DNA of 64,000 nucleotides, from the NCBI RefSeq assembly GCF_031127815.1, contig NZ_JARXHY010000006.1, positions 62,001 to 126,000 on the forward strand. The letters run 5' to 3'. The notes under the pieces were generated by a model. The model did no database searches. It saw nothing but the letters and a program-made list of their open reading frames with translations, and was not told the DNA's origin. Shown here piece after piece: positions 1 to 64,000 of this stretch (within the stretch, counting starts at the first letter, position 1; every line of letters starts with the position of its first letter). Position numbers and translations under genes: made by a program. Source of the stretch: Pelagicoccus sp. SDUM812003 (GTDB lineage Bacteria; Verrucomicrobiota; Verrucomicrobiia; Opitutales; Opitutaceae).

Positions 1-253
1 AAGGGAGGATTGAACGATGGTTTGGGCGATGATTTGAGATTCATGTCGGGGGTATCGGTTAGTAAGAGACACTACAGCGAAAGCTATGTTCTGTAAACTC
101 GCATGAATTCGAGCTGCGGCATTGGTGTGTCTTTAATCCCTTTTTGATCAAATACTTGTAAAGCGATTCCAGGATCGGTGCTAATACTTAGAGTTTGACT
201 TTGGTTTTACATCCGCGCTTCATGCTAGACTCACCTTTCACCCCGGCCTTCGT

Positions 254-886
254 ATGAGAACAAATACAGTCGCCTGCCTCTTCGCCTGCGCCGCTTTGGT
301 TATGATAACCGGTTGCAGCTCAACAGGGAGTTCCCAGAAATCTCGTTATCCGGTGACGGCTTCAGGAGCCATTCAAAGGGTGGAGAACGGCACGATCGTG
401 GCGACTCGAACGGTGAAGATCGACGGACGGGCCACGAATGTCGGCACTGCGGTAGGCGCTGGGGTGGGCGCCGCAGTGGGGGCCATCGCGGTGCCTCGTC
501 GGCAAACCACCACGATTTCCAGCCCGCAGCCCAATGTCATCCAGGCCAACACCACGAGCAATCGGCACGAGAGCGACGCGGCCATGGCGGTGGGCGGCGC
601 GGTGGGCGTGCTGGCGGGTCGCAAGGTGGAGAAGATGCTGACGGCGCGAAAGGCGCAGGAACTGACCATCGCCATGGAAGGCGGCGAGACCGTTATGGTG
701 GTGCAGGAGTACCGGGAGCCAGAGTTCATGGTGAACGAGCGCGTCAAGGTCTACACTACGCGGACCGGCGAGTCGGTGGTGTACCATTCGGACGAGGATC
801 CGCACTTGGATCCGGACACCGACGCGTATGTCATTCCCGACGATGGCGAATTCGGGGAGGACGAGTTCGAACCCGTGGAGTGGTAG
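254..886 (+). CDS. Glycine-zipper outer-membrane lipoprotein
   Basis: The 210-residue product starts with a hydrophobic signal ending in a lipobox (I-T-G-C, Cys21), so it should be lipidated and envelope-bound. Two glycine-rich stretches (about residues 62-80, G/A every second to fourth position, and about 110-125) resemble the glycine-zipper 2TM domain of SlyB/Rick_17kDa-type lipoproteins, which insert in or span the outer membrane. The C-terminal 30 residues are strongly acidic. It is paralogous to the next gene: both share a V-A-T-R-T-V-[KE]-I-D-G segment and an A-Q-E-L-T-I segment, in the same order. This copy has a longer, polar insert between its two glycine blocks. No clear Shine-Dalgarno site precedes the ATG. 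Exact function is unknown; a structural or stress role in the outer membrane is inferred from the family. Confidence 0.8.
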   Translation: MRTNTVACLFACAALVMITGCSSTGSSQKSRYPVTASGAIQRVENGTIVATRTVKIDGRATNVGTAVGAGVGAAVGAIAVPRRQTTTISSPQPNVIQANTTSNRHESDAAMAVGGAVGVLAGRKVEKMLTARKAQELTIAMEGGETVMVVQEYREPEFMVNERVKVYTTRTGESVVYHSDEDPHLDPDTDAYVIPDDGEFGEDEFEPVEW

Positions 887-991
887 CGATTCGCGGGAGG
901 TGGCGAGCGCTGCGTTCCGCGCGCGTCCGTCCGCTTGGATATTGAGCGTTTGGCCTGAATCCGTTTCGCGGATCGGTCGCGTAGTAGTTCT

Positions 992-1513
992 GTGATGAAC
1001 TTCAGAAACGCAGCGAAACGCTTTGCCTCTTCTGGAGCAAAGGCGTTCGTCGGGTTAGTGAGTCTTGTTTTGCTGCAAGCGTGCTCGACTGGAGGAGGAA
1101 CTCAAACGGTGCCGCGATCCGTCGCGGGCCAGGTGCAACGGGTCGATCCCGGTACGGTCGTGGCGACGCGCACTGTGGAGATCGATGGGGAAGCGACCTA
1201 TCTCGGGCAGTCCGGAGGGGCGATCGTCGGCTCGGCGGTTGGGCAATCCATCGGCAGCGGGGACGGCCGCATTCTCGCTTCGGCTGGCGGAGCGGTGGTG
1301 GGCGGAATCGTCGGGGGCATGGTCGAGAAGGAGCTTAGCAAGAAGCGGGCTCAGGAACTGACCATCAGTCTCGACGACGGAAACACTGTGGTCGTCATTC
1401 AGGAACTGGAGGACGTGGGCTTCATCGAAGGAGACCGCGTCAACGTCAGCCAGACGCGAGCGGGCGAGGCTTTGGTGGCTCATGCTCACTACGAAAGCGA
1501 TGGCCTCTATTAG
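992..1513 (+). CDS. Glycine-zipper outer-membrane lipoprotein, paralogue
   Basis: A 173-residue lipoprotein with a signal sequence and lipobox (L-L-Q-A-C, Cys31). A single long glycine-zipper region (about residues 68-110, repeated G-x-x-x-G and G-G-x-V-G-G) is followed by a short beta-rich tail. It aligns over its length with the gene just upstream, lies 105 bp away on the same strand and is followed by a terminator, so the two probably arose by tandem duplication and may be co-transcribed. Compared with its sister it lacks the polar insert and the acidic tail. Family knowledge (SlyB-like 17-kDa antigens) points to outer-membrane integrity; the specific role is not evident from sequence. Confidence 0.8.
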   Translation: MMNFRNAAKRFASSGAKAFVGLVSLVLLQACSTGGGTQTVPRSVAGQVQRVDPGTVVATRTVEIDGEATYLGQSGGAIVGSAVGQSIGSGDGRILASAGGAVVGGIVGGMVEKELSKKRAQELTISLDDGNTVVVIQELEDVGFIEGDRVNVSQTRAGEALVAHAHYESDGLY

Positions 1514-1550
1514 CCGACAGTAGCGGAATCGAGTTCAACCTTCTCAATCA

Positions 1551-1590
1551 AGGCGGGCCGCGCGAGAGAAGGCGGTCCGCCTTTTTTCTT
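1551..1590 (+). terminator. Rho-independent terminator after the lipoprotein pair
   Basis: A 10-bp stem (1551-1560 with 1573-1582, one G-T pair) encloses a 12-nt loop and runs into a T-rich tract (1582-1590 and on). It lies 37 bp past the stop of the second lipoprotein gene and separates it from the next gene. Confidence 0.85.
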
Positions 1591-1615
1591 TTTCCCTCAG
1601 CTGAGATCTGAGAGA

Positions 1616-3754
1616 GTGGCGGGCATGGATGAAGGGAAGCAAAGCCTAGGGAACCAGCTCGGGCGAAGCCGTTCGCCGTATTTGCTGCAGCACGCGGACA
1701 ATCCGGTCCACTGGATGGAGTGGGGAGAGGACGCGTTTCGTCTCGCTCGCGAGCGCGAGAAGCCGATTTTTTTATCAATTGGCTATTCGACCTGCCACTG
1801 GTGCCACGTCATGGCCCACCAGAGCTTCGAGAACGTGGAGATAGCGGAGGCGCTCAACCAAGCGTTTGTGAACGTGAAGCTGGATCGCGAGGAGCGTCCT
1901 GACATCGACCGAATCTACATGAGCTATGTGCAGTCGACCACCGGGAGGGGCGGCTGGCCGATGAGCGTTTGGCTGACGCCCGACCTGGAGCCGTTTTATG
2001 GGGGAACCTATTTCCCGCCGGAGGATCGCTATGGGCAAGTTGGCTTCGCGACCTTGATCCAGCGCATATCGGAACTTTGGCGAAGCGATCGAGCGACTCT
2101 CGTGGACTACGGGAAAAAAAGCCGAGACATTCTGATGCAGTCCGGACAGGCCGATTTGAGCGGAGAGGTGGCCGAAGCGAACGACGCCTTTCAGCTCTGC
2201 TTGTCGCAATTGGAGTCGGACTTTGATCCAGAGTATGGCGGGTTCGGCGGAGCTCCCAAGTTTCCGATGGCTCCGACCCTGTCGATGCTGCTCGAAGGAG
2301 TCGCTCGACTCGAAAACGCCCGCCTGCGCGAGCTGCTTTGTCAAACGCTTGGCAAGATGGCGGATGGCGGAATCTGGGATCATCTTGGCGGCGGATTTCA
2401 TCGGTATTCAGTCGATCGATACTGGCACGTGCCGCACTATGAAAAGATGCTATACGATCAGGGACAGTTGGCGGAAGCGTACGCTGAGGCGTATCGGCTG
2501 ACTGGAGTCGAATCCTTCGCTGGCGTCTCGAGGGAAATCGTAGACTACGTAGCCCGAGACTTGACGGGGCGGCATGGACAGCTTCTCGCCGCTGAGGACG
2601 CTGATAGCGCTAAACCGGACGCTTCCGGCGAGCATGGGGAGGGGGCGTTCTACGTGTGGACGAAAACGGAGATCAATTCGCTCTTGAGAGACGAAGCCGC
2701 TTTGTTTTCGGCCGCTTACGACATTCAGGTCGCGGGCAACGCGGCGGCCGAATCCGATCCTCATGGAGAGTTGCGGGGGTTGAACACCCTGCGACGTATC
2801 CCATCGAAGCAGATTGCGGTGGGCGATGTCGAACGCGACGAAGCCAAGGTCGAGGAACGCCTTGCTCGTTCACGAGCCATTCTTTTCGCTGCCCGGGCCA
2901 AGCGGCCGCGTCCGCACCTGGATGATAAAGTGGTGGTCTCTTGGAGCGCCCTTATGATTTCAGGAGGTTGCAGAGTGTATCAAGCTACTGGTTACGAGGG
3001 CGCGTATAGCGTGGCGCGCGACGCGGCGAACTTCATTTTTCAACAGCTTTGGGATGAGGAAACGAAGACCATGTATCGCGTGTACCGGGAAGGACGCGGT
3101 GATACCATGGGATTCGCGGAAGATTACGCTGGAATGGCGAAAGCGTGTTTGGACCTGTACGAATGCGACTTCAACCCCGATTGGATCGAAAGGTCTCAAG
3201 TGTTGCTCGACGCGTTGACGGTTCGGTTCGGAGATGCGGAAAGAGGCGGATACTTCGCGTCCCAGTCCGGGGATCGATCGGTCATTTCTCGACTGAAGGA
3301 TGACCACGATGGGGCGGAACCGTCAGCCAGTTCCTTGGCCGCTCTGGCCTTGCTCAAGTTGGCGGCGATCACCGATGATGAATCCAAGCGGGAGCAAGCG
3401 AGGCGGACCATAGAGGCCTTTGGCGAGCAGTGGAAAGGCGCTCCGCGGGCCATGCCGCTGATGCTCGTGGCCGCGACGCGTTTCTTGGAGGCGGACCAGC
3501 AGATCGTGATCGTTGGGCCGAACGGAGCGACTGGGCCGCTTGCGGAGAGGGCGAATCGCCACCGTAAGCCCTTTAGCGCATTGATCGCTATTGATAGCTC
3601 GGCAGCGTTCCCCGACGTTTTCCGTAGCAACGAGAAGCTGAAGCGAATGATTGCTTCCGTCGAGCCAGGGAGCGTCCGAGCCTTCGTTTGCGAGGGATTC
3701 ACCTGTCAGGAGCCAGTGAATACGGCCGAGTCTCTGGACGCGTTGCTGCGATGA
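1616..3754 (+). CDS. YyaL/SPATA20-type thioredoxin-domain protein
   Basis: This is a 712-residue member of the DUF255 family (bacterial YyaL, animal SPATA20). The N-terminal 160 residues form a thioredoxin-like domain with a C-H-W-C motif (Cys60, Cys63) inside the family signature S-T-C-H-W-C-H-V-M, followed by the conserved D-R-E-E-R-P-D-I-D and G-G-W-P motifs. The remaining 500 residues match the six-hairpin (alpha/alpha)6 toroid seen in N-acylglucosamine epimerase-like proteins, including the W-D-H-L-G-G-G-F-H-R-Y and H-Y-E-K-M-L-Y-D-Q motifs. There is no signal peptide, so it is cytoplasmic. The open frame begins at a GTG at 1616; an in-frame ATG at 1625 is an equally good start. The substrate is not established for the family. 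It ends 12 bp from the convergent GH20 gene with no obvious terminator. Confidence 0.93.
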   Translation: MAGMDEGKQSLGNQLGRSRSPYLLQHADNPVHWMEWGEDAFRLAREREKPIFLSIGYSTCHWCHVMAHQSFENVEIAEALNQAFVNVKLDREERPDIDRIYMSYVQSTTGRGGWPMSVWLTPDLEPFYGGTYFPPEDRYGQVGFATLIQRISELWRSDRATLVDYGKKSRDILMQSGQADLSGEVAEANDAFQLCLSQLESDFDPEYGGFGGAPKFPMAPTLSMLLEGVARLENARLRELLCQTLGKMADGGIWDHLGGGFHRYSVDRYWHVPHYEKMLYDQGQLAEAYAEAYRLTGVESFAGVSREIVDYVARDLTGRHGQLLAAEDADSAKPDASGEHGEGAFYVWTKTEINSLLRDEAALFSAAYDIQVAGNAAAESDPHGELRGLNTLRRIPSKQIAVGDVERDEAKVEERLARSRAILFAARAKRPRPHLDDKVVVSWSALMISGGCRVYQATGYEGAYSVARDAANFIFQQLWDEETKTMYRVYREGRGDTMGFAEDYAGMAKACLDLYECDFNPDWIERSQVLLDALTVRFGDAERGGYFASQSGDRSVISRLKDDHDGAEPSASSLAALALLKLAAITDDESKREQARRTIEAFGEQWKGAPRAMPLMLVAATRFLEADQQIVIVGPNGATGPLAERANRHRKPFSALIAIDSSAAFPDVFRSNEKLKRMIASVEPGSVRAFVCEGFTCQEPVNTAESLDALLR

Positions 3755-3766
3755 GGCTTTGCGAAG

Positions 3767-5467
3767 CTAGGAATTGGGCGTCGCTAGCATCGTCAGGCTT
3801 TCGGCAAGCCCTCCAGGTCGATTTCGAGATAGCCAGTCCTCCTCGAAGCGGTTGAGCAACTCTTGCGGAATCGCTGCCGGCGCTTGGTTGTTCAGAATCG
3901 AGTGAGCTTTATGGGCGGCGAACAGCAACAGCTCGCGCGAAACAGCGAGCGAGGAATGGCTAGCGTTTATCGTATTCAGATTATCGATGCAAGCTGTCAC
4001 TTCCTTTAGCGAGATCGAATCGCGTATCGCCTGAAAATCCTTTTTTGACGCGAAGAGAACCTTGTTGAGCCAAGATGCGTTGTGCAATGGTTGAGAGAAG
4101 TGGTCGGGGATGCGTCCCAGCTCCATGAGGTCGCGGAAATCCCTTTCCGTGGTAAGATCGGAAAACACCAGGCGGGCTGCCGTGGAGAGATGGTCGCGAT
4201 GGGTGGCGTGCTTGTTCCACGCTCGCCCGGCCGCGTAAAGCGCTGAGGGGATCTTGAGCAGATCGCTCTGATGGTGTCCATTGTCACCCCATTCCGTGAG
4301 CAGCAATCCCGTCGCTCCGTGCGCGAGGGCGTTATCGGTGGCGGCCTCGATATTGAGCAGGGCGGTCGAGAGGCGCCCTCCTATGCTATTCCAGGTGGAG
4401 GTGCCCGGCACCACGTAGTAGGGAAGGCCCGCCTGCTGCATGATGGCGCATTGTTCGGCAAACGGGTGGTTCGCTTCGTAGCCCCAGAGGAGGGCGGTCG
4501 TTCCGCTAGGCAGCTCGGAAACGAGACTCGGCTTTTCCATGACGATGTCGCCCCAGAACTGAGGCTGTCTGCCTGATTTGGATACGAGTTTTTGTATTCT
4601 TAGCAAATGATCGAGGTAGACGGCGTGTTTGCCGCGGGTGTTCACCAGGGTCTTGCTGGCCCCTTGTCCGAGCTCCCAAGGCTCGTCTCCGCCGATGTTT
4701 ACCTTGCTGCTGCGAAAGTTGGGCAGGAGCTCCTCCAGCAGCGAGGCGACGAAGTCGAGGGAGGCTTGGTCCGGCTTCAAGGTGCTTCCATGCTCTTTCC
4801 ATCCGCTGAGCGGATGAAGAAAACCGTTGGGACTTTCGGCGAGGGATTGGTAGGGCTTGTGGCGTAGCCAGCGCTCCATATGTCCGAAGGTGTTCTGGTT
4901 CGGGACGAGTTCGATGTATCGATCGTAGCAATACGAGTCGATCTCTTGGATTTCGTCGGCGGTGAGCGGAGAGGCGTCTTGCCAGACCAGTCGATGATCG
5001 CGATAGGCGAACGTGTGCTCGGTGTAGAGCTGGAGTTGATTGTATTTCAGGTCTGCAAGTTTGTCGATCAGGCTAAAGAGCGATGATTTTCGAGGAACCT
5101 TGCAGCGGGAGATATCGAGCATGAAACCGCGTGTTTCGAGGTCGGGCGAGTCCTCGATGAGCAATGCGGGAATCCTTTCATCGCGTTGTCGAAGCAGTTG
5201 GCGGAAGGTCGTGAAAGCGCGGAATGCGGATTCTTCGTCGCTGGCTCGGATGGCGATGCTGTCTCCGTTTGCGGAGATTGTGTATCCAACTGGTGGATGC
5301 GATCCTATGTTGAGTTCGATGCCTTCCGATGCGGGTTGGAATCCTAGGCGAGCGACGGCCGACTTCAATCGAGGGGATGCAGCGTGGGGGAAGCGCACCC
5401 GGTTTTGGGTGAAGGCGGATGCCCCTTCGAGGAGTTGGACCTTTTTGGGTGGAGGAAATAGGATCAC
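3767..5467 (-). CDS. Glycoside hydrolase family 20 (beta-N-acetylhexosaminidase)
   Basis: A GH20 enzyme of 566 residues with an N-terminal GH20b-like alpha/beta domain (about 1-105) and a TIM barrel beginning at the motif E-T-R-G-F-M-L-D-I-S-R. The catalytic Asp-Glu pair is visible in N-I-G-G-D-E (Asp261, Glu262). GH20 enzymes release terminal N-acetylhexosamine by substrate-assisted catalysis. The open frame extends about 280 bp further upstream, but that part lies inside the HAD gene, is arginine/proline-rich and lacks family similarity. I therefore place the start at the GTG at 5467, which overlaps the HAD stop codon as GTGA. No signal peptide follows this start, so the enzyme appears cytoplasmic and would act on imported amino-sugar oligosaccharides or recycled cell-wall fragments. 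Confidence 0.9.
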   Translation of the reverse strand: MILFPPPKKVQLLEGASAFTQNRVRFPHAASPRLKSAVARLGFQPASEGIELNIGSHPPVGYTISANGDSIAIRASDEESAFRAFTTFRQLLRQRDERIPALLIEDSPDLETRGFMLDISRCKVPRKSSLFSLIDKLADLKYNQLQLYTEHTFAYRDHRLVWQDASPLTADEIQEIDSYCYDRYIELVPNQNTFGHMERWLRHKPYQSLAESPNGFLHPLSGWKEHGSTLKPDQASLDFVASLLEELLPNFRSSKVNIGGDEPWELGQGASKTLVNTRGKHAVYLDHLLRIQKLVSKSGRQPQFWGDIVMEKPSLVSELPSGTTALLWGYEANHPFAEQCAIMQQAGLPYYVVPGTSTWNSIGGRLSTALLNIEAATDNALAHGATGLLLTEWGDNGHHQSDLLKIPSALYAAGRAWNKHATHRDHLSTAARLVFSDLTTERDFRDLMELGRIPDHFSQPLHNASWLNKVLFASKKDFQAIRDSISLKEVTACIDNLNTINASHSSLAVSRELLLFAAHKAHSILNNQAPAAIPQELLNRFEEDWLSRNRPGGLAESLTMLATPNS

Positions 5468-6171
5468 GGTGTGACGAGACCTTTGATAAGCTCGGGTAGT
5501 TCGCGGATGGATGAGAGCTCGTGAAAGCTGTCGTGATGGGTGGGAGTGGTATCGATGCGCTCGTGTTCCCACGTGAGGTGATAGGGGATGTGCACGCCTA
5601 CGCCTCCGAGGTCGAGGATGGGGAGGACGTCGGACTTCAGGGAGTTTCCCACCATGACAACCTGCTTCGCTTCGATCGCCAGGCGATGGAAGAGGCGGGA
5701 GTAGGTCTCCACGTTTTTTTCCGAAACCACTTCCGTGTGCTCGAAGCAATGCGAAAGGCCGGACTTGGCGATCTTGCGTTCCTGGTCCCGAAGGTCTCCC
5801 TTGGTGATGAGGATCAATCGATAGTCTTCGCTGAGTTGGGTGATGGTTTTTTCGACGCCGTCGAGCAGTTCGACCGGATGTTTCAGCATTTGCTGACCGA
5901 ACTCGATGATGCGTTTGAGCTCTTCGGATGGGATAGCTCCTTGGGTGAGCTCGATCGCGGTCTCGATGCTGGAGAGCATGAAGCTTTTCACTCCGTATCC
6001 ATAAAGTTCGAGGTTTTTCATTTCGGTGGAGAAGAGCGTCTTCTCCACCGTCTTGGCTTCGTGGTACTCCGAGAGCAGCTGGCAGTACTTTTGGTGATGT
6101 TCCTCGAAAAGGTTCTCGTTGTGCCAGAGGGTGTCGTCGGCGTCGAAGGCGATGGTCGTGATGCGATTCAT
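5464..6171 (-). CDS. HAD-superfamily phosphatase
   Basis: A 235-residue haloacid dehalogenase-type hydrolase starting at M-N-R-I-T-T. All four HAD motifs are visible: D-A-D-D-T-L-W near the N terminus (nucleophile and acid/base Asp), an L-I-T-K-G-D motif II, the later Lys, and a motif IV G-N-S-x-x-S-D. The W-H-N-E segment and cap helices resemble YjjG/GS1-like phosphatases. An earlier in-frame ATG (6213) adds 14 unconserved residues and is less likely. Its stop overlaps the GH20 start by 4 bp, indicating translational coupling. A role removing phosphate from a sugar phosphate produced downstream of the GH20 step is a reasonable inference, but the substrate cannot be read from sequence. Confidence 0.85.
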   Translation of the reverse strand: MNRITTIAFDADDTLWHNENLFEEHHQKYCQLLSEYHEAKTVEKTLFSTEMKNLELYGYGVKSFMLSSIETAIELTQGAIPSEELKRIIEFGQQMLKHPVELLDGVEKTITQLSEDYRLILITKGDLRDQERKIAKSGLSHCFEHTEVVSEKNVETYSRLFHRLAIEAKQVVMVGNSLKSDVLPILDLGGVGVHIPYHLTWEHERIDTTPTHHDSFHELSSIRELPELIKGLVTP

Positions 6172-6289
6172 TGTTCGAGCTCGCAGGATGCGCAAGGCAG
6201 CGGCGAAAGGCACGAAAAAGCGTGAGAGAACCTGCGGGCGCGGTTCTGACTTGATCGTCGGAGCGGTGCGTCCACGGCTCCTGGCGTTC

Positions 6290-7726
6290 CTACAAGTCGG
6301 GGTAGTCGGCTCTCGATGAGTCGAGCACGAGCAGCCAATCCGGATACGCGGAGGTGGCAGGGGCGGTGAAGGTGGGCGATTGGGATTGGGTGAACGAGCC
6401 GATGGCGGCGCTCTGACCGGTCGAGGGGTTGTACCAGGATGCGGTGAAGCTGGGCATCGCGAGAGCGGAGGTGTCGATGGCTACCGCGCCGCCGTCGGGA
6501 AGATAGACCAGGGCGTAGGAATCGTCGTCCGAGTGGGCCCAGATCGAGTGCTTAGGTGGGGACGACGCGATGAAGTCGCCGCCGGGGACGAGCTTTTCGA
6601 GAGGACGTTTCTCCCAAAGGGAACGGAGGTGAATCATCTGAGCGGCCGCTGGCCGATCGAGAGCGGACCTCCAGTCGCGAAGCGTTGGCAGGGCGATGGG
6701 GTCGCCTGGGCGGTACATCTGCCAGACCGCGTTATGGCCGTAGGTGTGGCCCGCGGCGCCGCCCAGAAAATCCCAGTAGGCGTGGATGCGGACATCGTGC
6801 GGCGTGATGAATCCGTCTCGGAAATACTCCGGCTTAACGATGTATCCATTTTCGTCCAACACGTGCTCGGGGGCTCGGGTAGGGGTGGAGAAGTCCAAGT
6901 AGTTCCAGAAACGAACGGGGATGTCTTCGTAGGCAGGTTCGCCGTCCACGACCGGTTTGACGGGCTGGCTTTGGCGGGACTTGCCCAGCAGGCGGTGGAG
7001 ATTGGCGGTGCGGGGTTCGTGTCCGATCTGATACATATGGAAGTCGAGCCAGTCGGAATCGGAGAACCAGGTAGCGGAGGTCTCGTTGCCGCGTGGATGG
7101 TAGGTGAGGAGTTGTTTGCCTTCGGAGGAGGCTTTCAGGCTGCGGCCCATGGCGTCCCAGGTTTTTTTGACATTCTGGTTCATCACCTCTCGATCGCCTC
7201 CAAGTATCCATATTATGGGGTCAGACTTGTAGCGATCGCCCAGAAACGCTCCAAAGCGAGATGCGTTCTCCGGATTGAATACGATGGGCCCGGCCCCGGG
7301 ATTGGAGGAAGGAACCTTGTCGCCCCAGGTTGGCAGCATACCGATGTAGAGGCCGCGTTTTTCAGCTTCGTCGACGATGAAGTCCACATGTTGGAAATAG
7401 GCTTCGTTGGGGCGGGTGGGGTCGAGGTCGTGCAAGGGAAGGTCGCCGTATGCGTTGGGGACGCGGAGGCCGTTCAGTTCCGCTAGCACGACGGCCTGGA
7501 CGACGGTGAAACCCTTGGCGGCTCGGTCGTCTAGATAGTGGAGGGCTTGTTCGCGATCGAGCTTATGGAAAAGCTCCCAAGCGGTGTCTCCTATCCAGAT
7601 GAATGCGGAGCCATCTGGCTCGACGAGGTAGCGCCCGTTCTCGCCGATTTGCAGAGGAGGTGGCGACGCTTGAAGGGAAATGGTGAAGAGCAGAAGCGAG
7701 GCGATCGAAAGTTGGCGTAGGCTCAT
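6290..7726 (-). CDS. Secreted apiosidase-like glycoside hydrolase (DUF4038)
   Basis: The 478-residue product has a signal peptide (about residues 1-20, cleavage near Q-A-S-P). It is followed by the DUF4038/apiosidase-like TIM barrel: the F-I-W-I-G-D-T-A-W start strand, G-F-T-V-V-Q-A-V after the first helix, M-L-P-T-W-G-D, I-W-I-L-G-G-D-R and P-V-V-D-G-E-P-A-Y-E, which carries a likely catalytic acid. The last 90 residues form the beta-sandwich annotated in the family as putative collagen-binding domain. Characterised relatives (GH140) cleave apiose in rhamnogalacturonan II, but DUF4038 is broad, so substrate specificity is uncertain. It is an exported plant- or algal-polysaccharide hydrolase at the level I can support. 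Confidence 0.87.
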   Translation of the reverse strand: MSLRQLSIASLLLFTISLQASPPPLQIGENGRYLVEPDGSAFIWIGDTAWELFHKLDREQALHYLDDRAAKGFTVVQAVVLAELNGLRVPNAYGDLPLHDLDPTRPNEAYFQHVDFIVDEAEKRGLYIGMLPTWGDKVPSSNPGAGPIVFNPENASRFGAFLGDRYKSDPIIWILGGDREVMNQNVKKTWDAMGRSLKASSEGKQLLTYHPRGNETSATWFSDSDWLDFHMYQIGHEPRTANLHRLLGKSRQSQPVKPVVDGEPAYEDIPVRFWNYLDFSTPTRAPEHVLDENGYIVKPEYFRDGFITPHDVRIHAYWDFLGGAAGHTYGHNAVWQMYRPGDPIALPTLRDWRSALDRPAAAQMIHLRSLWEKRPLEKLVPGGDFIASSPPKHSIWAHSDDDSYALVYLPDGGAVAIDTSALAMPSFTASWYNPSTGQSAAIGSFTQSQSPTFTAPATSAYPDWLLVLDSSRADYPDL

Positions 7727-7764
7727 GGGGTGTTAGGTGAGGGGTGTCCGCGGCGGGACGAGTT

Positions 7765-8514
7765 TTATTCGGGGGATTGGAAGACGGCTGTAGGAGAAAA
7801 CTGAATACGATCGAGGGCGGACTGGAACGACCCTTCGAGCGGACAGGAGATGTGGATCGCTTGTTGGGAGAACGGGTGAAGGAAGGAGAGCTCGGTGGCG
7901 GCTAGGAGCAGTCGATGGATTCCGATGTGTTCGCGGGCGATCGTGTTCGTCTTGTTGCAGCCGTGACGCGTATCGCCGATGATTGGGTAGCGGAGGTGCG
8001 CCAGGTGGCGGCGCAGTTGATGGCGGCGGCCGGTTTCGGGATGGAGCGCGACCAGGGAAAGCCGTGTTGTTGCGTAGCGATCGGTTGGATACGGGAGTTC
8101 AGCGGTGGCGAGTCGGGTGTAGCGAGTCGACGCTTCTTGCGTTTCGTCGCTTTTCACCATGCCGTCGACATCTCGGAATTTGCGCAAGGGCGAGTCGATC
8201 ACTCCTTTTTCAGGAGTATAGCCTCGGGTGACCGCGAGGTAGCTTTTCTCCACCTTTCGCTCTTGGAAGGCCTGGGAGAGGGCGACGCAGGCTTCCTCGT
8301 CCAGGCCGAATATAAGGATGCCAGAAGTCGGACGGTCGATGCGGTGGACGGGGTACACCTTCTGGCCGATCTGGTCGCGCAGGAGCTGAATGGCGAATCG
8401 CGTTTCCCTGCGATCGATGGAGCTACGGTGAACGAGCAGGCCGCTCGGCTTGTGAATGGCGACGAAGCGATCGTCGTGGTAGAGAATGGGGAGGTCTGGA
8501 TCGCTCTCGAGCAT
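7765..8514 (-). CDS. truC: tRNA pseudouridine synthase, TruC-like (RluA family)
   Basis: A 249-residue RluA-family pseudouridine synthase without an S4 domain. The catalytic motif Y-P-V-H-R-I-D-R-P-T-S-G places the essential Asp at residue 60, and the later H-P-E-T-G-R-R-H-Q-L-R-R-H and I-I-G-D-x-R-H-G motifs are intact. Length and the R-P-T-S-G form match TruC, which makes pseudouridine 65 in tRNA, better than RluC/RluD. It sits 38 bp upstream of the apiosidase-like gene's start on the same strand, with no evident functional link. Family assignment is firm; the TruC assignment rather than another short RluA paralogue is somewhat less so. Confidence 0.85.
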   Translation of the reverse strand: MLESDPDLPILYHDDRFVAIHKPSGLLVHRSSIDRRETRFAIQLLRDQIGQKVYPVHRIDRPTSGILIFGLDEEACVALSQAFQERKVEKSYLAVTRGYTPEKGVIDSPLRKFRDVDGMVKSDETQEASTRYTRLATAELPYPTDRYATTRLSLVALHPETGRRHQLRRHLAHLRYPIIGDTRHGCNKTNTIAREHIGIHRLLLAATELSFLHPFSQQAIHISCPLEGSFQSALDRIQFSPTAVFQSPE

Positions 8515-8560
8515 TTCGGGGCAGGGGAGGAGTTTATGTCGACCGCCTTCGGGCAGAGCA

Positions 8561-8594
8561 AAACGAAAAAGCCCGCGCCGTAGTCGGCGCGGGC
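8561..8594 (-). terminator. Rho-independent terminator of the DUF4097 gene
   Basis: A perfect 10-bp G+C-only stem (8571-8580 with 8585-8594) with a 4-nt loop is followed, reading the minus strand, by TTTTT and a second T run. It lies about 70 bp past the stop of the DUF4097 gene and before the TruC start. Confidence 0.9.
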
Positions 8595-8664
8595 TTCCCT
8601 CCTCTCCTGGTGTCGCGTATCGCGGCGCGACGACCGGAAATCTGTTTTGCGCGAGGGGGCGGGG

Positions 8665-9561
8665 CTAGAGGTTTTTTACGGTGACGCTCCCGCCGGAGGT
8701 GCGCATGGAGAGCAGAGGCCCGCCTCCATTGATGGACGCGTCGATCTTGTTTCGATCGAATTCGCCGCGCAGGTCGCCGTCGAAATCGAAGCGCACTCTG
8801 CCGCCGGCCGCCTTGGCTTTCAGGTCAAAGACCGAGCCGGAAGGGAGGCTGGCGCGGATGCTGCCGCCGTTGGTTTTCAGTTCGGTGCGTCCGCTGATGC
8901 CTTCGAAGAGCTCGGCAGTGATGTTGCCGCCGTTGGTGTGGGCTTCGATCTCAGAGGAGTAGGCGGCGATGCGGATATTGCCGCCGTTGGTGTGAATCCG
9001 AGCTGGCGCCCGCAGATCGGAGACCTCGATGTTTCCTCCGTTGGTGTGAGCGTCGAGCGGTCCGAGGATGCGATCCAGCTCGATGTTTCCCCCGTTGGTC
9101 TTCAATTCGCACTCGCCCGCTAGGTGATGGGCTCGGATGTTTCCTCCATTGGTTTTGGATTCGATCTCGATGCCATAGGGAAGCTCGATTTGGGCATCGA
9201 AGGAAACGCCGCGATTGCCGGAAAAGAGTCCGCCTAGGAAGCGGTCGTCATCATCGAGTTTGATGGTGATTACCAGTTTGTCCCCGCGCCGCTCGATCTC
9301 CCGCTTGACTTCGCGTTCCAGCTTGTCGGCTTCTGACTGGGAATTCGTTTTGAAGATCTGGTCGAGATCCAGGTGGAGATCCTCGCGTTCGGCGCCAACG
9401 AGCTGGATGTTTCCGGAGTTGAGGTGGATTTCGACTTTGTCGATCCCGCTCAAGGAAATGGTTTCCTGATGGTTGCGTACGATTTTGGCGGATGCCAGAG
9501 CCGTCGTACCGAGGGCGAGGAGGGTGATGCAGGCGAGTTGGGAAAAGCGCGGTAGTCTCAT
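8665..9561 (-). CDS. DUF4097-type exported beta-solenoid protein with TNGG repeats
   Basis: The 298-residue product has a signal peptide ending near residue 24 (A-L-A-S-A). The rest fits the DUF4097 putative adhesin family, a right-handed beta-helix. From about residue 135 the motif T-N-G-G-[NS]-I recurs six times at 14-22-residue spacing, one per predicted coil, and the C terminus closes with S-I-N-G-G-G and T-S-G-G-S-V turns. A charged helical stretch (about 70-95) precedes the solenoid. The gene has its own terminator and a promoter-like motif identical in spacing to those before the ECF sigma operon and the ADOP permease, so I infer control by that sigma factor. A second DUF4097 protein with a different repeat lies in that operon. 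Molecular function is unknown. Confidence 0.85.
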   Translation of the reverse strand: MRLPRFSQLACITLLALGTTALASAKIVRNHQETISLSGIDKVEIHLNSGNIQLVGAEREDLHLDLDQIFKTNSQSEADKLEREVKREIERRGDKLVITIKLDDDDRFLGGLFSGNRGVSFDAQIELPYGIEIESKTNGGNIRAHHLAGECELKTNGGNIELDRILGPLDAHTNGGNIEVSDLRAPARIHTNGGNIRIAAYSSEIEAHTNGGNITAELFEGISGRTELKTNGGSIRASLPSGSVFDLKAKAAGGRVRFDFDGDLRGEFDRNKIDASINGGGPLLSMRTSGGSVTVKNL

Positions 9562-9590
9562 GGCGGTCGGTTTGTTGTAGGTTCGTCATG

Positions 9591-9619
9591 GAATACTCGC
9601 GGCGAGTCCTTCGGTTACG
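9591..9619 (-). promoter_or_regulatory. Candidate ECF-sigma promoter of the DUF4097 gene
   Basis: On the minus strand CGTAAC (9619-9614), exactly 17 nt, then GTATTC (9596-9591), 29 nt before the start codon. The same two boxes with the same spacing occur before the ADOP permease (51869) and the ECF sigma gene (54344). Inference from recurrence; no transcript evidence. Confidence 0.55.
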
Positions 9620-9653
9620 GGAAAAGTGGATTTCGCCTCGGGCGGGCTGCGGC

Positions 9654-10667
9654 TCAATCGAGCGGAGATCCGCTCTTGATGCGGCCTGCTTCGATTTCCA
9701 CCCAGCGGTAGAGCGTGCCGTCCTTGCCTTTTTTCAGGCTTTTCCAGAGGGCCTTGTCGTCCCGCTTTTGCAGCTCGAGATCGCGTAGACCGGAGGCGTC
9801 GCAGGAGAGGGCGCGGGTGTATCCCTTGAACTGGCGGGGGCGGCCGATCAGCCGTGACGCGTGGTCCGGCAGCGTCGATCGCGAAGCGTCGGCTGGCGCT
9901 AGGGAGCTACGGTCGAGCACCAGAAAGCTGTAGGGCAGCGAGCGCAAGTCGACCTCCATCAAGGTGGCGAATCGGGCCCAAGCCCCTTCGGTGAAGGCTT
10001 CGAGGGGAGGCTTGCCGAAGAAATGGCACCAATGGCGGGCGTTTTCTTCCTGAAGCATCGGGCAAGCGTCGCAGCGCAGGCATGGGGCGGCGATGGCGTG
10101 GGTGCTTCGCAGGGATTCCCTCAGCGAGATGAGCAGCCGGCTGGTGGCATGGTCGCCAGCTTCGACGCAGAAGACTTGGGCGGCGCCTTTCAATTGCGAC
10201 GCCAGAACGGTCCGGGTTTCGGTGGTGAGCTCGTTGAGGGCGTGGCTGAGCAGCACGGTGGTTTCGCCGAGCTGTTCGATTTGGGAGGGATTTGGGGCGA
10301 TCTCCACCGCGAGGTCCGGGTAGGCGTCGGAGATGGTTTTTTGGGCGAAACGGCAGGCGAGCAGCGAATGGTCGTAGAGCAGGACCTTGTCGACCGCTTC
10401 GGCTCCGTAGCGCTCGAGCAGGCGCAGGGTGGCGATGCCGCTGCCGCAGCCCCAGTCCAGCAAAACTCGAGAGCGAAGGCTCCAGCCGGACTGCTCGGCG
10501 TTTCGCAGCGCGTCGTCCCATTTCCAGCCGATGCGAGCGGCGAAGAAAGCGTGGTAGTGGGCGAGATCCTGCTCGTCCTGCCAGTAGACGCCAGATCCCG
10601 CGCTTTGCTCGAGAAAGCGTCGGCGAAGGCGGGCCAGGATTTCCCAATCTATGTTTAGCTCGTCCAT
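9654..10667 (-). CDS. Rsm22-like small-ribosomal-subunit methyltransferase
   Basis: A 337-residue SAM-dependent methyltransferase of the Rsm22 family. The SAM-binding motif L-D-W-G-C-G-S-G-I-A-T appears near residue 75, then an L-L-S-H-A-L-N-E-L post-motif. A cysteine cluster C-L-R-C-D-A-C-P is followed by W-C-H-F-F, as in mitochondrial Rsm22, where these cysteines bind metal. Family members act on or assemble with the small ribosomal subunit. The start chosen is the ATG at 10667 (M-D-E-L-N-I-D-W); the frame is open 210 bp further upstream but that extension is arginine-rich and unlike the family. No strong ribosome-binding site is visible. It lies 92 bp upstream of the DUF4097 start. Confidence 0.87.
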   Translation of the reverse strand: MDELNIDWEILARLRRRFLEQSAGSGVYWQDEQDLAHYHAFFAARIGWKWDDALRNAEQSGWSLRSRVLLDWGCGSGIATLRLLERYGAEAVDKVLLYDHSLLACRFAQKTISDAYPDLAVEIAPNPSQIEQLGETTVLLSHALNELTTETRTVLASQLKGAAQVFCVEAGDHATSRLLISLRESLRSTHAIAAPCLRCDACPMLQEENARHWCHFFGKPPLEAFTEGAWARFATLMEVDLRSLPYSFLVLDRSSLAPADASRSTLPDHASRLIGRPRQFKGYTRALSCDASGLRDLELQKRDDKALWKSLKKGKDGTLYRWVEIEAGRIKSGSPLD

Positions 10668-11546
10668 GATTTGACTAGGGCTTTCTGAAAGCGGGAGACG
10701 CCTCGGAAGTCCAGCCGGGAATTTCTTGCGGCCTGCAAGCCGACTTCGCGACGAGCGGCGGAGCAGGGACAAGCGTTTCGGCGGCGCTCTCGATTTGGCG
10801 GATGCCAGCCTGCAAATGGCAGCGTGGAGCGGCCTGTCCGCGTCGCGTTCAGCGTCGACCGCTCCTTGGGCGCCCAAGTATCCGCGAGCCGCTTGGTCCG
10901 CGCGATCCTCCGTGAGAGAAAGGAGTTTGCGACGCCCGCAGCAGGTCCCGTGGTTGGATCGCAGGACGCGTCGTATTCGTGGCGCGAGCTGCCCGTGACA
11001 CGGCGCCTTGTCTGCGAACTACGTATCAGGGCAGAGGTTTCCTTCAGGGGGATCTGGGGACTCTCTGGATCGACCGCTAGGTGGTAGCGGCGGTGGGTCG
11101 GAGGACAGCCGCCCAGGCGCCCCTTGCAGGTTGTTCCCGATCGGAACACCGATTTTCGCCGTGCCAGGCATAGCTCTTATTTGAGCGCTCGTTGTCGCCG
11201 AGCTGCAAAAGGCAAACCGCCGAGGCCAAACTGCGGCGAGTCAATTACGCAGATCCACCGAACGTTATACGTATTATGATCCCTTATGCTCCGTCCTGTC
11301 CTTAATCCCCCTCACTACTGCCTGGGGTGTCGTTCCGATCAGGGGCAAGCGATTCAAATTCGAAAGGGAGCGAACTCCCTAATTTGACGAGAGGTGGGGT
11401 AGTCTCGAATCAATTGTAAAGCGAAGTTGAATTCGGTAGTTGGGTCAAGCGGGGCCGGGGGAGGTCGTTCAGGTTTCGTGATTCAATCTCATGCGAGGCC
11501 GCGAACGAGAGCGGCGGAATGAACCAAACCAAACAACGACTCACAA
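10668..11546. other. Gene-free region of 879 bp with structured segment
   Basis: No credible coding region. The open frames at 10726-11149 on both strands are short, arginine/serine-rich and match nothing I recognise. The first half is G+C-rich like coding DNA and could be a decayed gene; the second half (11160-11546) is more A+T-rich and holds the two hairpins listed separately. No tRNA or recognisable riboswitch was found. Confidence 0.6.
11355..11435 (+). other. Candidate structured leader: two consecutive hairpins
   Basis: Hairpin 1: CAAATT (11355-11360) pairs with AATTTG (11381-11386); inside, after a 4-nt bulge, AGGGAG (11365-11370) pairs with CTCCCT (11375-11380) around a CGAA loop. 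Hairpin 2: CGAATCAATT (11406-11415) pairs with 11425-11435, with one bulged A and one G-T pair, around a 9-nt loop. No T run follows, so these do not look like terminators. They sit about 110-190 nt before the fibronectin III gene and may be part of its 5' leader. Confidence 0.4.
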
Positions 11547-13634
11547 ATGACGAAAAAAGGAAACGACTCAGCCCTCAAAGGACCCGATAGGGTAGGCGGG
11601 CTAGGAAACAAGGCATCGATTTTTTGGATCGGTATTCTCATCGCGATCTCTCCCGTCTTCGCTTTCGCTCAGACGGTGACGCTTTCATGGCTCGATCTCG
11701 CGGACAGCGAAGACGGGTTTTTCGTCGAGCGATCGACGGATGGCGTGAACTTCTCGCTGATCGGCGAGTCTGGCCCCAACGAGCCTCGCTTCGTCGACGC
11801 TTCGGTCGAGCTGGGCGTGGAGTACTTCTATCGCGTTTGCGCCTTCAACGCCTTTGGCTGCTCGGACTTTTCCGGCGTCGGCTCCATCGAAGTGGGGCAG
11901 GACGCGGAGGTTCCGAACGAACTGATCATCCCGGAGTCCGAGCTGATCGGAAACATGAGCGCCGCGGGCTCCTCGGAATACGACGAGGAGATCAACGCTT
12001 ATTTGATTACGGGTTCGGGCCGTGGCTACGAAACCTACAGCGACGACTTGAGGTTCACGCACGTGGCGGTGGAAGGAGACTTCTCTCTGACCCTGCAGGT
12101 GCATACCTTTGAGCCGGACGCGGACTGGGCCCGTGTGGGTCTGATGCTGCGGGAGGACTTGAGCCCCGAGGCGCGTCATGCCTCCATGACCATCAACGGA
12201 AGGAACTATTTCGAATCCCTGGTCCGCTCGAGCAAAGGCGGCCGCGTTTCGGCCTCGATGGAGCAGGTGGTTCGTGACGAGGTTTATCTCAGAATCCAGC
12301 GAAAGGCTGGCGAAGTGCTGCTGACCTATTCCCACGATGGACAGGACTGGATCGCCGACTCCTGCGAAACCCTGACCTTGACCGGTCGGGCCCATGTCGG
12401 AATCGCCATCGGATCGCAGCGCGACGGGCGCGTTTCCGGCGCGTTGGTGGAGGTGCTCGAATCGAGCGTGGAGGGATTCCAGGGCATCGAAGGCGTCGCC
12501 TCGCTGCTGGGACGGCCGGTGGAAACGGTCATCATGGGAGCCATGATCGAAGAAGGTGAATACAGCTACGATCCGGTCAGCGGGGCCCACAGGCTATCCG
12601 GCTCCGGGCGCGGACATGAGACCTACGAGGACAACCTGAAGTTCGCCCGTGTGAGCCTGACCGAGGACGCCAGCCTCACGGTGAAGATTTCCGACTTCCA
12701 GGCGGTCAAGTCCTGGGACCGGGCGGGCATCATGATCCGAAGCAGCGACGCGGCGCAGGCGGCCCACATGACGATGGCATTCAACAGCGGAGGTTTCTAC
12801 GAGTATCTCTGCAGATCAAATGACGGAGAGGGCGTCTCGAGCACCTTGCTGGAGCCCATCGCAGCCGAAGGCTACCTGCGCTTGGAGAAATCCGGCCCCA
12901 CGGTTCGTGCCTCGTACTCTGCGGATGGAAGCAAGTGGACGCTCGCCCACGAGGCGCAGCTTCCCTTTGGCGAGTCCTATCTCATCGGCTTCACGGTCGG
13001 TTCCCAGGCGGACGGCGACCTAACCTCCGCTCGCTTCGAGGTGGTGGACGAATCGACCGCCGATGCTCGGAAAAGCCCAACCATTCTCGGCCAGATCGCC
13101 ACTTCCAGCGTGATCGGCCAGATGGATGAGGAAGGCAGCACCCACTTCGACGATCAAAACGGATTTTTCCTCATCGAAACCTCCGGCGTCGGCTACGAGT
13201 CCTACTTCGACGAGCTGCGCTACACTTGGGTCAAGACCAGCGGCGATTTCACGCTGACCGCGTTCGTGACCGATTTCGTCCCCGACGACAGGTACGCCCG
13301 CATGGGGCTGATGGTGCGCAAGACCTTGGACCCGGACTCGCCTCACGGGTCGATTCTGATCAACGGCAAGGACCAGTTCGAGACGCTTTGCCGTCTCAAG
13401 GCTGGCGAGGGCAATCAACGCGCCACCAGCGGCCGAGCCCTTGGCGAGGGCTATCTCCGTCTGCAAAAGGCCGGTGATCTGCTCACCCTCTCCGCCTCCA
13501 GCGACGGTGTGGATTGGTTCGTAGTGGACCGCGCCACCATCGCTTTCGGAGAGCAGTTCTACGTGGGAGCGAGCATTGGCTCCCAAGTGGATGGAGCGCT
13601 TTCCAGCGGGGCGATCGAGTTCATCGAAGAGTAG
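11547..13634 (+). CDS. Secreted fibronectin III protein with three lectin-like repeats
   Basis: The 695-residue product has an N-terminal signal sequence (about residues 25-43, ending V-F-A-F-A-Q). A fibronectin type III domain follows (about 43-122, with V-T-L-S-W and E-Y-F-Y-R-V-C-A-F-N). The rest is three homologous units of about 180 residues (starting near 130, 330 and 525). Each holds G-x-G-x-x-x-E-[ST]-Y-x-D-x-L-[RK]-[FY] early, an R-x-G-[IL]-M-[IVL]-R strand, a [GN]-x-x-x-[FY]-E-x-L-x-R segment and a closing G-S-Q-x-D-G. This resembles concanavalin-like DUF1349 beta-sandwiches. No catalytic residues are apparent; binding to glycans or the cell surface is inferred. It has an unusually long upstream region and no clear Shine-Dalgarno site. 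Confidence 0.8.
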   Translation: MTKKGNDSALKGPDRVGGLGNKASIFWIGILIAISPVFAFAQTVTLSWLDLADSEDGFFVERSTDGVNFSLIGESGPNEPRFVDASVELGVEYFYRVCAFNAFGCSDFSGVGSIEVGQDAEVPNELIIPESELIGNMSAAGSSEYDEEINAYLITGSGRGYETYSDDLRFTHVAVEGDFSLTLQVHTFEPDADWARVGLMLREDLSPEARHASMTINGRNYFESLVRSSKGGRVSASMEQVVRDEVYLRIQRKAGEVLLTYSHDGQDWIADSCETLTLTGRAHVGIAIGSQRDGRVSGALVEVLESSVEGFQGIEGVASLLGRPVETVIMGAMIEEGEYSYDPVSGAHRLSGSGRGHETYEDNLKFARVSLTEDASLTVKISDFQAVKSWDRAGIMIRSSDAAQAAHMTMAFNSGGFYEYLCRSNDGEGVSSTLLEPIAAEGYLRLEKSGPTVRASYSADGSKWTLAHEAQLPFGESYLIGFTVGSQADGDLTSARFEVVDESTADARKSPTILGQIATSSVIGQMDEEGSTHFDDQNGFFLIETSGVGYESYFDELRYTWVKTSGDFTLTAFVTDFVPDDRYARMGLMVRKTLDPDSPHGSILINGKDQFETLCRLKAGEGNQRATSGRALGEGYLRLQKAGDLLTLSASSDGVDWFVVDRATIAFGEQFYVGASIGSQVDGALSSGAIEFIEE

Positions 13635-13737
13635 GGCTTCGCCCATTTGAAAGAGAACGGAACTCTCCGGGTCGCAACCCATCGAGGCGGGTTGAGGCTT
13701 GTCATGCGAAGCGTGGCTGTCTGAATCGGCCCCCTCG

Positions 13738-15474
13738 ATGAAGACGATCTGGAGAGTTTCGAGCTATTTGTTCCGCTACAAATGGCGGTTTGTTGGCACC
13801 ATTGCCCTCGCCATCGGCAGCACCTTGTTTTTCCTGGTGGTACCGAAGATCGCTGGGTACATCGTCAATCGACTGACCTTGCAGGATAGCCTCGAGGGCT
13901 ACGCTCCCCTGGTGGGGCTGCTGGTGCTTTGCTTCCTCATGCGCGAGGTTTTGAATTCGCTGCGCATCCGGGTGAACAACGTTCTGGAGCAGAAGGTCCT
14001 GATCGATCTGCGGCTCGATTTGCACGGCAAGCTGCTGGATCTGCCGGTTCGATTCTTCGACTCGCGCAAGTCGGGCGACATAGCTTCGCGCGTCATCGAA
14101 GACGTGCAGAACGTGGAGCGGGTCATTCTGGATGGCACGGAGCAGGGGAGCACGGCGCTGCTGACGCTGTTTGGGGTGAGCGCCATGATGTTCTATTCGG
14201 AGCCGCGCCTGGCGACTCTGATGATTCTGCCCATTCCCATCATGATCATTTTGTCGCGACTTCACTTCAAGTCGCAGAGCAAGAACTGGCGCAAGGTGCG
14301 CGAGGCTTCGGGAGAACTGAGCTCGCTGCTGGTGGAGGATATCCAGGGAAACCGTCTGATCAACTCCTTCGCCTTGAAGGGCCGCGAGTCCCGACGTTTT
14401 TCCGACAAGGCGGAAGAGCTGAAGCTCTACACCCTCAAGGGCATGTTTCGCTGGTCGCTGCACGGCCCGCTCAATGGATTCATCGTCAGCCTTGGCACCG
14501 TGGCGGTCATCGGCTACGGCGGCTACCTCACGTTCACTGAACCGGACACCTTCAAGACCGGCGACCTCGTCGAGTATCTGCTCTATTGCTACATGCTCTA
14601 CCAGCCGCTGACCCTGATCTCCTCGCTCAACAACATGCTCGCCACCGGCAAGGCGTCGGCGGAGCGCGTCTTCGACCTGCTGGATTTTCCCATCGAAATC
14701 GAAGACCCGAAAGACCCGAAACCCTATCCAGCGGCGCCGCTCGAAGTGCGCTTCGAGTCGGTGGATTTCAACTACACCGAGCGCTCGAACTTGCTTTCCG
14801 ATTTTTCGCTCACCATGCCTGCCGGAAAGGTGACGGCTTTGGTAGGCCACACTGGAGCGGGCAAATCCACTGTATCCAGTTTGCTGCAACGCTACTACGA
14901 TGTCACCGCAGGCAGCGTATCCATCAATGGAGTGGACGTGCGCCACGTTTCGCTGCAGGACCTGCGCTCGAATGTCGGCGTCGTCGCTCAGGATCCCTTT
15001 CTGTTCGATGGGTCGGTGCGCGACAACCTGATGCTCGCTCGCGAGGACGCGACGGAGGAGGATATTGTCCAGGCTCTCGAAGGCGCCTGCGCCTGGGAGT
15101 TTGTATCCAAACTTCCTGACGGCATGGATACCTTGATCGGAGAGCGCGGGATACGGCTCAGCATGGGAGAGAAGCAGCGCCTCACCATCGCCCGCGTGAT
15201 CTTGCGAAATCCGCCGCTGGTGATCCTCGACGAAGCGACCTCTTCCGTGGATACGCTGACCGAGGCCAAGATCCAGGCCGCGGTGGATAACCTAGTGAAG
15301 GAGCGTACCACTTTGGTCATCGCCCACCGCCTTTCCACCGTGCGAAAGGCCGACCAGATCGTGGTGCTGGAAAACGGCCGCATCATCGAGTCCGGCTCCC
15401 ACGACCAGCTGCTCGAGCGCGACGGTCACTACGCCGACCTCTGGCGGGTGCAGACCGACGTGATCGCGGAGTAG
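13738..15474 (+). CDS. ABC exporter half-transporter (fused membrane and ATPase domains)
   Basis: A 578-residue type IV (MsbA/MsbB-like) ABC exporter. The first 300 residues hold a six-helix transmembrane domain, and the C-terminal half an ATPase with Walker A G-H-T-G-A-G-K-S-T near residue 368, Q-loop V-A-Q-D-P-F, Walker B L-V-I-L-D-E-A-T-S-S and H-loop I-A-H-R-L-S-T. The signature reads R-L-S-M-G-E-K-Q-R rather than the usual L-S-G-G-Q, a departure at the third residue that is rare. Such proteins homodimerise and export lipids, peptides or drugs. The start at ATG 13738 (M-K-T-I-W) is preferred over a start 39 bp earlier. It precedes the RND operon by 125 bp; the operator palindromes lie between, so the two are probably transcribed separately. 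Confidence 0.9.
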   Translation: MKTIWRVSSYLFRYKWRFVGTIALAIGSTLFFLVVPKIAGYIVNRLTLQDSLEGYAPLVGLLVLCFLMREVLNSLRIRVNNVLEQKVLIDLRLDLHGKLLDLPVRFFDSRKSGDIASRVIEDVQNVERVILDGTEQGSTALLTLFGVSAMMFYSEPRLATLMILPIPIMIILSRLHFKSQSKNWRKVREASGELSSLLVEDIQGNRLINSFALKGRESRRFSDKAEELKLYTLKGMFRWSLHGPLNGFIVSLGTVAVIGYGGYLTFTEPDTFKTGDLVEYLLYCYMLYQPLTLISSLNNMLATGKASAERVFDLLDFPIEIEDPKDPKPYPAAPLEVRFESVDFNYTERSNLLSDFSLTMPAGKVTALVGHTGAGKSTVSSLLQRYYDVTAGSVSINGVDVRHVSLQDLRSNVGVVAQDPFLFDGSVRDNLMLAREDATEEDIVQALEGACAWEFVSKLPDGMDTLIGERGIRLSMGEKQRLTIARVILRNPPLVILDEATSSVDTLTEAKIQAAVDNLVKERTTLVIAHRLSTVRKADQIVVLENGRIIESGSHDQLLERDGHYADLWRVQTDVIAE

Positions 15475-15513
15475 ACGGCCCCGCCTCTCTGCCGCGAGAC
15501 GCGGCGTCGACCG

Positions 15514-15535
15514 AGAATGAACGAACGTTCATTCT
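15514..15535. promoter_or_regulatory. TetR-type operator palindrome 1
   Basis: A 22-bp inverted repeat: 10-bp arms AGAATGAACG / CGTTCATTCT with a 2-nt centre. It lies 65 bp before the efflux adaptor start. Its length and TGAAC half-site suit AcrR-like TetR repressors, and a TetR gene closes this operon. Confidence 0.7.
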
Positions 15536-15548
15536 ATTCTTGACGAAC

Positions 15549-15570
15549 AGTGAATGACCATTCATTCACT
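15549..15570. promoter_or_regulatory. TetR-type operator palindrome 2
   Basis: A second 22-bp inverted repeat, 9-bp arms AGTGAATGA / TCATTCACT with a 4-nt centre, 13 bp downstream of the first. A TTGACG hexamer (15540-15545) sits between the two, so a repressor bound here would cover the promoter. The matching -10 box is not clear. Confidence 0.68.
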
Positions 15571-15599
15571 ATAGTCCAATCGAAGAATCGAAGGACAGG

Positions 15600-16751
15600 A
15601 TGAAGAGACGAATTTTTAGTAGTGTGGGTATCATCGCGGCCGCCGCGTTTCTGGCAGGGTGTGGTGAAAAACAGGGTGGAGGCTCTGCTCAGATGCAGAT
15701 GCCTCCACCAACCGTTTCCGTGATGGAGGTGCAATCCGAGTCGGTCACCCTGACGCGCGAGTTGCCGGGACGGGCGGTTGCGTATTTGATGGCGGAAGTG
15801 CGCCCGCAAGTAAGCGGCATCGTGGAGGAGCGGCTTTTCGAGGAGGGCAGCGCCGTCGAGGCGGGGCAGGCCCTTTATCAGCTCGATGACGAAACGTACT
15901 TGGCGAGCTACAATATGGCCAAGGCAAATTTGGCGGCGGCCCAGGCGTCGCTTTCCATCGCTCGCACGGAGGCCATGCGTACGGAATCCCTCTACCAGAG
16001 CAAAGCGGTGAGTCAGCAGGAGCTGGACAATGACCGGGCTACCCTGCAGCAGGCGGAAGCCCAGCTCGCGGTCGCTGAGGCGTCGCTGGCCAATGCCAAG
16101 GTCGCTCTCGACCACAGCCGTATCGAATCTCCCATCAGTGGCATCATCGGCCGTTCTTCCGTCACCCAAGGAGCGCTGGTCACCGCCAATCAAGCCACCG
16201 CGCTGGCCACCGTGCATCAGCTCGATCCGATTTACGTAGACATCGCTCAATCCAGCGCCGAGCAGCTTCGTCTCCGTAAGGCCCTCTCGGAAGGCGACCT
16301 GCGAGGAGTCGACCTGCCGGTTAAGATCATTTTAGAGGACGGAACGACCTACGAGCATGCTGGCGAGATCGCTTTTTCGGAAGTGAGCGTCGATCGGCAG
16401 ACGGGCGCCTACACCTTGCGGGTGGTGGTGCCGAATCCAGACGGATTGCTGCTTCCGGGCACTTATTTGAAAGCGGTGATTGGTGAGGGGATTCGCGAAA
16501 ACGGAATCCTCATCCCGCAAAACGCGGTCTCCCGCGCCCCGAATGGCAGCACCTCCGTCATGGTGGTAGGCGCCGATAACACGGTGAGCGCTCGAGCGGT
16601 GGAAACCACTCAGTCGGTGGGCAATCAGTGGCTGATCAAGAGCGGCCTGCGAGCGGGCGACACTATCGTGACGAACGGGCTGCAGAAGGTGCGTCCCGGC
16701 ATGAAAGTCAAGATCGCCGACTCCGCTGCCCCAGCAGCCAACGCCCACTAG
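15600..16751 (+). CDS. RND efflux periplasmic adaptor (AcrA/MexA family)
   Basis: A 383-residue HlyD-type adaptor. The signal peptide ends in a lipobox (L-A-G-C, Cys21), so it is anchored in the inner membrane. Then come a membrane-proximal/lipoyl half motif (A-E-V-R-P-Q-V-S-G-I-V), a helical hairpin of about 70 residues with A-x-A-x-L heptads, the second lipoyl half (I-x-S-P-I-S-G-I-I-G-R-S) and a beta-barrel domain. An AGGACAGG ribosome-binding site precedes the ATG. It is the first gene of a four-gene operon with the pump, channel and regulator and would bridge the inner-membrane pump to the outer-membrane channel. Both operator palindromes lie directly upstream. Confidence 0.95.
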   Translation: MKRRIFSSVGIIAAAAFLAGCGEKQGGGSAQMQMPPPTVSVMEVQSESVTLTRELPGRAVAYLMAEVRPQVSGIVEERLFEEGSAVEAGQALYQLDDETYLASYNMAKANLAAAQASLSIARTEAMRTESLYQSKAVSQQELDNDRATLQQAEAQLAVAEASLANAKVALDHSRIESPISGIIGRSSVTQGALVTANQATALATVHQLDPIYVDIAQSSAEQLRLRKALSEGDLRGVDLPVKIILEDGTTYEHAGEIAFSEVSVDRQTGAYTLRVVVPNPDGLLLPGTYLKAVIGEGIRENGILIPQNAVSRAPNGSTSVMVVGADNTVSARAVETTQSVGNQWLIKSGLRAGDTIVTNGLQKVRPGMKVKIADSAAPAANAH

Positions 16752-16771
16752 GCACTTAGCCCTCACAGATT

Positions 16772-19700
16772 ATGGCACGCTTTTTCATAGACAGACCCAT
16801 CTTTTCCTGGGTCATCGCGCTGGTCATTATGATCGCTGGAGCCCTGGCGATGACCACGCTACCCATTTCCCGCTACCCGACCGTGGCCCCGCCATCGGTT
16901 TCGGTGAACGCGATGTATCCCGGCGCTTCCGCTCAGGTAGTGGAGGACTCCGTGACGCAGATTTTGGAGCAGAGTCTCACTGGACTCGATGGCCTGATTT
17001 ACATGTCGGCCACCAGCGACTCCTCCGGTACTTCGACCATTACGCTCACCTTCGCCACCGGTACCGATCCTGACATCGCTCAGGTGCAGGTGCAGAACAA
17101 ACTTCAGGCCGCCACGCCGCTGCTCCCTTCGGTGGTGCAGCAGCAGGGGGTAAACGTTACCAAGTCGGGCGAAGGCTTTCTTATGGTAGTCGGTTTCGTC
17201 TCCGAGGATGGGAGTATGGATCGGGTCGACGTGGCCGACTACCTGACGTCCAACATCGCCGACCAAATCGCTCGCGTCGACGGGGTGGGTGGCGCTCGTG
17301 TATTCGGCGGACAATACGCCATGCGCATCTGGCTCGATCCGAACGTGATCGACGCTTACGGTCTCACCGTGACCGATATCACCTCGGCGGTGACCGCTCA
17401 GAATCAGCAGGTATCGATCGGCCAGATCGGTGGCGCCCCGTACGTTGACGGGCAGAACGTCAACTTCAGCATCAATACCAAAGGCCGGCTCACTTCCGCT
17501 GACGAGTTCGAGCAGATCGTGGTGAGGAGCAATTCCGATGGCTCGTATTTGAAACTCAAGGACGTGGCCCGCGTGGAGCTGGGTGCGTCGCAATACGGGT
17601 TTGAAACGCATTACAATGGCAAGCAGGCCGCTGGCATGGCCATCTCTCTCGCTTCGGGAGCGAACGCTTTGGAAACCGCGTCGCGTGTGACCGATTTGCT
17701 CGACGAGTTGGAGCCGTACTTTCCCGAGAGCTTGCGGGCGGTGATTCCCTTCGACAATACGCCGTTCGTTCGCGTGGCCATCGAAGGCGTGGTGCACACT
17801 CTGATCGAGGCGGTGGTTTTGGTGTTCCTGGTCATGTTCCTTTTCTTGCAGAACTGGCGGGCGACCTTGATTCCGACCATCGCGATCCCGGTGGTGCTGC
17901 TCGGCACCTTCGGGGTGCTGGCGGTGCTCGGTTTTTCCATCAACATGCTCACCATGTTCGCCATGATTCTGGCCATCGGCCTGTTGGTGGACGACGCCAT
18001 CGTGGTGGTGGAAAACGTGGAGCGACTTATGAGCGAAGAAGGCCTTTCGCCCAAGGAGGCTGCCAAGAAGTCGATGGATCAGATCACCGGCGCCTTGATC
18101 GGTATCGGCGTAGTTCTCTCCGCGGTGTTCGTTCCCATGGCCTTTCTGGGCGGAGCGACCGGCGTGATCTATCGCCAGTTTTCCGCCACCATCGTATCCG
18201 CCATGGCCCTGTCGGTGATCGTGGCCATCGTCTTCACGCCGGCTTTGTGCGCCACTATGCTCAAGCCGATCAAGAAGGGGCATCACGTCAAGGAGACCGG
18301 CTTCTTCGGCTGGTTCAACCGCATGTTCGACAAGAACAACGGCCGCTACCAAGGCGCGGTGCGCCGCATTATCTCGTATCGAAAAAGTGGATTCGTTGCC
18401 TTCCTAGCGGTAGTGGGATTGATGGCCTATTTCTTCCTGCGCTTGCCGACTAGCTTCCTTCCAAACGAGGACCAGGGATCGATCTACGTGCAGGTTATCG
18501 GTCCGGTGGGCAGCACTGCGGACAACACCTTGGAAGTCTTGAAGCAGGTCGAGGACTACATGCTTAACGAGGAGAAAGACGTGGTGGAGGAGCTCTTCAC
18601 GGTGCAGGGCTTCAGTTTCGCCGGAGGCGGCCAGAGCAATGGTATGGGCTTCGTTAGTTTGAAAGACTGGAGCGAGCGCCCAAATCCTGAGCAAAGCGCC
18701 CAGGCGCTCGCCATGCGGGCTAGCATGGCCTTCAGCCAGATCCAGGGAGCGAGCGTATTCGCATTCGCCCCGCCGCCAATTACCGAGCTCGGCAACTCGA
18801 CTGGCTTCACCCTTTACCTGAAGGACAACGCCGGGCAAGGGCACGAAGCGCTCATGGCGGCCCGTAACCAACTTTTGGGGATGGCAGCGCAGAATCCCAA
18901 GCTGACCAAAGTGCGTCCCAACGGACAGGAGGATACGCCGCAGCTGCGCGTCACCATCGATAACGCGAAGGCAAAGGCCCTCGGACTCTCCATCGCGGAG
19001 ATCAACAACACGCTCGGCGTGGCCTGGGGCGGCCGCTACATCGACGACTTCATCGACCGTGGGCGCGTCAAGCGCGTCTACGTGCAGGCCGACGCTCCTT
19101 ACCGTATGCAGCCGGAGGACTTCGAAAAGTGGTCCGTGCGCAACAGCAGCGGAGAGATGGTGCCGTTTTCCTCCTTTGGCTCGACTGAGTGGGCCTATGG
19201 CTCGCCGCGACTGGAGCGTTACAATGGCGTATCAGCGGTGCAGATCGTCGGAGAGGGCGTGCCCGGCGTGAGTTCGGGAGAGGCCATGCTCGAGATGGAG
19301 AAGATGGCCCAGCAGCTGCCAGAGGGATTCGGAATCGAGTGGACCGCCACTTCCTATCAGGAACGGCAAGCGGGCGATCAGACCACCTTGCTCTACGCTT
19401 TGTCGCTTATGATCGTTTTCCTCGCCCTCGCGGCGCTCTACGAAAGTTGGAGCATCCCGACGGCGGTGCTGCTCGCGGCCCCATTGGGAATCGTGGGAGC
19501 TGTATTGGCAAACATGGTACGCGGTTACGAGCGCGACGTTTATTTCCAGGTGGCGATGCTGACGACAGTCGGTCTCACGAGTAAGAACGCCATCCTCATT
19601 GTGGAGTTCGCGAAGGAGAACCTCGAGAGCGGCATGAAGCTTTTGGATGCGACCTTGCACGCGGTTCGCGACCGATTGCGTCCTATCTTGATGACGTCGC

Positions 19701-19894
19701 TAGCCTTTGGTCTGGGCGTAGTGCCGTTGGTGATCGCTGATGGCGCAGGGTCCGGCGCTCAGCGAGCGATCGGAACCGGAGTGCTTGGGGGCATGATCGT
19801 GGGCACCGCTCTTGGCATTTTCTTCGTGCCGCTTTTCTTCTTCCTCATCGAGCGCCTTTTTATCCGCAAAAAAGGACATCAGAGCCATGCATAA
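16772..19894 (+). CDS. RND multidrug efflux pump (AcrB/MexB family, HAE1)
   Basis: A 1040-residue inner-membrane proton-driven transporter, normal length for HAE1 pumps, with twelve helices and two large periplasmic loops. The N terminus [14 protein letters not shown] is characteristic. Helix 4 carries the adjacent aspartates ([13 protein letters not shown] near residue 405), and helix 10 carries the partner lysine ([11 protein letters not shown] near 938), so the proton relay is intact. It starts 20 bp after the adaptor gene and overlaps the channel gene by 8 bp. Drugs, detergents or fatty acids are typical substrates; the actual one is not predictable. Confidence 0.96.
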
Positions 19895-21287
19895 GAAATT
19901 GAATACATTGACTTTCGCCTTCGCGACGATCGCTCTGAGCGGATGCTCGACCCTGCAGCCGGAGATGCCAGAGGTCGACGCTCAGATAGGTACGGATCAG
20001 TCGATCCCAATGTCACAGGAGAATGAATACGAGTTGGGCGACGCAAGCGAACTGGAGTGGCGCAACGTCTTCAACGATCCGAAGCTCATGCAGCTTATTG
20101 AGCTGGCCTTGGAAAACAACCGGGATCTTCGCACGGCGACTCTTGACGTGGAACGAGCGCGAGCCCAGTACCGTATCCAACGAGCGGAGCGCATCCCGTC
20201 GGTGAACGGTAGCGGGGCCATGAATCGCCTAGGAGGAGACGGTCAGCCTGATGTCGAGCAGTATCAGGCTCAGGTTGGAGTGACGCAATTCGAGCTCGAT
20301 CTCTTCGGCAGAATGAAGAGCCTCAGCGATGTCGCTTTGCGGAACTACCTCGCTACCGACGAAGCTCGCAAGAGCGTGCAGCTCAGCTTGATCGCGGAAG
20401 TTGCCAACGCCTATCTGACCCTTTCGATAGACTCCGAGCTGCTGCGACTGGCTGAGGCCACTTCCGCTAACTATGAGGAAAGCTATCAGATTTTCGAAAA
20501 GCGCTTCGAGTTGGGGGCGGTTTCCTCGCTGGAGCTCAGTCAGGCTCGGACCTTGCTCGCAAGCTCGAAGGCCGAGATCGCTACCTATCAAGGTCTCGTG
20601 CAGCTCGACAAGACCGCGCTCGCTGTGCTGGTGGGAAATAGGGTGAGCGAAGAGCTGTATCCTGATTACTTAGACTTGGATGTCAGCGGCTTGGCGCGAT
20701 TGCCAGCTCGGCTTCCGTCGGAGGCGCTGTTGCGTCGCCCTGACATCCAACAATCTGAATACCTCCTGCAGGCCGCCAACGCCAACCTCGGCGCGGCGCG
20801 TGCCGCTTTCTTCCCTTCGATCAGTCTGACGGGTACGGTGGGCTCGCTGAGCGGCGACCTGTCCGATCTCTTCAGCGGCGGCACCGGCACCTGGAGCTTC
20901 ATCCCTCAGGTGACGATGCCCATCTTTCAGGGCGGACGGCTGAAGGCCAATCGCGACGTGGCCGCCGTTGATCGGCAGATCGCTCTCGCCAGATATGAGA
21001 AGGCGATCCAGATCGGGTTTAAGGAAGTGGCGGACGCCCTCTACCAGAGTGTGACCTTGGAGGATCGCCGGGAGGCGTTGGAGGCGTTCGCCGAGTCGGC
21101 TGCTGAGACGGAGGCGCTTTCGCGCTCGCGATACGAAGCAGGGCAGGACAGTTATCTGAACTTGCTTGATGCCCAACGAACTCTCTATGGTGCCCGCCAA
21201 GCTCTGGTACAGGCTCAGCTGCAGGAGCAAGTCAATCGAATCAATCTTTATAAAGTTCTTGGGGGGGGATGGAATGCAGAGTCATGA
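19887..21287 (+). CDS. Outer-membrane efflux channel lipoprotein (OprM/NodT family)
   Basis: A 466-residue TolC-like outer-membrane factor with a signal peptide and lipobox (L-S-G-C, Cys20). Two homologous repeats of coiled helices and barrel strands are visible, with family motifs such as Q-F-E-L-D-L-F-G-R in the first half, L-L-R-R-P-D-I-Q near the second repeat and F-P-S-I-S-L-T-G. The ATG at 19887 lies inside the last codons of the pump gene; an upstream in-frame start within the pump is excluded because it lacks a signal peptide. It ends in an ATGA overlap with the TetR gene, so translation is coupled. It should complete the tripartite pump across the outer membrane. Confidence 0.95.
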
Positions 21288-21907
21288 GCTTGTCCGAAAA
21301 GGAGAATCCCCGCTCTCCCGAGCACCTGGAAGCCCAGCGTAACCGAATTTTGGATGCGTCGGAAGAATGCTTTATCAAATACGGCTTCCACGCCGCCAGC
21401 ATGGCCCGCATCGCGGAGACGGCGGGTATCAGTCAGGGCTTGGCCTACCGCTATTTCAAGAATAAGAGCGCCATCATCCTAGCGATCATCGAGAGGCAGC
21501 TGGCGCAGCGAAACCTGCTCTCGGACGGTACCGAGTCGGTGGATGACTTTGCGGATAAAATCGTGGAGCTCGTGCGCGAGTGGTCGGCCCGCGAGGATGG
21601 CAAGATCAGCCCGGTGCTCTTTCTGGAGATGTGTTCCGAAGCCAGTCGGGACAAGGAGATCGAGGCGGCATTGGCCAAGGCGGATCAGACTTACAAGGAG
21701 GACTTCTCCGCCTGGATCAGAGGACTCGCCGAGCGCGAGGGAAAGGAAATGAGCGACTCGGAGATCGATCGTCGTTTCACCGCCCTGCAAGGGCTGGTGG
21801 AGGGCAGCGCCCTGCTCGCCGCGCGGCGCGGAGCTGGCAGGGAGAGCGAGGTCCTGCGCAACGAGATGCTCATCGCCTTCGTGAAGCAAACCTTGTCGGT
21901 GGACTGA
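21284..21907 (+). CDS. TetR-family repressor of the RND operon
   Basis: A 207-residue TetR regulator. The helix-turn-helix occupies about residues 22-66 (I-L-D-A-S-E-E-C-F, then M-A-R-I-A-E-T-A-G-I-S-Q-G and L-A-Y-R-Y-F-K-N-K). The helical ligand-binding C-terminal half is of the usual length. The start at 21284 overlaps the channel stop as ATGA; an ATG 15 bp earlier is possible. As the last gene of the efflux operon, with two AcrR-like palindromes before the first gene, it most simply acts as an autoregulating repressor released by pump substrates. That assignment is inferred from arrangement. Confidence 0.9.
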   Translation: MSLSEKENPRSPEHLEAQRNRILDASEECFIKYGFHAASMARIAETAGISQGLAYRYFKNKSAIILAIIERQLAQRNLLSDGTESVDDFADKIVELVREWSAREDGKISPVLFLEMCSEASRDKEIEAALAKADQTYKEDFSAWIRGLAEREGKEMSDSEIDRRFTALQGLVEGSALLAARRGAGRESEVLRNEMLIAFVKQTLSVD

Positions 21908-22026
21908 GGTCGCCGGCGTTTTGGGGCAGATCGTTTGCTCGCGCAAGATCCACCGATTCATCGAGGGTGGTTACGTAAAGGTAATCTGCTTGATATCTAT
22001 CGGCTATTACGTAGTTCATTCTGTCG

Positions 22027-24684
22027 ATGCTCCCTTGTTTCCGTTCCCTTCCTCCCGTCGCCGTTCTTGGGGCGATCCTTCTTAGTTCAGTGACGTCCGC
22101 TGGCGATCTGCGAGTCTCGGGCGATAACTCCTACGGCCAGCTGGGAAATGGAGAGTCCGACTTTTATAACGAGTTCGTAAAGGTAGCCGAGAACGTGGAG
22201 AGCGTCTCGGTGGGCGGCGCCTTTGCGCTCTACATGGATAGCGAAGGCAAGCTTTGGCTGCTGGGTTGGAATTCGGTGGGCACGATCGACGATGCGAGCG
22301 ATCTTGTTTTCGGTGAAACCTATGCCACGCCGACGTTTATCAGCGATAGGGTCACGCGCTTCGAGGCGGGCGATGTTTGGAATTTCTTTCAGTTCGAAAA
22401 CGATGATCAGCTTTATTCGACCGGCATGTCTACGACGGGGGTGGACGGTTGGGGAATTCCGTTCACCAAGGATACGCCGACGCTTGTCGAGGGGGTGTCT
22501 GATATTGAAAAGGCGGTAGCCACCTACTACTCCGCATTGTTTCTCGATGCTGATGGTAGGCTCTATGGCAGGGGAGACTCTTCGCATCTTGGCTTCGACT
22601 TTTGGGTTGGCACTGACCTGCCTGTACAGTTTGCCGAAGGGGTGCTCGATATCGGTTTTGCTGGTGTCTTTGCCGCCTACCTCCACAGCAGTGGTGAACT
22701 TCGCAAAATGAAGTATTCCGGCGGGTATGAAGTCATCGATACGGGCGTGATCGCATTTTCCGCCAGTTCCGATGGGACTTTCTACTACCTCGATGGCGAG
22801 TCGAATCTCTACTCCCGTTCGTCACCTGCGACGGAGAAGACTTTCATCGCCGAGGGTGTGTCTTCGGTGTTGGCGGATGGGGAAGCTGTGTTTTACATTA
22901 CGAGCGACAACGCTCTCTGGGCTTTGGGAGATAATCGCGCAGGCTTGATGGGAAAAGGCGATTTCGCCTTTGCATCAGAGCCTGTCAAAATCAGAAGCGA
23001 CGTGAAGAGCATTTCAGCAAACGGCGAGACGCTCTACGTGGTCGAAGCGAACGGTGACTTGTATGCCGCTGGTTCCAACAGCAATTCCAAGATGGGGCTG
23101 CAGCTGTCGGCGACACCGCGCGACCCGATCGCCCTGGATGGGTTTTCTGCCAAGCGTGTAGAGGCGGGGTACGACAACCTGTTCTTCATCGATCATTCCG
23201 ACGATCTGTACGGGCTGGGAAGAAACGATTTTGGCCAATTGGGTCTTGGCGATACCGATCATCGCAAATCCCCTCAACTCATCGCGAGTGGGGTGAAGCA
23301 GGTTTCCTTAAACGGCTTCAATACTGCCGGTTCTCATGCCGTGTACACGGATATTTCCGGTGATCTTTGGGGTATGGGTTCAAATAGCTTTTTCCAAATC
23401 AGCGATGAGGGCGGCGAATACCATTCCCCTCAGCTGATTGAATCAGAAGTGAGTGCAGCGATCGCCGACACTGACCAAACCGCCTACCTAAAAAAGGACG
23501 GTACGCTTTGGCTTCGAGGTGGATACGAAACGGGAGCCCGGAAGATCGCTGAAGGCGTAGCCGATTTCGACGTGGAGGCAGTGTTGTTCTACCTCACCGA
23601 GGATGGGGATCTCGTCACTCGAGACGAAGGCTTCATTTCTCGGTACAAGACTGAAAACGGCATCAACAACTGGGAATCGATCGAGAGCCTAGTGATCGAC
23701 ACGGAAGTAAAGAGCCTTGATGCGGAGCGAGCGGTTGTGGCCTACATCAAAGAAGATGCTTCGCTTTGGATCTCGGGAGCGAGAGGGTTTATCGCTGACG
23801 GCGACTACGTCGTCGAACCACTGAAGATCGATACTGACGTCGAAAAGGTATCGTTTTCGGGCACTTCCATGCTGTATCAGAAGCTTGATGGAACCATGTG
23901 GTTGATCGCGAAGGATATTTCGTATTATCCATCTGAATACGAAAATGTTTCCGATGTCCCTGTTCAGGTGTTTGACGATCTCATTGTAACCGGGTTCTCG
24001 GTGGGCGAAACCAATACAGCTATCCTAGTCGATCTGCCTTACCCTCCGGTGATCGAAGAAACGGTTCTGCAAAGCTCGGAGTCCGTGGCGCCTGGCGATG
24101 TTGTAACGCTCGAGGTCGATATAACGGGTACGTACTCGGAAATCGATTGGTACGAAGGAGACGTTGGCGACAAGTCGAAGCCGTTGATCGGGAAAAATGG
24201 GAGCAGCGCCGTAGTGTATCCACTCCTCTCAACTCGATACTGGGTTGAGGTTTCGAACGCCTATGGTTCGGCCCAGTCCGAAGCATCAGTCGAGGTTGCA
24301 GTCGACAATCCCGCGTATGGTACTTGGGCCCAGAGCTTCGGTTTAGAAGGCGCGCACGCCCGCTACGCCGACGACTTTGACCATGATGGAAATCCAAACC
24401 TGCTTGAATTCGCCTATGATCTGGATCCCACGAAAGCTGATCCTGTTCCTTGGTCGATCGAGCTAAAGCTCGATGAGAACGCCTGTGTGTTCTCCATCCG
24501 AAACATGGAGAAGCAAGGGATTGTCGCTGCCGTTCAGGCACTCGAGGTTGAATCCAAGGATTGGATACTGGTGGGTGAAGCACCTGATCTCGAAGTATTG
24601 GAAGGCGACGAAAGTATAGAAGTCGTCGTGCCGCTGGCATCGCTTGCTCAGTTTCTCCTTCGCCTGAAATTGGAACTTGAGTAG
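22027..24684 (+). CDS. Secreted RCC1-repeat protein with C-terminal calcium-loop module
   Basis: An 885-residue protein with a signal peptide (about 1-26, V-T-S-A-G). Residues about 27-675 consist of RCC1-like repeats: recurring units of about 50 residues with L-[WY]-x-x-G-x-N-x-x-G-Q-L-G-x-G (clear at G-D-N-S-Y-G-Q-L-G-N-G and G-R-N-D-F-G-Q-L-G-L-G-D) alternating with more degenerate ones, enough for more than one seven-bladed propeller. An Ig/PKD-like beta domain (about 685-760) and a C-terminal module follow: Y-G-T-W-A, D-F-D-H-D-G-N-P-N-L-L-E-F and L-D-P near 765-800, then about 85 beta-rich residues. The same C-terminal plan closes the two giant proteases here. Function is unknown; an extracellular scaffold or binding role is inferred. 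Confidence 0.82.
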   Translation: MLPCFRSLPPVAVLGAILLSSVTSAGDLRVSGDNSYGQLGNGESDFYNEFVKVAENVESVSVGGAFALYMDSEGKLWLLGWNSVGTIDDASDLVFGETYATPTFISDRVTRFEAGDVWNFFQFENDDQLYSTGMSTTGVDGWGIPFTKDTPTLVEGVSDIEKAVATYYSALFLDADGRLYGRGDSSHLGFDFWVGTDLPVQFAEGVLDIGFAGVFAAYLHSSGELRKMKYSGGYEVIDTGVIAFSASSDGTFYYLDGESNLYSRSSPATEKTFIAEGVSSVLADGEAVFYITSDNALWALGDNRAGLMGKGDFAFASEPVKIRSDVKSISANGETLYVVEANGDLYAAGSNSNSKMGLQLSATPRDPIALDGFSAKRVEAGYDNLFFIDHSDDLYGLGRNDFGQLGLGDTDHRKSPQLIASGVKQVSLNGFNTAGSHAVYTDISGDLWGMGSNSFFQISDEGGEYHSPQLIESEVSAAIADTDQTAYLKKDGTLWLRGGYETGARKIAEGVADFDVEAVLFYLTEDGDLVTRDEGFISRYKTENGINNWESIESLVIDTEVKSLDAERAVVAYIKEDASLWISGARGFIADGDYVVEPLKIDTDVEKVSFSGTSMLYQKLDGTMWLIAKDISYYPSEYENVSDVPVQVFDDLIVTGFSVGETNTAILVDLPYPPVIEETVLQSSESVAPGDVVTLEVDITGTYSEIDWYEGDVGDKSKPLIGKNGSSAVVYPLLSTRYWVEVSNAYGSAQSEASVEVAVDNPAYGTWAQSFGLEGAHARYADDFDHDGNPNLLEFAYDLDPTKADPVPWSIELKLDENACVFSIRNMEKQGIVAAVQALEVESKDWILVGEAPDLEVLEGDESIEVVVPLASLAQFLLRLKLELE

Positions 24685-24741
24685 AACCACTGAGCCTGAT
24701 CGCTGACGGTGTCTGGAAAGTAGATAGGGAGCGGCGGCTGG

Positions 24742-25548
24742 CTATTTGTAGTTGATCCTACGGTACAGGGTTTCGATGCCGCTGTACACCCCGAAAGCGA
24801 TGAAGCCCATAGCGAGAGCGCCGAGCAGGTAAGGTCCGAAGACTTGCTGGGAGAGGGTGGAAAAGACGTCCTTGAGCCCACCGGCTTTGTCGGGGTCTTG
24901 CGAGACGGCGGCGTAGATGAACATGCCTGAGATGACGCTGAAAGCGAATCCTCGGGCGGATAGGCCGAAGCGGCAGATGGGGTTTAGCCGTTTCATGGTC
25001 TCGGAATCGACGTCGAAGAAGTCCTTGTAGTTTTCCTGGTAGGCTTTGATCCAGTGGGCGATCCCTACCGCTGCGATAGCTAGACCGAGCGCGACCACCA
25101 GCCACGGACCTCCAGGGAGAGCGAGCAGGGAAGCGACTACGCTTTCATTGGATTCGCCGCCGGAACTGGAGCTCAGGTTGAGCGCCATTCTGGCGGTGGT
25201 GTAGGCGAGAAAGAGATGCGTCACGGCGCTGATGAAAAGGGCGCCGCGCACCAGCGTACCCATAGCGTCGTGTCCGTGTCCGTCCGCATCGAGAAGCGCT
25301 TGGAATAGTCGCCAGACGGCGTAGCCCACCAGAGCCGCTGCCACGGCCCACAGGATCGCCGCTCCCCCGGGGGCTTCGAAGAGTTGCTTGAGGGCGCCTT
25401 CGGAATCGGTCTTTTTGCCGCCTTGACCGATGGCCTGAAGAAAGGCCAGTCCGCCGATGATGGCGTAGAGCAGTCCGCGGGCGCCGTAGCCTGATTTGGC
25501 GAGCACGACCAGCCAGATCGGGGCACGGCCATTGGTTTCCTGGCTCAT
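24742..25548 (-). CDS. DUF1206 membrane protein
   Basis: A 268-residue integral membrane protein with six predicted helices arranged as three repeats of two, as is typical of DUF1206. Each repeat begins with a small glycine/arginine motif before the first helix (G-Y-G-A-R-G-L-L-Y, M-G-T-L-V-R-G-A-L, F-G-L-S-A-R-G-F-A-F). The family has no known biochemical function. Its ATG overlaps the stop of the lipid kinase gene (ATGA on the minus strand), so the two are translationally coupled, which hints at a membrane-lipid context. Confidence 0.88.
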   Translation of the reverse strand: MSQETNGRAPIWLVVLAKSGYGARGLLYAIIGGLAFLQAIGQGGKKTDSEGALKQLFEAPGGAAILWAVAAALVGYAVWRLFQALLDADGHGHDAMGTLVRGALFISAVTHLFLAYTTARMALNLSSSSGGESNESVVASLLALPGGPWLVVALGLAIAAVGIAHWIKAYQENYKDFFDVDSETMKRLNPICRFGLSARGFAFSVISGMFIYAAVSQDPDKAGGLKDVFSTLSQQVFGPYLLGALAMGFIAFGVYSGIETLYRRINYK

Positions 25549-26525
25549 GGGTTCGGGGTGTCTTGCGGTTTCGGCACGAGGACCCGCAGCGCTTGGCGTT
25601 TGAGATCGAACTGGGCCGGAAGCTTCAGATCCATGAGCTCGCCATCGATCGATACCTTGGTGGACCTTTTTCCCTTAACGGAGATTTCCATCGAGCTGGC
25701 GCTTTCCATGAGCATGTCAGGGTCTTGCTTGGTGTGGCCGGTCAAGAAGCGGAAGGCCATCTTGACGTTGGACCAGCGTGACTGATGGTTCGAAATGTAG
25801 AGACGGCATTTTCCGGACGAAAGACCTTCGCGGCTTGGAAGGAGGCCAAACTCGTCTTCGTACTCGCCCGGCACGATCAGTAGTAGGCGAGTGGATACGT
25901 TTTTCTCGCCGCCCGATTCAGTCTTTATTTTGATGCGGTAGCGTGGCGAGCGGAAATAGGCGGTGGCGAGCTGACCGCTCAGCCTGAAGAATTTCATCCA
26001 CCACTTGCTGCCGTGAAACTCATCGGCCCGGTTGAGAAGCTCCGGATAGACGCCGATAATCGTCAGGCACAAGCAGGTCCATCCGTTGATCTCCAGCACG
26101 TCGATGTCTCTAAACTCCCCGGGATGCAGGGACCTGACTGTTTCGAGGGGATCAAGTGGCGCGCCTAGATCGCGAGCGGCTAGATTGAGTGTGCCGCAGG
26201 GAAGGATGCCAAGGGGCGTTTTCGTATTGCGCAACTGGTTGGCGATCGAGGTGGTGGTGCCGTCTCCGCCGCCCGCGATGATGGCGTCGCACTGGCTTTG
26301 GATCGCTCGGTCCACGGTGGCTTGAATTTCGTCGCCTTGGACCAGATGAAGCTCGGGCGACCAGCCGTTCGCCTTCAGGGCCTCGAGCAGCTCGGCCTCG
26401 AAGCGCTCGGACCAGAGTTCGGAAAGCGTGCCGGACTGCAGGTTGAGGATCACGGCGCAGCGAGCTGGCTTGGTTTCGAGTGATGAGGAGTCGGCGCTCG
26501 GCGATGCGTTGGTGGTCGCGTTCAT
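25545..26525 (-). CDS. Diacylglycerol/sphingosine kinase-like lipid kinase
   Basis: A 326-residue member of the DAGK catalytic-domain family (DgkB/YegS/BmrU-like). The nucleotide-binding signature A-G-G-G-D-G-T-T-T occurs near residue 90, followed by L-G-I-L-P-C-G-T-L-N-L-A-A-R-D-L, in which the Asn contacts ATP. The C-terminal beta-sandwich includes S-I-D-G-E. An upstream ATG at 26648 would add 41 arginine-rich residues of low quality, so I use the ATG at 26525. These enzymes phosphorylate a lipid hydroxyl. The PAP2 gene upstream on the same strand would carry out the opposite reaction. The exact lipid is not determined. Confidence 0.85.
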   Translation of the reverse strand: MNATTNASPSADSSSLETKPARCAVILNLQSGTLSELWSERFEAELLEALKANGWSPELHLVQGDEIQATVDRAIQSQCDAIIAGGGDGTTTSIANQLRNTKTPLGILPCGTLNLAARDLGAPLDPLETVRSLHPGEFRDIDVLEINGWTCLCLTIIGVYPELLNRADEFHGSKWWMKFFRLSGQLATAYFRSPRYRIKIKTESGGEKNVSTRLLLIVPGEYEDEFGLLPSREGLSSGKCRLYISNHQSRWSNVKMAFRFLTGHTKQDPDMLMESASSMEISVKGKRSTKVSIDGELMDLKLPAQFDLKRQALRVLVPKPQDTPNP

Positions 26526-26672
26526 GCAGGTCGGGTGATGGCAGCCTATTGCGTATCTCGCGCCACTCGGTGGCGAAATCAGTTCGGGGGGTGCCGCCAG
26601 AGTTTCCTTGGCCGCCTTGCGAGGTCTTGCTCGACGCTTCGATTGCAAACTGCACCGAAATGAAGAGTCGCC

Positions 26673-27419
26673 CTATGCGTTGCGCGACGTTTGGGCGGGT
26701 GAAGGGGGTGCGGGTTGTTCGAGGCCCGAGCTTTCCGTTTCTTGGCGCGGCAGGAAGAGTCGAGCGATGATGACCCAAAGAATCGCCCAGGCGGCGCCAG
26801 CGCTCCAGCCGGCGAGGACGTCGGAAGGCCAGTGCACGCCAAGGTACAGCCGCGATAGGCCCACCAGAATGGCCAAGGCGATGGAAGTCCCGATCAGGAA
26901 GGATTTGACCAGCAGACGCGGCTGGGAGTTGGCCAGCATCGCCCCAAGGCTGAGGTAGATCACTGCCGAAAGCAGCGAGTGTCCGCTGGGGAAACTGGCG
27001 GTCAGCACATGCATCTCGTGTGGGACGAGATCTGGACGAGCTCGATCGTAGAGCCCCTTCAAGCCTTGGCTCAATGCGACGCCTGATAGGGCGCAAAGCA
27101 GGAAGAGCAGGCTGGTTCTCCGCTTGCCGATCAGCATGAGGAAAACCAAGGTGCCGACGCTCGCGAGGAGCAGGATGGCGAGGCTGCCCAGGGCGGTGAT
27201 GTCCCGTGCCGCTTCTTCGAACCAGATCGGACCGATCGGGTCTGAGGTATCGTCGGCCTCCCGCAAGCTGAGCAGGATCGCTTCGTCGAACTGCTTGGTA
27301 TCGTCCTCAGCCACCTCGTCCGCGACTTCGATGAAACCCCAGGCTCCCATGGCGCAGAGCATGGCGAGCACGAGATTCTTGAAGGGCTTGGGTTGGATGC
27401 GTCGCAGGGCGTTTTTCAT
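26673..27419 (-). CDS. PAP2-family membrane phosphatase
   Basis: A 248-residue membrane phosphatase with about five to six helices. The three-part active site is complete: K-G-L-Y-D-R-A-R-P, then F-P-S-G-H-S and finally S-R-L-Y-L-G-V-H-W-P-S-D, containing the catalytic histidines and the charge-relay Asp. Such enzymes dephosphorylate phosphatidate, phosphatidylglycerol phosphate or undecaprenyl pyrophosphate. It lies 147 bp upstream of the lipid kinase gene on the same strand, suggesting one lipid-phosphate cluster (phosphatase, kinase, DUF1206). An acidic loop (about 34-66) between the first helices is larger than in typical members. Confidence 0.9.
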   Translation of the reverse strand: MKNALRRIQPKPFKNLVLAMLCAMGAWGFIEVADEVAEDDTKQFDEAILLSLREADDTSDPIGPIWFEEAARDITALGSLAILLLASVGTLVFLMLIGKRRTSLLFLLCALSGVALSQGLKGLYDRARPDLVPHEMHVLTASFPSGHSLLSAVIYLSLGAMLANSQPRLLVKSFLIGTSIALAILVGLSRLYLGVHWPSDVLAGWSAGAAWAILWVIIARLFLPRQETESSGLEQPAPPSPAQTSRNA

Positions 27420-27502
27420 GGCTTTTCAGGAAACCGTTCACGCAAACCCTGCGCCATAGGTGGATTTTCCGGCGAGGGCGGCCTGCGAGAAAGGCGCGTT
27501 TC

Positions 27503-28834
27503 ATGCGTGATCGACTTCCTGTGTACCGACGAGCCGTTTCCCTTTTCCTTTTCGCGATTCAGTCGCTCCTTCCATTGCCTGCCATCGGGCAGGAAACTCC
27601 GGCTGTCGCGGAGCGTCCCGACCAGGCGGTGGAGGAGGATCTGAGAGATCGCCTGTCCGAGGTGGAGGGAATGCAAGGCGTGCAAGCCGATTACGAGGGG
27701 GGCATCGTGACCTTGTCCGGAAAGGTCGACGACTCGTCGCTGCGCGTCTCCGCGGAGGAAATCGCCCAGGCCCTGCCTTCGGTGGTGGAGGTGAAGAACG
27801 AGCTGGTGCTGGGCGGCAAGGTTAGCGATCGGGTGGGCAACGCTCTGGACAGGAGCCTGTTGAAGCTGCAGATGGCGGTAGGATACTTGCCGCTCTTCGT
27901 GGTGGCGGTGGTGGTGGTGATCCTGTTCGCTTGGATGGGTGGTATTCTAGCTCGCTCCGGAGTGCCGCGTCGCTTCGTCGGGGGAAATCGCTTCCTGCAG
28001 GAGATCGCTTCGCAAGGGCTGAAGGTGGGGGTCTTTCTGATCGGGCTGGTCATCGCTCTGGATCTGCTGGACGCCACGGCGTTGGTAGGAGCGGTGTTCG
28101 GGGCCGCGGGCGTGGCGGGCTTGGCCATCGGTTTCGCGTTTCGCGATTTGATCGAGAACTACGTGGCGAGTCTGCTGCTGAGCGTTCGACGACCGTTTAA
28201 GCCCAACGATCACGTGGTGATCGACGGACAGGAAGGGCGAGTGATCAGCCTGAGTACGCGGGCGACGATTTTGATGACCCTTGACGGGAATCACCTGAGG
28301 CTGCCGAATAGCCTAGTATTCAAAAGTGTGATACTGAACTACACCACCAATGCGGAGCGTCGTTTCGACTTCGTGGTGGGCGTAGGCGTGGAGGAGGACC
28401 TGAACGCGGCTCAGGAGCTCGGCGTAGCGACTTTGTCGGATATGGCCGGCGTGATGGAGGATCCACCGCCTTGGGCCATGATCGCGTCGCTGGCTGACTC
28501 CAGCGTGAGCATTCAGTTCTTTGGCTGGGTGGATCAGTCAGCATTCAGCTATGCCAAAGTGCGCAGCGAAGCGATCCGATTGGTCAAGAGCCGATTGGAA
28601 AGCGCTGGCATGGACCTGCCCGAGCCCATTCATCGCGTGCGGCTGGAAAACTGGAGCCCTGCTCAGACTCCGCCCGCTGCGACGAAGCGGGATTCGAGCT
28701 CGAAGCCGGATCCCGACAGGCGATTGCAGCAAGGCGACGTGTCGCGTGACGACGCCATCGAACGACAAGTCAAGGAAGAGGCCAGCAAGGCGGGCAGTCG
28801 CAACCTGCTGCTCGACGACGCCCCGCCGGAATAG
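27503..28834 (+). CDS. BON-domain mechanosensitive channel (MscS family)
   Basis: A 443-residue protein with a signal peptide (about 1-29), a BON domain (about 40-105, with G-I-V-T-L-S-G-K-V and the A-L-P-S-V-V-E-V-K-N turn), and then an MscS-type channel. Helices lie near 128-150, 170-190 and 193-226, the last carrying the pore helix G-V-A-G-L-A-I-G-F-A-F-R-D. The beta domain includes the family motif G-R-V-I-S-L-S-T-R-A-T, and a helical cytoplasmic region ends in a charged tail. BON domains are phospholipid-binding modules usually found in periplasmic lipoproteins, so here the periplasmic BON domain may tether or gate the channel. It is divergent from the PAP2 gene. Confidence 0.9.
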   Translation: MRDRLPVYRRAVSLFLFAIQSLLPLPAIGQETPAVAERPDQAVEEDLRDRLSEVEGMQGVQADYEGGIVTLSGKVDDSSLRVSAEEIAQALPSVVEVKNELVLGGKVSDRVGNALDRSLLKLQMAVGYLPLFVVAVVVVILFAWMGGILARSGVPRRFVGGNRFLQEIASQGLKVGVFLIGLVIALDLLDATALVGAVFGAAGVAGLAIGFAFRDLIENYVASLLLSVRRPFKPNDHVVIDGQEGRVISLSTRATILMTLDGNHLRLPNSLVFKSVILNYTTNAERRFDFVVGVGVEEDLNAAQELGVATLSDMAGVMEDPPPWAMIASLADSSVSIQFFGWVDQSAFSYAKVRSEAIRLVKSRLESAGMDLPEPIHRVRLENWSPAQTPPAATKRDSSSKPDPDRRLQQGDVSRDDAIERQVKEEASKAGSRNLLLDDAPPE

Positions 28835-28925
28835 CCGTCATCGACTTGTAGGGGTGAAGCAACTACGGTCTCCTCGCTTTTCGAGATACGCGCCTGTTGA
28901 CTCGACGCTCGCTTCATCCGGGTCG

Positions 28926-31900
28926 CTAGAGCGCTTCGTCGCTCGAGACTTTGAGTCCAAGGAAGCGAGCGCTTGCGGAAGCGGGCATGCTCAGGGTGGC
29001 TTCGTGAAGAATGAGCGATTCCGTTTGGCCAAGCGTTCGGGTGTTGATGAGCGAACTGTGCCAGGTGGCGCCATCCTCGGTCCATTCGGGGCCGACCTCG
29101 ACATTGGCGAGCCCGGAGTAGGTGGCGTAGCGCAGGGTGATCACCTTGTCCTGATAGCTCCAGCCCAGGACGAAGTCCCCCGCTTCCGATCGGTGGTCCA
29201 GTCCGAGGGCGAAGTGCTCGAGATTTGAGAATCCATCTCCGTCGGGATCCGCGAGCATGGCGCGGTCCGCTTCGTTTTCAGGGTATTTTTCCTCGGCCCA
29301 GGAGGAGAAGGTCCGACCGAAGCGGGCGGTGAGGGCCAAGTCGCGACCGACTGTGGCGGTGAGGGCTTGCGATTTCTCTTTTCCGTAGCCTTCCCAGCCG
29401 AGGAATATCCATCCGTCGGCCGGCGCTGCGGTGAGGTTCAGGGTTTGGCCGAAGTCGAAGGTACTGGAATCGGGCAGACCGTCCACTGCTCCTTCGCCCA
29501 CGATGTTGAGACTGACCTTGTAAACGCGCGGGGTGAATAGCGGGGCAAGGCGAGTGTCTTCATCTAGCGTCAGCAGGTAGAACGCGTCGCCGTAGGGCTT
29601 GTCTCCTGCCCAACCGCGGAACTCGTATCCAAAATCCGGTTGCGCCTTGAGACGCAGTTTGTCCTTCCATGCGAACTCCTGCCCGTCTCTCGCTCCGATG
29701 ACCTGCCCGTTCGGGCTAGGGTCGATGGCAAGATCGCGGCCGGGGACGGTGATCTGCGAAGTCTCCGAAGCGACATAGAAGTCGTTCGACGTGTTGCCAT
29801 CTTCGGCGACGATGCCATCGGGGAAGCGGGCGCTGAGGTAGTATTGGCTTGGGCTGATGCCTTCAGGAACTGTGGTTTCGATGGTGAAGGCGCGCGCTTC
29901 GGACGGGGCGAGCTGGGAGAAGGGGATGGTGGCGCTGCCACCGAAGCCGTCGCTCTCGTTGCGCAAGGTCCAGCTTCCGACGGTCTTGGCGAAGGTGTAG
30001 TTGATTTTTGAATCCTTGGCCAGCTGCAGGGTGTCTTGACCGTTGTTCTGAAGGGTTATGCGAAAGCTAATCCGGTCGCCCACGCCGTAGTCGACGTTGG
30101 ATACGACGAGGTCGCGGATGCTTAGGTCTCGGCTGACTGGTTCGATGAAGGTCAAGTTGTCGGTGTAGAAAACGACGTGATCTTCGAAGGTCGCGACCTT
30201 GGCGGGATAGGGGATGATTTGCTCCCACTCAAGTCCGTCGGAGGAGGTCCATACGCTCTCGCCAGCGAGGTAGAACGCGTCGTTGGTAGCCGCTAGGGTG
30301 AGGTAGCCGGTGATCGGCAGCGATTGGCTTTGCCAGGATTCGCCGTCGCTGGACAAGCGTATGCTGGAAGTCCCATCGTAGGAGCCGACGAGGGCCCCGA
30401 GTCGAGTGTCGGTCGCGGCAAGTTGAACGCTCCCGCTGGCCTGCAACACTTGGGAGGAGCGAGTGAAGTCGTTTGAAAGCCGGATGACGGACTCGCCCCA
30501 GTGGGAATAGATGCTCCCCTTGAAGGAAACCGGCTTGTCGAAGAGGCGTTGGTCGTCCTGAGGATCGATGCGTTCCCATTTCAAGCCGTCTTTCGATCGG
30601 GCATAGGCGGTATGGTCGACCCGATTGATCTCGTAGTCGATGAGCAGCCAGAAGTAGTCGCCATCGCTATACAGCTCCTCGATGTCGAAGTAGACGTTTG
30701 TCAGCCATTCTGGATACGCAACTTTTGTCCAGTTGACTCCATCGACGCTTCGATGCAGACCGAAATGCCAATCGCCGAGGTAGACCCCGCTGGCGAAGAC
30801 GGTGTTTTCCTCCACACGGGTCTTGGTGCGCTGCCATTGGCCGCCCGAATTCCTAAAGTAGGATTGGTAGTCGGTCACGGCGATCACGGGGTCGATGCCG
30901 ATGATCGCGATGTTCTCGCGAAACCCGAAGGAGTCGAACGTCTGGCTGTACAGGCTGCCATCGACACCAACAAAGGAATAGGTCGAGCCGTCGTTCGCGG
31001 TGAATGCCAAGCCGGAAGGCGAGGCGACGAAGGGACCGATGCGAAACGCGTAGCCCTCGAAGGGAATGGGTTCGCCGAGCTGCTCCCAGTCGATGGCGTC
31101 TCGGGAGCGAAGGACGACCATGAACGGGTTGTCTCCTGAACGGGTGGTGAAGGTGTAGTAGTAGCCGTCGGAGTAGCTGATCTGTTGCCCGTAGAAGGAG
31201 TCTTCCATAGCGAACCACGTTTCGCCGTCCGCGGTGTAGTGGTAGCCTGATGACGTTTCCAAAAAGAGAAGGTCTCCGACTTTTCGCAGGTCGTAAGCGG
31301 ATTCCTCTGGAAAGAGCGCGCTCCAGACTTCCAGATTTCGGCTGGTGGAGACCTCGTAGTAGCCCAGGCCGACATAGGTATCGCCGACTTGGTAGACCTT
31401 TGAGAAGTTTTCCAGTCGGGTCCAGCTTCGGCCGAGGCCGCCGACGAAGCTTTGATCGAAAGCGTTGAAAACTAGATCTCGTGAATCCGGTTCTACGGAA
31501 ATGGTTTCTTCACCTGCTGGAAACCAGTTGATGCCGTCGCGTGAGAGCATGGGAGCCCAACTCAGTCCGGCGATGAAGAGACCATTCTCGCACACCACAC
31601 CGTCCGAATCGAAGTTCCCGGTTTGTATCCAATGTATCCCGTCATGACTAAAGAGAGCTCCTTTTCCCTGGTAGCCAGCTACGAAACCGGACGGATTGGC
31701 AGCGATGCTGGTGAGCGGCTCCATGCTGGGAGTCTGCAAGGTTTTCCAGTCGATCCCGTTGGTGGAGAGGTGTACCCGACCGCCGTCGCTCACGCCGTAG
31801 TAGGCGCCATGATGGAAGATGAGATCGTTGAGCGAAAACTCGTCGCTGGGCTTTTTCACCGTGAGCAGCGGCGGCACTTCGAGGGCGATGCTGTCGGCGG

Positions 31901-34900
31901 CTCGGTTGCCATCCTTGGTGTAGGTGACGACCTCGACGAGATACTGTCCAGCGGTCTCTGGAGTGAAGCGGAAAGCGCGACGGTTCGCCGGCAGCGTTTC
32001 CCAAAGCTCTCCATTGATGAGCAACTCAGTGCGGTCGATGCTCTCGATCGGCGCGGATGCCAAAAAGCGCAGGTCAAGCGGAGCTCCGAGCTGGCTTCTC
32101 ATGGTGCTGGGATGGCTGACGAAGCTCGTTTCGCTGAGATTGGAACGGTGATGGCCTAGAATGGCGATGCCGCGTTCGGAACTGGTGACGATGGCCTGCC
32201 CCGACTCGGCGGCATTGGAGAGAATCGAGCCGTGATTGTTCACCAAGGTCGGGCTTGCCGCGATCTGCTTCCAGGAGTCGCCATCCGAAGATGTGAAGTA
32301 GTAGTCATCCCAATACAGAGCGAGGAACTCGCCATCGATGAAATGGACCTTGTAGACGAAGTCGCTGGAATGGTTGGGCAAGGAGAGGTTGGCCTTGCGT
32401 TGCCAGCTTTTCCCGTCGCTCGATGTGTAGCACTTGTTTTGGGCGAAGGCGAGAAAGGTGTCGTTTCCGAAAACCATGGAGGAGAACCGTGCCCCCTCGG
32501 GCAGGGATTGCTCGGTCCACTGAATGCCGTCCTCCGAAGTGTAGAGGTCGTCCTCCGAATAGGCGACGAAGACGCCCTTGCCGTAGACGAGGTGGGTCGC
32601 GTTGATGCCGGAAACGCTGTTCCATGTCTTTGCGTCGGTGGAGTGCTTGATGCCATCCGGCCAGCTGATGGCGACGAAGCGGTTCTCTTCGAAAACGATG
32701 CTCTCGAGATTGACGCTGTGTTTGCTGAGGCTCGATAGGGTGCTTCCGACGTGGTTTTCGCTGAGGTAGACGCCGTTTCCGTAGACGAAGCGCCCGTAGC
32801 CATGGTCATAGGTGTTCGACGCTTCTCGAGTCCAATTCGCTCCGTCGCCGGAGCTGTAGAGCCACCGGCCGGAGGAGGCGATGAAGCGGTCGTTGGCGTA
32901 GCTGATGGTGGCGTTCGAGTACCAAGACTGGGCTTGGTTGTCAAAGTGCAGCGATGTCAGCTCGTCTAGCGGCGTCACGCCTTTGTTGGTAGAGATGATT
33001 CCTTCGCCGTCCTTGAAGGTCAGAGGCGGCGTCCATGGAGATTCTTCGGTGTATAGGAACTTTCGATACTCGTAGCTCTCGCCGTCTACACGGTAAACTT
33101 CCAGTCGGTAGCGTGGAGGGTGGAGTCCTTCGTTATCCAGCGTTTCCAGAAGGAGGTAGACTTGATCTTGGTCCTCGTCGATGACCACATCATCGAGCCT
33201 GTCCTGGCTGAAGGGAAAGGTGGTCCAGTTTCGGGCGTCTTTCGAGACCCAGAGCGTCTCGACGTCTGCGTATCCATAAAGCCACCACCGTCCGTCGCCG
33301 TATTGAGCGATGGTTAGTTGGCCGGTCGGCCCGGAATGCGATGACCACGTGATGCCATCCGGGGAGGAGTAGATGGCGCTGAAGCGAGCGGCGACGAAGA
33401 GTCCATTTCCAAAAGCGATGGTCTCTCCCCATTGGCCCGTAAGTTCAAGGGTTTTGGTCCAGGAGGAGGCGTCGGTGGAGTGGTAGATGCCGTCTGCGGC
33501 GCGAATCGTGTAGTTGCCGGCACCATACGCGATGGAGTAAAGCGACTTTTCGAACTCCTTTTTCTTCGTCCAGTGGAGCAGGTTGGGAGAGGTGTAAACC
33601 GCCTTGTCGGAGATGAGGGTGTAGAAGTCGCCGTTCCAGGTGATGTCCCTGCTCTCAATGTCCACGGTTTGCCAGACGCGTCCATCCAGGGAAAAGGAAA
33701 AGGGCCCCGAGCGAGTGGTGACGAAGTAGTTCCCAATCGTTTTCAAACCGTGGGTGGAGACGCTCGAAGACGAAGGCCCCGTCCACGCGTAGGCGTAGAA
33801 TTCGTCGCGATCCGAGACGACGAGGTAGGCTGGCTCTGAAAGAACGCTGGCGGCCCCTTTGGTCGCTCGTAGTTGGTAGAATCCGCTGTCGGCGGATTTG
33901 GCGTTTTGCAGCGATAGGGTCAGATCGTTGGCACCGGGAATCGCTTCTCCATCCTTCAGCCATTGCAGGTCTGGTGTACCGGAGCCCGGATTGAGCAAGG
34001 CGGATAGGGTGACGCTCTGTCCTTGTTTTATGGATGCAGGCGCGGGGTTGCGTATGAACTGGAAAGTTCCGGCGAAGAGGCTCAGCACGGCCGAGCGACT
34101 GCGCAAGGTCTGGTTAGGAAAGCGGAGCTCCACGGAATAGCTGCCGAGGTCCTCTTTCGTGATCGCTGGGATCTCCACGTTGGCGCGGGTGGCGCCTTGT
34201 ATCGCTGCGCCGTCCTTGAACCATTGATAGCTTGGCACGCCGTCTCCCACGGCCACTACCGAGAAGGAAGCCCGGTCTCCCAGTTCCACGGACTGATCCT
34301 TCGGATGCACCAGGATGCGGGGCGCCCCGATGTAGCTGCCCTCCAAATGGAAATCCGAGCCGAGGGCCGACAGGGAGTCCACGGCGATCGCGTAGGTGAC
34401 GCCTGCGCTGGCCTGAAACACGAGGTTCGACTGGCTGCCTGACTCGAAAGAGGCCTCGAGCGGGGAAAGGGTCGCTAGCGCCTCTCCGGTGAAAACGCGG
34501 GTGAACAGTCGACTCGAGGTTTGGGCGATCTTGAGGTAGACGCTTCCGGACTGGGGAGCTTTCCAGCGGTACCAGACGCTCGCTCCAGTGGCGGACGGGT
34601 GTAGAGGCGTTTCGCCTTGTTCGAGACTCGCTGCCGTATTGCGTCCTGATACCGTGAATACGCTTCCTTCGAGAATCGTAGCGTTATCGAAGGCGTCGTT
34701 TGGCGGAGCGATCACCAGCTCAAGAGAGAAGGGGCCGAGGCGCTCGTTCACGCTGTCGATTTGTAGGAAGTACGTCTGGTGGGCGAGGATTTCCCAGTTG
34801 AGGACAATCGGACCGTTGCTTTCTGTCGATGATGACGTATCCACAAGCTGGATATTTGAAAGGGAACTTCCCTGAAAGATGGAGAGAGCTCCAGCGAAAC

Positions 34901-36710
34901 CGGTTGGGCTCAGCTTGATTTGGGCCACGCCTGACAGGTGGGGCGTCCATATGTACCACACCGTAGCGCCTTGGGCGTTGGGGGCGGGGAGCGGTTCGCC
35001 GGATTCCCGAGTTGCTAGGCTCAGGGATCCGCTGCGCCGGCCGCCAAGGCTCGAGAGCTCCTCCGCCTGGGCGAAGGTATCGTTCACAGGCGCGTTGGAC
35101 GCTCCGGTGACGGCGCGATGCACGTTGAGTCGACCGGAGCTGAGGCAAACGCGCGACAGATCGGTTCGCAGCTCGACCGAGTTGAGCAAGCGGGCCAGGT
35201 TTCCCTCGGCAGAGTTTTTCGGGAACTTCGCCTTGATCAGGGCTAGGGAGCCCGCCACCAGAGGGGCGGCCATCGAAGTGCCCTCCAGTTCGGCGTAAGC
35301 GTCATCGGCGGTATGGAAGGCGCTGATCGCTCGGGCCGGTGCGGCGATATGGGCGAGGCGGGGACTGTAGTTGGAGTAGAAGGACAAGGTGTCGTAGTTT
35401 TCGGTTGCGACGACGGTGACCTGATTCGGGATTTGGTAGGCGGCGGGGTAGGTCGGCGTCTCGTCGAGGTCGAGGGATTCGTTGCCGGCGGCGGAAACGA
35501 TGAGCGTTCCGGCGTCCGAGGCTCGGGTAAGGGTTTCGTACAAAGCCTCGCTGTTTTCCGATCCTCCCCAGCTGTTGTTTATGATATCGGCGCCATTCGT
35601 AATGGCGTAATCGATACATTTTATGGCATCGGAGATCGTGCCGTATCCCGTTTCGTCGAGGAACTTCAGCGGCATCAGCTGGGCGTCCCAGGTGACTCCC
35701 GCGATGCCTTTGCTGTTGTTGCCCCGCGCTGCGGCGATGCCGGCGACATGCGTTCCATGGCCGTTGTCGTCGTTCGGATCGCCGTTGTGTTCGATCGCGT
35801 TGAAACCGAAGAGGTCGTCGATGATGCCGTTGCCATCGTCGTCGAGCCCGTTGGCCAGTTCGCCCTCGTTTCGCCACAGGTTGTCCTTCAGGTCTTCGTG
35901 GGTGGCTCGAATTCCGGTGTCGATGATGGCGATGACCACCTCCGGCGAGGCGTTGATGGTGTCCCACGCTTGCGGGGCGTCGATGTCGCGGTTGGCGCTG
36001 CCGGCGCCGAGCGGGTTGGAAAGGTTGTACTGCAGAGGGAAGCGCGGATCGTTCGGCTCGAAGGCCGAGCGTCGGAGGAGCTGATCCGCCTCCACGTAGC
36101 GCACGATTTCGGGAAGGGCGCCCAAGCTTGCCATGCGCTGCGGAAGCGCGGCGAGGTTTTCGGTTTCCGGGAAATGAAATCGAAACAGATCGCTATTGCG
36201 GGAAAGCGGCTCCGCGGCGGCTCCAAGAGCATCGGCGACTCGCTCGATTTCGGAGAGGCGGCTATTGGCGGTGGCGGCCACGATGAATTCGTTGGCTATG
36301 CTCAGGCTTTCTTTGACCAGTTCGCCTTCGTGAATATGCCCTTGGCCGTAGTAGGTTCTATCGAGGCGGAGCAGCGGGCGGTGGAAGCGGGTCCGAGCGA
36401 TGGTGGTTTCGACGCGGTAGGGTCCGGAGTCGACCGAGCTCTGATGGACGATCTGCTCGGAGATCGATTGGAACCAGGCGAACCGTCTCGCCGGGCTGGC
36501 GGAGAGTCCCAGATCGGGAGGGCTCGTTTCGACGGTAGTCGAAGCGTCGCCGGCAATCGGAGCGAGGGCTTTAGTCGGGGAAATGGACTGATCGATCGCT
36601 GCCGAGTGGCTTTTTTCGCCAATGTTGAGCAGAGAAAGAACGAGGACAGCAGCGGAAGAGATGGCGAACGCGAGCGCCAGGGCGCGTTTGCTCGAAAAAA
36701 GCTTATTCAT
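28926..36710 (-). CDS. Giant secreted subtilisin-like (S8) multidomain protease
   Basis: A 2594-residue protein. An N-terminal hydrophobic segment (about 10-30) is followed by a prodomain-like region (about 80-215) and an S8 catalytic domain (about 228-540) with Asp264 (I-I-D-T-G-I), His318 (N-G-H-G-T-H-V-A-G), oxyanion Asn410 and Ser479 (E-G-T-S-M-A-A-P). Two PPC-like domains (about 545-800, V-W-Y-[IR]-W), two Ig-like domains (about 805-985) and about 20 sialidase/BNR-type units with the core S-x-D-G-x-x-W (about 1000-2260) follow. Next are a CARDB-like domain (about 2270-2395), two InlB-type repeats with G-W motifs and a calcium-loop C-terminal module (D-P-D-G-D-G-F-S-N-L-E-H-F near 2500). 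It probably acts on the cell surface or in the medium; the substrate is unknown. Confidence 0.9.
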   Translation of the reverse strand: MNKLFSSKRALALAFAISSAAVLVLSLLNIGEKSHSAAIDQSISPTKALAPIAGDASTTVETSPPDLGLSASPARRFAWFQSISEQIVHQSSVDSGPYRVETTIARTRFHRPLLRLDRTYYGQGHIHEGELVKESLSIANEFIVAATANSRLSEIERVADALGAAAEPLSRNSDLFRFHFPETENLAALPQRMASLGALPEIVRYVEADQLLRRSAFEPNDPRFPLQYNLSNPLGAGSANRDIDAPQAWDTINASPEVVIAIIDTGIRATHEDLKDNLWRNEGELANGLDDDGNGIIDDLFGFNAIEHNGDPNDDNGHGTHVAGIAAARGNNSKGIAGVTWDAQLMPLKFLDETGYGTISDAIKCIDYAITNGADIINNSWGGSENSEALYETLTRASDAGTLIVSAAGNESLDLDETPTYPAAYQIPNQVTVVATENYDTLSFYSNYSPRLAHIAAPARAISAFHTADDAYAELEGTSMAAPLVAGSLALIKAKFPKNSAEGNLARLLNSVELRTDLSRVCLSSGRLNVHRAVTGASNAPVNDTFAQAEELSSLGGRRSGSLSLATRESGEPLPAPNAQGATVWYIWTPHLSGVAQIKLSPTGFAGALSIFQGSSLSNIQLVDTSSSTESNGPIVLNWEILAHQTYFLQIDSVNERLGPFSLELVIAPPNDAFDNATILEGSVFTVSGRNTAASLEQGETPLHPSATGASVWYRWKAPQSGSVYLKIAQTSSRLFTRVFTGEALATLSPLEASFESGSQSNLVFQASAGVTYAIAVDSLSALGSDFHLEGSYIGAPRILVHPKDQSVELGDRASFSVVAVGDGVPSYQWFKDGAAIQGATRANVEIPAITKEDLGSYSVELRFPNQTLRSRSAVLSLFAGTFQFIRNPAPASIKQGQSVTLSALLNPGSGTPDLQWLKDGEAIPGANDLTLSLQNAKSADSGFYQLRATKGAASVLSEPAYLVVSDRDEFYAYAWTGPSSSSVSTHGLKTIGNYFVTTRSGPFSFSLDGRVWQTVDIESRDITWNGDFYTLISDKAVYTSPNLLHWTKKKEFEKSLYSIAYGAGNYTIRAADGIYHSTDASSWTKTLELTGQWGETIAFGNGLFVAARFSAIYSSPDGITWSSHSGPTGQLTIAQYGDGRWWLYGYADVETLWVSKDARNWTTFPFSQDRLDDVVIDEDQDQVYLLLETLDNEGLHPPRYRLEVYRVDGESYEYRKFLYTEESPWTPPLTFKDGEGIISTNKGVTPLDELTSLHFDNQAQSWYSNATISYANDRFIASSGRWLYSSGDGANWTREASNTYDHGYGRFVYGNGVYLSENHVGSTLSSLSKHSVNLESIVFEENRFVAISWPDGIKHSTDAKTWNSVSGINATHLVYGKGVFVAYSEDDLYTSEDGIQWTEQSLPEGARFSSMVFGNDTFLAFAQNKCYTSSDGKSWQRKANLSLPNHSSDFVYKVHFIDGEFLALYWDDYYFTSSDGDSWKQIAASPTLVNNHGSILSNAAESGQAIVTSSERGIAILGHHRSNLSETSFVSHPSTMRSQLGAPLDLRFLASAPIESIDRTELLINGELWETLPANRRAFRFTPETAGQYLVEVVTYTKDGNRAADSIALEVPPLLTVKKPSDEFSLNDLIFHHGAYYGVSDGGRVHLSTNGIDWKTLQTPSMEPLTSIAANPSGFVAGYQGKGALFSHDGIHWIQTGNFDSDGVVCENGLFIAGLSWAPMLSRDGINWFPAGEETISVEPDSRDLVFNAFDQSFVGGLGRSWTRLENFSKVYQVGDTYVGLGYYEVSTSRNLEVWSALFPEESAYDLRKVGDLLFLETSSGYHYTADGETWFAMEDSFYGQQISYSDGYYYTFTTRSGDNPFMVVLRSRDAIDWEQLGEPIPFEGYAFRIGPFVASPSGLAFTANDGSTYSFVGVDGSLYSQTFDSFGFRENIAIIGIDPVIAVTDYQSYFRNSGGQWQRTKTRVEENTVFASGVYLGDWHFGLHRSVDGVNWTKVAYPEWLTNVYFDIEELYSDGDYFWLLIDYEINRVDHTAYARSKDGLKWERIDPQDDQRLFDKPVSFKGSIYSHWGESVIRLSNDFTRSSQVLQASGSVQLAATDTRLGALVGSYDGTSSIRLSSDGESWQSQSLPITGYLTLAATNDAFYLAGESVWTSSDGLEWEQIIPYPAKVATFEDHVVFYTDNLTFIEPVSRDLSIRDLVVSNVDYGVGDRISFRITLQNNGQDTLQLAKDSKINYTFAKTVGSWTLRNESDGFGGSATIPFSQLAPSEARAFTIETTVPEGISPSQYYLSARFPDGIVAEDGNTSNDFYVASETSQITVPGRDLAIDPSPNGQVIGARDGQEFAWKDKLRLKAQPDFGYEFRGWAGDKPYGDAFYLLTLDEDTRLAPLFTPRVYKVSLNIVGEGAVDGLPDSSTFDFGQTLNLTAAPADGWIFLGWEGYGKEKSQALTATVGRDLALTARFGRTFSSWAEEKYPENEADRAMLADPDGDGFSNLEHFALGLDHRSEAGDFVLGWSYQDKVITLRYATYSGLANVEVGPEWTEDGATWHSSLINTRTLGQTESLILHEATLSMPASASARFLGLKVSSDEAL

Positions 36711-36783
36711 CAGCAGAGCTTGGTGCTATCACCTAATAGCTAGTTGCGTGCCCCCGTCTAGCTCATTGATGAGTTTACTACGT

Positions 36784-36812
36784 AAAAAACCGCGGCCCTG
36801 AGTGGGACGCGG
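36784..36812 (-). terminator. Rho-independent terminator of the SDR gene
   Basis: Minus-strand stem CCGCG-t-CCC / GGG-c-CGCGG (one mismatch) with a 5-nt loop, followed by TTTTTT (36789-36784). It lies 33 bp past the SDR stop and ahead of the subtilase gene's start on the same strand. Confidence 0.88.
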
Positions 36813-36845
36813 CTAGAGGTTCTCGAGCGCTAGGCCTCGACGCGA

Positions 36846-37598
36846 TCAAGCAGGCTGCTGGAGCATGGCGGCGATGCGGTTTTCCAGGGCGCGATGGCCA
36901 GCCTGGTAGGGCTCGGCGTAATTTTGAGCGAAGGCGTCTGGGAAGATGTCTTCGGTGCCGGCTTCGATGCCGTCGACGATCGCTACGGCGACGTCGGCTG
37001 GCGAGGTGGTTGGCAGGGTCATTTCCATGTCCTTGATGATGTCGGTCTCGACGGGGCCCGGATAGATGCCGATGACCTTAGTGCCTTGGGCGGCCAGCAG
37101 CAGGCGGCTTCCGCTGATCAGGGAGTGCACGGCGGCCTTGGAGTCGCTGTAGGTCGGGATGGCGGGGAAGTTCGAAAGTCCGGCCACGCTGGAGACGGTG
37201 GCGAGCGAGCCGCCTCCGTTGGCCTTCAGAATGGGAGCGAATGCCCGGGTGGTGTACAGCACGCCCCAGTAGTTGACCTCGAATTCATGTCGAGCGGCCG
37301 AGAGATCGCCGCCGAACAGGTCGGTGCTTCCGAGCACGCCCGCGTTGTTGATGAAGAGGGTGACGTCTTCGGCTTGGCTGGCCGCCGCCGCGACTTGTTC
37401 CGGATCGGTCACGTCGAGCTTCACTGCAACGACGCGATCCGCGTACTGGGAAACGAAGTCAGCTACGCCATCGGTGTTGCGAGCGGCGGCGTAGACCTTT
37501 TTCACTCCGCGATTGAGCAGCTCCTGGACGATGGAGCGACCGATCCCACGGTTGCTGCCAGTTACAAATGCGACGGTATTTTCGATAGTCAGGCTCAT
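36846..37598 (-). CDS. Short-chain dehydrogenase/reductase
   Basis: A 250-residue classical SDR. The cofactor motif T-G-S-N-R-G-I-G lies near residues 13-20, N-N-A-G near 85, the catalytic Ser in T-V-S-S-V-A-G near 138, and the Tyr/Lys pair in Y-S-D-S-K. The Y-A-A-A-R-N segment after the second strand suggests NADP(H) preference, as a basic residue follows. Substrate is unknown; the tail A-M-L-Q-Q is dispensable. It is transcribed divergently from a TetR gene across a 121-bp region with TetR-like palindromes and has its own terminator. That is the usual layout of a repressed, inducible detoxifying reductase. Confidence 0.92.
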   Translation of the reverse strand: MSLTIENTVAFVTGSNRGIGRSIVQELLNRGVKKVYAAARNTDGVADFVSQYADRVVAVKLDVTDPEQVAAAASQAEDVTLFINNAGVLGSTDLFGGDLSAARHEFEVNYWGVLYTTRAFAPILKANGGGSLATVSSVAGLSNFPAIPTYSDSKAAVHSLISGSRLLLAAQGTKVIGIYPGPVETDIIKDMEMTLPTTSPADVAVAIVDGIEAGTEDIFPDAFAQNYAEPYQAGHRALENRIAAMLQQPA

Positions 37599-37632
37599 AA
37601 TAGTGTTGGTTTTCAGTTGGATAGAAAGATAA

Positions 37633-37644
37633 ATGAACGGTCAT
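37633..37644. promoter_or_regulatory. Possible TetR half-palindrome near the SDR start
   Basis: The imperfect inverted repeat ATGA-ACGG-TCAT lies 34 bp upstream of the SDR start. It shares AATGAACG with the first palindrome before the RND operon. Short and imperfect, so tentative. Confidence 0.35.
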
Positions 37645-37681
37645 ACAAAAACCTTTCGCTGATCCGCTTGTCAAATAGTTA

Positions 37682-37697
37682 TTGAACAAAAGTTCAA
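37682..37697. promoter_or_regulatory. TetR-type operator in the SDR/TetR intergenic region
   Basis: A perfect inverted repeat TTGAAC-AAAA-GTTCAA, 22 bp upstream of the TetR start and between the two divergent genes. Its position suits autorepression and control of the SDR gene; binding is inferred. Confidence 0.55.
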
Positions 37698-37719
37698 AAA
37701 CGATTTCGTAGGTGGAGGT

Positions 37720-38325
37720 ATGGCGCGTCCGGTGAAACATTGTCGCGAGAGCTTGCTTGACCAAGCGACTGACCTCTTCTGGGAGAAGGGCTATCGTGGC
37801 GTGTCGATCAAGGACCTGGTCAAGCAGACCGGGGTGCTTGCGGGCAGCATCTACTCCTGTTTTGGAAACAAGGACGGGATCTACACCGAGTGTCTCCACC
37901 ACTACGCGAGCAAGGTGAGCGTTTTCTACGTGCGCGCTGAGCAGGCGGAGGGACCGCTGCAGCAGATCGAGGCCTTGTTTGAGGAGCTGATCAGAGACGT
38001 GATTTCGGATGCTCAGAATCGCGGCTGCTTCGTGGTGAACGGTCTGCTGGAGATCGCCCAGGAGAAGCCGGAGATCCAGAAGGTGCTGCGGGGTTACGTC
38101 AGCTGGTCGGAAGGCTGGATCGAATCCCGGCTGCGCCAGGCCCAGGAGCAGGGGCAGATCGAGCCGGACGTCGATGCCGCTGAGTTGGCGAACCTGTTGT
38201 TTGGAATCGTCTTCGCGGTGCGGGTGAAGACGCGAGCAGGGGAGAGCGAGGAAAAGATCCGTCGCTACGTCGAGCAGATGGTTTCCGCCCTGCTGGGGCC
38301 GGTTCGATGCGATTCGGCGGCCTAG
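37720..38325 (+). CDS. TetR-family regulator next to the SDR gene
   Basis: A 201-residue TetR regulator. The DNA-binding region spans about residues 8-55 (L-L-D-Q-A-T-D-L-F-W-E-K-G-Y, then I-K-D-L-V-K-Q-T-G-V and S-I-Y-S-C-F-G-N-K), with a C-terminal domain resembling the TetR_C group found in short-chain reductase repressors (S-D-A-Q-N-R-G-C-F-V-V-N near 100). A G-rich ribosome-binding sequence (AGGTGGAGGT) directly precedes the ATG. The divergent SDR gene is the likely target, through the TTGAAC-N4-GTTCAA palindrome in the shared upstream region. It ends 57 bp before the convergent metzincin gene. Confidence 0.9.
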   Translation: MARPVKHCRESLLDQATDLFWEKGYRGVSIKDLVKQTGVLAGSIYSCFGNKDGIYTECLHHYASKVSVFYVRAEQAEGPLQQIEALFEELIRDVISDAQNRGCFVVNGLLEIAQEKPEIQKVLRGYVSWSEGWIESRLRQAQEQGQIEPDVDAAELANLLFGIVFAVRVKTRAGESEEKIRRYVEQMVSALLGPVRCDSAA

Positions 38326-38382
38326 CTGCCGAGGATTGGCGGGTATGGGCTGTCGCGGTCAGACGCGGGTCGACGGCGACGA

Positions 38383-41300
38383 TCAGTATTGGTAGGTCCC
38401 GAGTCGAAAGAAGCTTTGTCGAGAGCCAGATTTTTGGGGATCCAGTTCGATGTCTCCATTCCAGTCGGACCAGTTGATCAGGTCGGTGGAGAAAAGGATC
38501 GGTAGCGGACCTTCGACCTCGATCGACGGGGTCAGGCGAAGCTTTCCTTGGTGGTGTTCGAGCGAGAGCCATGCTCCGGAGCTGGGGTCCGCGGGATCGG
38601 TCCCAAGGTGGTATTCGGTGATGTTGGAAAGGCCGTCCTGGTCGAAGTCGTTGGAAAACGGATCCGTCATTTGCTCGATTTCCGCATTCTCGATGGTCTC
38701 GGCCAGCCAGCTCGTGAAGCTATCGTAGGGTTTGATGGTGACCGTCATGGTGTCGGTGGAGCGGTTTCCGAAATGGTCCTCGACGGTCAGCTTCGCGATG
38801 TATTCGCCCTCTCGCAGATAGGGAGTGATCTGGGCGCTCTGGTACTGGCGGCCTCTGATTTCCCAGGTCCATTTCTTGATCGCCCAGTCGTCGCTGGAAT
38901 TCAGACCGTTGAGGAAGGGATATGCCATTGCGTAGCTGTCTCTGAAGAGCACGATATCTTGGCCCGCGTCGGCTATCGGACTTTGGGGGCCGAAGAAGGT
39001 CGGATTGGGGGAGAGCGGGTTCCATGCCTCTTGGTAGTGGTAGTAGGGGGTGCCGGTATTCAGCTCCTGTCCGCTCAACAGGAGCTGTCCGTTGTTCAGC
39101 AGGACGAGTGTGCGCAGGGGCGTCACGGTGAAGTCTGCGACTTCTCCGCGCAGAAGAGCTTGGGGAGAAGTGAGCTGGGCGTCGGAACCGATTTCGCCCA
39201 GGCCGAGGCTGCCGTTGGAGTCCTGTCCGAGCGCCCACAGGCTGCCGTCCTTTTCGAGCCAGAGGGTTTTGCTCGAGGCGACCTTGGCCTGTCGAACCGC
39301 TGCGTCCGTGAGACGCACCAGTTGGTCGCTGCGCGCCAGGTCTCGGTGGAGCCCAAGGGCGGCGCCGTGATTGTTTCCCAATCCCCACAATGATCCGTCC
39401 AGTTTCGTGATCAGGAGACGTCGGTCGAAGTAGTCGATATCCGCGGCGCCGGAGGAGAGGATGCGAATCGGGGCGTTGGGAGGATTCGCTTGCTCGTCGA
39501 CATCGCCTTCTTCGCCCGGGCGCAGGTTTGCTCTGCCCCAGGCCCAGACCGATCCGTCCGTTTTCAGAATCACCGTTTCCTGCCAGCTGGCGCGAACCTT
39601 GGCCACGCCGGATTCGATGACTTTGGTCCAAGCGACGAGCCTTTCGGCGGACTCGTGGCCCAAGTTCTGATACTGGTTGTCGCCGCAGGCCCAGAGGGAA
39701 CCGTCTTTTAGAACCGCGAACAAGCAGGCGTCGCCGACGGTGAAATCCACTGCGCCCGACTCGATGACTTTGGTGAACGGGGTGAGCTTGCTGGAGAAAC
39801 CCGTCCCGAGCTCGCCCTCCTGGTTTGTTCCGGAAACCCAGATCGCTCCAGCGGCGTCGATGGCCATGGTCCGGCCGAACCGTCCCGAGATGCGTTCGAT
39901 GTCGCTCAGGGGGAGTCGGAGGAAAGTCCTGTCGTTGGCGAGAGTGAATCCAATGTTCGACCGATCGACTCGGCCTCCCGTATAGACGTCGCCGTTTTCC
40001 AGCAGAAAGTAGAGGGTTTGGTCGTTTGAATCGAGTGCTCGCAGAGCTGACTTTCGCTGCACGGTGACGCTAGTCTGGCTGGTGTGCGTCAGGCCCTCCG
40101 TGTCCTCCACTTCGAGCGTGACCTCGGTTTTGCCCAAGGGGAAGCGAGCGGAAATGACCTTGCCGACCTCGGTCTGGTCGTTCCAGCTCCACCGCCAGGT
40201 CTTGATGAACTTGTCGTCGGTGGATTGGCTGCCGTCGAGGATGGCTTCGGCGCCGTCGCGTCCAAGAAAGTCCTCCAGCGTCTGAGGCGGTCCGGCCTGG
40301 GCGACGGGAGCCGAGTTCGTCGTGGGGTTGGGAGCCTCCGCCAGGAGTATGGGAATGCCGCTTGGGGCTGCGTCGAACGGGGGATCGCGGTACGGGGAGC
40401 TACTCGTCGTCTTAGCCCATACCGAGCCATCCTCCAAAAGGAAGAGCGTGTAGCTGCCGTCTTGACTGACTTTCAGCGCACCCGAAGGAAAGTGGCTGAT
40501 CGGCGCCAGCACGGGCTGGAGACTTGCGTAGTAGGAATAGTCCGGCGGTTCGTAGGCGTAGCATTTTCCATCTTTGTCTACCATCGCCAGTCGGTTTTCT
40601 GAGGCGGAGAGCGAACGGGGTGAGGGGCCGCTGAGCAGGACCCGGTTCCCTCCCGAGCCGAAGATGTAGGAGCCGAATTCGAGCTCCTCCCATCGATTCG
40701 CTTTTACCCCGATGCTGCCATCCACCGACTCGTAGAAAAACGAGTTTTGGTCCATGGAAAGCAGCCGTTTGACGAAAGGGCCGTCCCAAGCCGAGAACGT
40801 GTATGCGTAGCGCTCGTCGTCGTAGCTTGTTTCCAGCAGTTCGCCCGTTTCTAGCAGGAGGTAAGTCTTGCTATCGGACGTGGCGATATCGGATACCTGC
40901 GATGGGTGGATCGGGATCAAACTGCCTTCAGGCAAGTTCGAGGTGGGGCCGAGTTGGCCGCTGCCATTCCTGCCCATGCCGAGCGCTGAGCCATCGTCCA
41001 TGAGAATCAAGCTGTGGTAGTCTCCGGTGGCGATTTTCTTGGCTCCGGAGGAAACGATTGGGACGAAGCCTTTGCTAAACTGCGCGGCTCCGAGCCCGAG
41101 CTGTCCGTAGCCGTTCGATCCCGCGCCCCAGACGGAACCGTCGTCTTTCAGCACCAAGCAATGGCTGACTCCAGCGGAGACTTGAGCGACCCCTTGGTTG
41201 AAGAGAGGCAGGAGGACGTCCTCGGTGTCCTGGATGAAACTTCTGCCGAAAAGGCCGTAGGTGTTGTAGCCCTGGGCCCAGAGTGAACCATCCTCCTTGA

Positions 41301-43755
41301 TGACGAACATGCGGCCGTCGAAGGTATAGACATCCACCGCTTTGCTGTGGGGAGCGACCACCACGTCGATGGTTTGCGAATCGCTGCGTCCTTCTCCGTC
41401 GGACACGGTCAGAGTGACCGCGTTGGATCCCTGCGGGAGGTCGATCAGTACGCGGGGCTCCTCGCTGGTCCCTCCCTGCCAGCTCCATGCGTAGCTCGTT
41501 ACTTTCCAGTCGTCCGTGGATCGCAACCCGTGGAGCGTGACCGAAGCGATGCCGTCCCTTCCTCGTGCCACGTTATCCGATTCGTGAACTGCGATCGCGG
41601 TGGGGGCGAGATTGGTGAAGGCGTCGTCGCGGGTGCTGGCGGTGATCTGCTCCAAGGGCTGCCTGGTGTGGCTGTTCGAACCGTTTCCGAACTGGCCGTT
41701 GCGATTGTCGCCCCCGGCCCAGACCGATCCGTCGACCAGCAGGGCTACGGTGAAATCCCCATCTGAGGTGATACGCTCGACGCGGCCGGGGATGAGGCTG
41801 ATCAGCTTTCCTTCGGTGGAGATGTTGCCCTTGTAGAGGCTGACGAGATTGGAACCGGTTCCCAGGACCTCGCCCGTCTTCAGCACCACGTAGGTCCCGG
41901 AAGACATCGCTTGAACGGAGCGCACGCCGGAGTCGACGATCTTGTGGAGCCCTGGCACGGCGTCGTTTTGTTGCCCCAGTCCGAGCCTGCCCGAGTTGCC
42001 GTTGCGCCCGGCTGTCCAAGCGCTTCCGTCCGCCATGGTGAATGCCAGGTGGAAGTAGCTCGCCGAAAGGTCGGTCACGCCAGAGTCCACAACTTTTCGA
42101 AAGCGCTGGTGCTCTTCCTCGTCCAGCTCCGGCGAAATGTATTTCGAGAGCTCGCCGCTGATCCAGAGACCGCCGTTCTTGTCCAGAAGAGCGGAGAAGC
42201 CGTTCCCGGCCACGGCCTTGACGGCGCCTGCATCGAAAACCACTTGCAGAGAGGCGGGGTCGTCGCTTTTTGCGAAGCCCAGTTGCCCTCTGGAGTTCCC
42301 GCCGCAGCCCCAAACCTTGCCGTCTTTGGTGACCAGGAGGATGTGGTTCCAGCTGCTGGCGATGGAAACCGCGTCGGCTGCGAGGATTTTGGTGAAGGTG
42401 TCGACCTGGGTCTGGCCTTCGACACCGAGTTGCTGATTTTCATTGCTGCCGATGCCGAACACCGCCCCCTGGGACGTGCGGAAAAGGGTGTGTCCGTAGG
42501 CATCGACGATCTCGACCACATCGTCGAGGGCGATCTTCTGGAAGTCGAGCGACGGGTAAGAGGAGGTGGGAAGACCGAACTGCTTGTTCAGGTCGGATCC
42601 CGCGGCGAGCACGGTCCCGTTTTCCTTGAGGAGGTAGAGCCGATTGGGGCCGGACACGATGTCGGCGACTTCCGAATAGGCGCTGATGGAAAAGGAAATG
42701 GTATCCGTATCCGTCATCCCACTATCGTTGGTGACGGTGAGGGTGACAGTGGTGGCGCCGACGGGCAGCCTCGCCTCCGCCGTCTCGCCGCTCGCCGAAC
42801 CGCCGTTCCAGCTCCAGCGCCAGGAGCTGGGGCGTAGCCATCCCGAGCTGAGCGAGCCGTCGAGGCTCACCGTATGAAAACCGTCATCGTCGCTGTCCTC
42901 GAAATGGGTGCGGGTTTGATTGGTCGCCACGGCGACCGGATGCGTCGGTTTGTAGGAGCGGTAGGCGACGACCTGGCTGGAGATGTTGCGAATGGTGCGG
43001 GCGTTGTCGGCATTCACCTTGCCGGTGGCGGCGCCTCTGTACTCCTTGTTTGGATTCGAGAAGACGTTGATTTGGGCTCCCGGGGCGTAGGCCATCACGG
43101 TGCGCTTGGTCTGGCCTCTCGCGTCGAAGCGGTAGCCGTAGGAGTAGGGGTAGATGCCCCCCTTTTCCGTATTGTCCGGATCGTGTGCCGCTCCGAGGTT
43201 GTGTCCAATCTCATGCTGCAGCACGAGGTCGCTGAGGGCGTATTCGGCGGTGACGATGCCGAAACCCGCGCTTGGGGATCCTGAGGTGTCGTCTAGGATC
43301 CAAGCTATGCCGATGGAGTCCACGCCGTAGGTGTCTCCACGAAACAGATACACGAGGTCGGCGCCCGTTTCGTTGCGCCATTCGTGTACCGCGTCCATGA
43401 CTCCATCGTTCGGCTTGGTCAAGTGCTCGATGTCGACGCCCATGTCCTGCCCATCCTCCCAATAGTCCACCTGCTTGATGCCCACCAGACGGAGCTGGGT
43501 GTTGGTATCGCTACCGGCGAAGGCTTCGTTCGAGCTGACGATGCAGGACCGGGCCAGGGCTTCCACGCCGTCGGCCCCTCCGTAGTCGTTGCTGACTCGC
43601 TCGGTATAGACGATCAGCACGTCGATGGTGCGGGTGGCCGTGGCCGCAGGCAGGGCGGCCACGCTCCCTGGGATGAGCAGCCAGAGCAGCCAGATTCGGA
43701 CGACGCTCGCCCAAGTCCGTCCATGTGGGCGTGTTGCGCGGCTGCTAGCGATCAT
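38383..43755 (-). CDS. Secreted metzincin metalloprotease with PKD and RCC1 propellers
   Basis: About 1790 residues from the ATG at 43755; an ATG 69 bp earlier is possible but has no good signal. The signal peptide is about 20-37. A metzincin catalytic domain follows (about 43-245) with the zinc motif H-E-I-G-H-N-L-G-A-A-H-D (His181, His185, His191, catalytic Glu182) and Met-turn T-V-M-A-Y (Met221). Four PKD-like domains ending in V-T-L-T-V-type strands alternate with three RCC1-like propellers (units with G-S-N-x-x-x-Q-L-G), and a calcium-loop C-terminal module closes it (D-F-D-Q-D-G-L-S-N-I-T-E-Y). There is no prodomain; the upstream overlapping gene encodes a candidate one. Secreted proteolysis is well supported; the targets are unknown. 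Confidence 0.88.
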   Translation of the reverse strand: MIASSRATRPHGRTWASVVRIWLLWLLIPGSVAALPAATATRTIDVLIVYTERVSNDYGGADGVEALARSCIVSSNEAFAGSDTNTQLRLVGIKQVDYWEDGQDMGVDIEHLTKPNDGVMDAVHEWRNETGADLVYLFRGDTYGVDSIGIAWILDDTSGSPSAGFGIVTAEYALSDLVLQHEIGHNLGAAHDPDNTEKGGIYPYSYGYRFDARGQTKRTVMAYAPGAQINVFSNPNKEYRGAATGKVNADNARTIRNISSQVVAYRSYKPTHPVAVATNQTRTHFEDSDDDGFHTVSLDGSLSSGWLRPSSWRWSWNGGSASGETAEARLPVGATTVTLTVTNDSGMTDTDTISFSISAYSEVADIVSGPNRLYLLKENGTVLAAGSDLNKQFGLPTSSYPSLDFQKIALDDVVEIVDAYGHTLFRTSQGAVFGIGSNENQQLGVEGQTQVDTFTKILAADAVSIASSWNHILLVTKDGKVWGCGGNSRGQLGFAKSDDPASLQVVFDAGAVKAVAGNGFSALLDKNGGLWISGELSKYISPELDEEEHQRFRKVVDSGVTDLSASYFHLAFTMADGSAWTAGRNGNSGRLGLGQQNDAVPGLHKIVDSGVRSVQAMSSGTYVVLKTGEVLGTGSNLVSLYKGNISTEGKLISLIPGRVERITSDGDFTVALLVDGSVWAGGDNRNGQFGNGSNSHTRQPLEQITASTRDDAFTNLAPTAIAVHESDNVARGRDGIASVTLHGLRSTDDWKVTSYAWSWQGGTSEEPRVLIDLPQGSNAVTLTVSDGEGRSDSQTIDVVVAPHSKAVDVYTFDGRMFVIKEDGSLWAQGYNTYGLFGRSFIQDTEDVLLPLFNQGVAQVSAGVSHCLVLKDDGSVWGAGSNGYGQLGLGAAQFSKGFVPIVSSGAKKIATGDYHSLILMDDGSALGMGRNGSGQLGPTSNLPEGSLIPIHPSQVSDIATSDSKTYLLLETGELLETSYDDERYAYTFSAWDGPFVKRLLSMDQNSFFYESVDGSIGVKANRWEELEFGSYIFGSGGNRVLLSGPSPRSLSASENRLAMVDKDGKCYAYEPPDYSYYASLQPVLAPISHFPSGALKVSQDGSYTLFLLEDGSVWAKTTSSSPYRDPPFDAAPSGIPILLAEAPNPTTNSAPVAQAGPPQTLEDFLGRDGAEAILDGSQSTDDKFIKTWRWSWNDQTEVGKVISARFPLGKTEVTLEVEDTEGLTHTSQTSVTVQRKSALRALDSNDQTLYFLLENGDVYTGGRVDRSNIGFTLANDRTFLRLPLSDIERISGRFGRTMAIDAAGAIWVSGTNQEGELGTGFSSKLTPFTKVIESGAVDFTVGDACLFAVLKDGSLWACGDNQYQNLGHESAERLVAWTKVIESGVAKVRASWQETVILKTDGSVWAWGRANLRPGEEGDVDEQANPPNAPIRILSSGAADIDYFDRRLLITKLDGSLWGLGNNHGAALGLHRDLARSDQLVRLTDAAVRQAKVASSKTLWLEKDGSLWALGQDSNGSLGLGEIGSDAQLTSPQALLRGEVADFTVTPLRTLVLLNNGQLLLSGQELNTGTPYYHYQEAWNPLSPNPTFFGPQSPIADAGQDIVLFRDSYAMAYPFLNGLNSSDDWAIKKWTWEIRGRQYQSAQITPYLREGEYIAKLTVEDHFGNRSTDTMTVTIKPYDSFTSWLAETIENAEIEQMTDPFSNDFDQDGLSNITEYHLGTDPADPSSGAWLSLEHHQGKLRLTPSIEVEGPLPILFSTDLINWSDWNGDIELDPQKSGSRQSFFRLGTYQY

Positions 43756-44368
43756 GGGCGCAAGCGGCGCAGGGTTTGAGCTGTTGCAGGTCCACCTTTT
43801 CGAACAGCTGTCTGCCGGAGGCATGGTTTCGGATTTCCCACGAGATCCCTTGCTCAGGCAGACGGATAACGCCTGCGACGCTATCGCGAACGTAGCTGAG
43901 AATGGCTTGGGATGAATCGCTACCGATAACGGCGCCCGAGAAGGTGCCTTTCTCTGGGCCTGATGATTCGATCAAGCGCAGTCGCAAGGCGTGGCGGGAT
44001 CCGTCGGGAAGGGTGGTCGAGAGGGTGAAAGAGGTCTGCGCGTCCCATTTCGAGGGGGCGGGATCGATCGAGACCAGCCATTTGCCCAGCTGGTGCGGGT
44101 GTCGCGGGTCCACCTCCAAGCGCTCAGGGTCGAGGCTGAGGGCTAGGTCTGTCTCGTAGCTGGTCGAAGGCTCGCTCCGAGCAGCCTCGACAACCGACGG
44201 TTGGGGGCGTTCCTGCGTCGCTTCGGCCGGGACCGCTTCCGCCGTTTCCGGAGGACTGGGCGCGGTCATTTCCCTCTGAGCCATGGTCCCGTCCGGCCAA
44301 TTGGCCAGTACCAAGAGGAGGGCCATCAGAGCCGAAAACAGAGCGAGGTATTTGGTGCGGGGTTTCAC
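43745..44368 (-). CDS. Exported propeptide-like protein coupled to the metzincin
   Basis: A 207-residue protein from a GTG start with a membrane-targeting N terminus (about 7-23 hydrophobic), a Pro/Glu/Ala-rich linker (about 30-70) and a beta-rich domain (about 75-195). The G-[ST]-x-I-G-S-D, S-V-A-G-V-I-R-L-P and S-W-E-I-R-N strand pattern is typical of propeptides that precede reprolysin-like domains in bacterial proteases. It ends in P-C-A-A-C-A-H-D-R, whose cysteines (200, 203) could act as a cysteine switch on the zinc. The stop overlaps the protease start by 11 bp in another frame. I infer an inhibitory or folding prodomain supplied as a separate polypeptide; a frameshifted single gene is the alternative. 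Confidence 0.6.
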   Translation of the reverse strand: MKPRTKYLALFSALMALLLVLANWPDGTMAQREMTAPSPPETAEAVPAEATQERPQPSVVEAARSEPSTSYETDLALSLDPERLEVDPRHPHQLGKWLVSIDPAPSKWDAQTSFTLSTTLPDGSRHALRLRLIESSGPEKGTFSGAVIGSDSSQAILSYVRDSVAGVIRLPEQGISWEIRNHASGRQLFEKVDLQQLKPCAACAHDR

Positions 44369-44687
44369 GGACAGGTGTTCGGGCTAAGGATAATGGTCGA
44401 TGTCGCGCGATCAAGCTTTCTTAAGCAATACTACTGAACGTGTCCGAGGAAGCGTCTCGCCTTGATGCCTCGCTTCGGTCTCTCTGAGCTCGGCGGAGCC
44501 GAGGGCTTGCCTCGGGATGGCGAGACGGGGGCGAAAATATGCGCTCGGCCGCTCGGGGGGCGAAACGGAATAGCTGCGCCAGGGAGGTCAGTGTATCTAA
44601 AGTTAGGATACGATCGACCGCTCGATCGAAAGCGCTTCCGCTGGAAGACGCCAGGGGCGCTGAGGCTGGCCGCTGGGCCGGTGGCCG
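44369..44687. other. Gene-free region of 319 bp
   Basis: Contains no credible open reading frame. A 7-bp inverted repeat CGATCGA / TCGATCG (44611-44628) is visible without a T run. The segment adjoining the propeptide gene (44369-44440) is relatively A+T-rich and should hold its minus-strand promoter; no confident boxes were found. Confidence 0.5.
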
Positions 44688-45329
44688 CTACTTCATCCAG
44701 TTCAGCGAAACGCCGCTACCTTTGGCTTTCTTTTTGGGCTTCGGGAGAACGCTTTCGATGTATTGGATCAGCTCGCCGCGTCCGGCCGCGGTTTTCGAGG
44801 AGCAGGGCAGCATGGGTGGGATGGGAAACTCCAGGGCTTCCAGCGTTTCCTCGTAGATGGCGAGGTTTCGCTGCCAGGCGTCCTTGGAAAGGGTGTCGGT
44901 CTTGGTGAAGACGAGCGAATAAGGCTTTTCGCGTTCGTTGAGCCAGTTGATGAACGCAAGGTCGATCTCGGTGGGCTCGAAGCGCGAGTCGACCAGAGTG
45001 AGGATCAGCTTCAGGTTCGGGCGCTCGGTGAGGTAGTCGCCTGCGGCGAGGTTGAAGCTCTGCTCCTCGCCTTTGCCCACTTTGGCGAAACCGTAGCCGG
45101 GCAGGTCGACCAGGTTCCAGTTCCCGTTCATGGTGAAGAAGTTGATGAGCTTGGTCTTGCCTGGGACCTTGGAGACTTTCGCCAGATCCTTCTGCTTGGT
45201 TAGGGTATTGACCAGAGAGGATTTGCCCACGTTCGAGCGACCGATGAAGGCCACTTCCGGCAGCTTCGAAGGCGGGCAGGAGGCGAGGTCCTTGGCGCTG
45301 GTCAGGAAACGGGCGGCGATGGTCTTCAT
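44688..45329 (-). CDS. engB: Ribosome biogenesis GTPase EngB (YsxC/YihA)
   Basis: A 213-residue TRAFAC GTPase. Motifs are in order: G1 G-R-S-N-V-G-K-S-S, G2 region with K-T-K-L-I-N-F-F, G3 D-L-P-G-Y-G, G4 F-T-K-T-D and G5 C-S-S-K-T. These, and the conserved P-G-Y-G-F-A-K-V, identify EngB, which helps assemble the large ribosomal subunit in the cytoplasm. The start at M-K-T-I-A-A-R-F (45329) matches family N termini better than one 36 bp upstream. A lysine-rich tail follows the GTPase fold. It is divergent from the 5-oxoprolinase gene, with about 100 bp between the starts. Confidence 0.95.
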   Translation of the reverse strand: MKTIAARFLTSAKDLASCPPSKLPEVAFIGRSNVGKSSLVNTLTKQKDLAKVSKVPGKTKLINFFTMNGNWNLVDLPGYGFAKVGKGEEQSFNLAAGDYLTERPNLKLILTLVDSRFEPTEIDLAFINWLNEREKPYSLVFTKTDTLSKDAWQRNLAIYEETLEALEFPIPPMLPCSSKTAAGRGELIQYIESVLPKPKKKAKGSGVSLNWMK

Positions 45330-45430
45330 GGAAAAGGAAAAGACATGAGGCGGGAGGAGAGTCAAAGGGAAAGGCGGTTGAGGGATTTCGCTCTTTCCAC
45401 AGGCTCGAGGATGTCTTTGCCTTGGGAGCT

Positions 45431-48400
45431 ATGTGGAAATTCTGGATCGACACGGGAGGAACCTTCACGGACTGCATCGCCTTGACGCCAGAGGGTGAGC
45501 GCCGACGTGCCAAAGTGCTATCGAGCAGCTGCTTGCGAGCGAGTCTCGTATCCAAACTTTCTGACGACGAAGTGGAGGTCGATATCGCCCAGGAACTGCC
45601 GGATGACTTTTTTCGTGGATACACGTTTCGCGTTTTGAGTCGGCAGCCGTTTGAAAGCGCGGTAGTGAAATGGGACGCTGACCGTGGCGTCGCCAAGCTG
45701 GACCGAGTTCTGCCGGAAGTGCAGAAAGGGCAGTTGTGCGAATTTCAATCCCCCGAGGAGCCGCCCACGCTGGCCGCTCGCTTGATCACCGGGACATCGC
45801 TTGATGATGCCCTGCCGCCGCTTGACATGCGTTTGGCGACCACTCGCGGAACCAACGCTCTGCTTGAACGCAAAGGAGCCAAAGTGGGACTGTTCGTGAC
45901 GCGTGGGTTCCGAGACTTGCTGAAGATCGGCAATCAGCAGCGGCCCGATCTATTCGAGCTCGGTATCCAGAAACCGGATCCGTTGACGGAACGCGTTTAC
46001 GAAGTCGATGAGCGTCTGGATAGGAATGGCGAAGCGCTGAAACCGTTGGACGAGGTCGCTCTAGCTGAACTGATCGCTGAGGCGAAACGGAACGGCGTTG
46101 AGGCCTTTGCGGTGGCGTTGATGCATAGCTACCGAAATGATGTTCACGAAAAGCGTATCCGAGAGATGCTTACAGAAGAAGGATGTCGCTACGTCTCCCT
46201 GTCGTCGGAGCTTTCGCCCTATGTGAAGTTGTTGCCGCGGACGGAAACGACGGTCGTGGATACCTATCTCGCTCCTATCATGGAAGCCTACCTCGATGCG
46301 GTGGAGGAGGCGATGGAGAGGGGTGAGCGAGCTGGCGAGGAGCGCGAACCCGGAGGTCTGGCGCTGTCTACGCTGCGGGTGATGACGAGCGCGGGCGGGT
46401 TGGTAGGTCGGAAGCAGTTTCGCCCCAAGGACAGTTTGCTGAGTGGACCGGCGGGCGGCGTGGTGGGTTCGTCGAGCGTCGGCTTGGCAGCGGGACGCCC
46501 GAAGACTATCGCCTTCGATATGGGCGGCACCAGCACCGATGTGTCGCGTTTCGACGGGCAGTTGGACTATCAGTTTGAGCAACGCATCGGGGCGGCTCGC
46601 GTCTACGCCCCCAGCTTGCGCATCGAAACCGTGGCGGCGGGCGGCGGCTCGATTTGCTGGTTCGACGGCACGGCGTTGCGTGTAGGGCCGGAGAGCGCCG
46701 GGGCCAGTCCGGGTCCCGCTTGCTATGGGGCGGGCGGGCCGCTGGCGGTCACCGATGTGAACCTATTGCTGGGACGTTTGGATGCATCCAGATTTGGAAT
46801 ACCGGTTTTCGAAGAGGCGGCTCGCGAGCGATTGCGCGATCTGCAGGAGCAGATCGAAAAGGCTTTGGGAAAACGCATCGGCGAGGACGAACTGTTGCAG
46901 GGATTTCTGGAAATCGCCAACGAGCGCATGGCGGAGGCGATTCGAAAAATATCGGTGGGTGCGGGCTATGATCCGGCGGGCTTCGCTATGGTGGCGTTTG
47001 GAGGAGCGGGCGGTTTGCATGCTTGCTCGGTGGCGAATCGTCTCGGCATGGATACGGTTTTGTTCCCCGCGGATGCGGGCTTGCTCAGCGCCTACGGTCT
47101 GGAGCGGGCAAAGCTGGAGCAGTTTGCTGGTCGGCAGGTGTTGCGGCCGTTTTCGGAGGTCGTCGATCTCATCGAAAACTGGGTGGCCGATCTGGGAAGC
47201 GAAGCCAGCGACAAGCTGCGCCGCGACGGGCTTGCGGAATCCGAGGTGGAGCTGCTGCCGGCGAGGTACGAGCTTCGTTTCGCAGGACAGGAGTCCATCC
47301 TCGTCGTGGAGGGTGGACCCGCCGAGAGCATCGCGCAGCGCTTCGAGGCCGCTTACGAGGATCGGTTCGGCTTTCTGCCGACGGGCCTAGCGGTGGAGTT
47401 GGTGGCGATTCGCGTGATCGGACGCGGCGGCGCTAGCGACGCAATCGACGAGCGGTTTGAGACGGGTGAAGACGTTTCGCGCGATCGCTCGCGTTTCTTC
47501 ATTGACCGGGCGGACCTATCTGTAGGCGACCGCCTCGAAGGGCCTTTAGTGATTCAGGATCCCTACAGTACTGTATTTGTGGATACGGGCTGGGTGACGG
47601 AAGTTGGGAGCCTAGGAACGCTTCGCCTGCGCAAGGTTTCCGCTGGCGGGGAGACTGGTCGTCAGCTTGATGAGGTCGTAGACCTGGAGCTTTTCACGAA
47701 CCGCTTTTTGGCTCTCGTCGACGAGATGGGCGCCTTGCTCGAGCGGGTGGCGTTTTCCACCAATGTGAAGGATCGAAAGGATTTCTCCTGCGCCCTTTTG
47801 GATGCCGAGGGCTACCTCGTGGCGAACGCTCCCCATATACCGGTGCACCTCGGCGCTCTGGGCGTTTGCGTGCGGACCGTCGTCGAGACCATGGACCTCG
47901 GTCCCGAAGACGTGGTGGTGACGAATCATCCCGCTTTCGGAGGAGCCCATTTGCCGGATGTCACCCTGATCGCTCCGGTGTATTCAAAGCATGGATCGCG
48001 ACGGATTGGATATGTGGCCAATCGCGCCCACCATGCGGAGATCGGTGGAATCAGCCCGGGCTCCATGCCTCCGAACGCGGAAAATCTGGCCCAAGAGGGC
48101 GTGGTTATTTCTCCGTTCAAGCTCATCGATGGAGGGCGGGCGAATTGGGACGATCTGAAGCGGCTTCTCAGCGAGGGGGATTATCCGAGCCGATCGCTGG
48201 ATGAGAACGTGGCGGATCTCTCCGCTCAGCTGGCTTCGATTCGCCGTGGGCAGGCCGCCCTGCGAGAGCTCGCTCGTTCGGAGGGAGAGGAACGCGTGGA
48301 CCGTTTCATGGGGTTGCTCAAGAAGCGAGCGGCGACAGCCCTGCGAAGAGCGATGGAGCAGAGCGGAGAATTTGGGAAAAACAAGGGAGAGGAAAACGCG

Positions 48401-49255
48401 CCGTGGACGTCGCGTTCCACCCGGGAGCGCCTGGACAATGGAGCCGAAGTCTGCGTGACGGTTTCTCGTCAGGCGAGCGGCAAGTGGATGATCGATTTCG
48501 AGGGATCCGCCGGGGTGCAAGCGAGCAATTACAACGCGACGCCTGCCATCGTGACCAGCGCGGTGATCTATACGCTACGCCTTTTGGCTGCTGAGGATAT
48601 TCCTTTGAACGAAGGATTTCTTGATGTGGTTGATATTCGGATACCAGAGGGAATGCTGAATCCGACTTTTCATCAGGATGCCAATCGTTGCCCTGCGGTG
48701 GTAGCGGGCAACGTGGAAGTTAGCCAGCTTGTGGTGTCGACCTTGATCAAGGCTTTCGGGTTGGCTGCGTGCAGCCAGTCGACGATGAACAATCTGATCT
48801 TCGGAACGAGCCGTTTTGGCTACTATGAAACCATCGCGGGCGGCGAGGGGGGCACGCCTCAAAGGGACGGAGCCAGTGGCGTGCATACCCACATGACGAA
48901 TACAGCGATGACGGATCCTGAGCTGATGGAGCTGCGCTATCCCGTCCGCCTGGAAGCCTTTCACCTGCGAGATGGATCGGGAGGAATAGGGGCCCGTCGT
49001 GGCGGGGATGGTGTGGTGAAATGTATCCGTTTTCTGGAGCCGGTCACGTTGTCATTGCTGACGCAGCGGCGTGAGCGGCCACCGTTTGGCATGGCGGGCG
49101 GAGAGCCTGGGAGTTGCGGGCGGCAGGCGCTGCTCAAGCCGGATGGCAGCGAGGAGCGTTTGCCAGGGAATGGATCTTTCGAATTGGCAGCCGATAGCGT
49201 GTTGCTCGTGGAGACGCCTGGCGGCGGCGCTTGGGGAGAGGGTAATGATGAATAG
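45431..49255 (+). CDS. Fused 5-oxoprolinase (hydantoinase A/B)
   Basis: A 1274-residue protein combining hydantoinase A (about 1-690) and hydantoinase B (about 735-1270), as in ATP-dependent 5-oxoprolinase (OPLAH). The first half has the acetate-kinase-like phosphate motif D-T-G-G-T-F-T-D-C at residues 6-14, T-T-R-G-T-N-A-L-L, and a second phosphate loop A-F-D-M-G-G-T-S-T-D-V-S near 360. The B half shows T-N-H-P-A-F-G-G-A-H-L-P-D and R-A-H-H-A-E-I-G-G. It opens 5-oxoproline to glutamate using ATP. The ATG at 45431 is preferred to a TTG 9 bp earlier. Fused A/B proteins are usual in eukaryotes and frequent in bacteria. The substrate could be another hydantoin-like lactam. Confidence 0.93.
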   Translation: MWKFWIDTGGTFTDCIALTPEGERRRAKVLSSSCLRASLVSKLSDDEVEVDIAQELPDDFFRGYTFRVLSRQPFESAVVKWDADRGVAKLDRVLPEVQKGQLCEFQSPEEPPTLAARLITGTSLDDALPPLDMRLATTRGTNALLERKGAKVGLFVTRGFRDLLKIGNQQRPDLFELGIQKPDPLTERVYEVDERLDRNGEALKPLDEVALAELIAEAKRNGVEAFAVALMHSYRNDVHEKRIREMLTEEGCRYVSLSSELSPYVKLLPRTETTVVDTYLAPIMEAYLDAVEEAMERGERAGEEREPGGLALSTLRVMTSAGGLVGRKQFRPKDSLLSGPAGGVVGSSSVGLAAGRPKTIAFDMGGTSTDVSRFDGQLDYQFEQRIGAARVYAPSLRIETVAAGGGSICWFDGTALRVGPESAGASPGPACYGAGGPLAVTDVNLLLGRLDASRFGIPVFEEAARERLRDLQEQIEKALGKRIGEDELLQGFLEIANERMAEAIRKISVGAGYDPAGFAMVAFGGAGGLHACSVANRLGMDTVLFPADAGLLSAYGLERAKLEQFAGRQVLRPFSEVVDLIENWVADLGSEASDKLRRDGLAESEVELLPARYELRFAGQESILVVEGGPAESIAQRFEAAYEDRFGFLPTGLAVELVAIRVIGRGGASDAIDERFETGEDVSRDRSRFFIDRADLSVGDRLEGPLVIQDPYSTVFVDTGWVTEVGSLGTLRLRKVSAGGETGRQLDEVVDLELFTNRFLALVDEMGALLERVAFSTNVKDRKDFSCALLDAEGYLVANAPHIPVHLGALGVCVRTVVETMDLGPEDVVVTNHPAFGGAHLPDVTLIAPVYSKHGSRRIGYVANRAHHAEIGGISPGSMPPNAENLAQEGVVISPFKLIDGGRANWDDLKRLLSEGDYPSRSLDENVADLSAQLASIRRGQAALRELARSEGEERVDRFMGLLKKRAATALRRAMEQSGEFGKNKGEENAPWTSRSTRERLDNGAEVCVTVSRQASGKWMIDFEGSAGVQASNYNATPAIVTSAVIYTLRLLAAEDIPLNEGFLDVVDIRIPEGMLNPTFHQDANRCPAVVAGNVEVSQLVVSTLIKAFGLAACSQSTMNNLIFGTSRFGYYETIAGGEGGTPQRDGASGVHTHMTNTAMTDPELMELRYPVRLEAFHLRDGSGGIGARRGGDGVVKCIRFLEPVTLSLLTQRRERPPFGMAGGEPGSCGRQALLKPDGSEERLPGNGSFELAADSVLLVETPGGGAWGEGNDE

Positions 49256-49289
49256 CGAATGGTGAAGAGGAGTCGAGGGCGATGGTGAC

Positions 49290-49322
49290 AAAAAAAGCGA
49301 TCCTCTAGTCGTGAGGATCGCT
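49290..49322 (-). terminator. Rho-independent terminator of the DoxX gene
   Basis: A perfect 10-bp stem (49296-49305 with 49313-49322) and 7-nt loop, followed on the minus strand by seven T. It lies 24 bp past the DoxX stop. On the plus strand no T run follows, so it does not serve the oxoprolinase gene. Confidence 0.9.
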
Positions 49323-49346
49323 GGGTGGTGGAATCTCTGATTCTTC

Positions 49347-49868
49347 TTATTTGAGCTTGTTCGCGATGACGCGGTCGGCGGAGAGCTTGCCGCCGCCGGA
49401 GATGACGCCGATCAAAGCCAGGCCGATGACCAGAAGATGATACTCGATGCCTTCGCCGGCCTGGTTGCCGTACCAATTCATGAAGAAGCCGTTCGCGGTA
49501 TGCCCGAAGAACATCGCCACCGCGATGGTGGTTCCCACCCCGAAAGCGGCCACACGGCTTAGCGCTCCGAAGAGAAGGGCGATGGGCCCTAGGAACTCGG
49601 CTACGATGGCGAGAAAGGCGAAGAGGGCAGGAATGCCCATGTTTTCGGTGAAGAAGCCCATGGTGCCGCTGAAGCCGTAGCCCCCAAACCATCCGAGCGC
49701 CTTTTGGGCCCCGTGAGGGAAGATCACGATGGCCAGCGTGAGGCGAGCGATGAGCGGAGCGTAGGAATCGGTCGTCGCGAAGAGGCGGGCGAGAGGGGAA
49801 ATCCCAGACGCTGACTCGGAGAGCGAGGAGGATTGAGAGGATGATGGTGTTGTGGTTGCTGTATTCAT
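49347..49868 (-). CDS. DoxX-family membrane protein
   Basis: A 173-residue protein: a Ser/Thr-rich N-terminal 25 residues, then the four-helix DoxX fold (helices about 38-55, 72-95, 103-125 and 143-160). It has the conserved F-P-H-G-A-Q-K-A-L-G-W-F-G-G-Y-G and F-F-M-N-W motifs. DoxX proteins are inner-membrane proteins linked to thiol/oxidative stress and thiosulfate chemistry, with no single established reaction. Placed downstream of a pirin gene and a divergent LysR regulator, it completes a common three-gene cassette. The poly-Ser start is unusual but the ATG at 49868 is the first good one. Confidence 0.9.
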   Translation of the reverse strand: MNTATTTPSSSQSSSLSESASGISPLARLFATTDSYAPLIARLTLAIVIFPHGAQKALGWFGGYGFSGTMGFFTENMGIPALFAFLAIVAEFLGPIALLFGALSRVAAFGVGTTIAVAMFFGHTANGFFMNWYGNQAGEGIEYHLLVIGLALIGVISGGGKLSADRVIANKLK

Positions 49869-50023
49869 TTTTTGTATATGGTTGGTTTCTTAGATTACGT
49901 TTTTGAAAGCGAGTGGGTTTGGAGAGACCGTGCCCGTTGTTTGTACGGTTTTTTAGTTTGGCGCCGCTGCCCTCCTCGTTGGCGGGCAGGGGCATCCCGG
50001 GGACGTGCCGCCCCGCCGGGGAC

Positions 50024-50740
50024 CTAGCTAAGGTCGAAGAGCAGGACTTGGCTGTCGCTAGTCGCTTCGAGCTCGAGGGTTGTGGCTTCGGAGACGTAGG
50101 CGGCGTCGCCGGACTCGAGTCGTTGGCCGTTGAGGGTGAGCGAGCCCTCTGCGAGGTGCAGCCAGACATGTCGCTCTGGTTTGACGTCAAAGGCCAGCTG
50201 GTCCGTGGCTCCGAGGCGGGCCAGCCAGAGATCGGCGTCCTGATGGATGGCGATGGATCCGTCGCGTCCTTGTTTGCTGGTGACGAGGTTCCACTGCCCG
50301 TTCGGGGCGTCGGCGTAGCTCTTTTCCGCGTAGCGGGGCGTCACGTTCCGCTCGTCAGGCTGTATCCAGATTTGCAGGAGGTGCGCCGCTTCGTCGTCGG
50401 ATGGATTGAACTCGCTGTGGAAGACGCCAGTGCCCGCAGCCATGTACTGGACCTCGCCGGTCTTGATGATGTGTCCGTTGCCCATGGAATCCTTGTGCTC
50501 GAGCTGGCCGCTGAGGATATAGGTGACGATTTCCATGTTGTCGTGCGGGTGGCGGCCGAAACCTTGGCCTGGCATGACGATGTCGTCGTTGATGACGCGC
50601 AGGCTGCGGAAGCCCATCCATTTCGGATCGTGGTAGTGGGCGAAGCTGAAGCTGTGGTAGGTTTCCAGCCAGCCGTGGTTGGCGTGACCGCGCTCGTTGG
50701 CTCGGCGGATTCTGATGTTAGCGTTGGTTGTCGTGTTCAT
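50024..50740 (-). CDS. Pirin-like bicupin (YhaK/quercetinase-like)
   Basis: A 238-residue pirin family protein. The metal-binding first cupin contains G-F-G-R-H-P-H-D-N-M-E-I-V-T-Y (two His and one Glu ligand), and M-A-A-G-T-G-V-F-H-S-E supplies the fourth His. The second cupin (about 140-238) is degenerate. The length matches the bacterial YhaK group, some of which have quercetin 2,3-dioxygenase activity in vitro and respond to redox stress. It is divergent from the LysR gene, with DoxX behind it on the same strand 155 bp away. Confidence 0.93.
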   Translation of the reverse strand: MNTTTNANIRIRRANERGHANHGWLETYHSFSFAHYHDPKWMGFRSLRVINDDIVMPGQGFGRHPHDNMEIVTYILSGQLEHKDSMGNGHIIKTGEVQYMAAGTGVFHSEFNPSDDEAAHLLQIWIQPDERNVTPRYAEKSYADAPNGQWNLVTSKQGRDGSIAIHQDADLWLARLGATDQLAFDVKPERHVWLHLAEGSLTLNGQRLESGDAAYVSEATTLELEATSDSQVLLFDLS

Positions 50741-50906
50741 GGGACGAAGTATGCCACAAGGCTTGCGGTTTTGGGAAAGACTATGATTTTTGGCTGAGCA
50801 TGCCTTTTAGTTATGGTCACGGGGCGAGGATGGTGTTCTATTCCTGCCTGCAGATCGCTCAGATGGGCTCGGAGAGTGTGGGATGATCTGGTTGGGACTG
50901 TTGCTA

Positions 50907-51809
50907 ATGGAGCTGAGACATTTGAGATACTTTATCGAGGTGGCGCTGGAGGAAAACGTGACGCGGGCGGCGGAGAAGCTGCATGTGTCGCAGCCGGCGC
51001 TGAGTCGTCAGGTCAGGGATCTGGAGGATGAGCTAGGGTTTCCTTTGTTTCGACGCAGCGCCAAGTCGGTGGCGTTGACGGAGGCAGGTCGCGTTTTTCT
51101 GGAAGAGGCCAGCGAGGTGCTGGCTCGATTGGATCAGGGGGTGCTGCGGGCGAAAGAGGCGGCGAGCGGGGAGTCTGGGGACTTGCACGTGGGCTACGCG
51201 CCATCCTTGACGGTGAAGATTCTGCCGCCCACCATTCGGGCTTTTCAGGAACGCTTTCCTAAAGTGAAGGTGAAGCTGCACGATTTGTCGTCCGAGGAGA
51301 TGCTGCAGGGCTTGCGCAAGGGGACCTTGGACCTCGCATGCCTGCCGGAAAACAGGAGCGTGAGGGCTAGCGGCTTTCGGTTCGAGGTATTGCGCATGGA
51401 GCCCATGGCCTTGGCGGTCGGGGCGTCGCATCGACTCGCCAAGAGGAAGCGGGCGAAGCTCGAGGAGGTGTCCGGAGATTCGCTTCTCGGGTACGACCAA
51501 AGCGAGTATCCGGAGTACGGAAGCATGGTGAGAGAGATCTTTGCCTCCGCGGGCATTGATCGTTCGATCGAAGGCGAGCACGAGAGCGTGACCAGTCTCG
51601 TGACCAGCGTCGAGGCCGGTATGGGGGTGGCGATCGTGACGGAGTCGATTTCATGCGTAGCGGGGGGACGGATACGACTGCTTGAAATCAGTCCGGCTCC
51701 CAATCCGCTCGTGGTGGGGATCGCTTGGAGGGAGCAGAGCTTGTCGCCGCGCTCGCTGGCGTTTTTGGAATGCGCCCGCCGAGCCAGCGCGGACGGAAAC
51801 GCGAGATAG
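50907..51809 (+). CDS. LysR-type transcriptional regulator
   Basis: A 300-residue LysR regulator starting at M-E-L-R-H-L-R-Y-F, the canonical N terminus. An ATG 24 bp earlier adds hydrophobic residues not seen in the family. The winged helix-turn-helix (about 1-60) carries A-A-E-K-L-H-V-S-Q-P-A-L-S-R-Q-V-R-D-L-E. The substrate-binding domain (about 90-290) follows, with G-Y-A-P-S-L-T at its start. It resembles the AlsR/CynR/CatR side of the family. It is divergent from the pirin/DoxX genes, which are its probable targets through the 166-bp shared region, where I could not fix a T-N11-A box. Confidence 0.92.
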   Translation: MELRHLRYFIEVALEENVTRAAEKLHVSQPALSRQVRDLEDELGFPLFRRSAKSVALTEAGRVFLEEASEVLARLDQGVLRAKEAASGESGDLHVGYAPSLTVKILPPTIRAFQERFPKVKVKLHDLSSEEMLQGLRKGTLDLACLPENRSVRASGFRFEVLRMEPMALAVGASHRLAKRKRAKLEEVSGDSLLGYDQSEYPEYGSMVREIFASAGIDRSIEGEHESVTSLVTSVEAGMGVAIVTESISCVAGGRIRLLEISPAPNPLVVGIAWREQSLSPRSLAFLECARRASADGNAR

Positions 51810-51868
51810 GAAACGCGCTTGCGCTCGCCCGGAGCGCGGCGCGTGGCGCGAGGTTTCTTCTCAAATCG

Positions 51869-51897
51869 TGTAACGCGTTTCGGCGAGTGCGGTATTG
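51869..51897 (+). promoter_or_regulatory. Candidate ECF-sigma promoter of the ADOP gene
   Basis: TGTAAC (51869-51874), exactly 17 nt, then GTATTG (51892-51897). The start codon at 51909 is only 11 nt further, implying a very short or absent leader. Matches the motifs before the ECF sigma gene and the DUF4097 gene at 9561. Confidence 0.5.
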
Positions 51898-51908
51898 TGA
51901 GTTAGTTT

Positions 51909-54311
51909 ATGCTAACCGATATTCGCATCACCTTTCGTCAACTTAGGAAATCCCGAGCCTTTGCCCTGGTCGCGATGCTTACGCTAGCCATCGGCATCGG
52001 CGCGGTGACCACCATCTTCGGCGTATTGCGCTCGCTGGTCCTGGAGCCCGTCGATCTGCCTGAATCCGAGCAGCTGGCTCAAGTCTGGTCCGGCGACCGT
52101 TGGCCGCTTTCTCCTGCCGACTTCCTTGACCTGCATGAGCAGATGGAATCGTTCGAGCATTTCGGGGTGTATCATCCACAATCCTACAATATCGGGACGG
52201 AGAAGGCACGGGCGATTCTCGGCGCTCCCTGTACATCCGGGGTGCTGAAGGCGTTCGGGGTGCCTCCTCTGAAAGGACGCTGGCTGAACGAAGAGGACAA
52301 TCTGCCCGGCGCGGAGCCGGTTGCGGTTGTAAGCTATGCCCTATGGGTGGGATACTTCGGAGGGAGCGAGGATTTGCTTGGGTCGAGCGTGCGTCTCGAT
52401 GGCAGCGACGTGCGGGTGGTAGGCATCATGCCGAAGAACTTCGAGTTCACCGGACCTTGGATTCGCGCGTCGAACTGCGATATCTGGACGCCCATGCCGA
52501 TCGACGCCGAAAACGCGCCGAGGGACAGCCATTGGCTCTGCGGCATCGGACGCTTGAAGCAAGGGGTCACCGTGGAGATGGCCGACGCGGAGGCGAAAGG
52601 GATCGGCCAACGCTTGAGTGAACTGTATCCAAATAGTAACTTCAGCAAGAAATTCCTGGTGCGTTCCCTGCACTTCGAGGTCACGCGCGAATTGAAGGAT
52701 CAGAGCTGGCTGCTATTCGCGGCGGTGAGCTTGGTCCTGATCGTGGCTTGCTCCAATGTAGCCAGCATGTTGCTCTCGCGCGGGGCCCAGCGTCAAAGCG
52801 AGTTCGGCGTGCGCATGGCATTGGGCGCGAGCAAACGTCGACTGTTTCGTCTGGCCCTGGCGGAGAGCGTGGCTCTGGCCATTGGCGGTGGCGTACTGGG
52901 CATCGTATTCGCTTATGGCGGGATCGAGGCCATGAAAGGCGTGGTGAGAATGAGCGACGCACGCAAAGAGGCTCTCGGCATCGACGGGATGTTGCTCGGT
53001 TTCGCCTTTCTTTCCACGGTCATATCGGTGGCCCTTGCCGGACTTCCTCCTGTGTTTGCGGCTCTCAAGACATCGCTAGCGGCCATCATCCGCAACGATT
53101 CGCGTGGCTCGGTCGGGTCGCGCTCCCGCAACCTAATGCTGCGACTCATCGTGATCGGTCAGGTCGCCTTGGCGTTCGTGCTCGTCAACGGGGCAGCTCT
53201 ATTTTCGTCAGGCTACGTTAAGCTCCTCGAAGAGAACGACCAGCTGACCACGGATCGCGTGCTTACGGCTAAGGTTTCGCTCAACGGCGAATTGTATAAA
53301 GAAAATGAGGACAGGGTGAGGATGTGGGATCGGATGGTAGAGCGACTCAAGGCGATCCCGGGAGTCAGTTTCGCGGGCATCACTTCCAAACTGCCGCTCG
53401 AGGGTGGAAGCAATACCAACGGTTTGGTCAACGACGAGGTCTATGACCCGAGCCAGCAGCGCCTGCTCATCGAACGCTCGTCGGTTTCCTTGGACTATTT
53501 CGACGCCATGGGACTCACGTTGCTGCAAGGGCGCAAGCTGTCGCCGCAGGACGAGATGGCAGAAGACGGCAGTCTCGGGGTGGTGGTCAACCGAGCGTTT
53601 GTGGAGAAGGCTTGGCCGGACAAGAACCCGCTGGGAGAACTGATTCGGGCGAACCAGGAAGGGGACCCGTGGTACCGCGCGACGGTAGTCGGGGTGGTCG
53701 AGGACGTGCGACAGTGGAGCGCCTCGGAGGAGGTCCAGCCTGAGATGTACACTACGCCGAAAGGGCACTGGGGGCGGCGCATCTATTTGGTGGTACGTTC
53801 CAGCAAGGAGGCAGGTGCTTTGGCAGGGCAGGTGAGGGAAGCGATCGCGGAGCTGGATTCGGAACTGGCCTTGGAGGACGTTCGCACCATGGAGCAAGTG
53901 GTTTTGGATCGGACCGCTGGCGAGCGGGTGATGGCGGAAATGATTGGGGTGTTCATGGGAATCGCTCTTGGCTTGGCGGCAGTGGGCTTGTACGGGACGC
54001 TGTCCTACCACATCTTGTTGCGGACGCGTGAAATCGGGGTGCGGCGGGCTTTGGGAGCGTTGGAGGCTGACATCTCGCGACTCGTCTTTCGTCAAGGCGC
54101 GGTCTGGGTCGGCATCGGTCTGGTCATCGGATTGGGAGCCATCTACGCTTTGATGAGGGTGTTGGAGTCTCTCGTTTACGGGATGGATGGCTTGTCGATC
54201 GCCACGCTCTCAGGCTCGGCCGGCGTGATCGCCGTGGCGGCCCTGGTGGCTTGCTGGATGCCCTCGAGAAAGGCGACCCGTCTGGATCCATTGCACGCCC
54301 TTCGAAGCTAG
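51909..54311 (+). CDS. ADOP-type duplicated orphan permease (MacB/FtsX family)
   Basis: An 800-residue permease of the acidobacterial duplicated orphan permease type. An N-terminal helix in R-Q-L-R-K-S-R-A-F-A-L-V-A-M-L-T-L-A-I-G-I-G-A leads to a MacB periplasmic core domain (about 45-240), FtsX helices (about 260-385), a second core domain and a second FtsX block (about 675-790, with R-T-R-E-I-G-V-R-R-A-L-G-A). About eight helices are predicted. These proteins resemble half-exporters for lipoproteins or peptides but often lack a nearby ATPase, as here. The promoter-like motif just upstream links it to the ECF sigma operon that follows, so an envelope-stress export role is inferred. Confidence 0.92.
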   Translation: MLTDIRITFRQLRKSRAFALVAMLTLAIGIGAVTTIFGVLRSLVLEPVDLPESEQLAQVWSGDRWPLSPADFLDLHEQMESFEHFGVYHPQSYNIGTEKARAILGAPCTSGVLKAFGVPPLKGRWLNEEDNLPGAEPVAVVSYALWVGYFGGSEDLLGSSVRLDGSDVRVVGIMPKNFEFTGPWIRASNCDIWTPMPIDAENAPRDSHWLCGIGRLKQGVTVEMADAEAKGIGQRLSELYPNSNFSKKFLVRSLHFEVTRELKDQSWLLFAAVSLVLIVACSNVASMLLSRGAQRQSEFGVRMALGASKRRLFRLALAESVALAIGGGVLGIVFAYGGIEAMKGVVRMSDARKEALGIDGMLLGFAFLSTVISVALAGLPPVFAALKTSLAAIIRNDSRGSVGSRSRNLMLRLIVIGQVALAFVLVNGAALFSSGYVKLLEENDQLTTDRVLTAKVSLNGELYKENEDRVRMWDRMVERLKAIPGVSFAGITSKLPLEGGSNTNGLVNDEVYDPSQQRLLIERSSVSLDYFDAMGLTLLQGRKLSPQDEMAEDGSLGVVVNRAFVEKAWPDKNPLGELIRANQEGDPWYRATVVGVVEDVRQWSASEEVQPEMYTTPKGHWGRRIYLVVRSSKEAGALAGQVREAIAELDSELALEDVRTMEQVVLDRTAGERVMAEMIGVFMGIALGLAAVGLYGTLSYHILLRTREIGVRRALGALEADISRLVFRQGAVWVGIGLVIGLGAIYALMRVLESLVYGMDGLSIATLSGSAGVIAVAALVACWMPSRKATRLDPLHALRS

Positions 54312-54343
54312 AGGGTCTTCGGAAATCTTTTTTCATGGAATTG

Positions 54344-54372
54344 CGTAACGCTCCGTAGCGCTGTCAGTATCC
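54344..54372 (+). promoter_or_regulatory. Candidate autoregulatory ECF-sigma promoter
   Basis: CGTAAC (54344-54349), exactly 17 nt, then GTATCC (54367-54372), 26 nt before the sigma start codon. Same boxes and spacing as at 51869 and, on the minus strand, 9619-9591. Autoregulation is the usual behaviour of ECF sigma operons. Confidence 0.55.
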
Positions 54373-54398
54373 TTAAGCTGAACCGAGAGAAAAAGGGC

Positions 54399-54971
54399 GT
54401 GACGAGCGATGACGACAACGAGCTGATGGGAAGGGCCCGAAAGGGGGATCTGGATGGGATCGGAATCCTTTTCGAGCGCTATCACGGATCGCTGGTGGGC
54501 TTTTTTCGACGAGTCGATGGGCGGGGGAAAATCGGGGAGGATCTGGCCCAGGAAACCTTTTGGCGGATCGTGCGTTATCGCAAATCGTTTGATGGTCGCC
54601 GCCCCTTTCGGGCTTGGATGTTTCAGATCGCGAGGAATGTGATGAACGACCATTTGAGAAAGAGCATGCGGGCGGGCAAGGTGATGGATCCGCGGGTCGA
54701 GCTGAACGAAGAGCTAGCGGCTCAGCCTGATAGCGATGTGAGCGCCGAAGTGGAACGCGGCGAGCGGAAGGAGCTTTTGCGCGAAGCGCTTTCGCGACTG
54801 CCGTTGGAGAAGCGGGAGCTGATCGTGCTCTGTCGTTTCGAGGAGCTGCCCTATGCGGAGATCGCTCCGATGTTCGGTTGTTCGGTGGGGGCTTTGAAGG
54901 TTCGCCTGTTTCGGGCCCTGAAGGAGCTGAAGGAGGTTTTCATACAACTGGGAGGAGAAAAGACAGCATGA
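54399..54971 (+). CDS. ECF RNA polymerase sigma factor
   Basis: A 190-residue extracytoplasmic-function sigma factor starting at a GTG behind AAAAAGGG. Region 2 spans about 10-85, with the -10-recognition segment D-L-A-Q-E-T-F-W-R-I and R-P-F-R-A-W-M-F-Q-I-A-R-N. Region 4 spans about 125-180 (L-P-L-E-K-R-E-L-I-V-L, then Y-A-E-I-A-P-M-F-G-C-S-V-G-A-L-K-V-R-L-F-R-A). The stop overlaps the next gene as ATGA, typical of sigma/anti-sigma pairs. The motif [TC]GTAAC-N17-GTAT upstream of this gene, of ADOP and of the distal DUF4097 gene is its likely target sequence. Confidence 0.94.
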   Translation: MTSDDDNELMGRARKGDLDGIGILFERYHGSLVGFFRRVDGRGKIGEDLAQETFWRIVRYRKSFDGRRPFRAWMFQIARNVMNDHLRKSMRAGKVMDPRVELNEELAAQPDSDVSAEVERGERKELLREALSRLPLEKRELIVLCRFEELPYAEIAPMFGCSVGALKVRLFRALKELKEVFIQLGGEKTA

Positions 54972-55744
54972 AGAAGAGAGATATCGAGTCGTTTATGGAT
55001 CGCCTCAAGGAGGGCGAACCTGCGCCCGACCATGCGGCTGACTGGTCTGAGACAGAGCGCGAGATCGCGCAGGTCTGGAACGACCTGGGAGAGCTCGAAG
55101 CGTCCGAGGTCGAGGACAGGCGAGCCGTATCCGAATTTCAACACAGTCTGAACGCTTACCGGCAGGGCTTCGCGGAAGCGTCGAAGCGAAAGGAAGGCGA
55201 GCCTGGCGCGCCGCAAGCGAAGAGGGAGAGTGGCAGCCCATTGCTGGCTGTCTTTCGCTACGGGCTGGTGGCGGGTGTCGCGGCGGTTCTGACCTTGAGC
55301 CTTTTCATGGCCTACACCATGAGCGAGCGAAACGAGGAGCTGGAGGAGCGACTCGCCTCGACGCAGGAGACGCTGGCTATGGCCTTGCTCGAGCAACCGT
55401 CAGCTCCCAAGCGCCTAGCGGGATTGGAAACCGCATCCAAGGTTTCGCATCCAAGCTCTCGCCTGCGCGATATGGTGGTCCGTACCTTCGACGCGGATAC
55501 GAACCTGAACGTGAGACTCGCTGCGGTTTCCGCCTTGAAGGCGCTTCCGCGCGACGAAGCCCTATCCATCCTGCTCGAACGCATGGAGCATGAAGCCTCC
55601 CCGCTGGTGCAAATGGAGATCCTGCGACAGGTGCTGGAGCTGGTCGACGAACATGCGGAATCGGCGCTCGTGGAACGTATCAACGAAATGCCCTTGGAGC
55701 CGCGCGTGCGATCAGCTCTGAGCAAGGGCGACGACCGAATCTAA
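54968..55744 (+). CDS. Membrane HEAT-repeat protein, probable anti-sigma factor
   Basis: A 258-residue protein from the ATG at 54968 inside the ATGA overlap with the sigma gene. The N-terminal 95 residues are charged and cytoplasmic by position; one transmembrane helix lies near 100-120. A short coiled coil follows (M-S-E-R-N-E-E-L-E-E-R-L), then HEAT-like repeats (about 155-255, with V-R-L-A-A-V-S-A-L-K-A-L and L-V-Q-M-E-I-L-R-Q-V-L-E-L). Position and topology fit an anti-sigma factor with an N-terminal sigma-binding part and an extracytoplasmic sensor. I see no zinc-binding H-x3-C-x2-C motif. Translational coupling supports the role, which remains inferred. Confidence 0.72.
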   Translation: MKKRDIESFMDRLKEGEPAPDHAADWSETEREIAQVWNDLGELEASEVEDRRAVSEFQHSLNAYRQGFAEASKRKEGEPGAPQAKRESGSPLLAVFRYGLVAGVAAVLTLSLFMAYTMSERNEELEERLASTQETLAMALLEQPSAPKRLAGLETASKVSHPSSRLRDMVVRTFDADTNLNVRLAAVSALKALPRDEALSILLERMEHEASPLVQMEILRQVLELVDEHAESALVERINEMPLEPRVRSALSKGDDRI

Positions 55745-55757
55745 GGGAGGACGAGGC

Positions 55758-56519
55758 ATGAAGAATTCGGCACGGATATGGCTAGCGCTTCTGGCGATCG
55801 GAATTGTCACAAAAAGTGGATACGCGCAGCAGCTCGAGATACCGATCGAGTCCAGAGAGACGGAGGTGGAGGTCACCCAAGGCGTCGAGCTACTGGTCGC
55901 GGTTTATTCCATCGACATTGACGTGGAGGTCTTTGGAGAAAGCAGAAGCTCGGTCAGGCTGGAGTTCGATGGATTTGAGCAAGACGAAACGGGTTTTCTG
56001 GGGCCTCGCGTCTACTTGCACGAGGAATCGGGAAACATGTCGATCAAGCTCGGCCCGATGGTCGAGGGGAAACGGATCCGAGTGACGATGCCGTTTGGGA
56101 TGTCGACCCGAGTGAACGGGCAGGACAGCAGCGTGCGCATCGAGTCCGTTCAAGGCGAGATCGACGTTTCCACTGTGGACGGTGACATTGACTTGCTCGA
56201 TGTTTCAGGGGGTATCGTAGCCCACACGGTAGATGGCGAGATACGTATCGAGTTGAATGATACGGAACTCAAGAGTCCGGTTTCGCTCGCGACGGTGGAT
56301 GGCGACATCGAGGTACTTGCCCGCGAGGGCCTATCGGCCAACGTGAACGTCTCCACCATAGATGGAACGTTCAGGACAGAGATACCGATAACCTCGCGTC
56401 AGCGAGGCGAGCGATTCGTCTGGGGAGGCGTGAACCTGAAGGGGACCTATGGAGCGGGCGGAGCGGAGCTTTTTCTCAAGACGATCGACGGGGATATCGA
56501 AGTGAAGCTTCGAAAGTAG
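55758..56519 (+). CDS. DUF4097-type exported protein with T-[VI]-D-G repeats
   Basis: A 253-residue protein with a signal peptide (about 1-23, S-G-Y-A-Q) followed by a beta-solenoid of DUF4097 type. The coil motif is T-[VI]-D-G-[DET]-[IF], seen at S-T-V-D-G-D-I, H-T-V-D-G-E-I, A-T-V-D-G-D-I, S-T-I-D-G-T-F and K-T-I-D-G-D-I, at spacings of roughly 17-30 residues. It occupies the same architectural place as T-N-G-G-N-I in the other DUF4097 protein of this window. It is the third gene of the ECF sigma operon, 13 bp after the HEAT protein, with a GGAGG-type ribosome-binding site. An envelope-located effector or sensor of the sigma system is inferred. Confidence 0.85.
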   Translation: MKNSARIWLALLAIGIVTKSGYAQQLEIPIESRETEVEVTQGVELLVAVYSIDIDVEVFGESRSSVRLEFDGFEQDETGFLGPRVYLHEESGNMSIKLGPMVEGKRIRVTMPFGMSTRVNGQDSSVRIESVQGEIDVSTVDGDIDLLDVSGGIVAHTVDGEIRIELNDTELKSPVSLATVDGDIEVLAREGLSANVNVSTIDGTFRTEIPITSRQRGERFVWGGVNLKGTYGAGGAELFLKTIDGDIEVKLRK

Positions 56520-56594
56520 GGATGTCAGAGTCAGTGTGGCCGTGGAGCTGCGAAACGCGTTGCATGCCGGCGTCTGACGAAACGAATGCGGCCT

Positions 56595-57350
56595 CTAGAA
56601 ACTCATCAGCTCCTTGAAGCGGCTTGCTTGGCGACGGGAGACTTCGATTTCCTCCCCGGCGCTCAGGGTGATCTTGAGGCCCCCGGAAAACCAGGGTTCG
56701 ACCGACTTGATCGCCTTCAGGTTGATGATCTGCTGGCGGTTCGCTCTGAAGAAGCTGCTCGGGTCGAGACGGGATTCCAGGTAGTTGAGCGTTTTGGGGA
56801 TCATGGGGCTGCGCGAGTCGAAATGGATTTTCGAATAGCTGCCTTCGACTTCCATTAGCCGAATATCCGCCAGCCGAACGAACCAGCAGTTGTCGCCGTC
56901 CTTCACGAACACTTGGGCGTTCAGGTCCATGCGATTTTTGGGAACCGTTTCCGAGCTGCCGTCGGGGCGGCTCGAAAGCGTGTCGGATCCTTTGCGCTTG
57001 CGCAGCGAGGTGGAAGCCTTCTCGATCGCGGCGCCCAGGCGGTCGATCTGGATCGGCTTTTGCAGGTAGTCCAGAGCGTTGTAGTCGAAGGCCTTGAGGG
57101 CGTACTGGTCGTAGGCGGTGGTGAAGATGACCTCCGGCGTCTGGTCGAGTTGCTCGAGCAGCTCGAATCCATCCTTGCCAGGCATCTGGATATCGAGAAA
57201 GAGCAGATCCGGTTCGCTGCTTTCGATCAGAGCCAGCGCCTCGTCCGCGTCGGCGGCTTCGCCGATCAGCTCGATTTCGGGAAAGCCTTTGAGCAAGTGC
57301 TTGAGTTCTTGGCGGGCGAGGCGGGAGTCTTCGACGATAAGGGAGCGCAT
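56595..57350 (-). CDS. LytTR-family response regulator
   Basis: A 251-residue regulator. The receiver domain (about 1-118) has the acidic pair near Glu7/Asp8, the phosphoacceptor Asp53 in L-F-L-D-I-Q-M-P-G and Lys at Y-L-Q-K-P. A linker (about 115-145) and a LytTR DNA-binding domain (about 147-251) follow, with V-E-G-S-Y-S-K-I-H and F-F-R-A-N-R-Q-Q-I-I-N. The LytS-type kinase gene lies 91 bp upstream on the same strand, so they form a two-component system. Targets are unknown; LytTR regulators bind paired direct repeats, none of which I could establish here. Confidence 0.95.
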   Translation of the reverse strand: MRSLIVEDSRLARQELKHLLKGFPEIELIGEAADADEALALIESSEPDLLFLDIQMPGKDGFELLEQLDQTPEVIFTTAYDQYALKAFDYNALDYLQKPIQIDRLGAAIEKASTSLRKRKGSDTLSSRPDGSSETVPKNRMDLNAQVFVKDGDNCWFVRLADIRLMEVEGSYSKIHFDSRSPMIPKTLNYLESRLDPSSFFRANRQQIINLKAIKSVEPWFSGGLKITLSAGEEIEVSRRQASRFKELMSF

Positions 57351-57441
57351 GGAGAACTAAGGGGGCTGCAGGGTGAGGTATGGAGGATGGAAGCAGGATG
57401 ATCGGAGCTAGGGAGCGAGCGACTCTATCGGCGGGGAGACG

Positions 57442-58512
57442 CTATCCTTTTGGAAGAGGTTTCTGTAGTGAAATACTGGCGACGACCTCTTGGGTGTTGG
57501 CGTTTTCCAGCGTGAAGCGAACGCTCGAACCGAAGATCAAGCAGAGTCGATCCCTGAGGTTCTTTACTCCGATCCCGGAGTTCGGTCCTGTGGGAGCGGC
57601 GAGCTGCCCGGAGTTTCGAACTTCGATTTCGATGCTCGAGCCCTGGGCGCGTACCCCGATATCGAGTCGGCCGCCGTGGGGACGTTTCGACAAGCTGTGT
57701 TTGATGGCGTTTTCCGCGAGCAGCTGGATGCTCATTGGCGGCAGGGAAACCGCATCGGCATCGGTTTCGCAGGTAATGGAATACTGGAGACGGTCTTCCA
57801 TATGGATCGATTCCAGAGCGAGGTAGTCTTTCACGACCGACAGCTCGGTGGAGAGCGGGACCGTTTCCTGTTGGTTGTTTTGCAGCGAGCAGCGAAGCAG
57901 GTCCGAAAGTCGAGTGATGGCGTCGCGAGCCTTGTCGGCATCCTCCAGGACGAGCGCTCGGATGTTGTTCAGGCAATTGAAGATGAAGTGCGGATTGATC
58001 TGGGCTTTCAGAGCGATCAGCTCCGCGTCCTTGGCCGAGGCTTGCAGCTGCCATTTTTCGATTTCCTCTCTCTTGTAGTCGCGGAAGAAGTGGATGCAGA
58101 CGTAGATCAGGGTCCAGATGACCAGCCAGATCTCGATTTGGAAGATGTTGATCCCAAGGTAGAATAAGCTGTAGTCCTCCAGCGCGAATAGGCGTAGTCC
58201 CCACATGACCACGGCGGACATGGTGAGCTGACTGAAGGTGGCGAGGGCGAGAGTGGAGCCAAACAGGAGCAAGGCCAGCTTCGGGTAGCTCAGGCGTATC
58301 CAGTTTTTCCTTTTGATAAGAGCGCGCAGGAAATGGGTGAGAACGAGCATCTGGGCTGTGGCGATGACCGAGACCGCGACCAGTTTCCACAGGCTTGCCC
58401 GAGTGTCGTTGAAACTGGCGATGCTCGCGAAGTTCACCAGTCCGAAAAGCGTCCAGCCCGAGATCTGCAGGATCCAGTAGGCGCGGTCGTTGGCTTTGGG
58501 AGCGTCGGGCAT
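57442..58512 (-). CDS. LytS/YehU-type sensor histidine kinase
   Basis: A 356-residue kinase with four predicted helices (about 12-35, 42-65, 78-105 and 115-140). The His-kinase domain carries the phosphorylated His in K-A-Q-I-N-P-H-F-I-F-N-C-L-N-N. The ATPase domain has the N box L-L-A-E-N-A-I-K-H-S and G box S-G-I-G-V-K-N-L-R-D-R-L. The start M-P-D-A-P-K at 58512 is chosen because the alternative at 58584 would overlap the mini-protein gene and adds an unconserved Ala/Pro stretch. It is paired with the LytTR regulator downstream. There is no periplasmic sensor domain, so it likely senses within the membrane. Confidence 0.93.
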   Translation of the reverse strand: MPDAPKANDRAYWILQISGWTLFGLVNFASIASFNDTRASLWKLVAVSVIATAQMLVLTHFLRALIKRKNWIRLSYPKLALLLFGSTLALATFSQLTMSAVVMWGLRLFALEDYSLFYLGINIFQIEIWLVIWTLIYVCIHFFRDYKREEIEKWQLQASAKDAELIALKAQINPHFIFNCLNNIRALVLEDADKARDAITRLSDLLRCSLQNNQQETVPLSTELSVVKDYLALESIHMEDRLQYSITCETDADAVSLPPMSIQLLAENAIKHSLSKRPHGGRLDIGVRAQGSSIEIEVRNSGQLAAPTGPNSGIGVKNLRDRLCLIFGSSVRFTLENANTQEVVASISLQKPLPKG

Positions 58513-58534
58513 GGGAAGGGCGGGCGTCGTTGGG

Positions 58535-58705
58535 CTAGAGGCAATTGCTGGAGCTTCTAGAATTGCGAAAGCTGCCGATGGCAAGCAAGAGCCAAACGAT
58601 GAGCGGCGGAACGAAGCCCTCCAGCGACTTTCCCAGCAAGGATGCGACGGGCATGAGGATCGCGAGGGTAGCGAGGGAGGCGACGAGCGTTCGGATGTTT
58701 TTCAT
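58535..58705 (-). CDS. Small two-helix membrane protein upstream of the kinase
   Basis: A 56-residue product with two hydrophobic segments (about 6-24 and 29-44) separated by a short G-K-S-L-E-G turn and a basic, serine-rich tail. It begins at the ATG at 58705 and ends 22 bp before the kinase start on the same strand. I do not recognise the family. It could be co-transcribed with, and feed into, the LytS-type kinase. No strong ribosome-binding site is visible, so coding is likely rather than certain. Confidence 0.5.
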   Translation of the reverse strand: MKNIRTLVASLATLAILMPVASLLGKSLEGFVPPLIVWLLLAIGSFRNSRSSSNCL

Positions 58706-58729
58706 ATGATGCGATAGGGTCTGCAGGGA

Positions 58730-58762
58730 GACGAGCCGCCTCTCTTGGAAACGCGGCTCGTC
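58730..58762 (-). terminator. Strong hairpin between hydrolase and mini-protein genes
   Basis: A perfect 10-bp G+C-rich inverted repeat (58730-58739 with 58753-58762) around a 13-nt loop, 38 bp past the hydrolase stop. No T run follows on either strand, so it may be a weak terminator or a leader structure for the kinase operon. Confidence 0.45.
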
Positions 58763-58800
58763 GGAAAGGTATCGGAACGACCAGCTGTCTTCAGAGCGCT

Positions 58801-59655
58801 CTATTGCTGCAGCAGGGCGTCCAGTTGCGCGTAGAAAAGCTCGGGGTCGTCCCACATGAGGAAATGCTTTCCCGTTTCGCTCATGTGCAGTTCGTAGTTT
58901 TCCAGGTCCTCGTATTGATTGTCGAAGATGGCGGCGGTGGATTCCTTGGTGGAGCCGAATTGCTGGTAGGCGAACCAGGCTCCGAGCACCACCGTGCGCG
59001 CGGAAATCTTGGATACGTCGGGCCGCAAGTCGGTGGTGTTCATCTCATACATCGCTTGAGCGACTATCGAGGGATCGCTCGCTAGGCTGATGTCGAGGGC
59101 GCGTTCTATATTGCTAGGATCGGTGATCATCGCGCGCAGCATTTGGCGGGCGCTCTCGCGGTTCTGGCCCTGTTGGGAAACCTGTTCTCGAGTCGCTTGG
59201 GCCGCCTGCTTGACGGTTTCCACGGTAGCGGCCGGATTCATTGCGGCGGGCAAGAAGGGAAGGCTGTCGACGATAAGCAAGCGGGAAACCGTATCCGGAT
59301 AGTGGATAGCGTGGTTGAGCGCGATGAAACCGCCCAGGCTATGGCCTACGATCACGGGATCGTGCAGCTGGTTCTCCTGGATGTAGGCGTGCAGCTCGTG
59401 AGTGACCGTATCGATCAAACGCTCGTGCCTTTCGGTGGACGCTCGTTTTCCGAAGCCCTTGATGCTAAGGGCGTGGATTTGGTTTTTTGATTTGTAGCGG
59501 TCGACGGTTTCTTGCCAGACGGACTGGTCGCAGGACAGGCCGGGGATGAGGATGATGGGAGCTCCTTCGCCGTAAGCCTCAGCGTGAAAGCTTTCGGCGG
59601 CTTGGGCGGATGCGAAAAGGAGCGTGGAGAGGGCGACTAGGGATTTCAGTTTCAT
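58801..59655 (-). CDS. Secreted alpha/beta hydrolase
   Basis: A 284-residue alpha/beta-hydrolase with a signal peptide (about 1-20, A-Q-A-A-E). The oxyanion-hole motif I-P-G-L-S-C-D lies near 38, the nucleophile Ser106 in V-G-H-S-L-G-G, and the catalytic His in G-K-H-F-L-M-W-D-D-P near 265. The start is the ATG at 59655; the frame is open another 219 bp upstream but that part is proline-rich and overlaps the divergent LysE gene. The G-x-S-x-G lineage includes esterases, lactonases and peptidases, and substrate cannot be assigned. Its periplasmic location fits esterase or lactonase activity. Confidence 0.88.
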   Translation of the reverse strand: MKLKSLVALSTLLFASAQAAESFHAEAYGEGAPIILIPGLSCDQSVWQETVDRYKSKNQIHALSIKGFGKRASTERHERLIDTVTHELHAYIQENQLHDPVIVGHSLGGFIALNHAIHYPDTVSRLLIVDSLPFLPAAMNPAATVETVKQAAQATREQVSQQGQNRESARQMLRAMITDPSNIERALDISLASDPSIVAQAMYEMNTTDLRPDVSKISARTVVLGAWFAYQQFGSTKESTAAIFDNQYEDLENYELHMSETGKHFLMWDDPELFYAQLDALLQQ

Positions 59656-59834
59656 TGGTGCTTTTTCGGTTGTGGATTTCTTGTTTTGGGTTTCGGGCAG
59701 CACTTTGGAAGGCGTCGGAGGGCGAGGCAGGGGCATTTGTGGGAGCGGTCGAAGCGGTGGGCTGAGCGGTCGCGTAGCCGTTTCGGCGATTTTCTGCTGG
59801 TGAATTGGCGACGGTGCGGTCCTTTTTACCGGAG

Positions 59835-60467
59835 ATGTTCGATCTCTCTCAACTAGGCGCATTCGTACTGGCAACGCTGGCCTTGATCGCGATTCCCGGA
59901 CCGGCGGTGATGTTTCTGGTGACTCGAAGCATCGCGCAGGGGAAATGGATAGGGCTGAAAAGCGCGGCCGGAGTGGCCTGCGGAAACTACGGACATGCGT
60001 TGCTGGCGGCGTTTGGAGCGTCCGCCTTGTTCGTTTCCTCGCCCGTCGCTTTTTCGATCCTGAAATACCTTGGTGGAGCTTATCTGGTGTATCTGGGAGT
60101 GAGGACCTGGCTGGAAAGCGGGAAGGTGAGAGGCGAGGCCGATGGCATCGACGAGCGCAGGCTTCGGCGTGAGGGGCTTCGCTCCAGTTTCGCTCAAGGC
60201 GCCCTGGTCGGGATACTGAACCCGAAGGTCGCGGTTTTTCTGCTCGCGTTTCTGCCGCAGTTCGCGGATCCGGACAGAGGGAGGCTATGGCTCCAGCTAT
60301 GGGCGCTTGGCAGTCTCTTCACCCTGATCGGCTGGTTGGGAGATAGCTGCTGGGCCTTGCTTGGCGGTGTGATTGGCGAACGTATTCAAAGCAAGGGTAC
60401 GGGAAGGCGGTTCGCTCAGGTAGCCGCGGTGGTCTACGTGGTGATCGGCGTGCTCGTGGTTCTGTAG
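59835..60467 (+). CDS. LysE/RhtB-family amino acid exporter
   Basis: A 210-residue inner-membrane exporter with six predicted helices. The family signature A-I-P-G-P-A-V-M-F-L-V-T-R-S-I-A-Q-G near residue 20 and the later G-A-L-V-G-I-L-N-P-K-V-A-V-F-L-L-A-F-L-P-Q-F identify the LysE/RhtB family, which exports amino acids such as threonine, homoserine lactone or lysine. The ATG at 59835 gives the canonical spacing to the P-G-P motif; upstream TTG/GTG starts would lengthen the N terminus by 7-10 residues. It is divergent from the alpha/beta-hydrolase gene and convergent with the chemotaxis receptor. Confidence 0.9.
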   Translation: MFDLSQLGAFVLATLALIAIPGPAVMFLVTRSIAQGKWIGLKSAAGVACGNYGHALLAAFGASALFVSSPVAFSILKYLGGAYLVYLGVRTWLESGKVRGEADGIDERRLRREGLRSSFAQGALVGILNPKVAVFLLAFLPQFADPDRGRLWLQLWALGSLFTLIGWLGDSCWALLGGVIGERIQSKGTGRRFAQVAAVVYVVIGVLVVL

Positions 60468-60505
60468 CTGCAAGGCGAGCGCTGGCGCCCGCGTTTTCCC
60501 GTTTG

Positions 60506-62155
60506 CTAGAAATCGGCCCAATCGAGTTCGGACGTACTGCTCGTGACGCGATTTGCCGTGGCCCGGGAGGGCTTCGGGGAGGAGCGGTGGGCCGGGCTGG
60601 GCTTTCTCGCGGCGCGGGCGCCAGCGTTCGCCTTCACGCCGATCAATCCGCTGAGGTTTGCTATGACCGTCTGCATCTGAGCGGTTTGGGCGTCAAGCTC
60701 GTGGTTCGCCGAGGCGACTTCTTCCGCGTTTGAGGCGGTGAGCTTTACCACTTGGTCGATTTGCTGGGCGTTGGAATTGAGGTTCTCGATGAGCGCGGAT
60801 TGCTCAGTGCTGACCCGAGCGATGGCGGAGATGAGCTCGACGCAGCGCTGGATCTCCTGGGAAACCTTTTCGAATTGTAGTTTGCTTGCGGATACGAGAT
60901 TTCCGCCGTTCTCGATGTTGGCGTTCGACTTGTCGATGAGGGCTCTGGTGCTGTCTGCCGCTTGGCCGCAACGCATGGCGAGGGTGCGCACCTCGTCGGC
61001 GACGATGGCGAATCCCGCTCCCGCTTCGCCTGCTCGGGCCGCTTCCACCGCAGCGTTGAGGGCGAGCAGGTTGGTCTGGAAGGCGATATCGGTGATGGTA
61101 TCGATGATCTTGGACATTTCCTCCGCGGAGGTCTTTATTTCCTCGAAGGAAGAAAGGAGCTCCGCCATGGAACGATCCGTCTCGGTCACGTTGCGATGGG
61201 TGTTGTCCATGCTGGTGTCCGCTTCCTGGGCGTTTTTCGTATTGCCGCGAATGCGTTCGTTGAGGTCCTTGGTGGTGTTGACGATGCTGTCGAGGATCTG
61301 AGCCTCGTTCACCGTGCCTTCCGCGAGGTTGTTGGAGCTGCGGGAGAGCATGCTGGTGGACTGATGGATCTCCGTCGCGCCTGTGAAAAGATTGTCGATC
61401 ATGGTCTTCAGCGGCGCCACAAGGCGGAAGCGCACGAAGGCGATGAGCGTGGCCATGGTGATGAGGTAGACCGTCGCGGCCTCTAGGATGCGCAGGATGA
61501 TCACGGTCTTGTTTTGCTCGGCCAGAGCCTGGGTGAGGCCTTGGGAGAAGTTGGCGATCATGGCTTCGTTTTCCTTGCGGAAGTCTATGAGGTCCTGGTC
61601 GATCTGGGCGAGGGCCGCATCGAGGCTGAGCGTTTCGTAGTAGAGGGTGATGGAGCCGAGCGAGGAACCGTCCTTTTCCACTGGCGTTTTCAGGACTCGG
61701 CTCTGGCTGGGCAGGGAGTCGAGGTTTTCCAGCTTAACGATATTTCCGGATCCGTCTTTTCTGACAGCTGCGAAAAGGGCGTCGGCGCTGTCGACGATGG
61801 CGATGGCCCGATAGTCTTCCTTGGAAACCATGGTGGAAATGACTTCGTAGGCGGTGTCGACATCGAAGTTCCATAGCGGGATGACGCATGCCCGTTGCAG
61901 GTTTTTCAGATCGTGGTCGATCGAGCCCTGGTAGGCGGCTCGTTCCTGGGCCTTGCGTTGATTGAACTCCTTTTCCTTGGTCGAGAGCAGGGTTTTGAAT
62001 TCGGAGGTCGACCTCTCCACGCTGTTTTCCATTTCGACCGAGATCTTGGTTTTGAAATAGATGGCGAAAGCCAGGGTGCCGATGGAGAGGGACGAGAGCA
62101 GGACGATGGTGATGGTGCCGACGAGTCGGGGTACGATGTTTTTGGAGACTGTCAT
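60506..62155 (-). CDS. Methyl-accepting chemotaxis protein
   Basis: A 549-residue receptor. An N-terminal helix (about 10-33) and a second (about 220-245) bracket a periplasmic helical/PAS-like sensor of about 185 residues. The cytoplasmic signalling hairpin has the conserved tip [21 protein letters not shown] near residue 370. The region after the second helix is short for a HAMP domain. The tail (about 510-549) is basic and Ser/Pro-rich, ending E-L-D-W-A-D-F with no N-W-E-T-F-type CheR site. The start at 62155 (M-T-V-S-K) is preferred to one 21 bp earlier. No che genes are in the window. Confidence 0.93.
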
Positions 62156-62289
62156 AATGGGGGAGGGGCGTCCCATTGTTCTTCGGATGCAGGCCCGCTT
62201 CCCATCAGTCCAAGGAGAATCAGGCAGGTTTTTTCACAGTTTGCTAACGCTCTGTCAGAGAAACTCCCTCGCGCTTTCTCAGGGAGGAA

Positions 62290-62325
62290 GGGAACCGGTT
62301 TAGGATGAACCCGCGACCGGTCCCC
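62290..62325 (-). terminator. Candidate terminator after the AhpD-like gene
   Basis: A 10-bp stem (62290-62299 with 62316-62325, one G-T pair) with a 16-nt loop, 12 bp past the AhpD-like stop. Only a short T/C tract follows on the minus strand. A second, shorter hairpin (CTCCCT / AGGGAG, about 62269-62286) lies just beyond. Confidence 0.4.
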
Positions 62326-62337
62326 GAAAAGCTTGGG

Positions 62338-62871
62338 TTAGAGTTCGAGTGAGATCATCTGGCAGCTCTGGTAGCGCCCCATGGCCCGTTTCACTAGAGG
62401 GAAGACCTGGGCTGCGGCGATGGCCAGAGCGATTTCGATCACCGCTGCTTCGCCAAGGTCGAAGACCAGCTCCTTTCGCAAGTCCGCTAGCTCGGGCTCG
62501 TTTGCCAGAACGGCTCGGGTGAACCGCTGCACGGCGAGATTCATCCCAGTCAACGGCTTCCCCTGCAGGGCCACGCTTTCGATCAACTCCTTGCGCACGC
62601 CATCGTGCTTGGCGTAGGTGACGGCGAGCTGAAGGCAAGGCCCGCAGTCGGCAATCCGGTAAGCGCTCAGCTTGGCCACGTAGTAGGCTTCCAGCGGGGC
62701 GTGCTTGCGATGCCCTGCCATGGGCAGGAAACCGTTGAAGACTTCCAACGCTTCAGGGGCGTGCGTCAGCATTTCCTTCAGGTAGGTCGCGTCGTAGCCG
62801 GTTCCTTGCTCGAAGGCCTCGATGTCCGCGAGCTGTTTCGATTGCTGTGGATCAATGGTGTTTTGTGTCAT
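62338..62871 (-). CDS. AhpD-like carboxymuconolactone decarboxylase family protein
   Basis: A 177-residue all-helical protein of the carboxymuconolactone decarboxylase/AhpD fold. The redox motif C-G-P-C (Cys76, Cys79) occurs in I-A-D-C-G-P-C-L-Q-L-A, but the usual following histidine (C-x-x-C-x-x-x-H) is replaced: the equivalent position is Ala or Val. Proteins of this fold reduce peroxidase partners or act as peroxidases themselves. The M-A-G-H segment and the later Ala-rich helix fit the family. No peroxiredoxin gene is adjacent. Family assignment is good; peroxidase activity is uncertain given the missing His. Confidence 0.8.
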   Translation of the reverse strand: MTQNTIDPQQSKQLADIEAFEQGTGYDATYLKEMLTHAPEALEVFNGFLPMAGHRKHAPLEAYYVAKLSAYRIADCGPCLQLAVTYAKHDGVRKELIESVALQGKPLTGMNLAVQRFTRAVLANEPELADLRKELVFDLGEAAVIEIALAIAAAQVFPLVKRAMGRYQSCQMISLEL

Positions 62872-63026
62872 CGATCCCTTTGACGAAATGCCCGGCTCGG
62901 TTGTGACAGAAGGTTGATCGGTTAAGCCTCAACCCCTCGCAAGGTAGGCCTGGGCGCAAACTCGTCCGAGGCCCGCTTTCTTCGACTGCCCCTTGCGTCG
63001 CCTGGTTCGCCGATGCCCAAATGAGA

Positions 63027-63058
63027 AACTGTTCTTCGCCACGTTGCGAAGAACAGTT
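63027..63058. repeat. Perfect 13-bp inverted repeat
   Basis: AACTGTTCTTCGC (63027-63039) and its exact complement (63046-63058) surround a 6-nt loop. No T run follows on either strand. It lies in the 206-bp gap between the AhpD-like gene and the response-regulator remnant. It could be an operator or an RNA hairpin. Confidence 0.6.
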
Positions 63059-63077
63059 GCGGAAACGGATCTTCTAG

Positions 63078-63370
63078 ATGGCAGCTTTGCTGCAGCGGGC
63101 AGCGGAGTTGGGGAAGCAGAGGGGACGAGGAGCGTTCGGCTTGCGCATGCCGAAAATCGACGGCTTCGAAACGATTCGTCAGCTCAATGATCTCGATCCT
63201 CGCATGAGCTTCGCAGTCGTGACTGGCCACGTCGATCAAGCGTATCGGGAAATCGGTGACAATCTGGCCCCATGCCGGTGAGGATCATCGAAAAGGCTTT
63301 TGATATGCAGGAGCTGTACGATTCGATCTACGAGCTGGTGGCGCCTTGGAATCGTATCCATGGGGATTGA
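63078..63370 (+). pseudogene. Broken response-regulator receiver domain
   Basis: The frame from 63078 encodes L-R-M-P-K-I-D-G-F-E and T-G-H-V-D, typical of the middle of a FixJ/NarL-type receiver domain, and then stops at 63281. The frame from 63272 continues with I-I-E-K-A-F-D-M-Q-E-L-Y-D-S-I, the matching lysine strand and last helix, and stops at 63370. Joined across a frameshift near 63270 they give about two thirds of a receiver domain. The N-terminal acidic pocket is missing, and the phosphoacceptor position before L-R-M-P is Gly rather than Asp. No output domain follows. It appears to be a decayed gene. Confidence 0.55.
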
Positions 63371-63399
63371 CGCCGCGTTTCCGCAGCGCCGTTTTCGAG

Positions 63400-64000
63400 C
63401 TACCCGAAAAGCTTCTTGAGGGAATCGAGGTCCGCCTGGGTCGGACGATCGGTTGGAGGAGATTTCGATGAGGAGCCTCGCGGGCTCTGGCCGCCTCGTC
63501 CGGGCGTTGGGCGCTTTTCGGTATCCTTGTCCGTCGCGAGGACGTCGTGGGAAGAGGCTCGGTCGAAGGCTTGGTCGAGTTTCTTTGGAGAGACTGGATA
63601 GGCGGTGCCGAGGTGTTGCGCGAAGACTGAGACAGCGAATTCCTCGATCATCCAGCGAAGCTCGGATCTGGTCTTGGCATCCATGTCGCTCGCCTGCTGC
63701 CTCAGGCGCGTTCGGTAGCGCTCCACTTGCGTTTGGCGCTGTGCATCGCGAGCGGGATCCTTGCCCTGGGTTTCGAAGCGCCGCTGGATGCACTCGAGGT
63801 AGACCGGAAGCCGCGCCAGGACATGGTGCGGTGTGTGGCGCAGAAAGTCTGGAGGAAGCAGGCGTTCGATATCGTGAGAGAACTGCTTGAACAGTTCGGC
63901 TTGAACCACGAGGCCTTGTCGCTTTTCCAGAAGCGTTTTCAGTTGGTCGACGACTCGGTAGAGAATGCCCTTCGATCGATCGTGAGCGGCATCGCGAGCA
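63400..64000 (-). CDS. hrpA: ATP-dependent RNA helicase HrpA, 3' end (partial)
   Basis: The frame is open to the window edge, so only the last 199 residues are seen. It matches the C-terminal DUF3418 region of HrpA: F-L-R-H-T-P, a L-P-V-Y-L-E-C-I-Q-R-R-F segment and the closing W-M-I-E-E-F-A-V-S-V-F-A-Q-H-L-G-T-A-Y-P-V-S-P-K-K-L. HrpA is a DEAH-box helicase that rescues stalled ribosomes and processes mRNA. After the domain there is a polar Pro/Ser/Gly-rich tail of about 45 residues ending L-K-K-L-F-G, longer than in enterobacterial HrpA. The helicase core lies beyond 64000. Confidence 0.85.
   Translation of the reverse strand, partial: ARDAAHDRSKGILYRVVDQLKTLLEKRQGLVVQAELFKQFSHDIERLLPPDFLRHTPHHVLARLPVYLECIQRRFETQGKDPARDAQRQTQVERYRTRLRQQASDMDAKTRSELRWMIEEFAVSVFAQHLGTAYPVSPKKLDQAFDRASSHDVLATDKDTEKRPTPGRGGQSPRGSSSKSPPTDRPTQADLDSLKKLFG

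Follow-up and report, generated by a model that had tools for sequence, protein, structure and literature searches.

A putative ECF sigma factor promoter shared by a distal DUF4097 gene, a sigma factor operon encoding a HEAT-repeat membrane protein, and ADOP-type permease genes

The closest described systems are class I (ASDI) anti-sigma systems, toast-rack systems and MacB-type transporters. In class I systems such as RpoE/RseA and SigW/RsiW (PMC7406223), the sigma factor gene is directly followed by the gene of a membrane protein and is read from an autoregulatory promoter, and the optional Hx3Cx2C zinc motif is missing from roughly every second membrane-bound anti-sigma factor of the class. 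Toast-rack (DUF4097) proteins are tied to membrane stress regulation in the LiaFSR and PSP-partner systems (LiaG), and PMC11237479 describes Toastrack genes in operonic linkage to a sigma factor gene, in other cases in the company of an ABC ATPase and a permease, and also the occurrence of LytTR in Toastrack contexts. MacAB and darobactin-export ABC transporters and the ADOP orphan permeases are recognized by TIGR03434, MacB_PCD and FtsX matches.

The locus described here lies in a window of 64 kb (the whole stretch of DNA that was analysed, G000:C6:62001-126000) from a genome of 5.75 Mb. Like the class I systems, it has a putative autoregulatory promoter before the sigma factor gene and a membrane protein gene directly after it, and the zinc motif occurs in most relatives examined, although it has been lost in the window protein. 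It differs from those systems in that a HEAT-repeat solenoid lies beyond the transmembrane helix and the third gene encodes a DUF4097 protein that begins with a signal-peptide-like segment. Compared to LiaFSR, control would be exerted by an ECF sigma factor and a HEAT anti-sigma factor rather than by a two-component system. The permease genes give the same TIGR03434, MacB_PCD and FtsX matches as the MacAB, darobactin-export and ADOP proteins, but here stand under a promoter common to DUF4097 and ECF sigma factor genes. A literature search covering titles and the starts of abstracts found no description of the circuit; the main ECF classification fell outside its scope, and this sigma factor may therefore belong to a group that has been numbered before. 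Toast-rack proteins and ADOP permeases are both poorly understood, and a conserved promoter that connects both to a single sigma factor and its HEAT-type anti-sigma factor would make them parts of a testable circuit. We consider it likely (probability about 0.8) that the motif is the promoter recognized by this ECF sigma factor, which would drive its own operon, the distal DUF4097 gene and ADOP/MacB-type permease genes. The shared promoter, its conservation, the gene cassette and the domain make-up of its products can be read directly from the DNA, and the features of the window are listed in Table 1.

Table 1. Positions of the genes and putative promoters within the 64-kb window.
Feature	Position	Strand	Characteristics
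Distal DUF4097 protein, 298 aa	8665..9561	-	PF13349; signal-peptide-like start; TNGG rungs
ECF-type promoter, distal DUF4097 gene	9591..9619	-	-35 CGTAAC (9614-9619), N17, -10 GTATTC (9591-9596)
ECF-type promoter before ADOP permease gene	51869..51897	+	TGTAAC-N17-GTATTG
ADOP-family duplicated permease, 800 aa	51909..54311	+	MacB_PCD and FtsX domains; TIGR03434
ECF-type promoter before sigma gene, putatively autoregulatory	54344..54372	+	CGTAAC-N17-GTATCC; conserved at orthologues
ECF sigma factor, 190 aa, GTG start	54399..54971	+	Sigma70_r2, Sigma70_r4_2, TIGR02937
Probable membrane anti-sigma factor, 258 aa	54968..55744	+	Short N-terminal domain, one TM helix, HEAT repeats; zinc ligands lost
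Operon DUF4097 protein, 253 aa	55758..56519	+	PF13349; signal-peptide-like start (by eye); VDGD-type rungs

An earlier note on this DNA had placed CGTAAC-N17-GTATTC on the minus strand 29 nt before a DUF4097 gene and 42 kb from the sigma operon, and both statements hold: the motif runs from 9619 to 9591 (-), the end of its -10 box lies 29 nt ahead of the ATG at 9561, and the sigma promoter is found at 54344-54372. It is the single match in the window at spacers of 15-19, and the exact form is expected only 0.01 times in the window (100 dinucleotide shuffles). The site scores 19.4 with a matrix built from 38 relatives' sigma promoters with a score above 8, none of them from the window. Many ECF -35 boxes are of the GTAAC kind. 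The short motif GTAAC-N16/17/18-GTAT is not by itself enriched genome-wide, since 19 sites were found compared to 20 for the reversed control pattern; an N17 spacer occurs in nine of the 19, three of which are the three window sites. A large regulon in the source genome is unsupported, the short motif being no commoner than its reversed control, and among the other sites only an ADOP gene (contig C9, spacer 18) and an HlyD-type gene (contig C17) look like plausible further members. The site before a ribosomal-protein gene was judged accidental. On C17 the GTAAC-N17-GTAT site stands ahead of the HlyD-type fusion protein gene, which is followed by an apparent RND pump gene (by eye).

Conservation at orthologous genes, on which the earlier note had staked its proposal, was found both before the sigma genes and before distal DUF4097 genes. 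The family sample consisted of 100 genomes, of which 43 (the source genome included) matched the sigma factor at approximately 110 bits or above by our count, and 40 sigma loci were taken, one per genome. GTAAC-N17-GT was present within 300 nt upstream of 36 of the 40 orthologous sigma genes and of none on the antisense strand (0/40). The four loci without it were L077, L080, L083 and L088; two of these (L080 and L083, from genomes G012 and G057) have GGCAAC-N17-AGTATT before the sigma gene instead, a possible specificity switch.

Upstream regions of 90 DUF4097 genes outside the sigma operon were then scored; these are most, not all, of those listed, with operon copies, some tandem copies and the matches in G052, G068 and G026 left out. 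A score of at least 10 was reached by 46 of the 66 distal regions from sigma-bearing genomes compared to 2/66 on the antisense strand, and 33 of the 66 beat each of 200 dinucleotide shuffles. For genomes counted as sigma-less the corresponding figures were 8/24 compared to 1/24 antisense, with 6/24 beating each shuffle. When a start codon within 60 nt was required, 45 of the 66 regions remained, representing 36 of the 41 sigma-bearing genomes (the window's own included); any start codon was counted, so the distances are lower bounds. The other five genomes (G027, G095, G054, G010, G014) had no examined distal DUF4097 gene with the motif. A chance match, for which the parity between the short motif and its reversed control genome-wide would speak, is extremely improbable: the exact form is hardly expected in the window at all, and the explanation was rejected on the conservation of a like motif at relatives' genes, mostly close to a start codon, together with the antisense controls.

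A second alternative is that a different ECF sigma factor, whose -35/-10 preference is similar, reads the promoter of the distal DUF4097 gene, the likeness of the sites reflecting overlapping specificities. Other ECF factors are at hand, with 17 matches to the sigma query in the source genome. The same-genus genomes G019 (L161) and G089 (L100) keep GTAAC-N17-GTATAC before a DUF4097 gene. In both, a close orthologue of the sigma factor is missing (best E 5e-18 and 3e-17, respectively), and no anti-sigma match was obtained. Against another sigma factor, distal DUF4097 genes carry the motif more often where this sigma factor is present (the 46/66 compared to 8/24 regions above), only the window sigma factor's site among the 19 of the source genome precedes an ECF gene (by eye), and a motif-bearing sigma factor was not seen in G019 or G089, where none of their 18 pattern sites lies before an ECF gene (by eye). 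Taken together this explanation appears quite improbable for the window. In G019 and G089 either another ECF factor reads the site or the sigma factor has been lost or replaced. High-scoring sites were also found in G096 and G059, again without a close sigma orthologue, and in G096, counted as sigma-less, the motif additionally stands ahead of a MacB-type ATPase gene. Because these four genomes carry the motif without a close orthologue, the claim that it belongs to this sigma factor alone is limited. Of the earlier proposal that two DUF4097 members are tied to one sigma factor, the shared and conserved promoter stands, and an exclusive tie is not supported.

Returning to the proposed recognition by the window sigma factor, this protein has the domain content of an ECF factor: PF04542 and PF08281 both exceed their cut-offs, region 3 is not among the listed matches, and TIGR02937 (sigma70-ECF) scores 99.8 bits compared to a cut-off of 42.9. 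A plasmid search with the sigma query (five of 2418 records looked at) gave only matches below 60% identity. The sigma gene is followed by that of the middle protein, whose start overlaps the sigma stop, and then by the operon DUF4097 gene. The middle protein has the placement and the membrane helix of a class I anti-sigma factor, with one hydrophobic segment near residue 101; the Hx3Cx2C motif is absent from it. This motif was present near the N-terminus in 21 of 25 relatives' middle proteins, a count made after a HEAT-motif filter that kept 25 of the 40 middle genes and dropped the other 15. In an alignment of 26 middle proteins zf-HC2 was matched by 20 and HEAT_2 (E up to 0.001) by 21; the window protein has 19-34% identity to its relatives and scores 25.9 bits for HEAT_2 (PF13646), just under the cut-off of 27.7. 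In its AlphaFold2 model (pLDDT 81.8, pTM 0.56) there are helices at the N-terminus, a single long helix (91-141) and a helical repeat modelled with confidence. Foldseek matches to this model were weak, with alphaRep and HEAT-like chains among others (best E 0.013, none below E 0.01). The earlier note had called this protein a membrane HEAT sensor; rather than being only a sensor it is best read, given the zinc motif in 21 of the 25 relatives, as an anti-sigma factor. By its layout the window protein is a probable membrane anti-sigma factor, with sigma binding and inhibition predicted.

An ADOP permease had been included in the proposed system, and its identity is secure, the window protein scoring 754.9 bits with TIGR03434 compared to a cut-off of 622.3. 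ADOP-type genes also stand under the motif in several relatives' genomes (G020, G034, G006 and G074). A scan with TGTAAC-N16/18-GTWTTC gave 49 sites in 33 genomes compared to 20 for the reversed control (our sum), and the stricter TGTAACYTT-N13/15-GTWNTC gave 44 sites in 40 genomes compared to 6. Genes downstream of these sites in relatives include sigma operons, DUF4097 genes and six ADOP permease genes (L181, L192, L209, L220, L242, L245; TIGR03434 at E 1e-132 or better), five of the six ending at a locus boundary and hence scoring below the TIGR03434 cut-off. HlyD-type fusion protein genes lie some distance downstream of the motif (L243, L254), and MacB-type ATPase genes lie at 28 nt (L241) and 209 nt (L203/L233) from it. 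In G096 the motif-associated ATPase comes closest to the DarD (darobactin-export), MacB and LolD models, below their cut-offs, and the permeases also match LolC/LolE-type models weakly. TonB_C proteins (L222, L234) and an AIM24 protein (L255) are encoded near the motif in relatives, and a protein of 66-91 aa with hydrophobic segments recurs under it (L197, L200, L210, L219, L221, L223, L244, L250). Pfam was run on L243, L241, L222, L234 and L255, and also on L219 and L244 from among the small proteins, for which it gave no match. The target list is a sketch and not a defined regulon, because some of the sites lie inside genes or face none. Among 23 ADOP upstream regions from two genomes (8 of the 20 matches in the window genome and 15 of the 48 in G074), seven scored at least 10 within 200 nt compared to one antisense, and this single antisense match is a site scoring alike in both directions. 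G074 also has a long ADOP run (C16:307712-351993, loci among L299-L323) that encloses two DUF4097 matches near its centre, of which the first has the motif; the DUF4097 gene at C16:331638 lies within this run.

A second DUF4097 protein had been ascribed to the sigma operon, and PF13349 recognizes it at 49.4 bits and the distal protein at 58.4 bits (cut-off 22.9). A PF13349 profile search of the whole genome returned these two genes only, both in this window. The LiaG equivalog model NF049997 gives a score far below its cut-off (63.7 bits compared to 285). The AlphaFold2 model of the distal protein is nearly all-beta (pLDDT 90.5), and the best Foldseek match was 4qrk at E 1e-11 with TM-scores of only 0.33/0.43, accompanied by other putative adhesins with TM-scores to the query of at most 0.5; a sequence search of solved structures with the same protein gave no match at E 0.1. 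PMC11237479 names 4qrk as a Toastrack structure. Rungs of the distal proteins are mostly TSGG (alignment of 26), with TNGG in the window protein. A hydrophobic, signal-peptide-like start was possible in all 29 selected distal genes (that of the window and 28 from relatives), a count favoured by the method, which preferred start codons giving a hydrophobic segment. An intracellular Toastrack domain is predicted in PMC11237479, whereas the signal-peptide-like starts of the DUF4097 proteins here argue for export.

Beyond the family the cassette was examined in loci of two other families of the order, seven of which were taken from the ten matches listed. Sigma, HEAT and DUF4097 genes were present in all seven (by eye; in one locus the DUF4097 gene is truncated at the boundary), and the highest-scoring motif stands before the sigma gene, up to approximately 300 nt away, with scores of 12.3-21.4 compared to 2.6-12.8 for the best antisense sites. 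GTGAC replaces GTAAC in two of the seven. A scan of named genomes, restricted to the best 80 of 352 loci, at least three of which (L329, L358, L368) come from family genomes already sampled, showed a sigma gene upstream in 77 of the 80 and a DUF4097 gene, often two, downstream in 77 of the 80. Within these best 80 loci a matrix score of at least 10 was found in 49/77 compared to 5/77 antisense, and GTAAC-N17-GT lay upstream in 53 of the 73 usable loci compared to one antisense, with CTTT following in 37 of those 53. By the phylum given in the title, GTAAC-N17-GT was found in 26/35 loci of Acidobacteria, 10/10 of Aminicenantes, 13/16 of Bacteroidetes, 2/3 of KSB1, 1/2 of Ignavibacteria, 1/4 of Verrucomicrobia, 0/1 of Gemmatimonadota and 0/2 of bacteria without a phylum name. 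Hx3Cx2C was present in the middle proteins of 47 of the 80 distant loci. The best match of the window HEAT protein among the named matches (best 80 of 352 loci) is in Puniceicoccaceae bacterium K14, and two others are in Opitutaceae MAGs. The core cassette is thus far wider than Opitutae, occurring in Acidobacteria, Aminicenantes, Bacteroidetes, Ignavibacteria, KSB1 and one Gemmatimonadota locus, mostly with the promoter, and this breadth of the three-gene cassette suggests a general device.

Pattern scans outside the order covered 12 and 23 genomes (34 different) and gave 12 and 10 sites compared to 12 and 2 reversed-control sites. Twelve of the 22 sites are the sigma gene's own, and the remaining ten compare to 14 control sites (our sums). 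Outside the order the response therefore looks local, since there is no surplus of sites away from sigma genes. Three of these ten sites, with permease or ATPase genes, are suggestive only: an ADOP gene stands under a site in an acidobacterial genome (L412), a Bacteroidetes genome has a MacB_PCD/FtsX permease gene in this position (L413), and in another acidobacterial locus (L427) a MacB-type ATPase with 73% identity to the G096 motif ATPase is encoded approximately 150 nt downstream of a site. The link of permeases to the motif outside the order is anecdotal.

From the arrangement of genes and promoters we infer the following course of events. At rest the HEAT-repeat anti-sigma factor would hold the sigma factor at the membrane, with its HEAT domain outside the cytoplasm. 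A disturbance read by the HEAT domain would free the sigma factor, which would then transcribe its own operon, the distal secreted DUF4097 gene and ADOP/MacB-type permease genes, and in some relatives also genes for small membrane proteins. Such a response would probably serve to repair the cell envelope or to drive efflux there. For the secreted toast-rack proteins a role as protector, scaffold or feedback ligand is conceivable, in the last case with feedback on the HEAT domain.

The promoter could also be real in a regulon that serves a housekeeping or developmental surface programme, such as envelope assembly or lipoprotein sorting, and not a stress response. This fits the weak LolC/LolE-type matches of the permeases and the two TonB_C proteins and the AIM24 protein near the motif in relatives, and it gains from the stress signal of the preferred reading being itself a prediction. 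Membrane anti-sigma control, however, is typical of stress circuits, and the G096 motif ATPase is nearest to darobactin-export and MacB models, if below their cut-offs. According to PMC11237479, DUF4097/LiaG proteins are partners of membrane-stress systems. On balance a housekeeping or developmental programme seems somewhat unlikely.

A further extension of the envelope-stress reading would span phyla: the HEAT-solenoid anti-sigma factor would sense, or be held by, the co-regulated secreted toast-rack proteins, so that the occupancy of the toast-rack proteins reports the state of the envelope and frees the sigma factor, which then raises MacB/ADOP-type export. We regard this as doubtful, having lowered its likelihood since outside the order the permeases are linked to the motif no more than the control would give. 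If true, it would give the orphan ADOP permeases their first physiological role and make DUF4097 a periplasmic signalling part.

The surroundings of the two DUF4097 genes in the window contain further reading frames. A LytTR response regulator gene and a His_kinase-type sensor gene (56595-58584, minus strand) adjoin the operon DUF4097 gene and are convergent to it. Between both DUF4097 genes lie two very long open frames on the minus strand, of 2594 aa (28926-36710) and 1813 aa (38383-43824).
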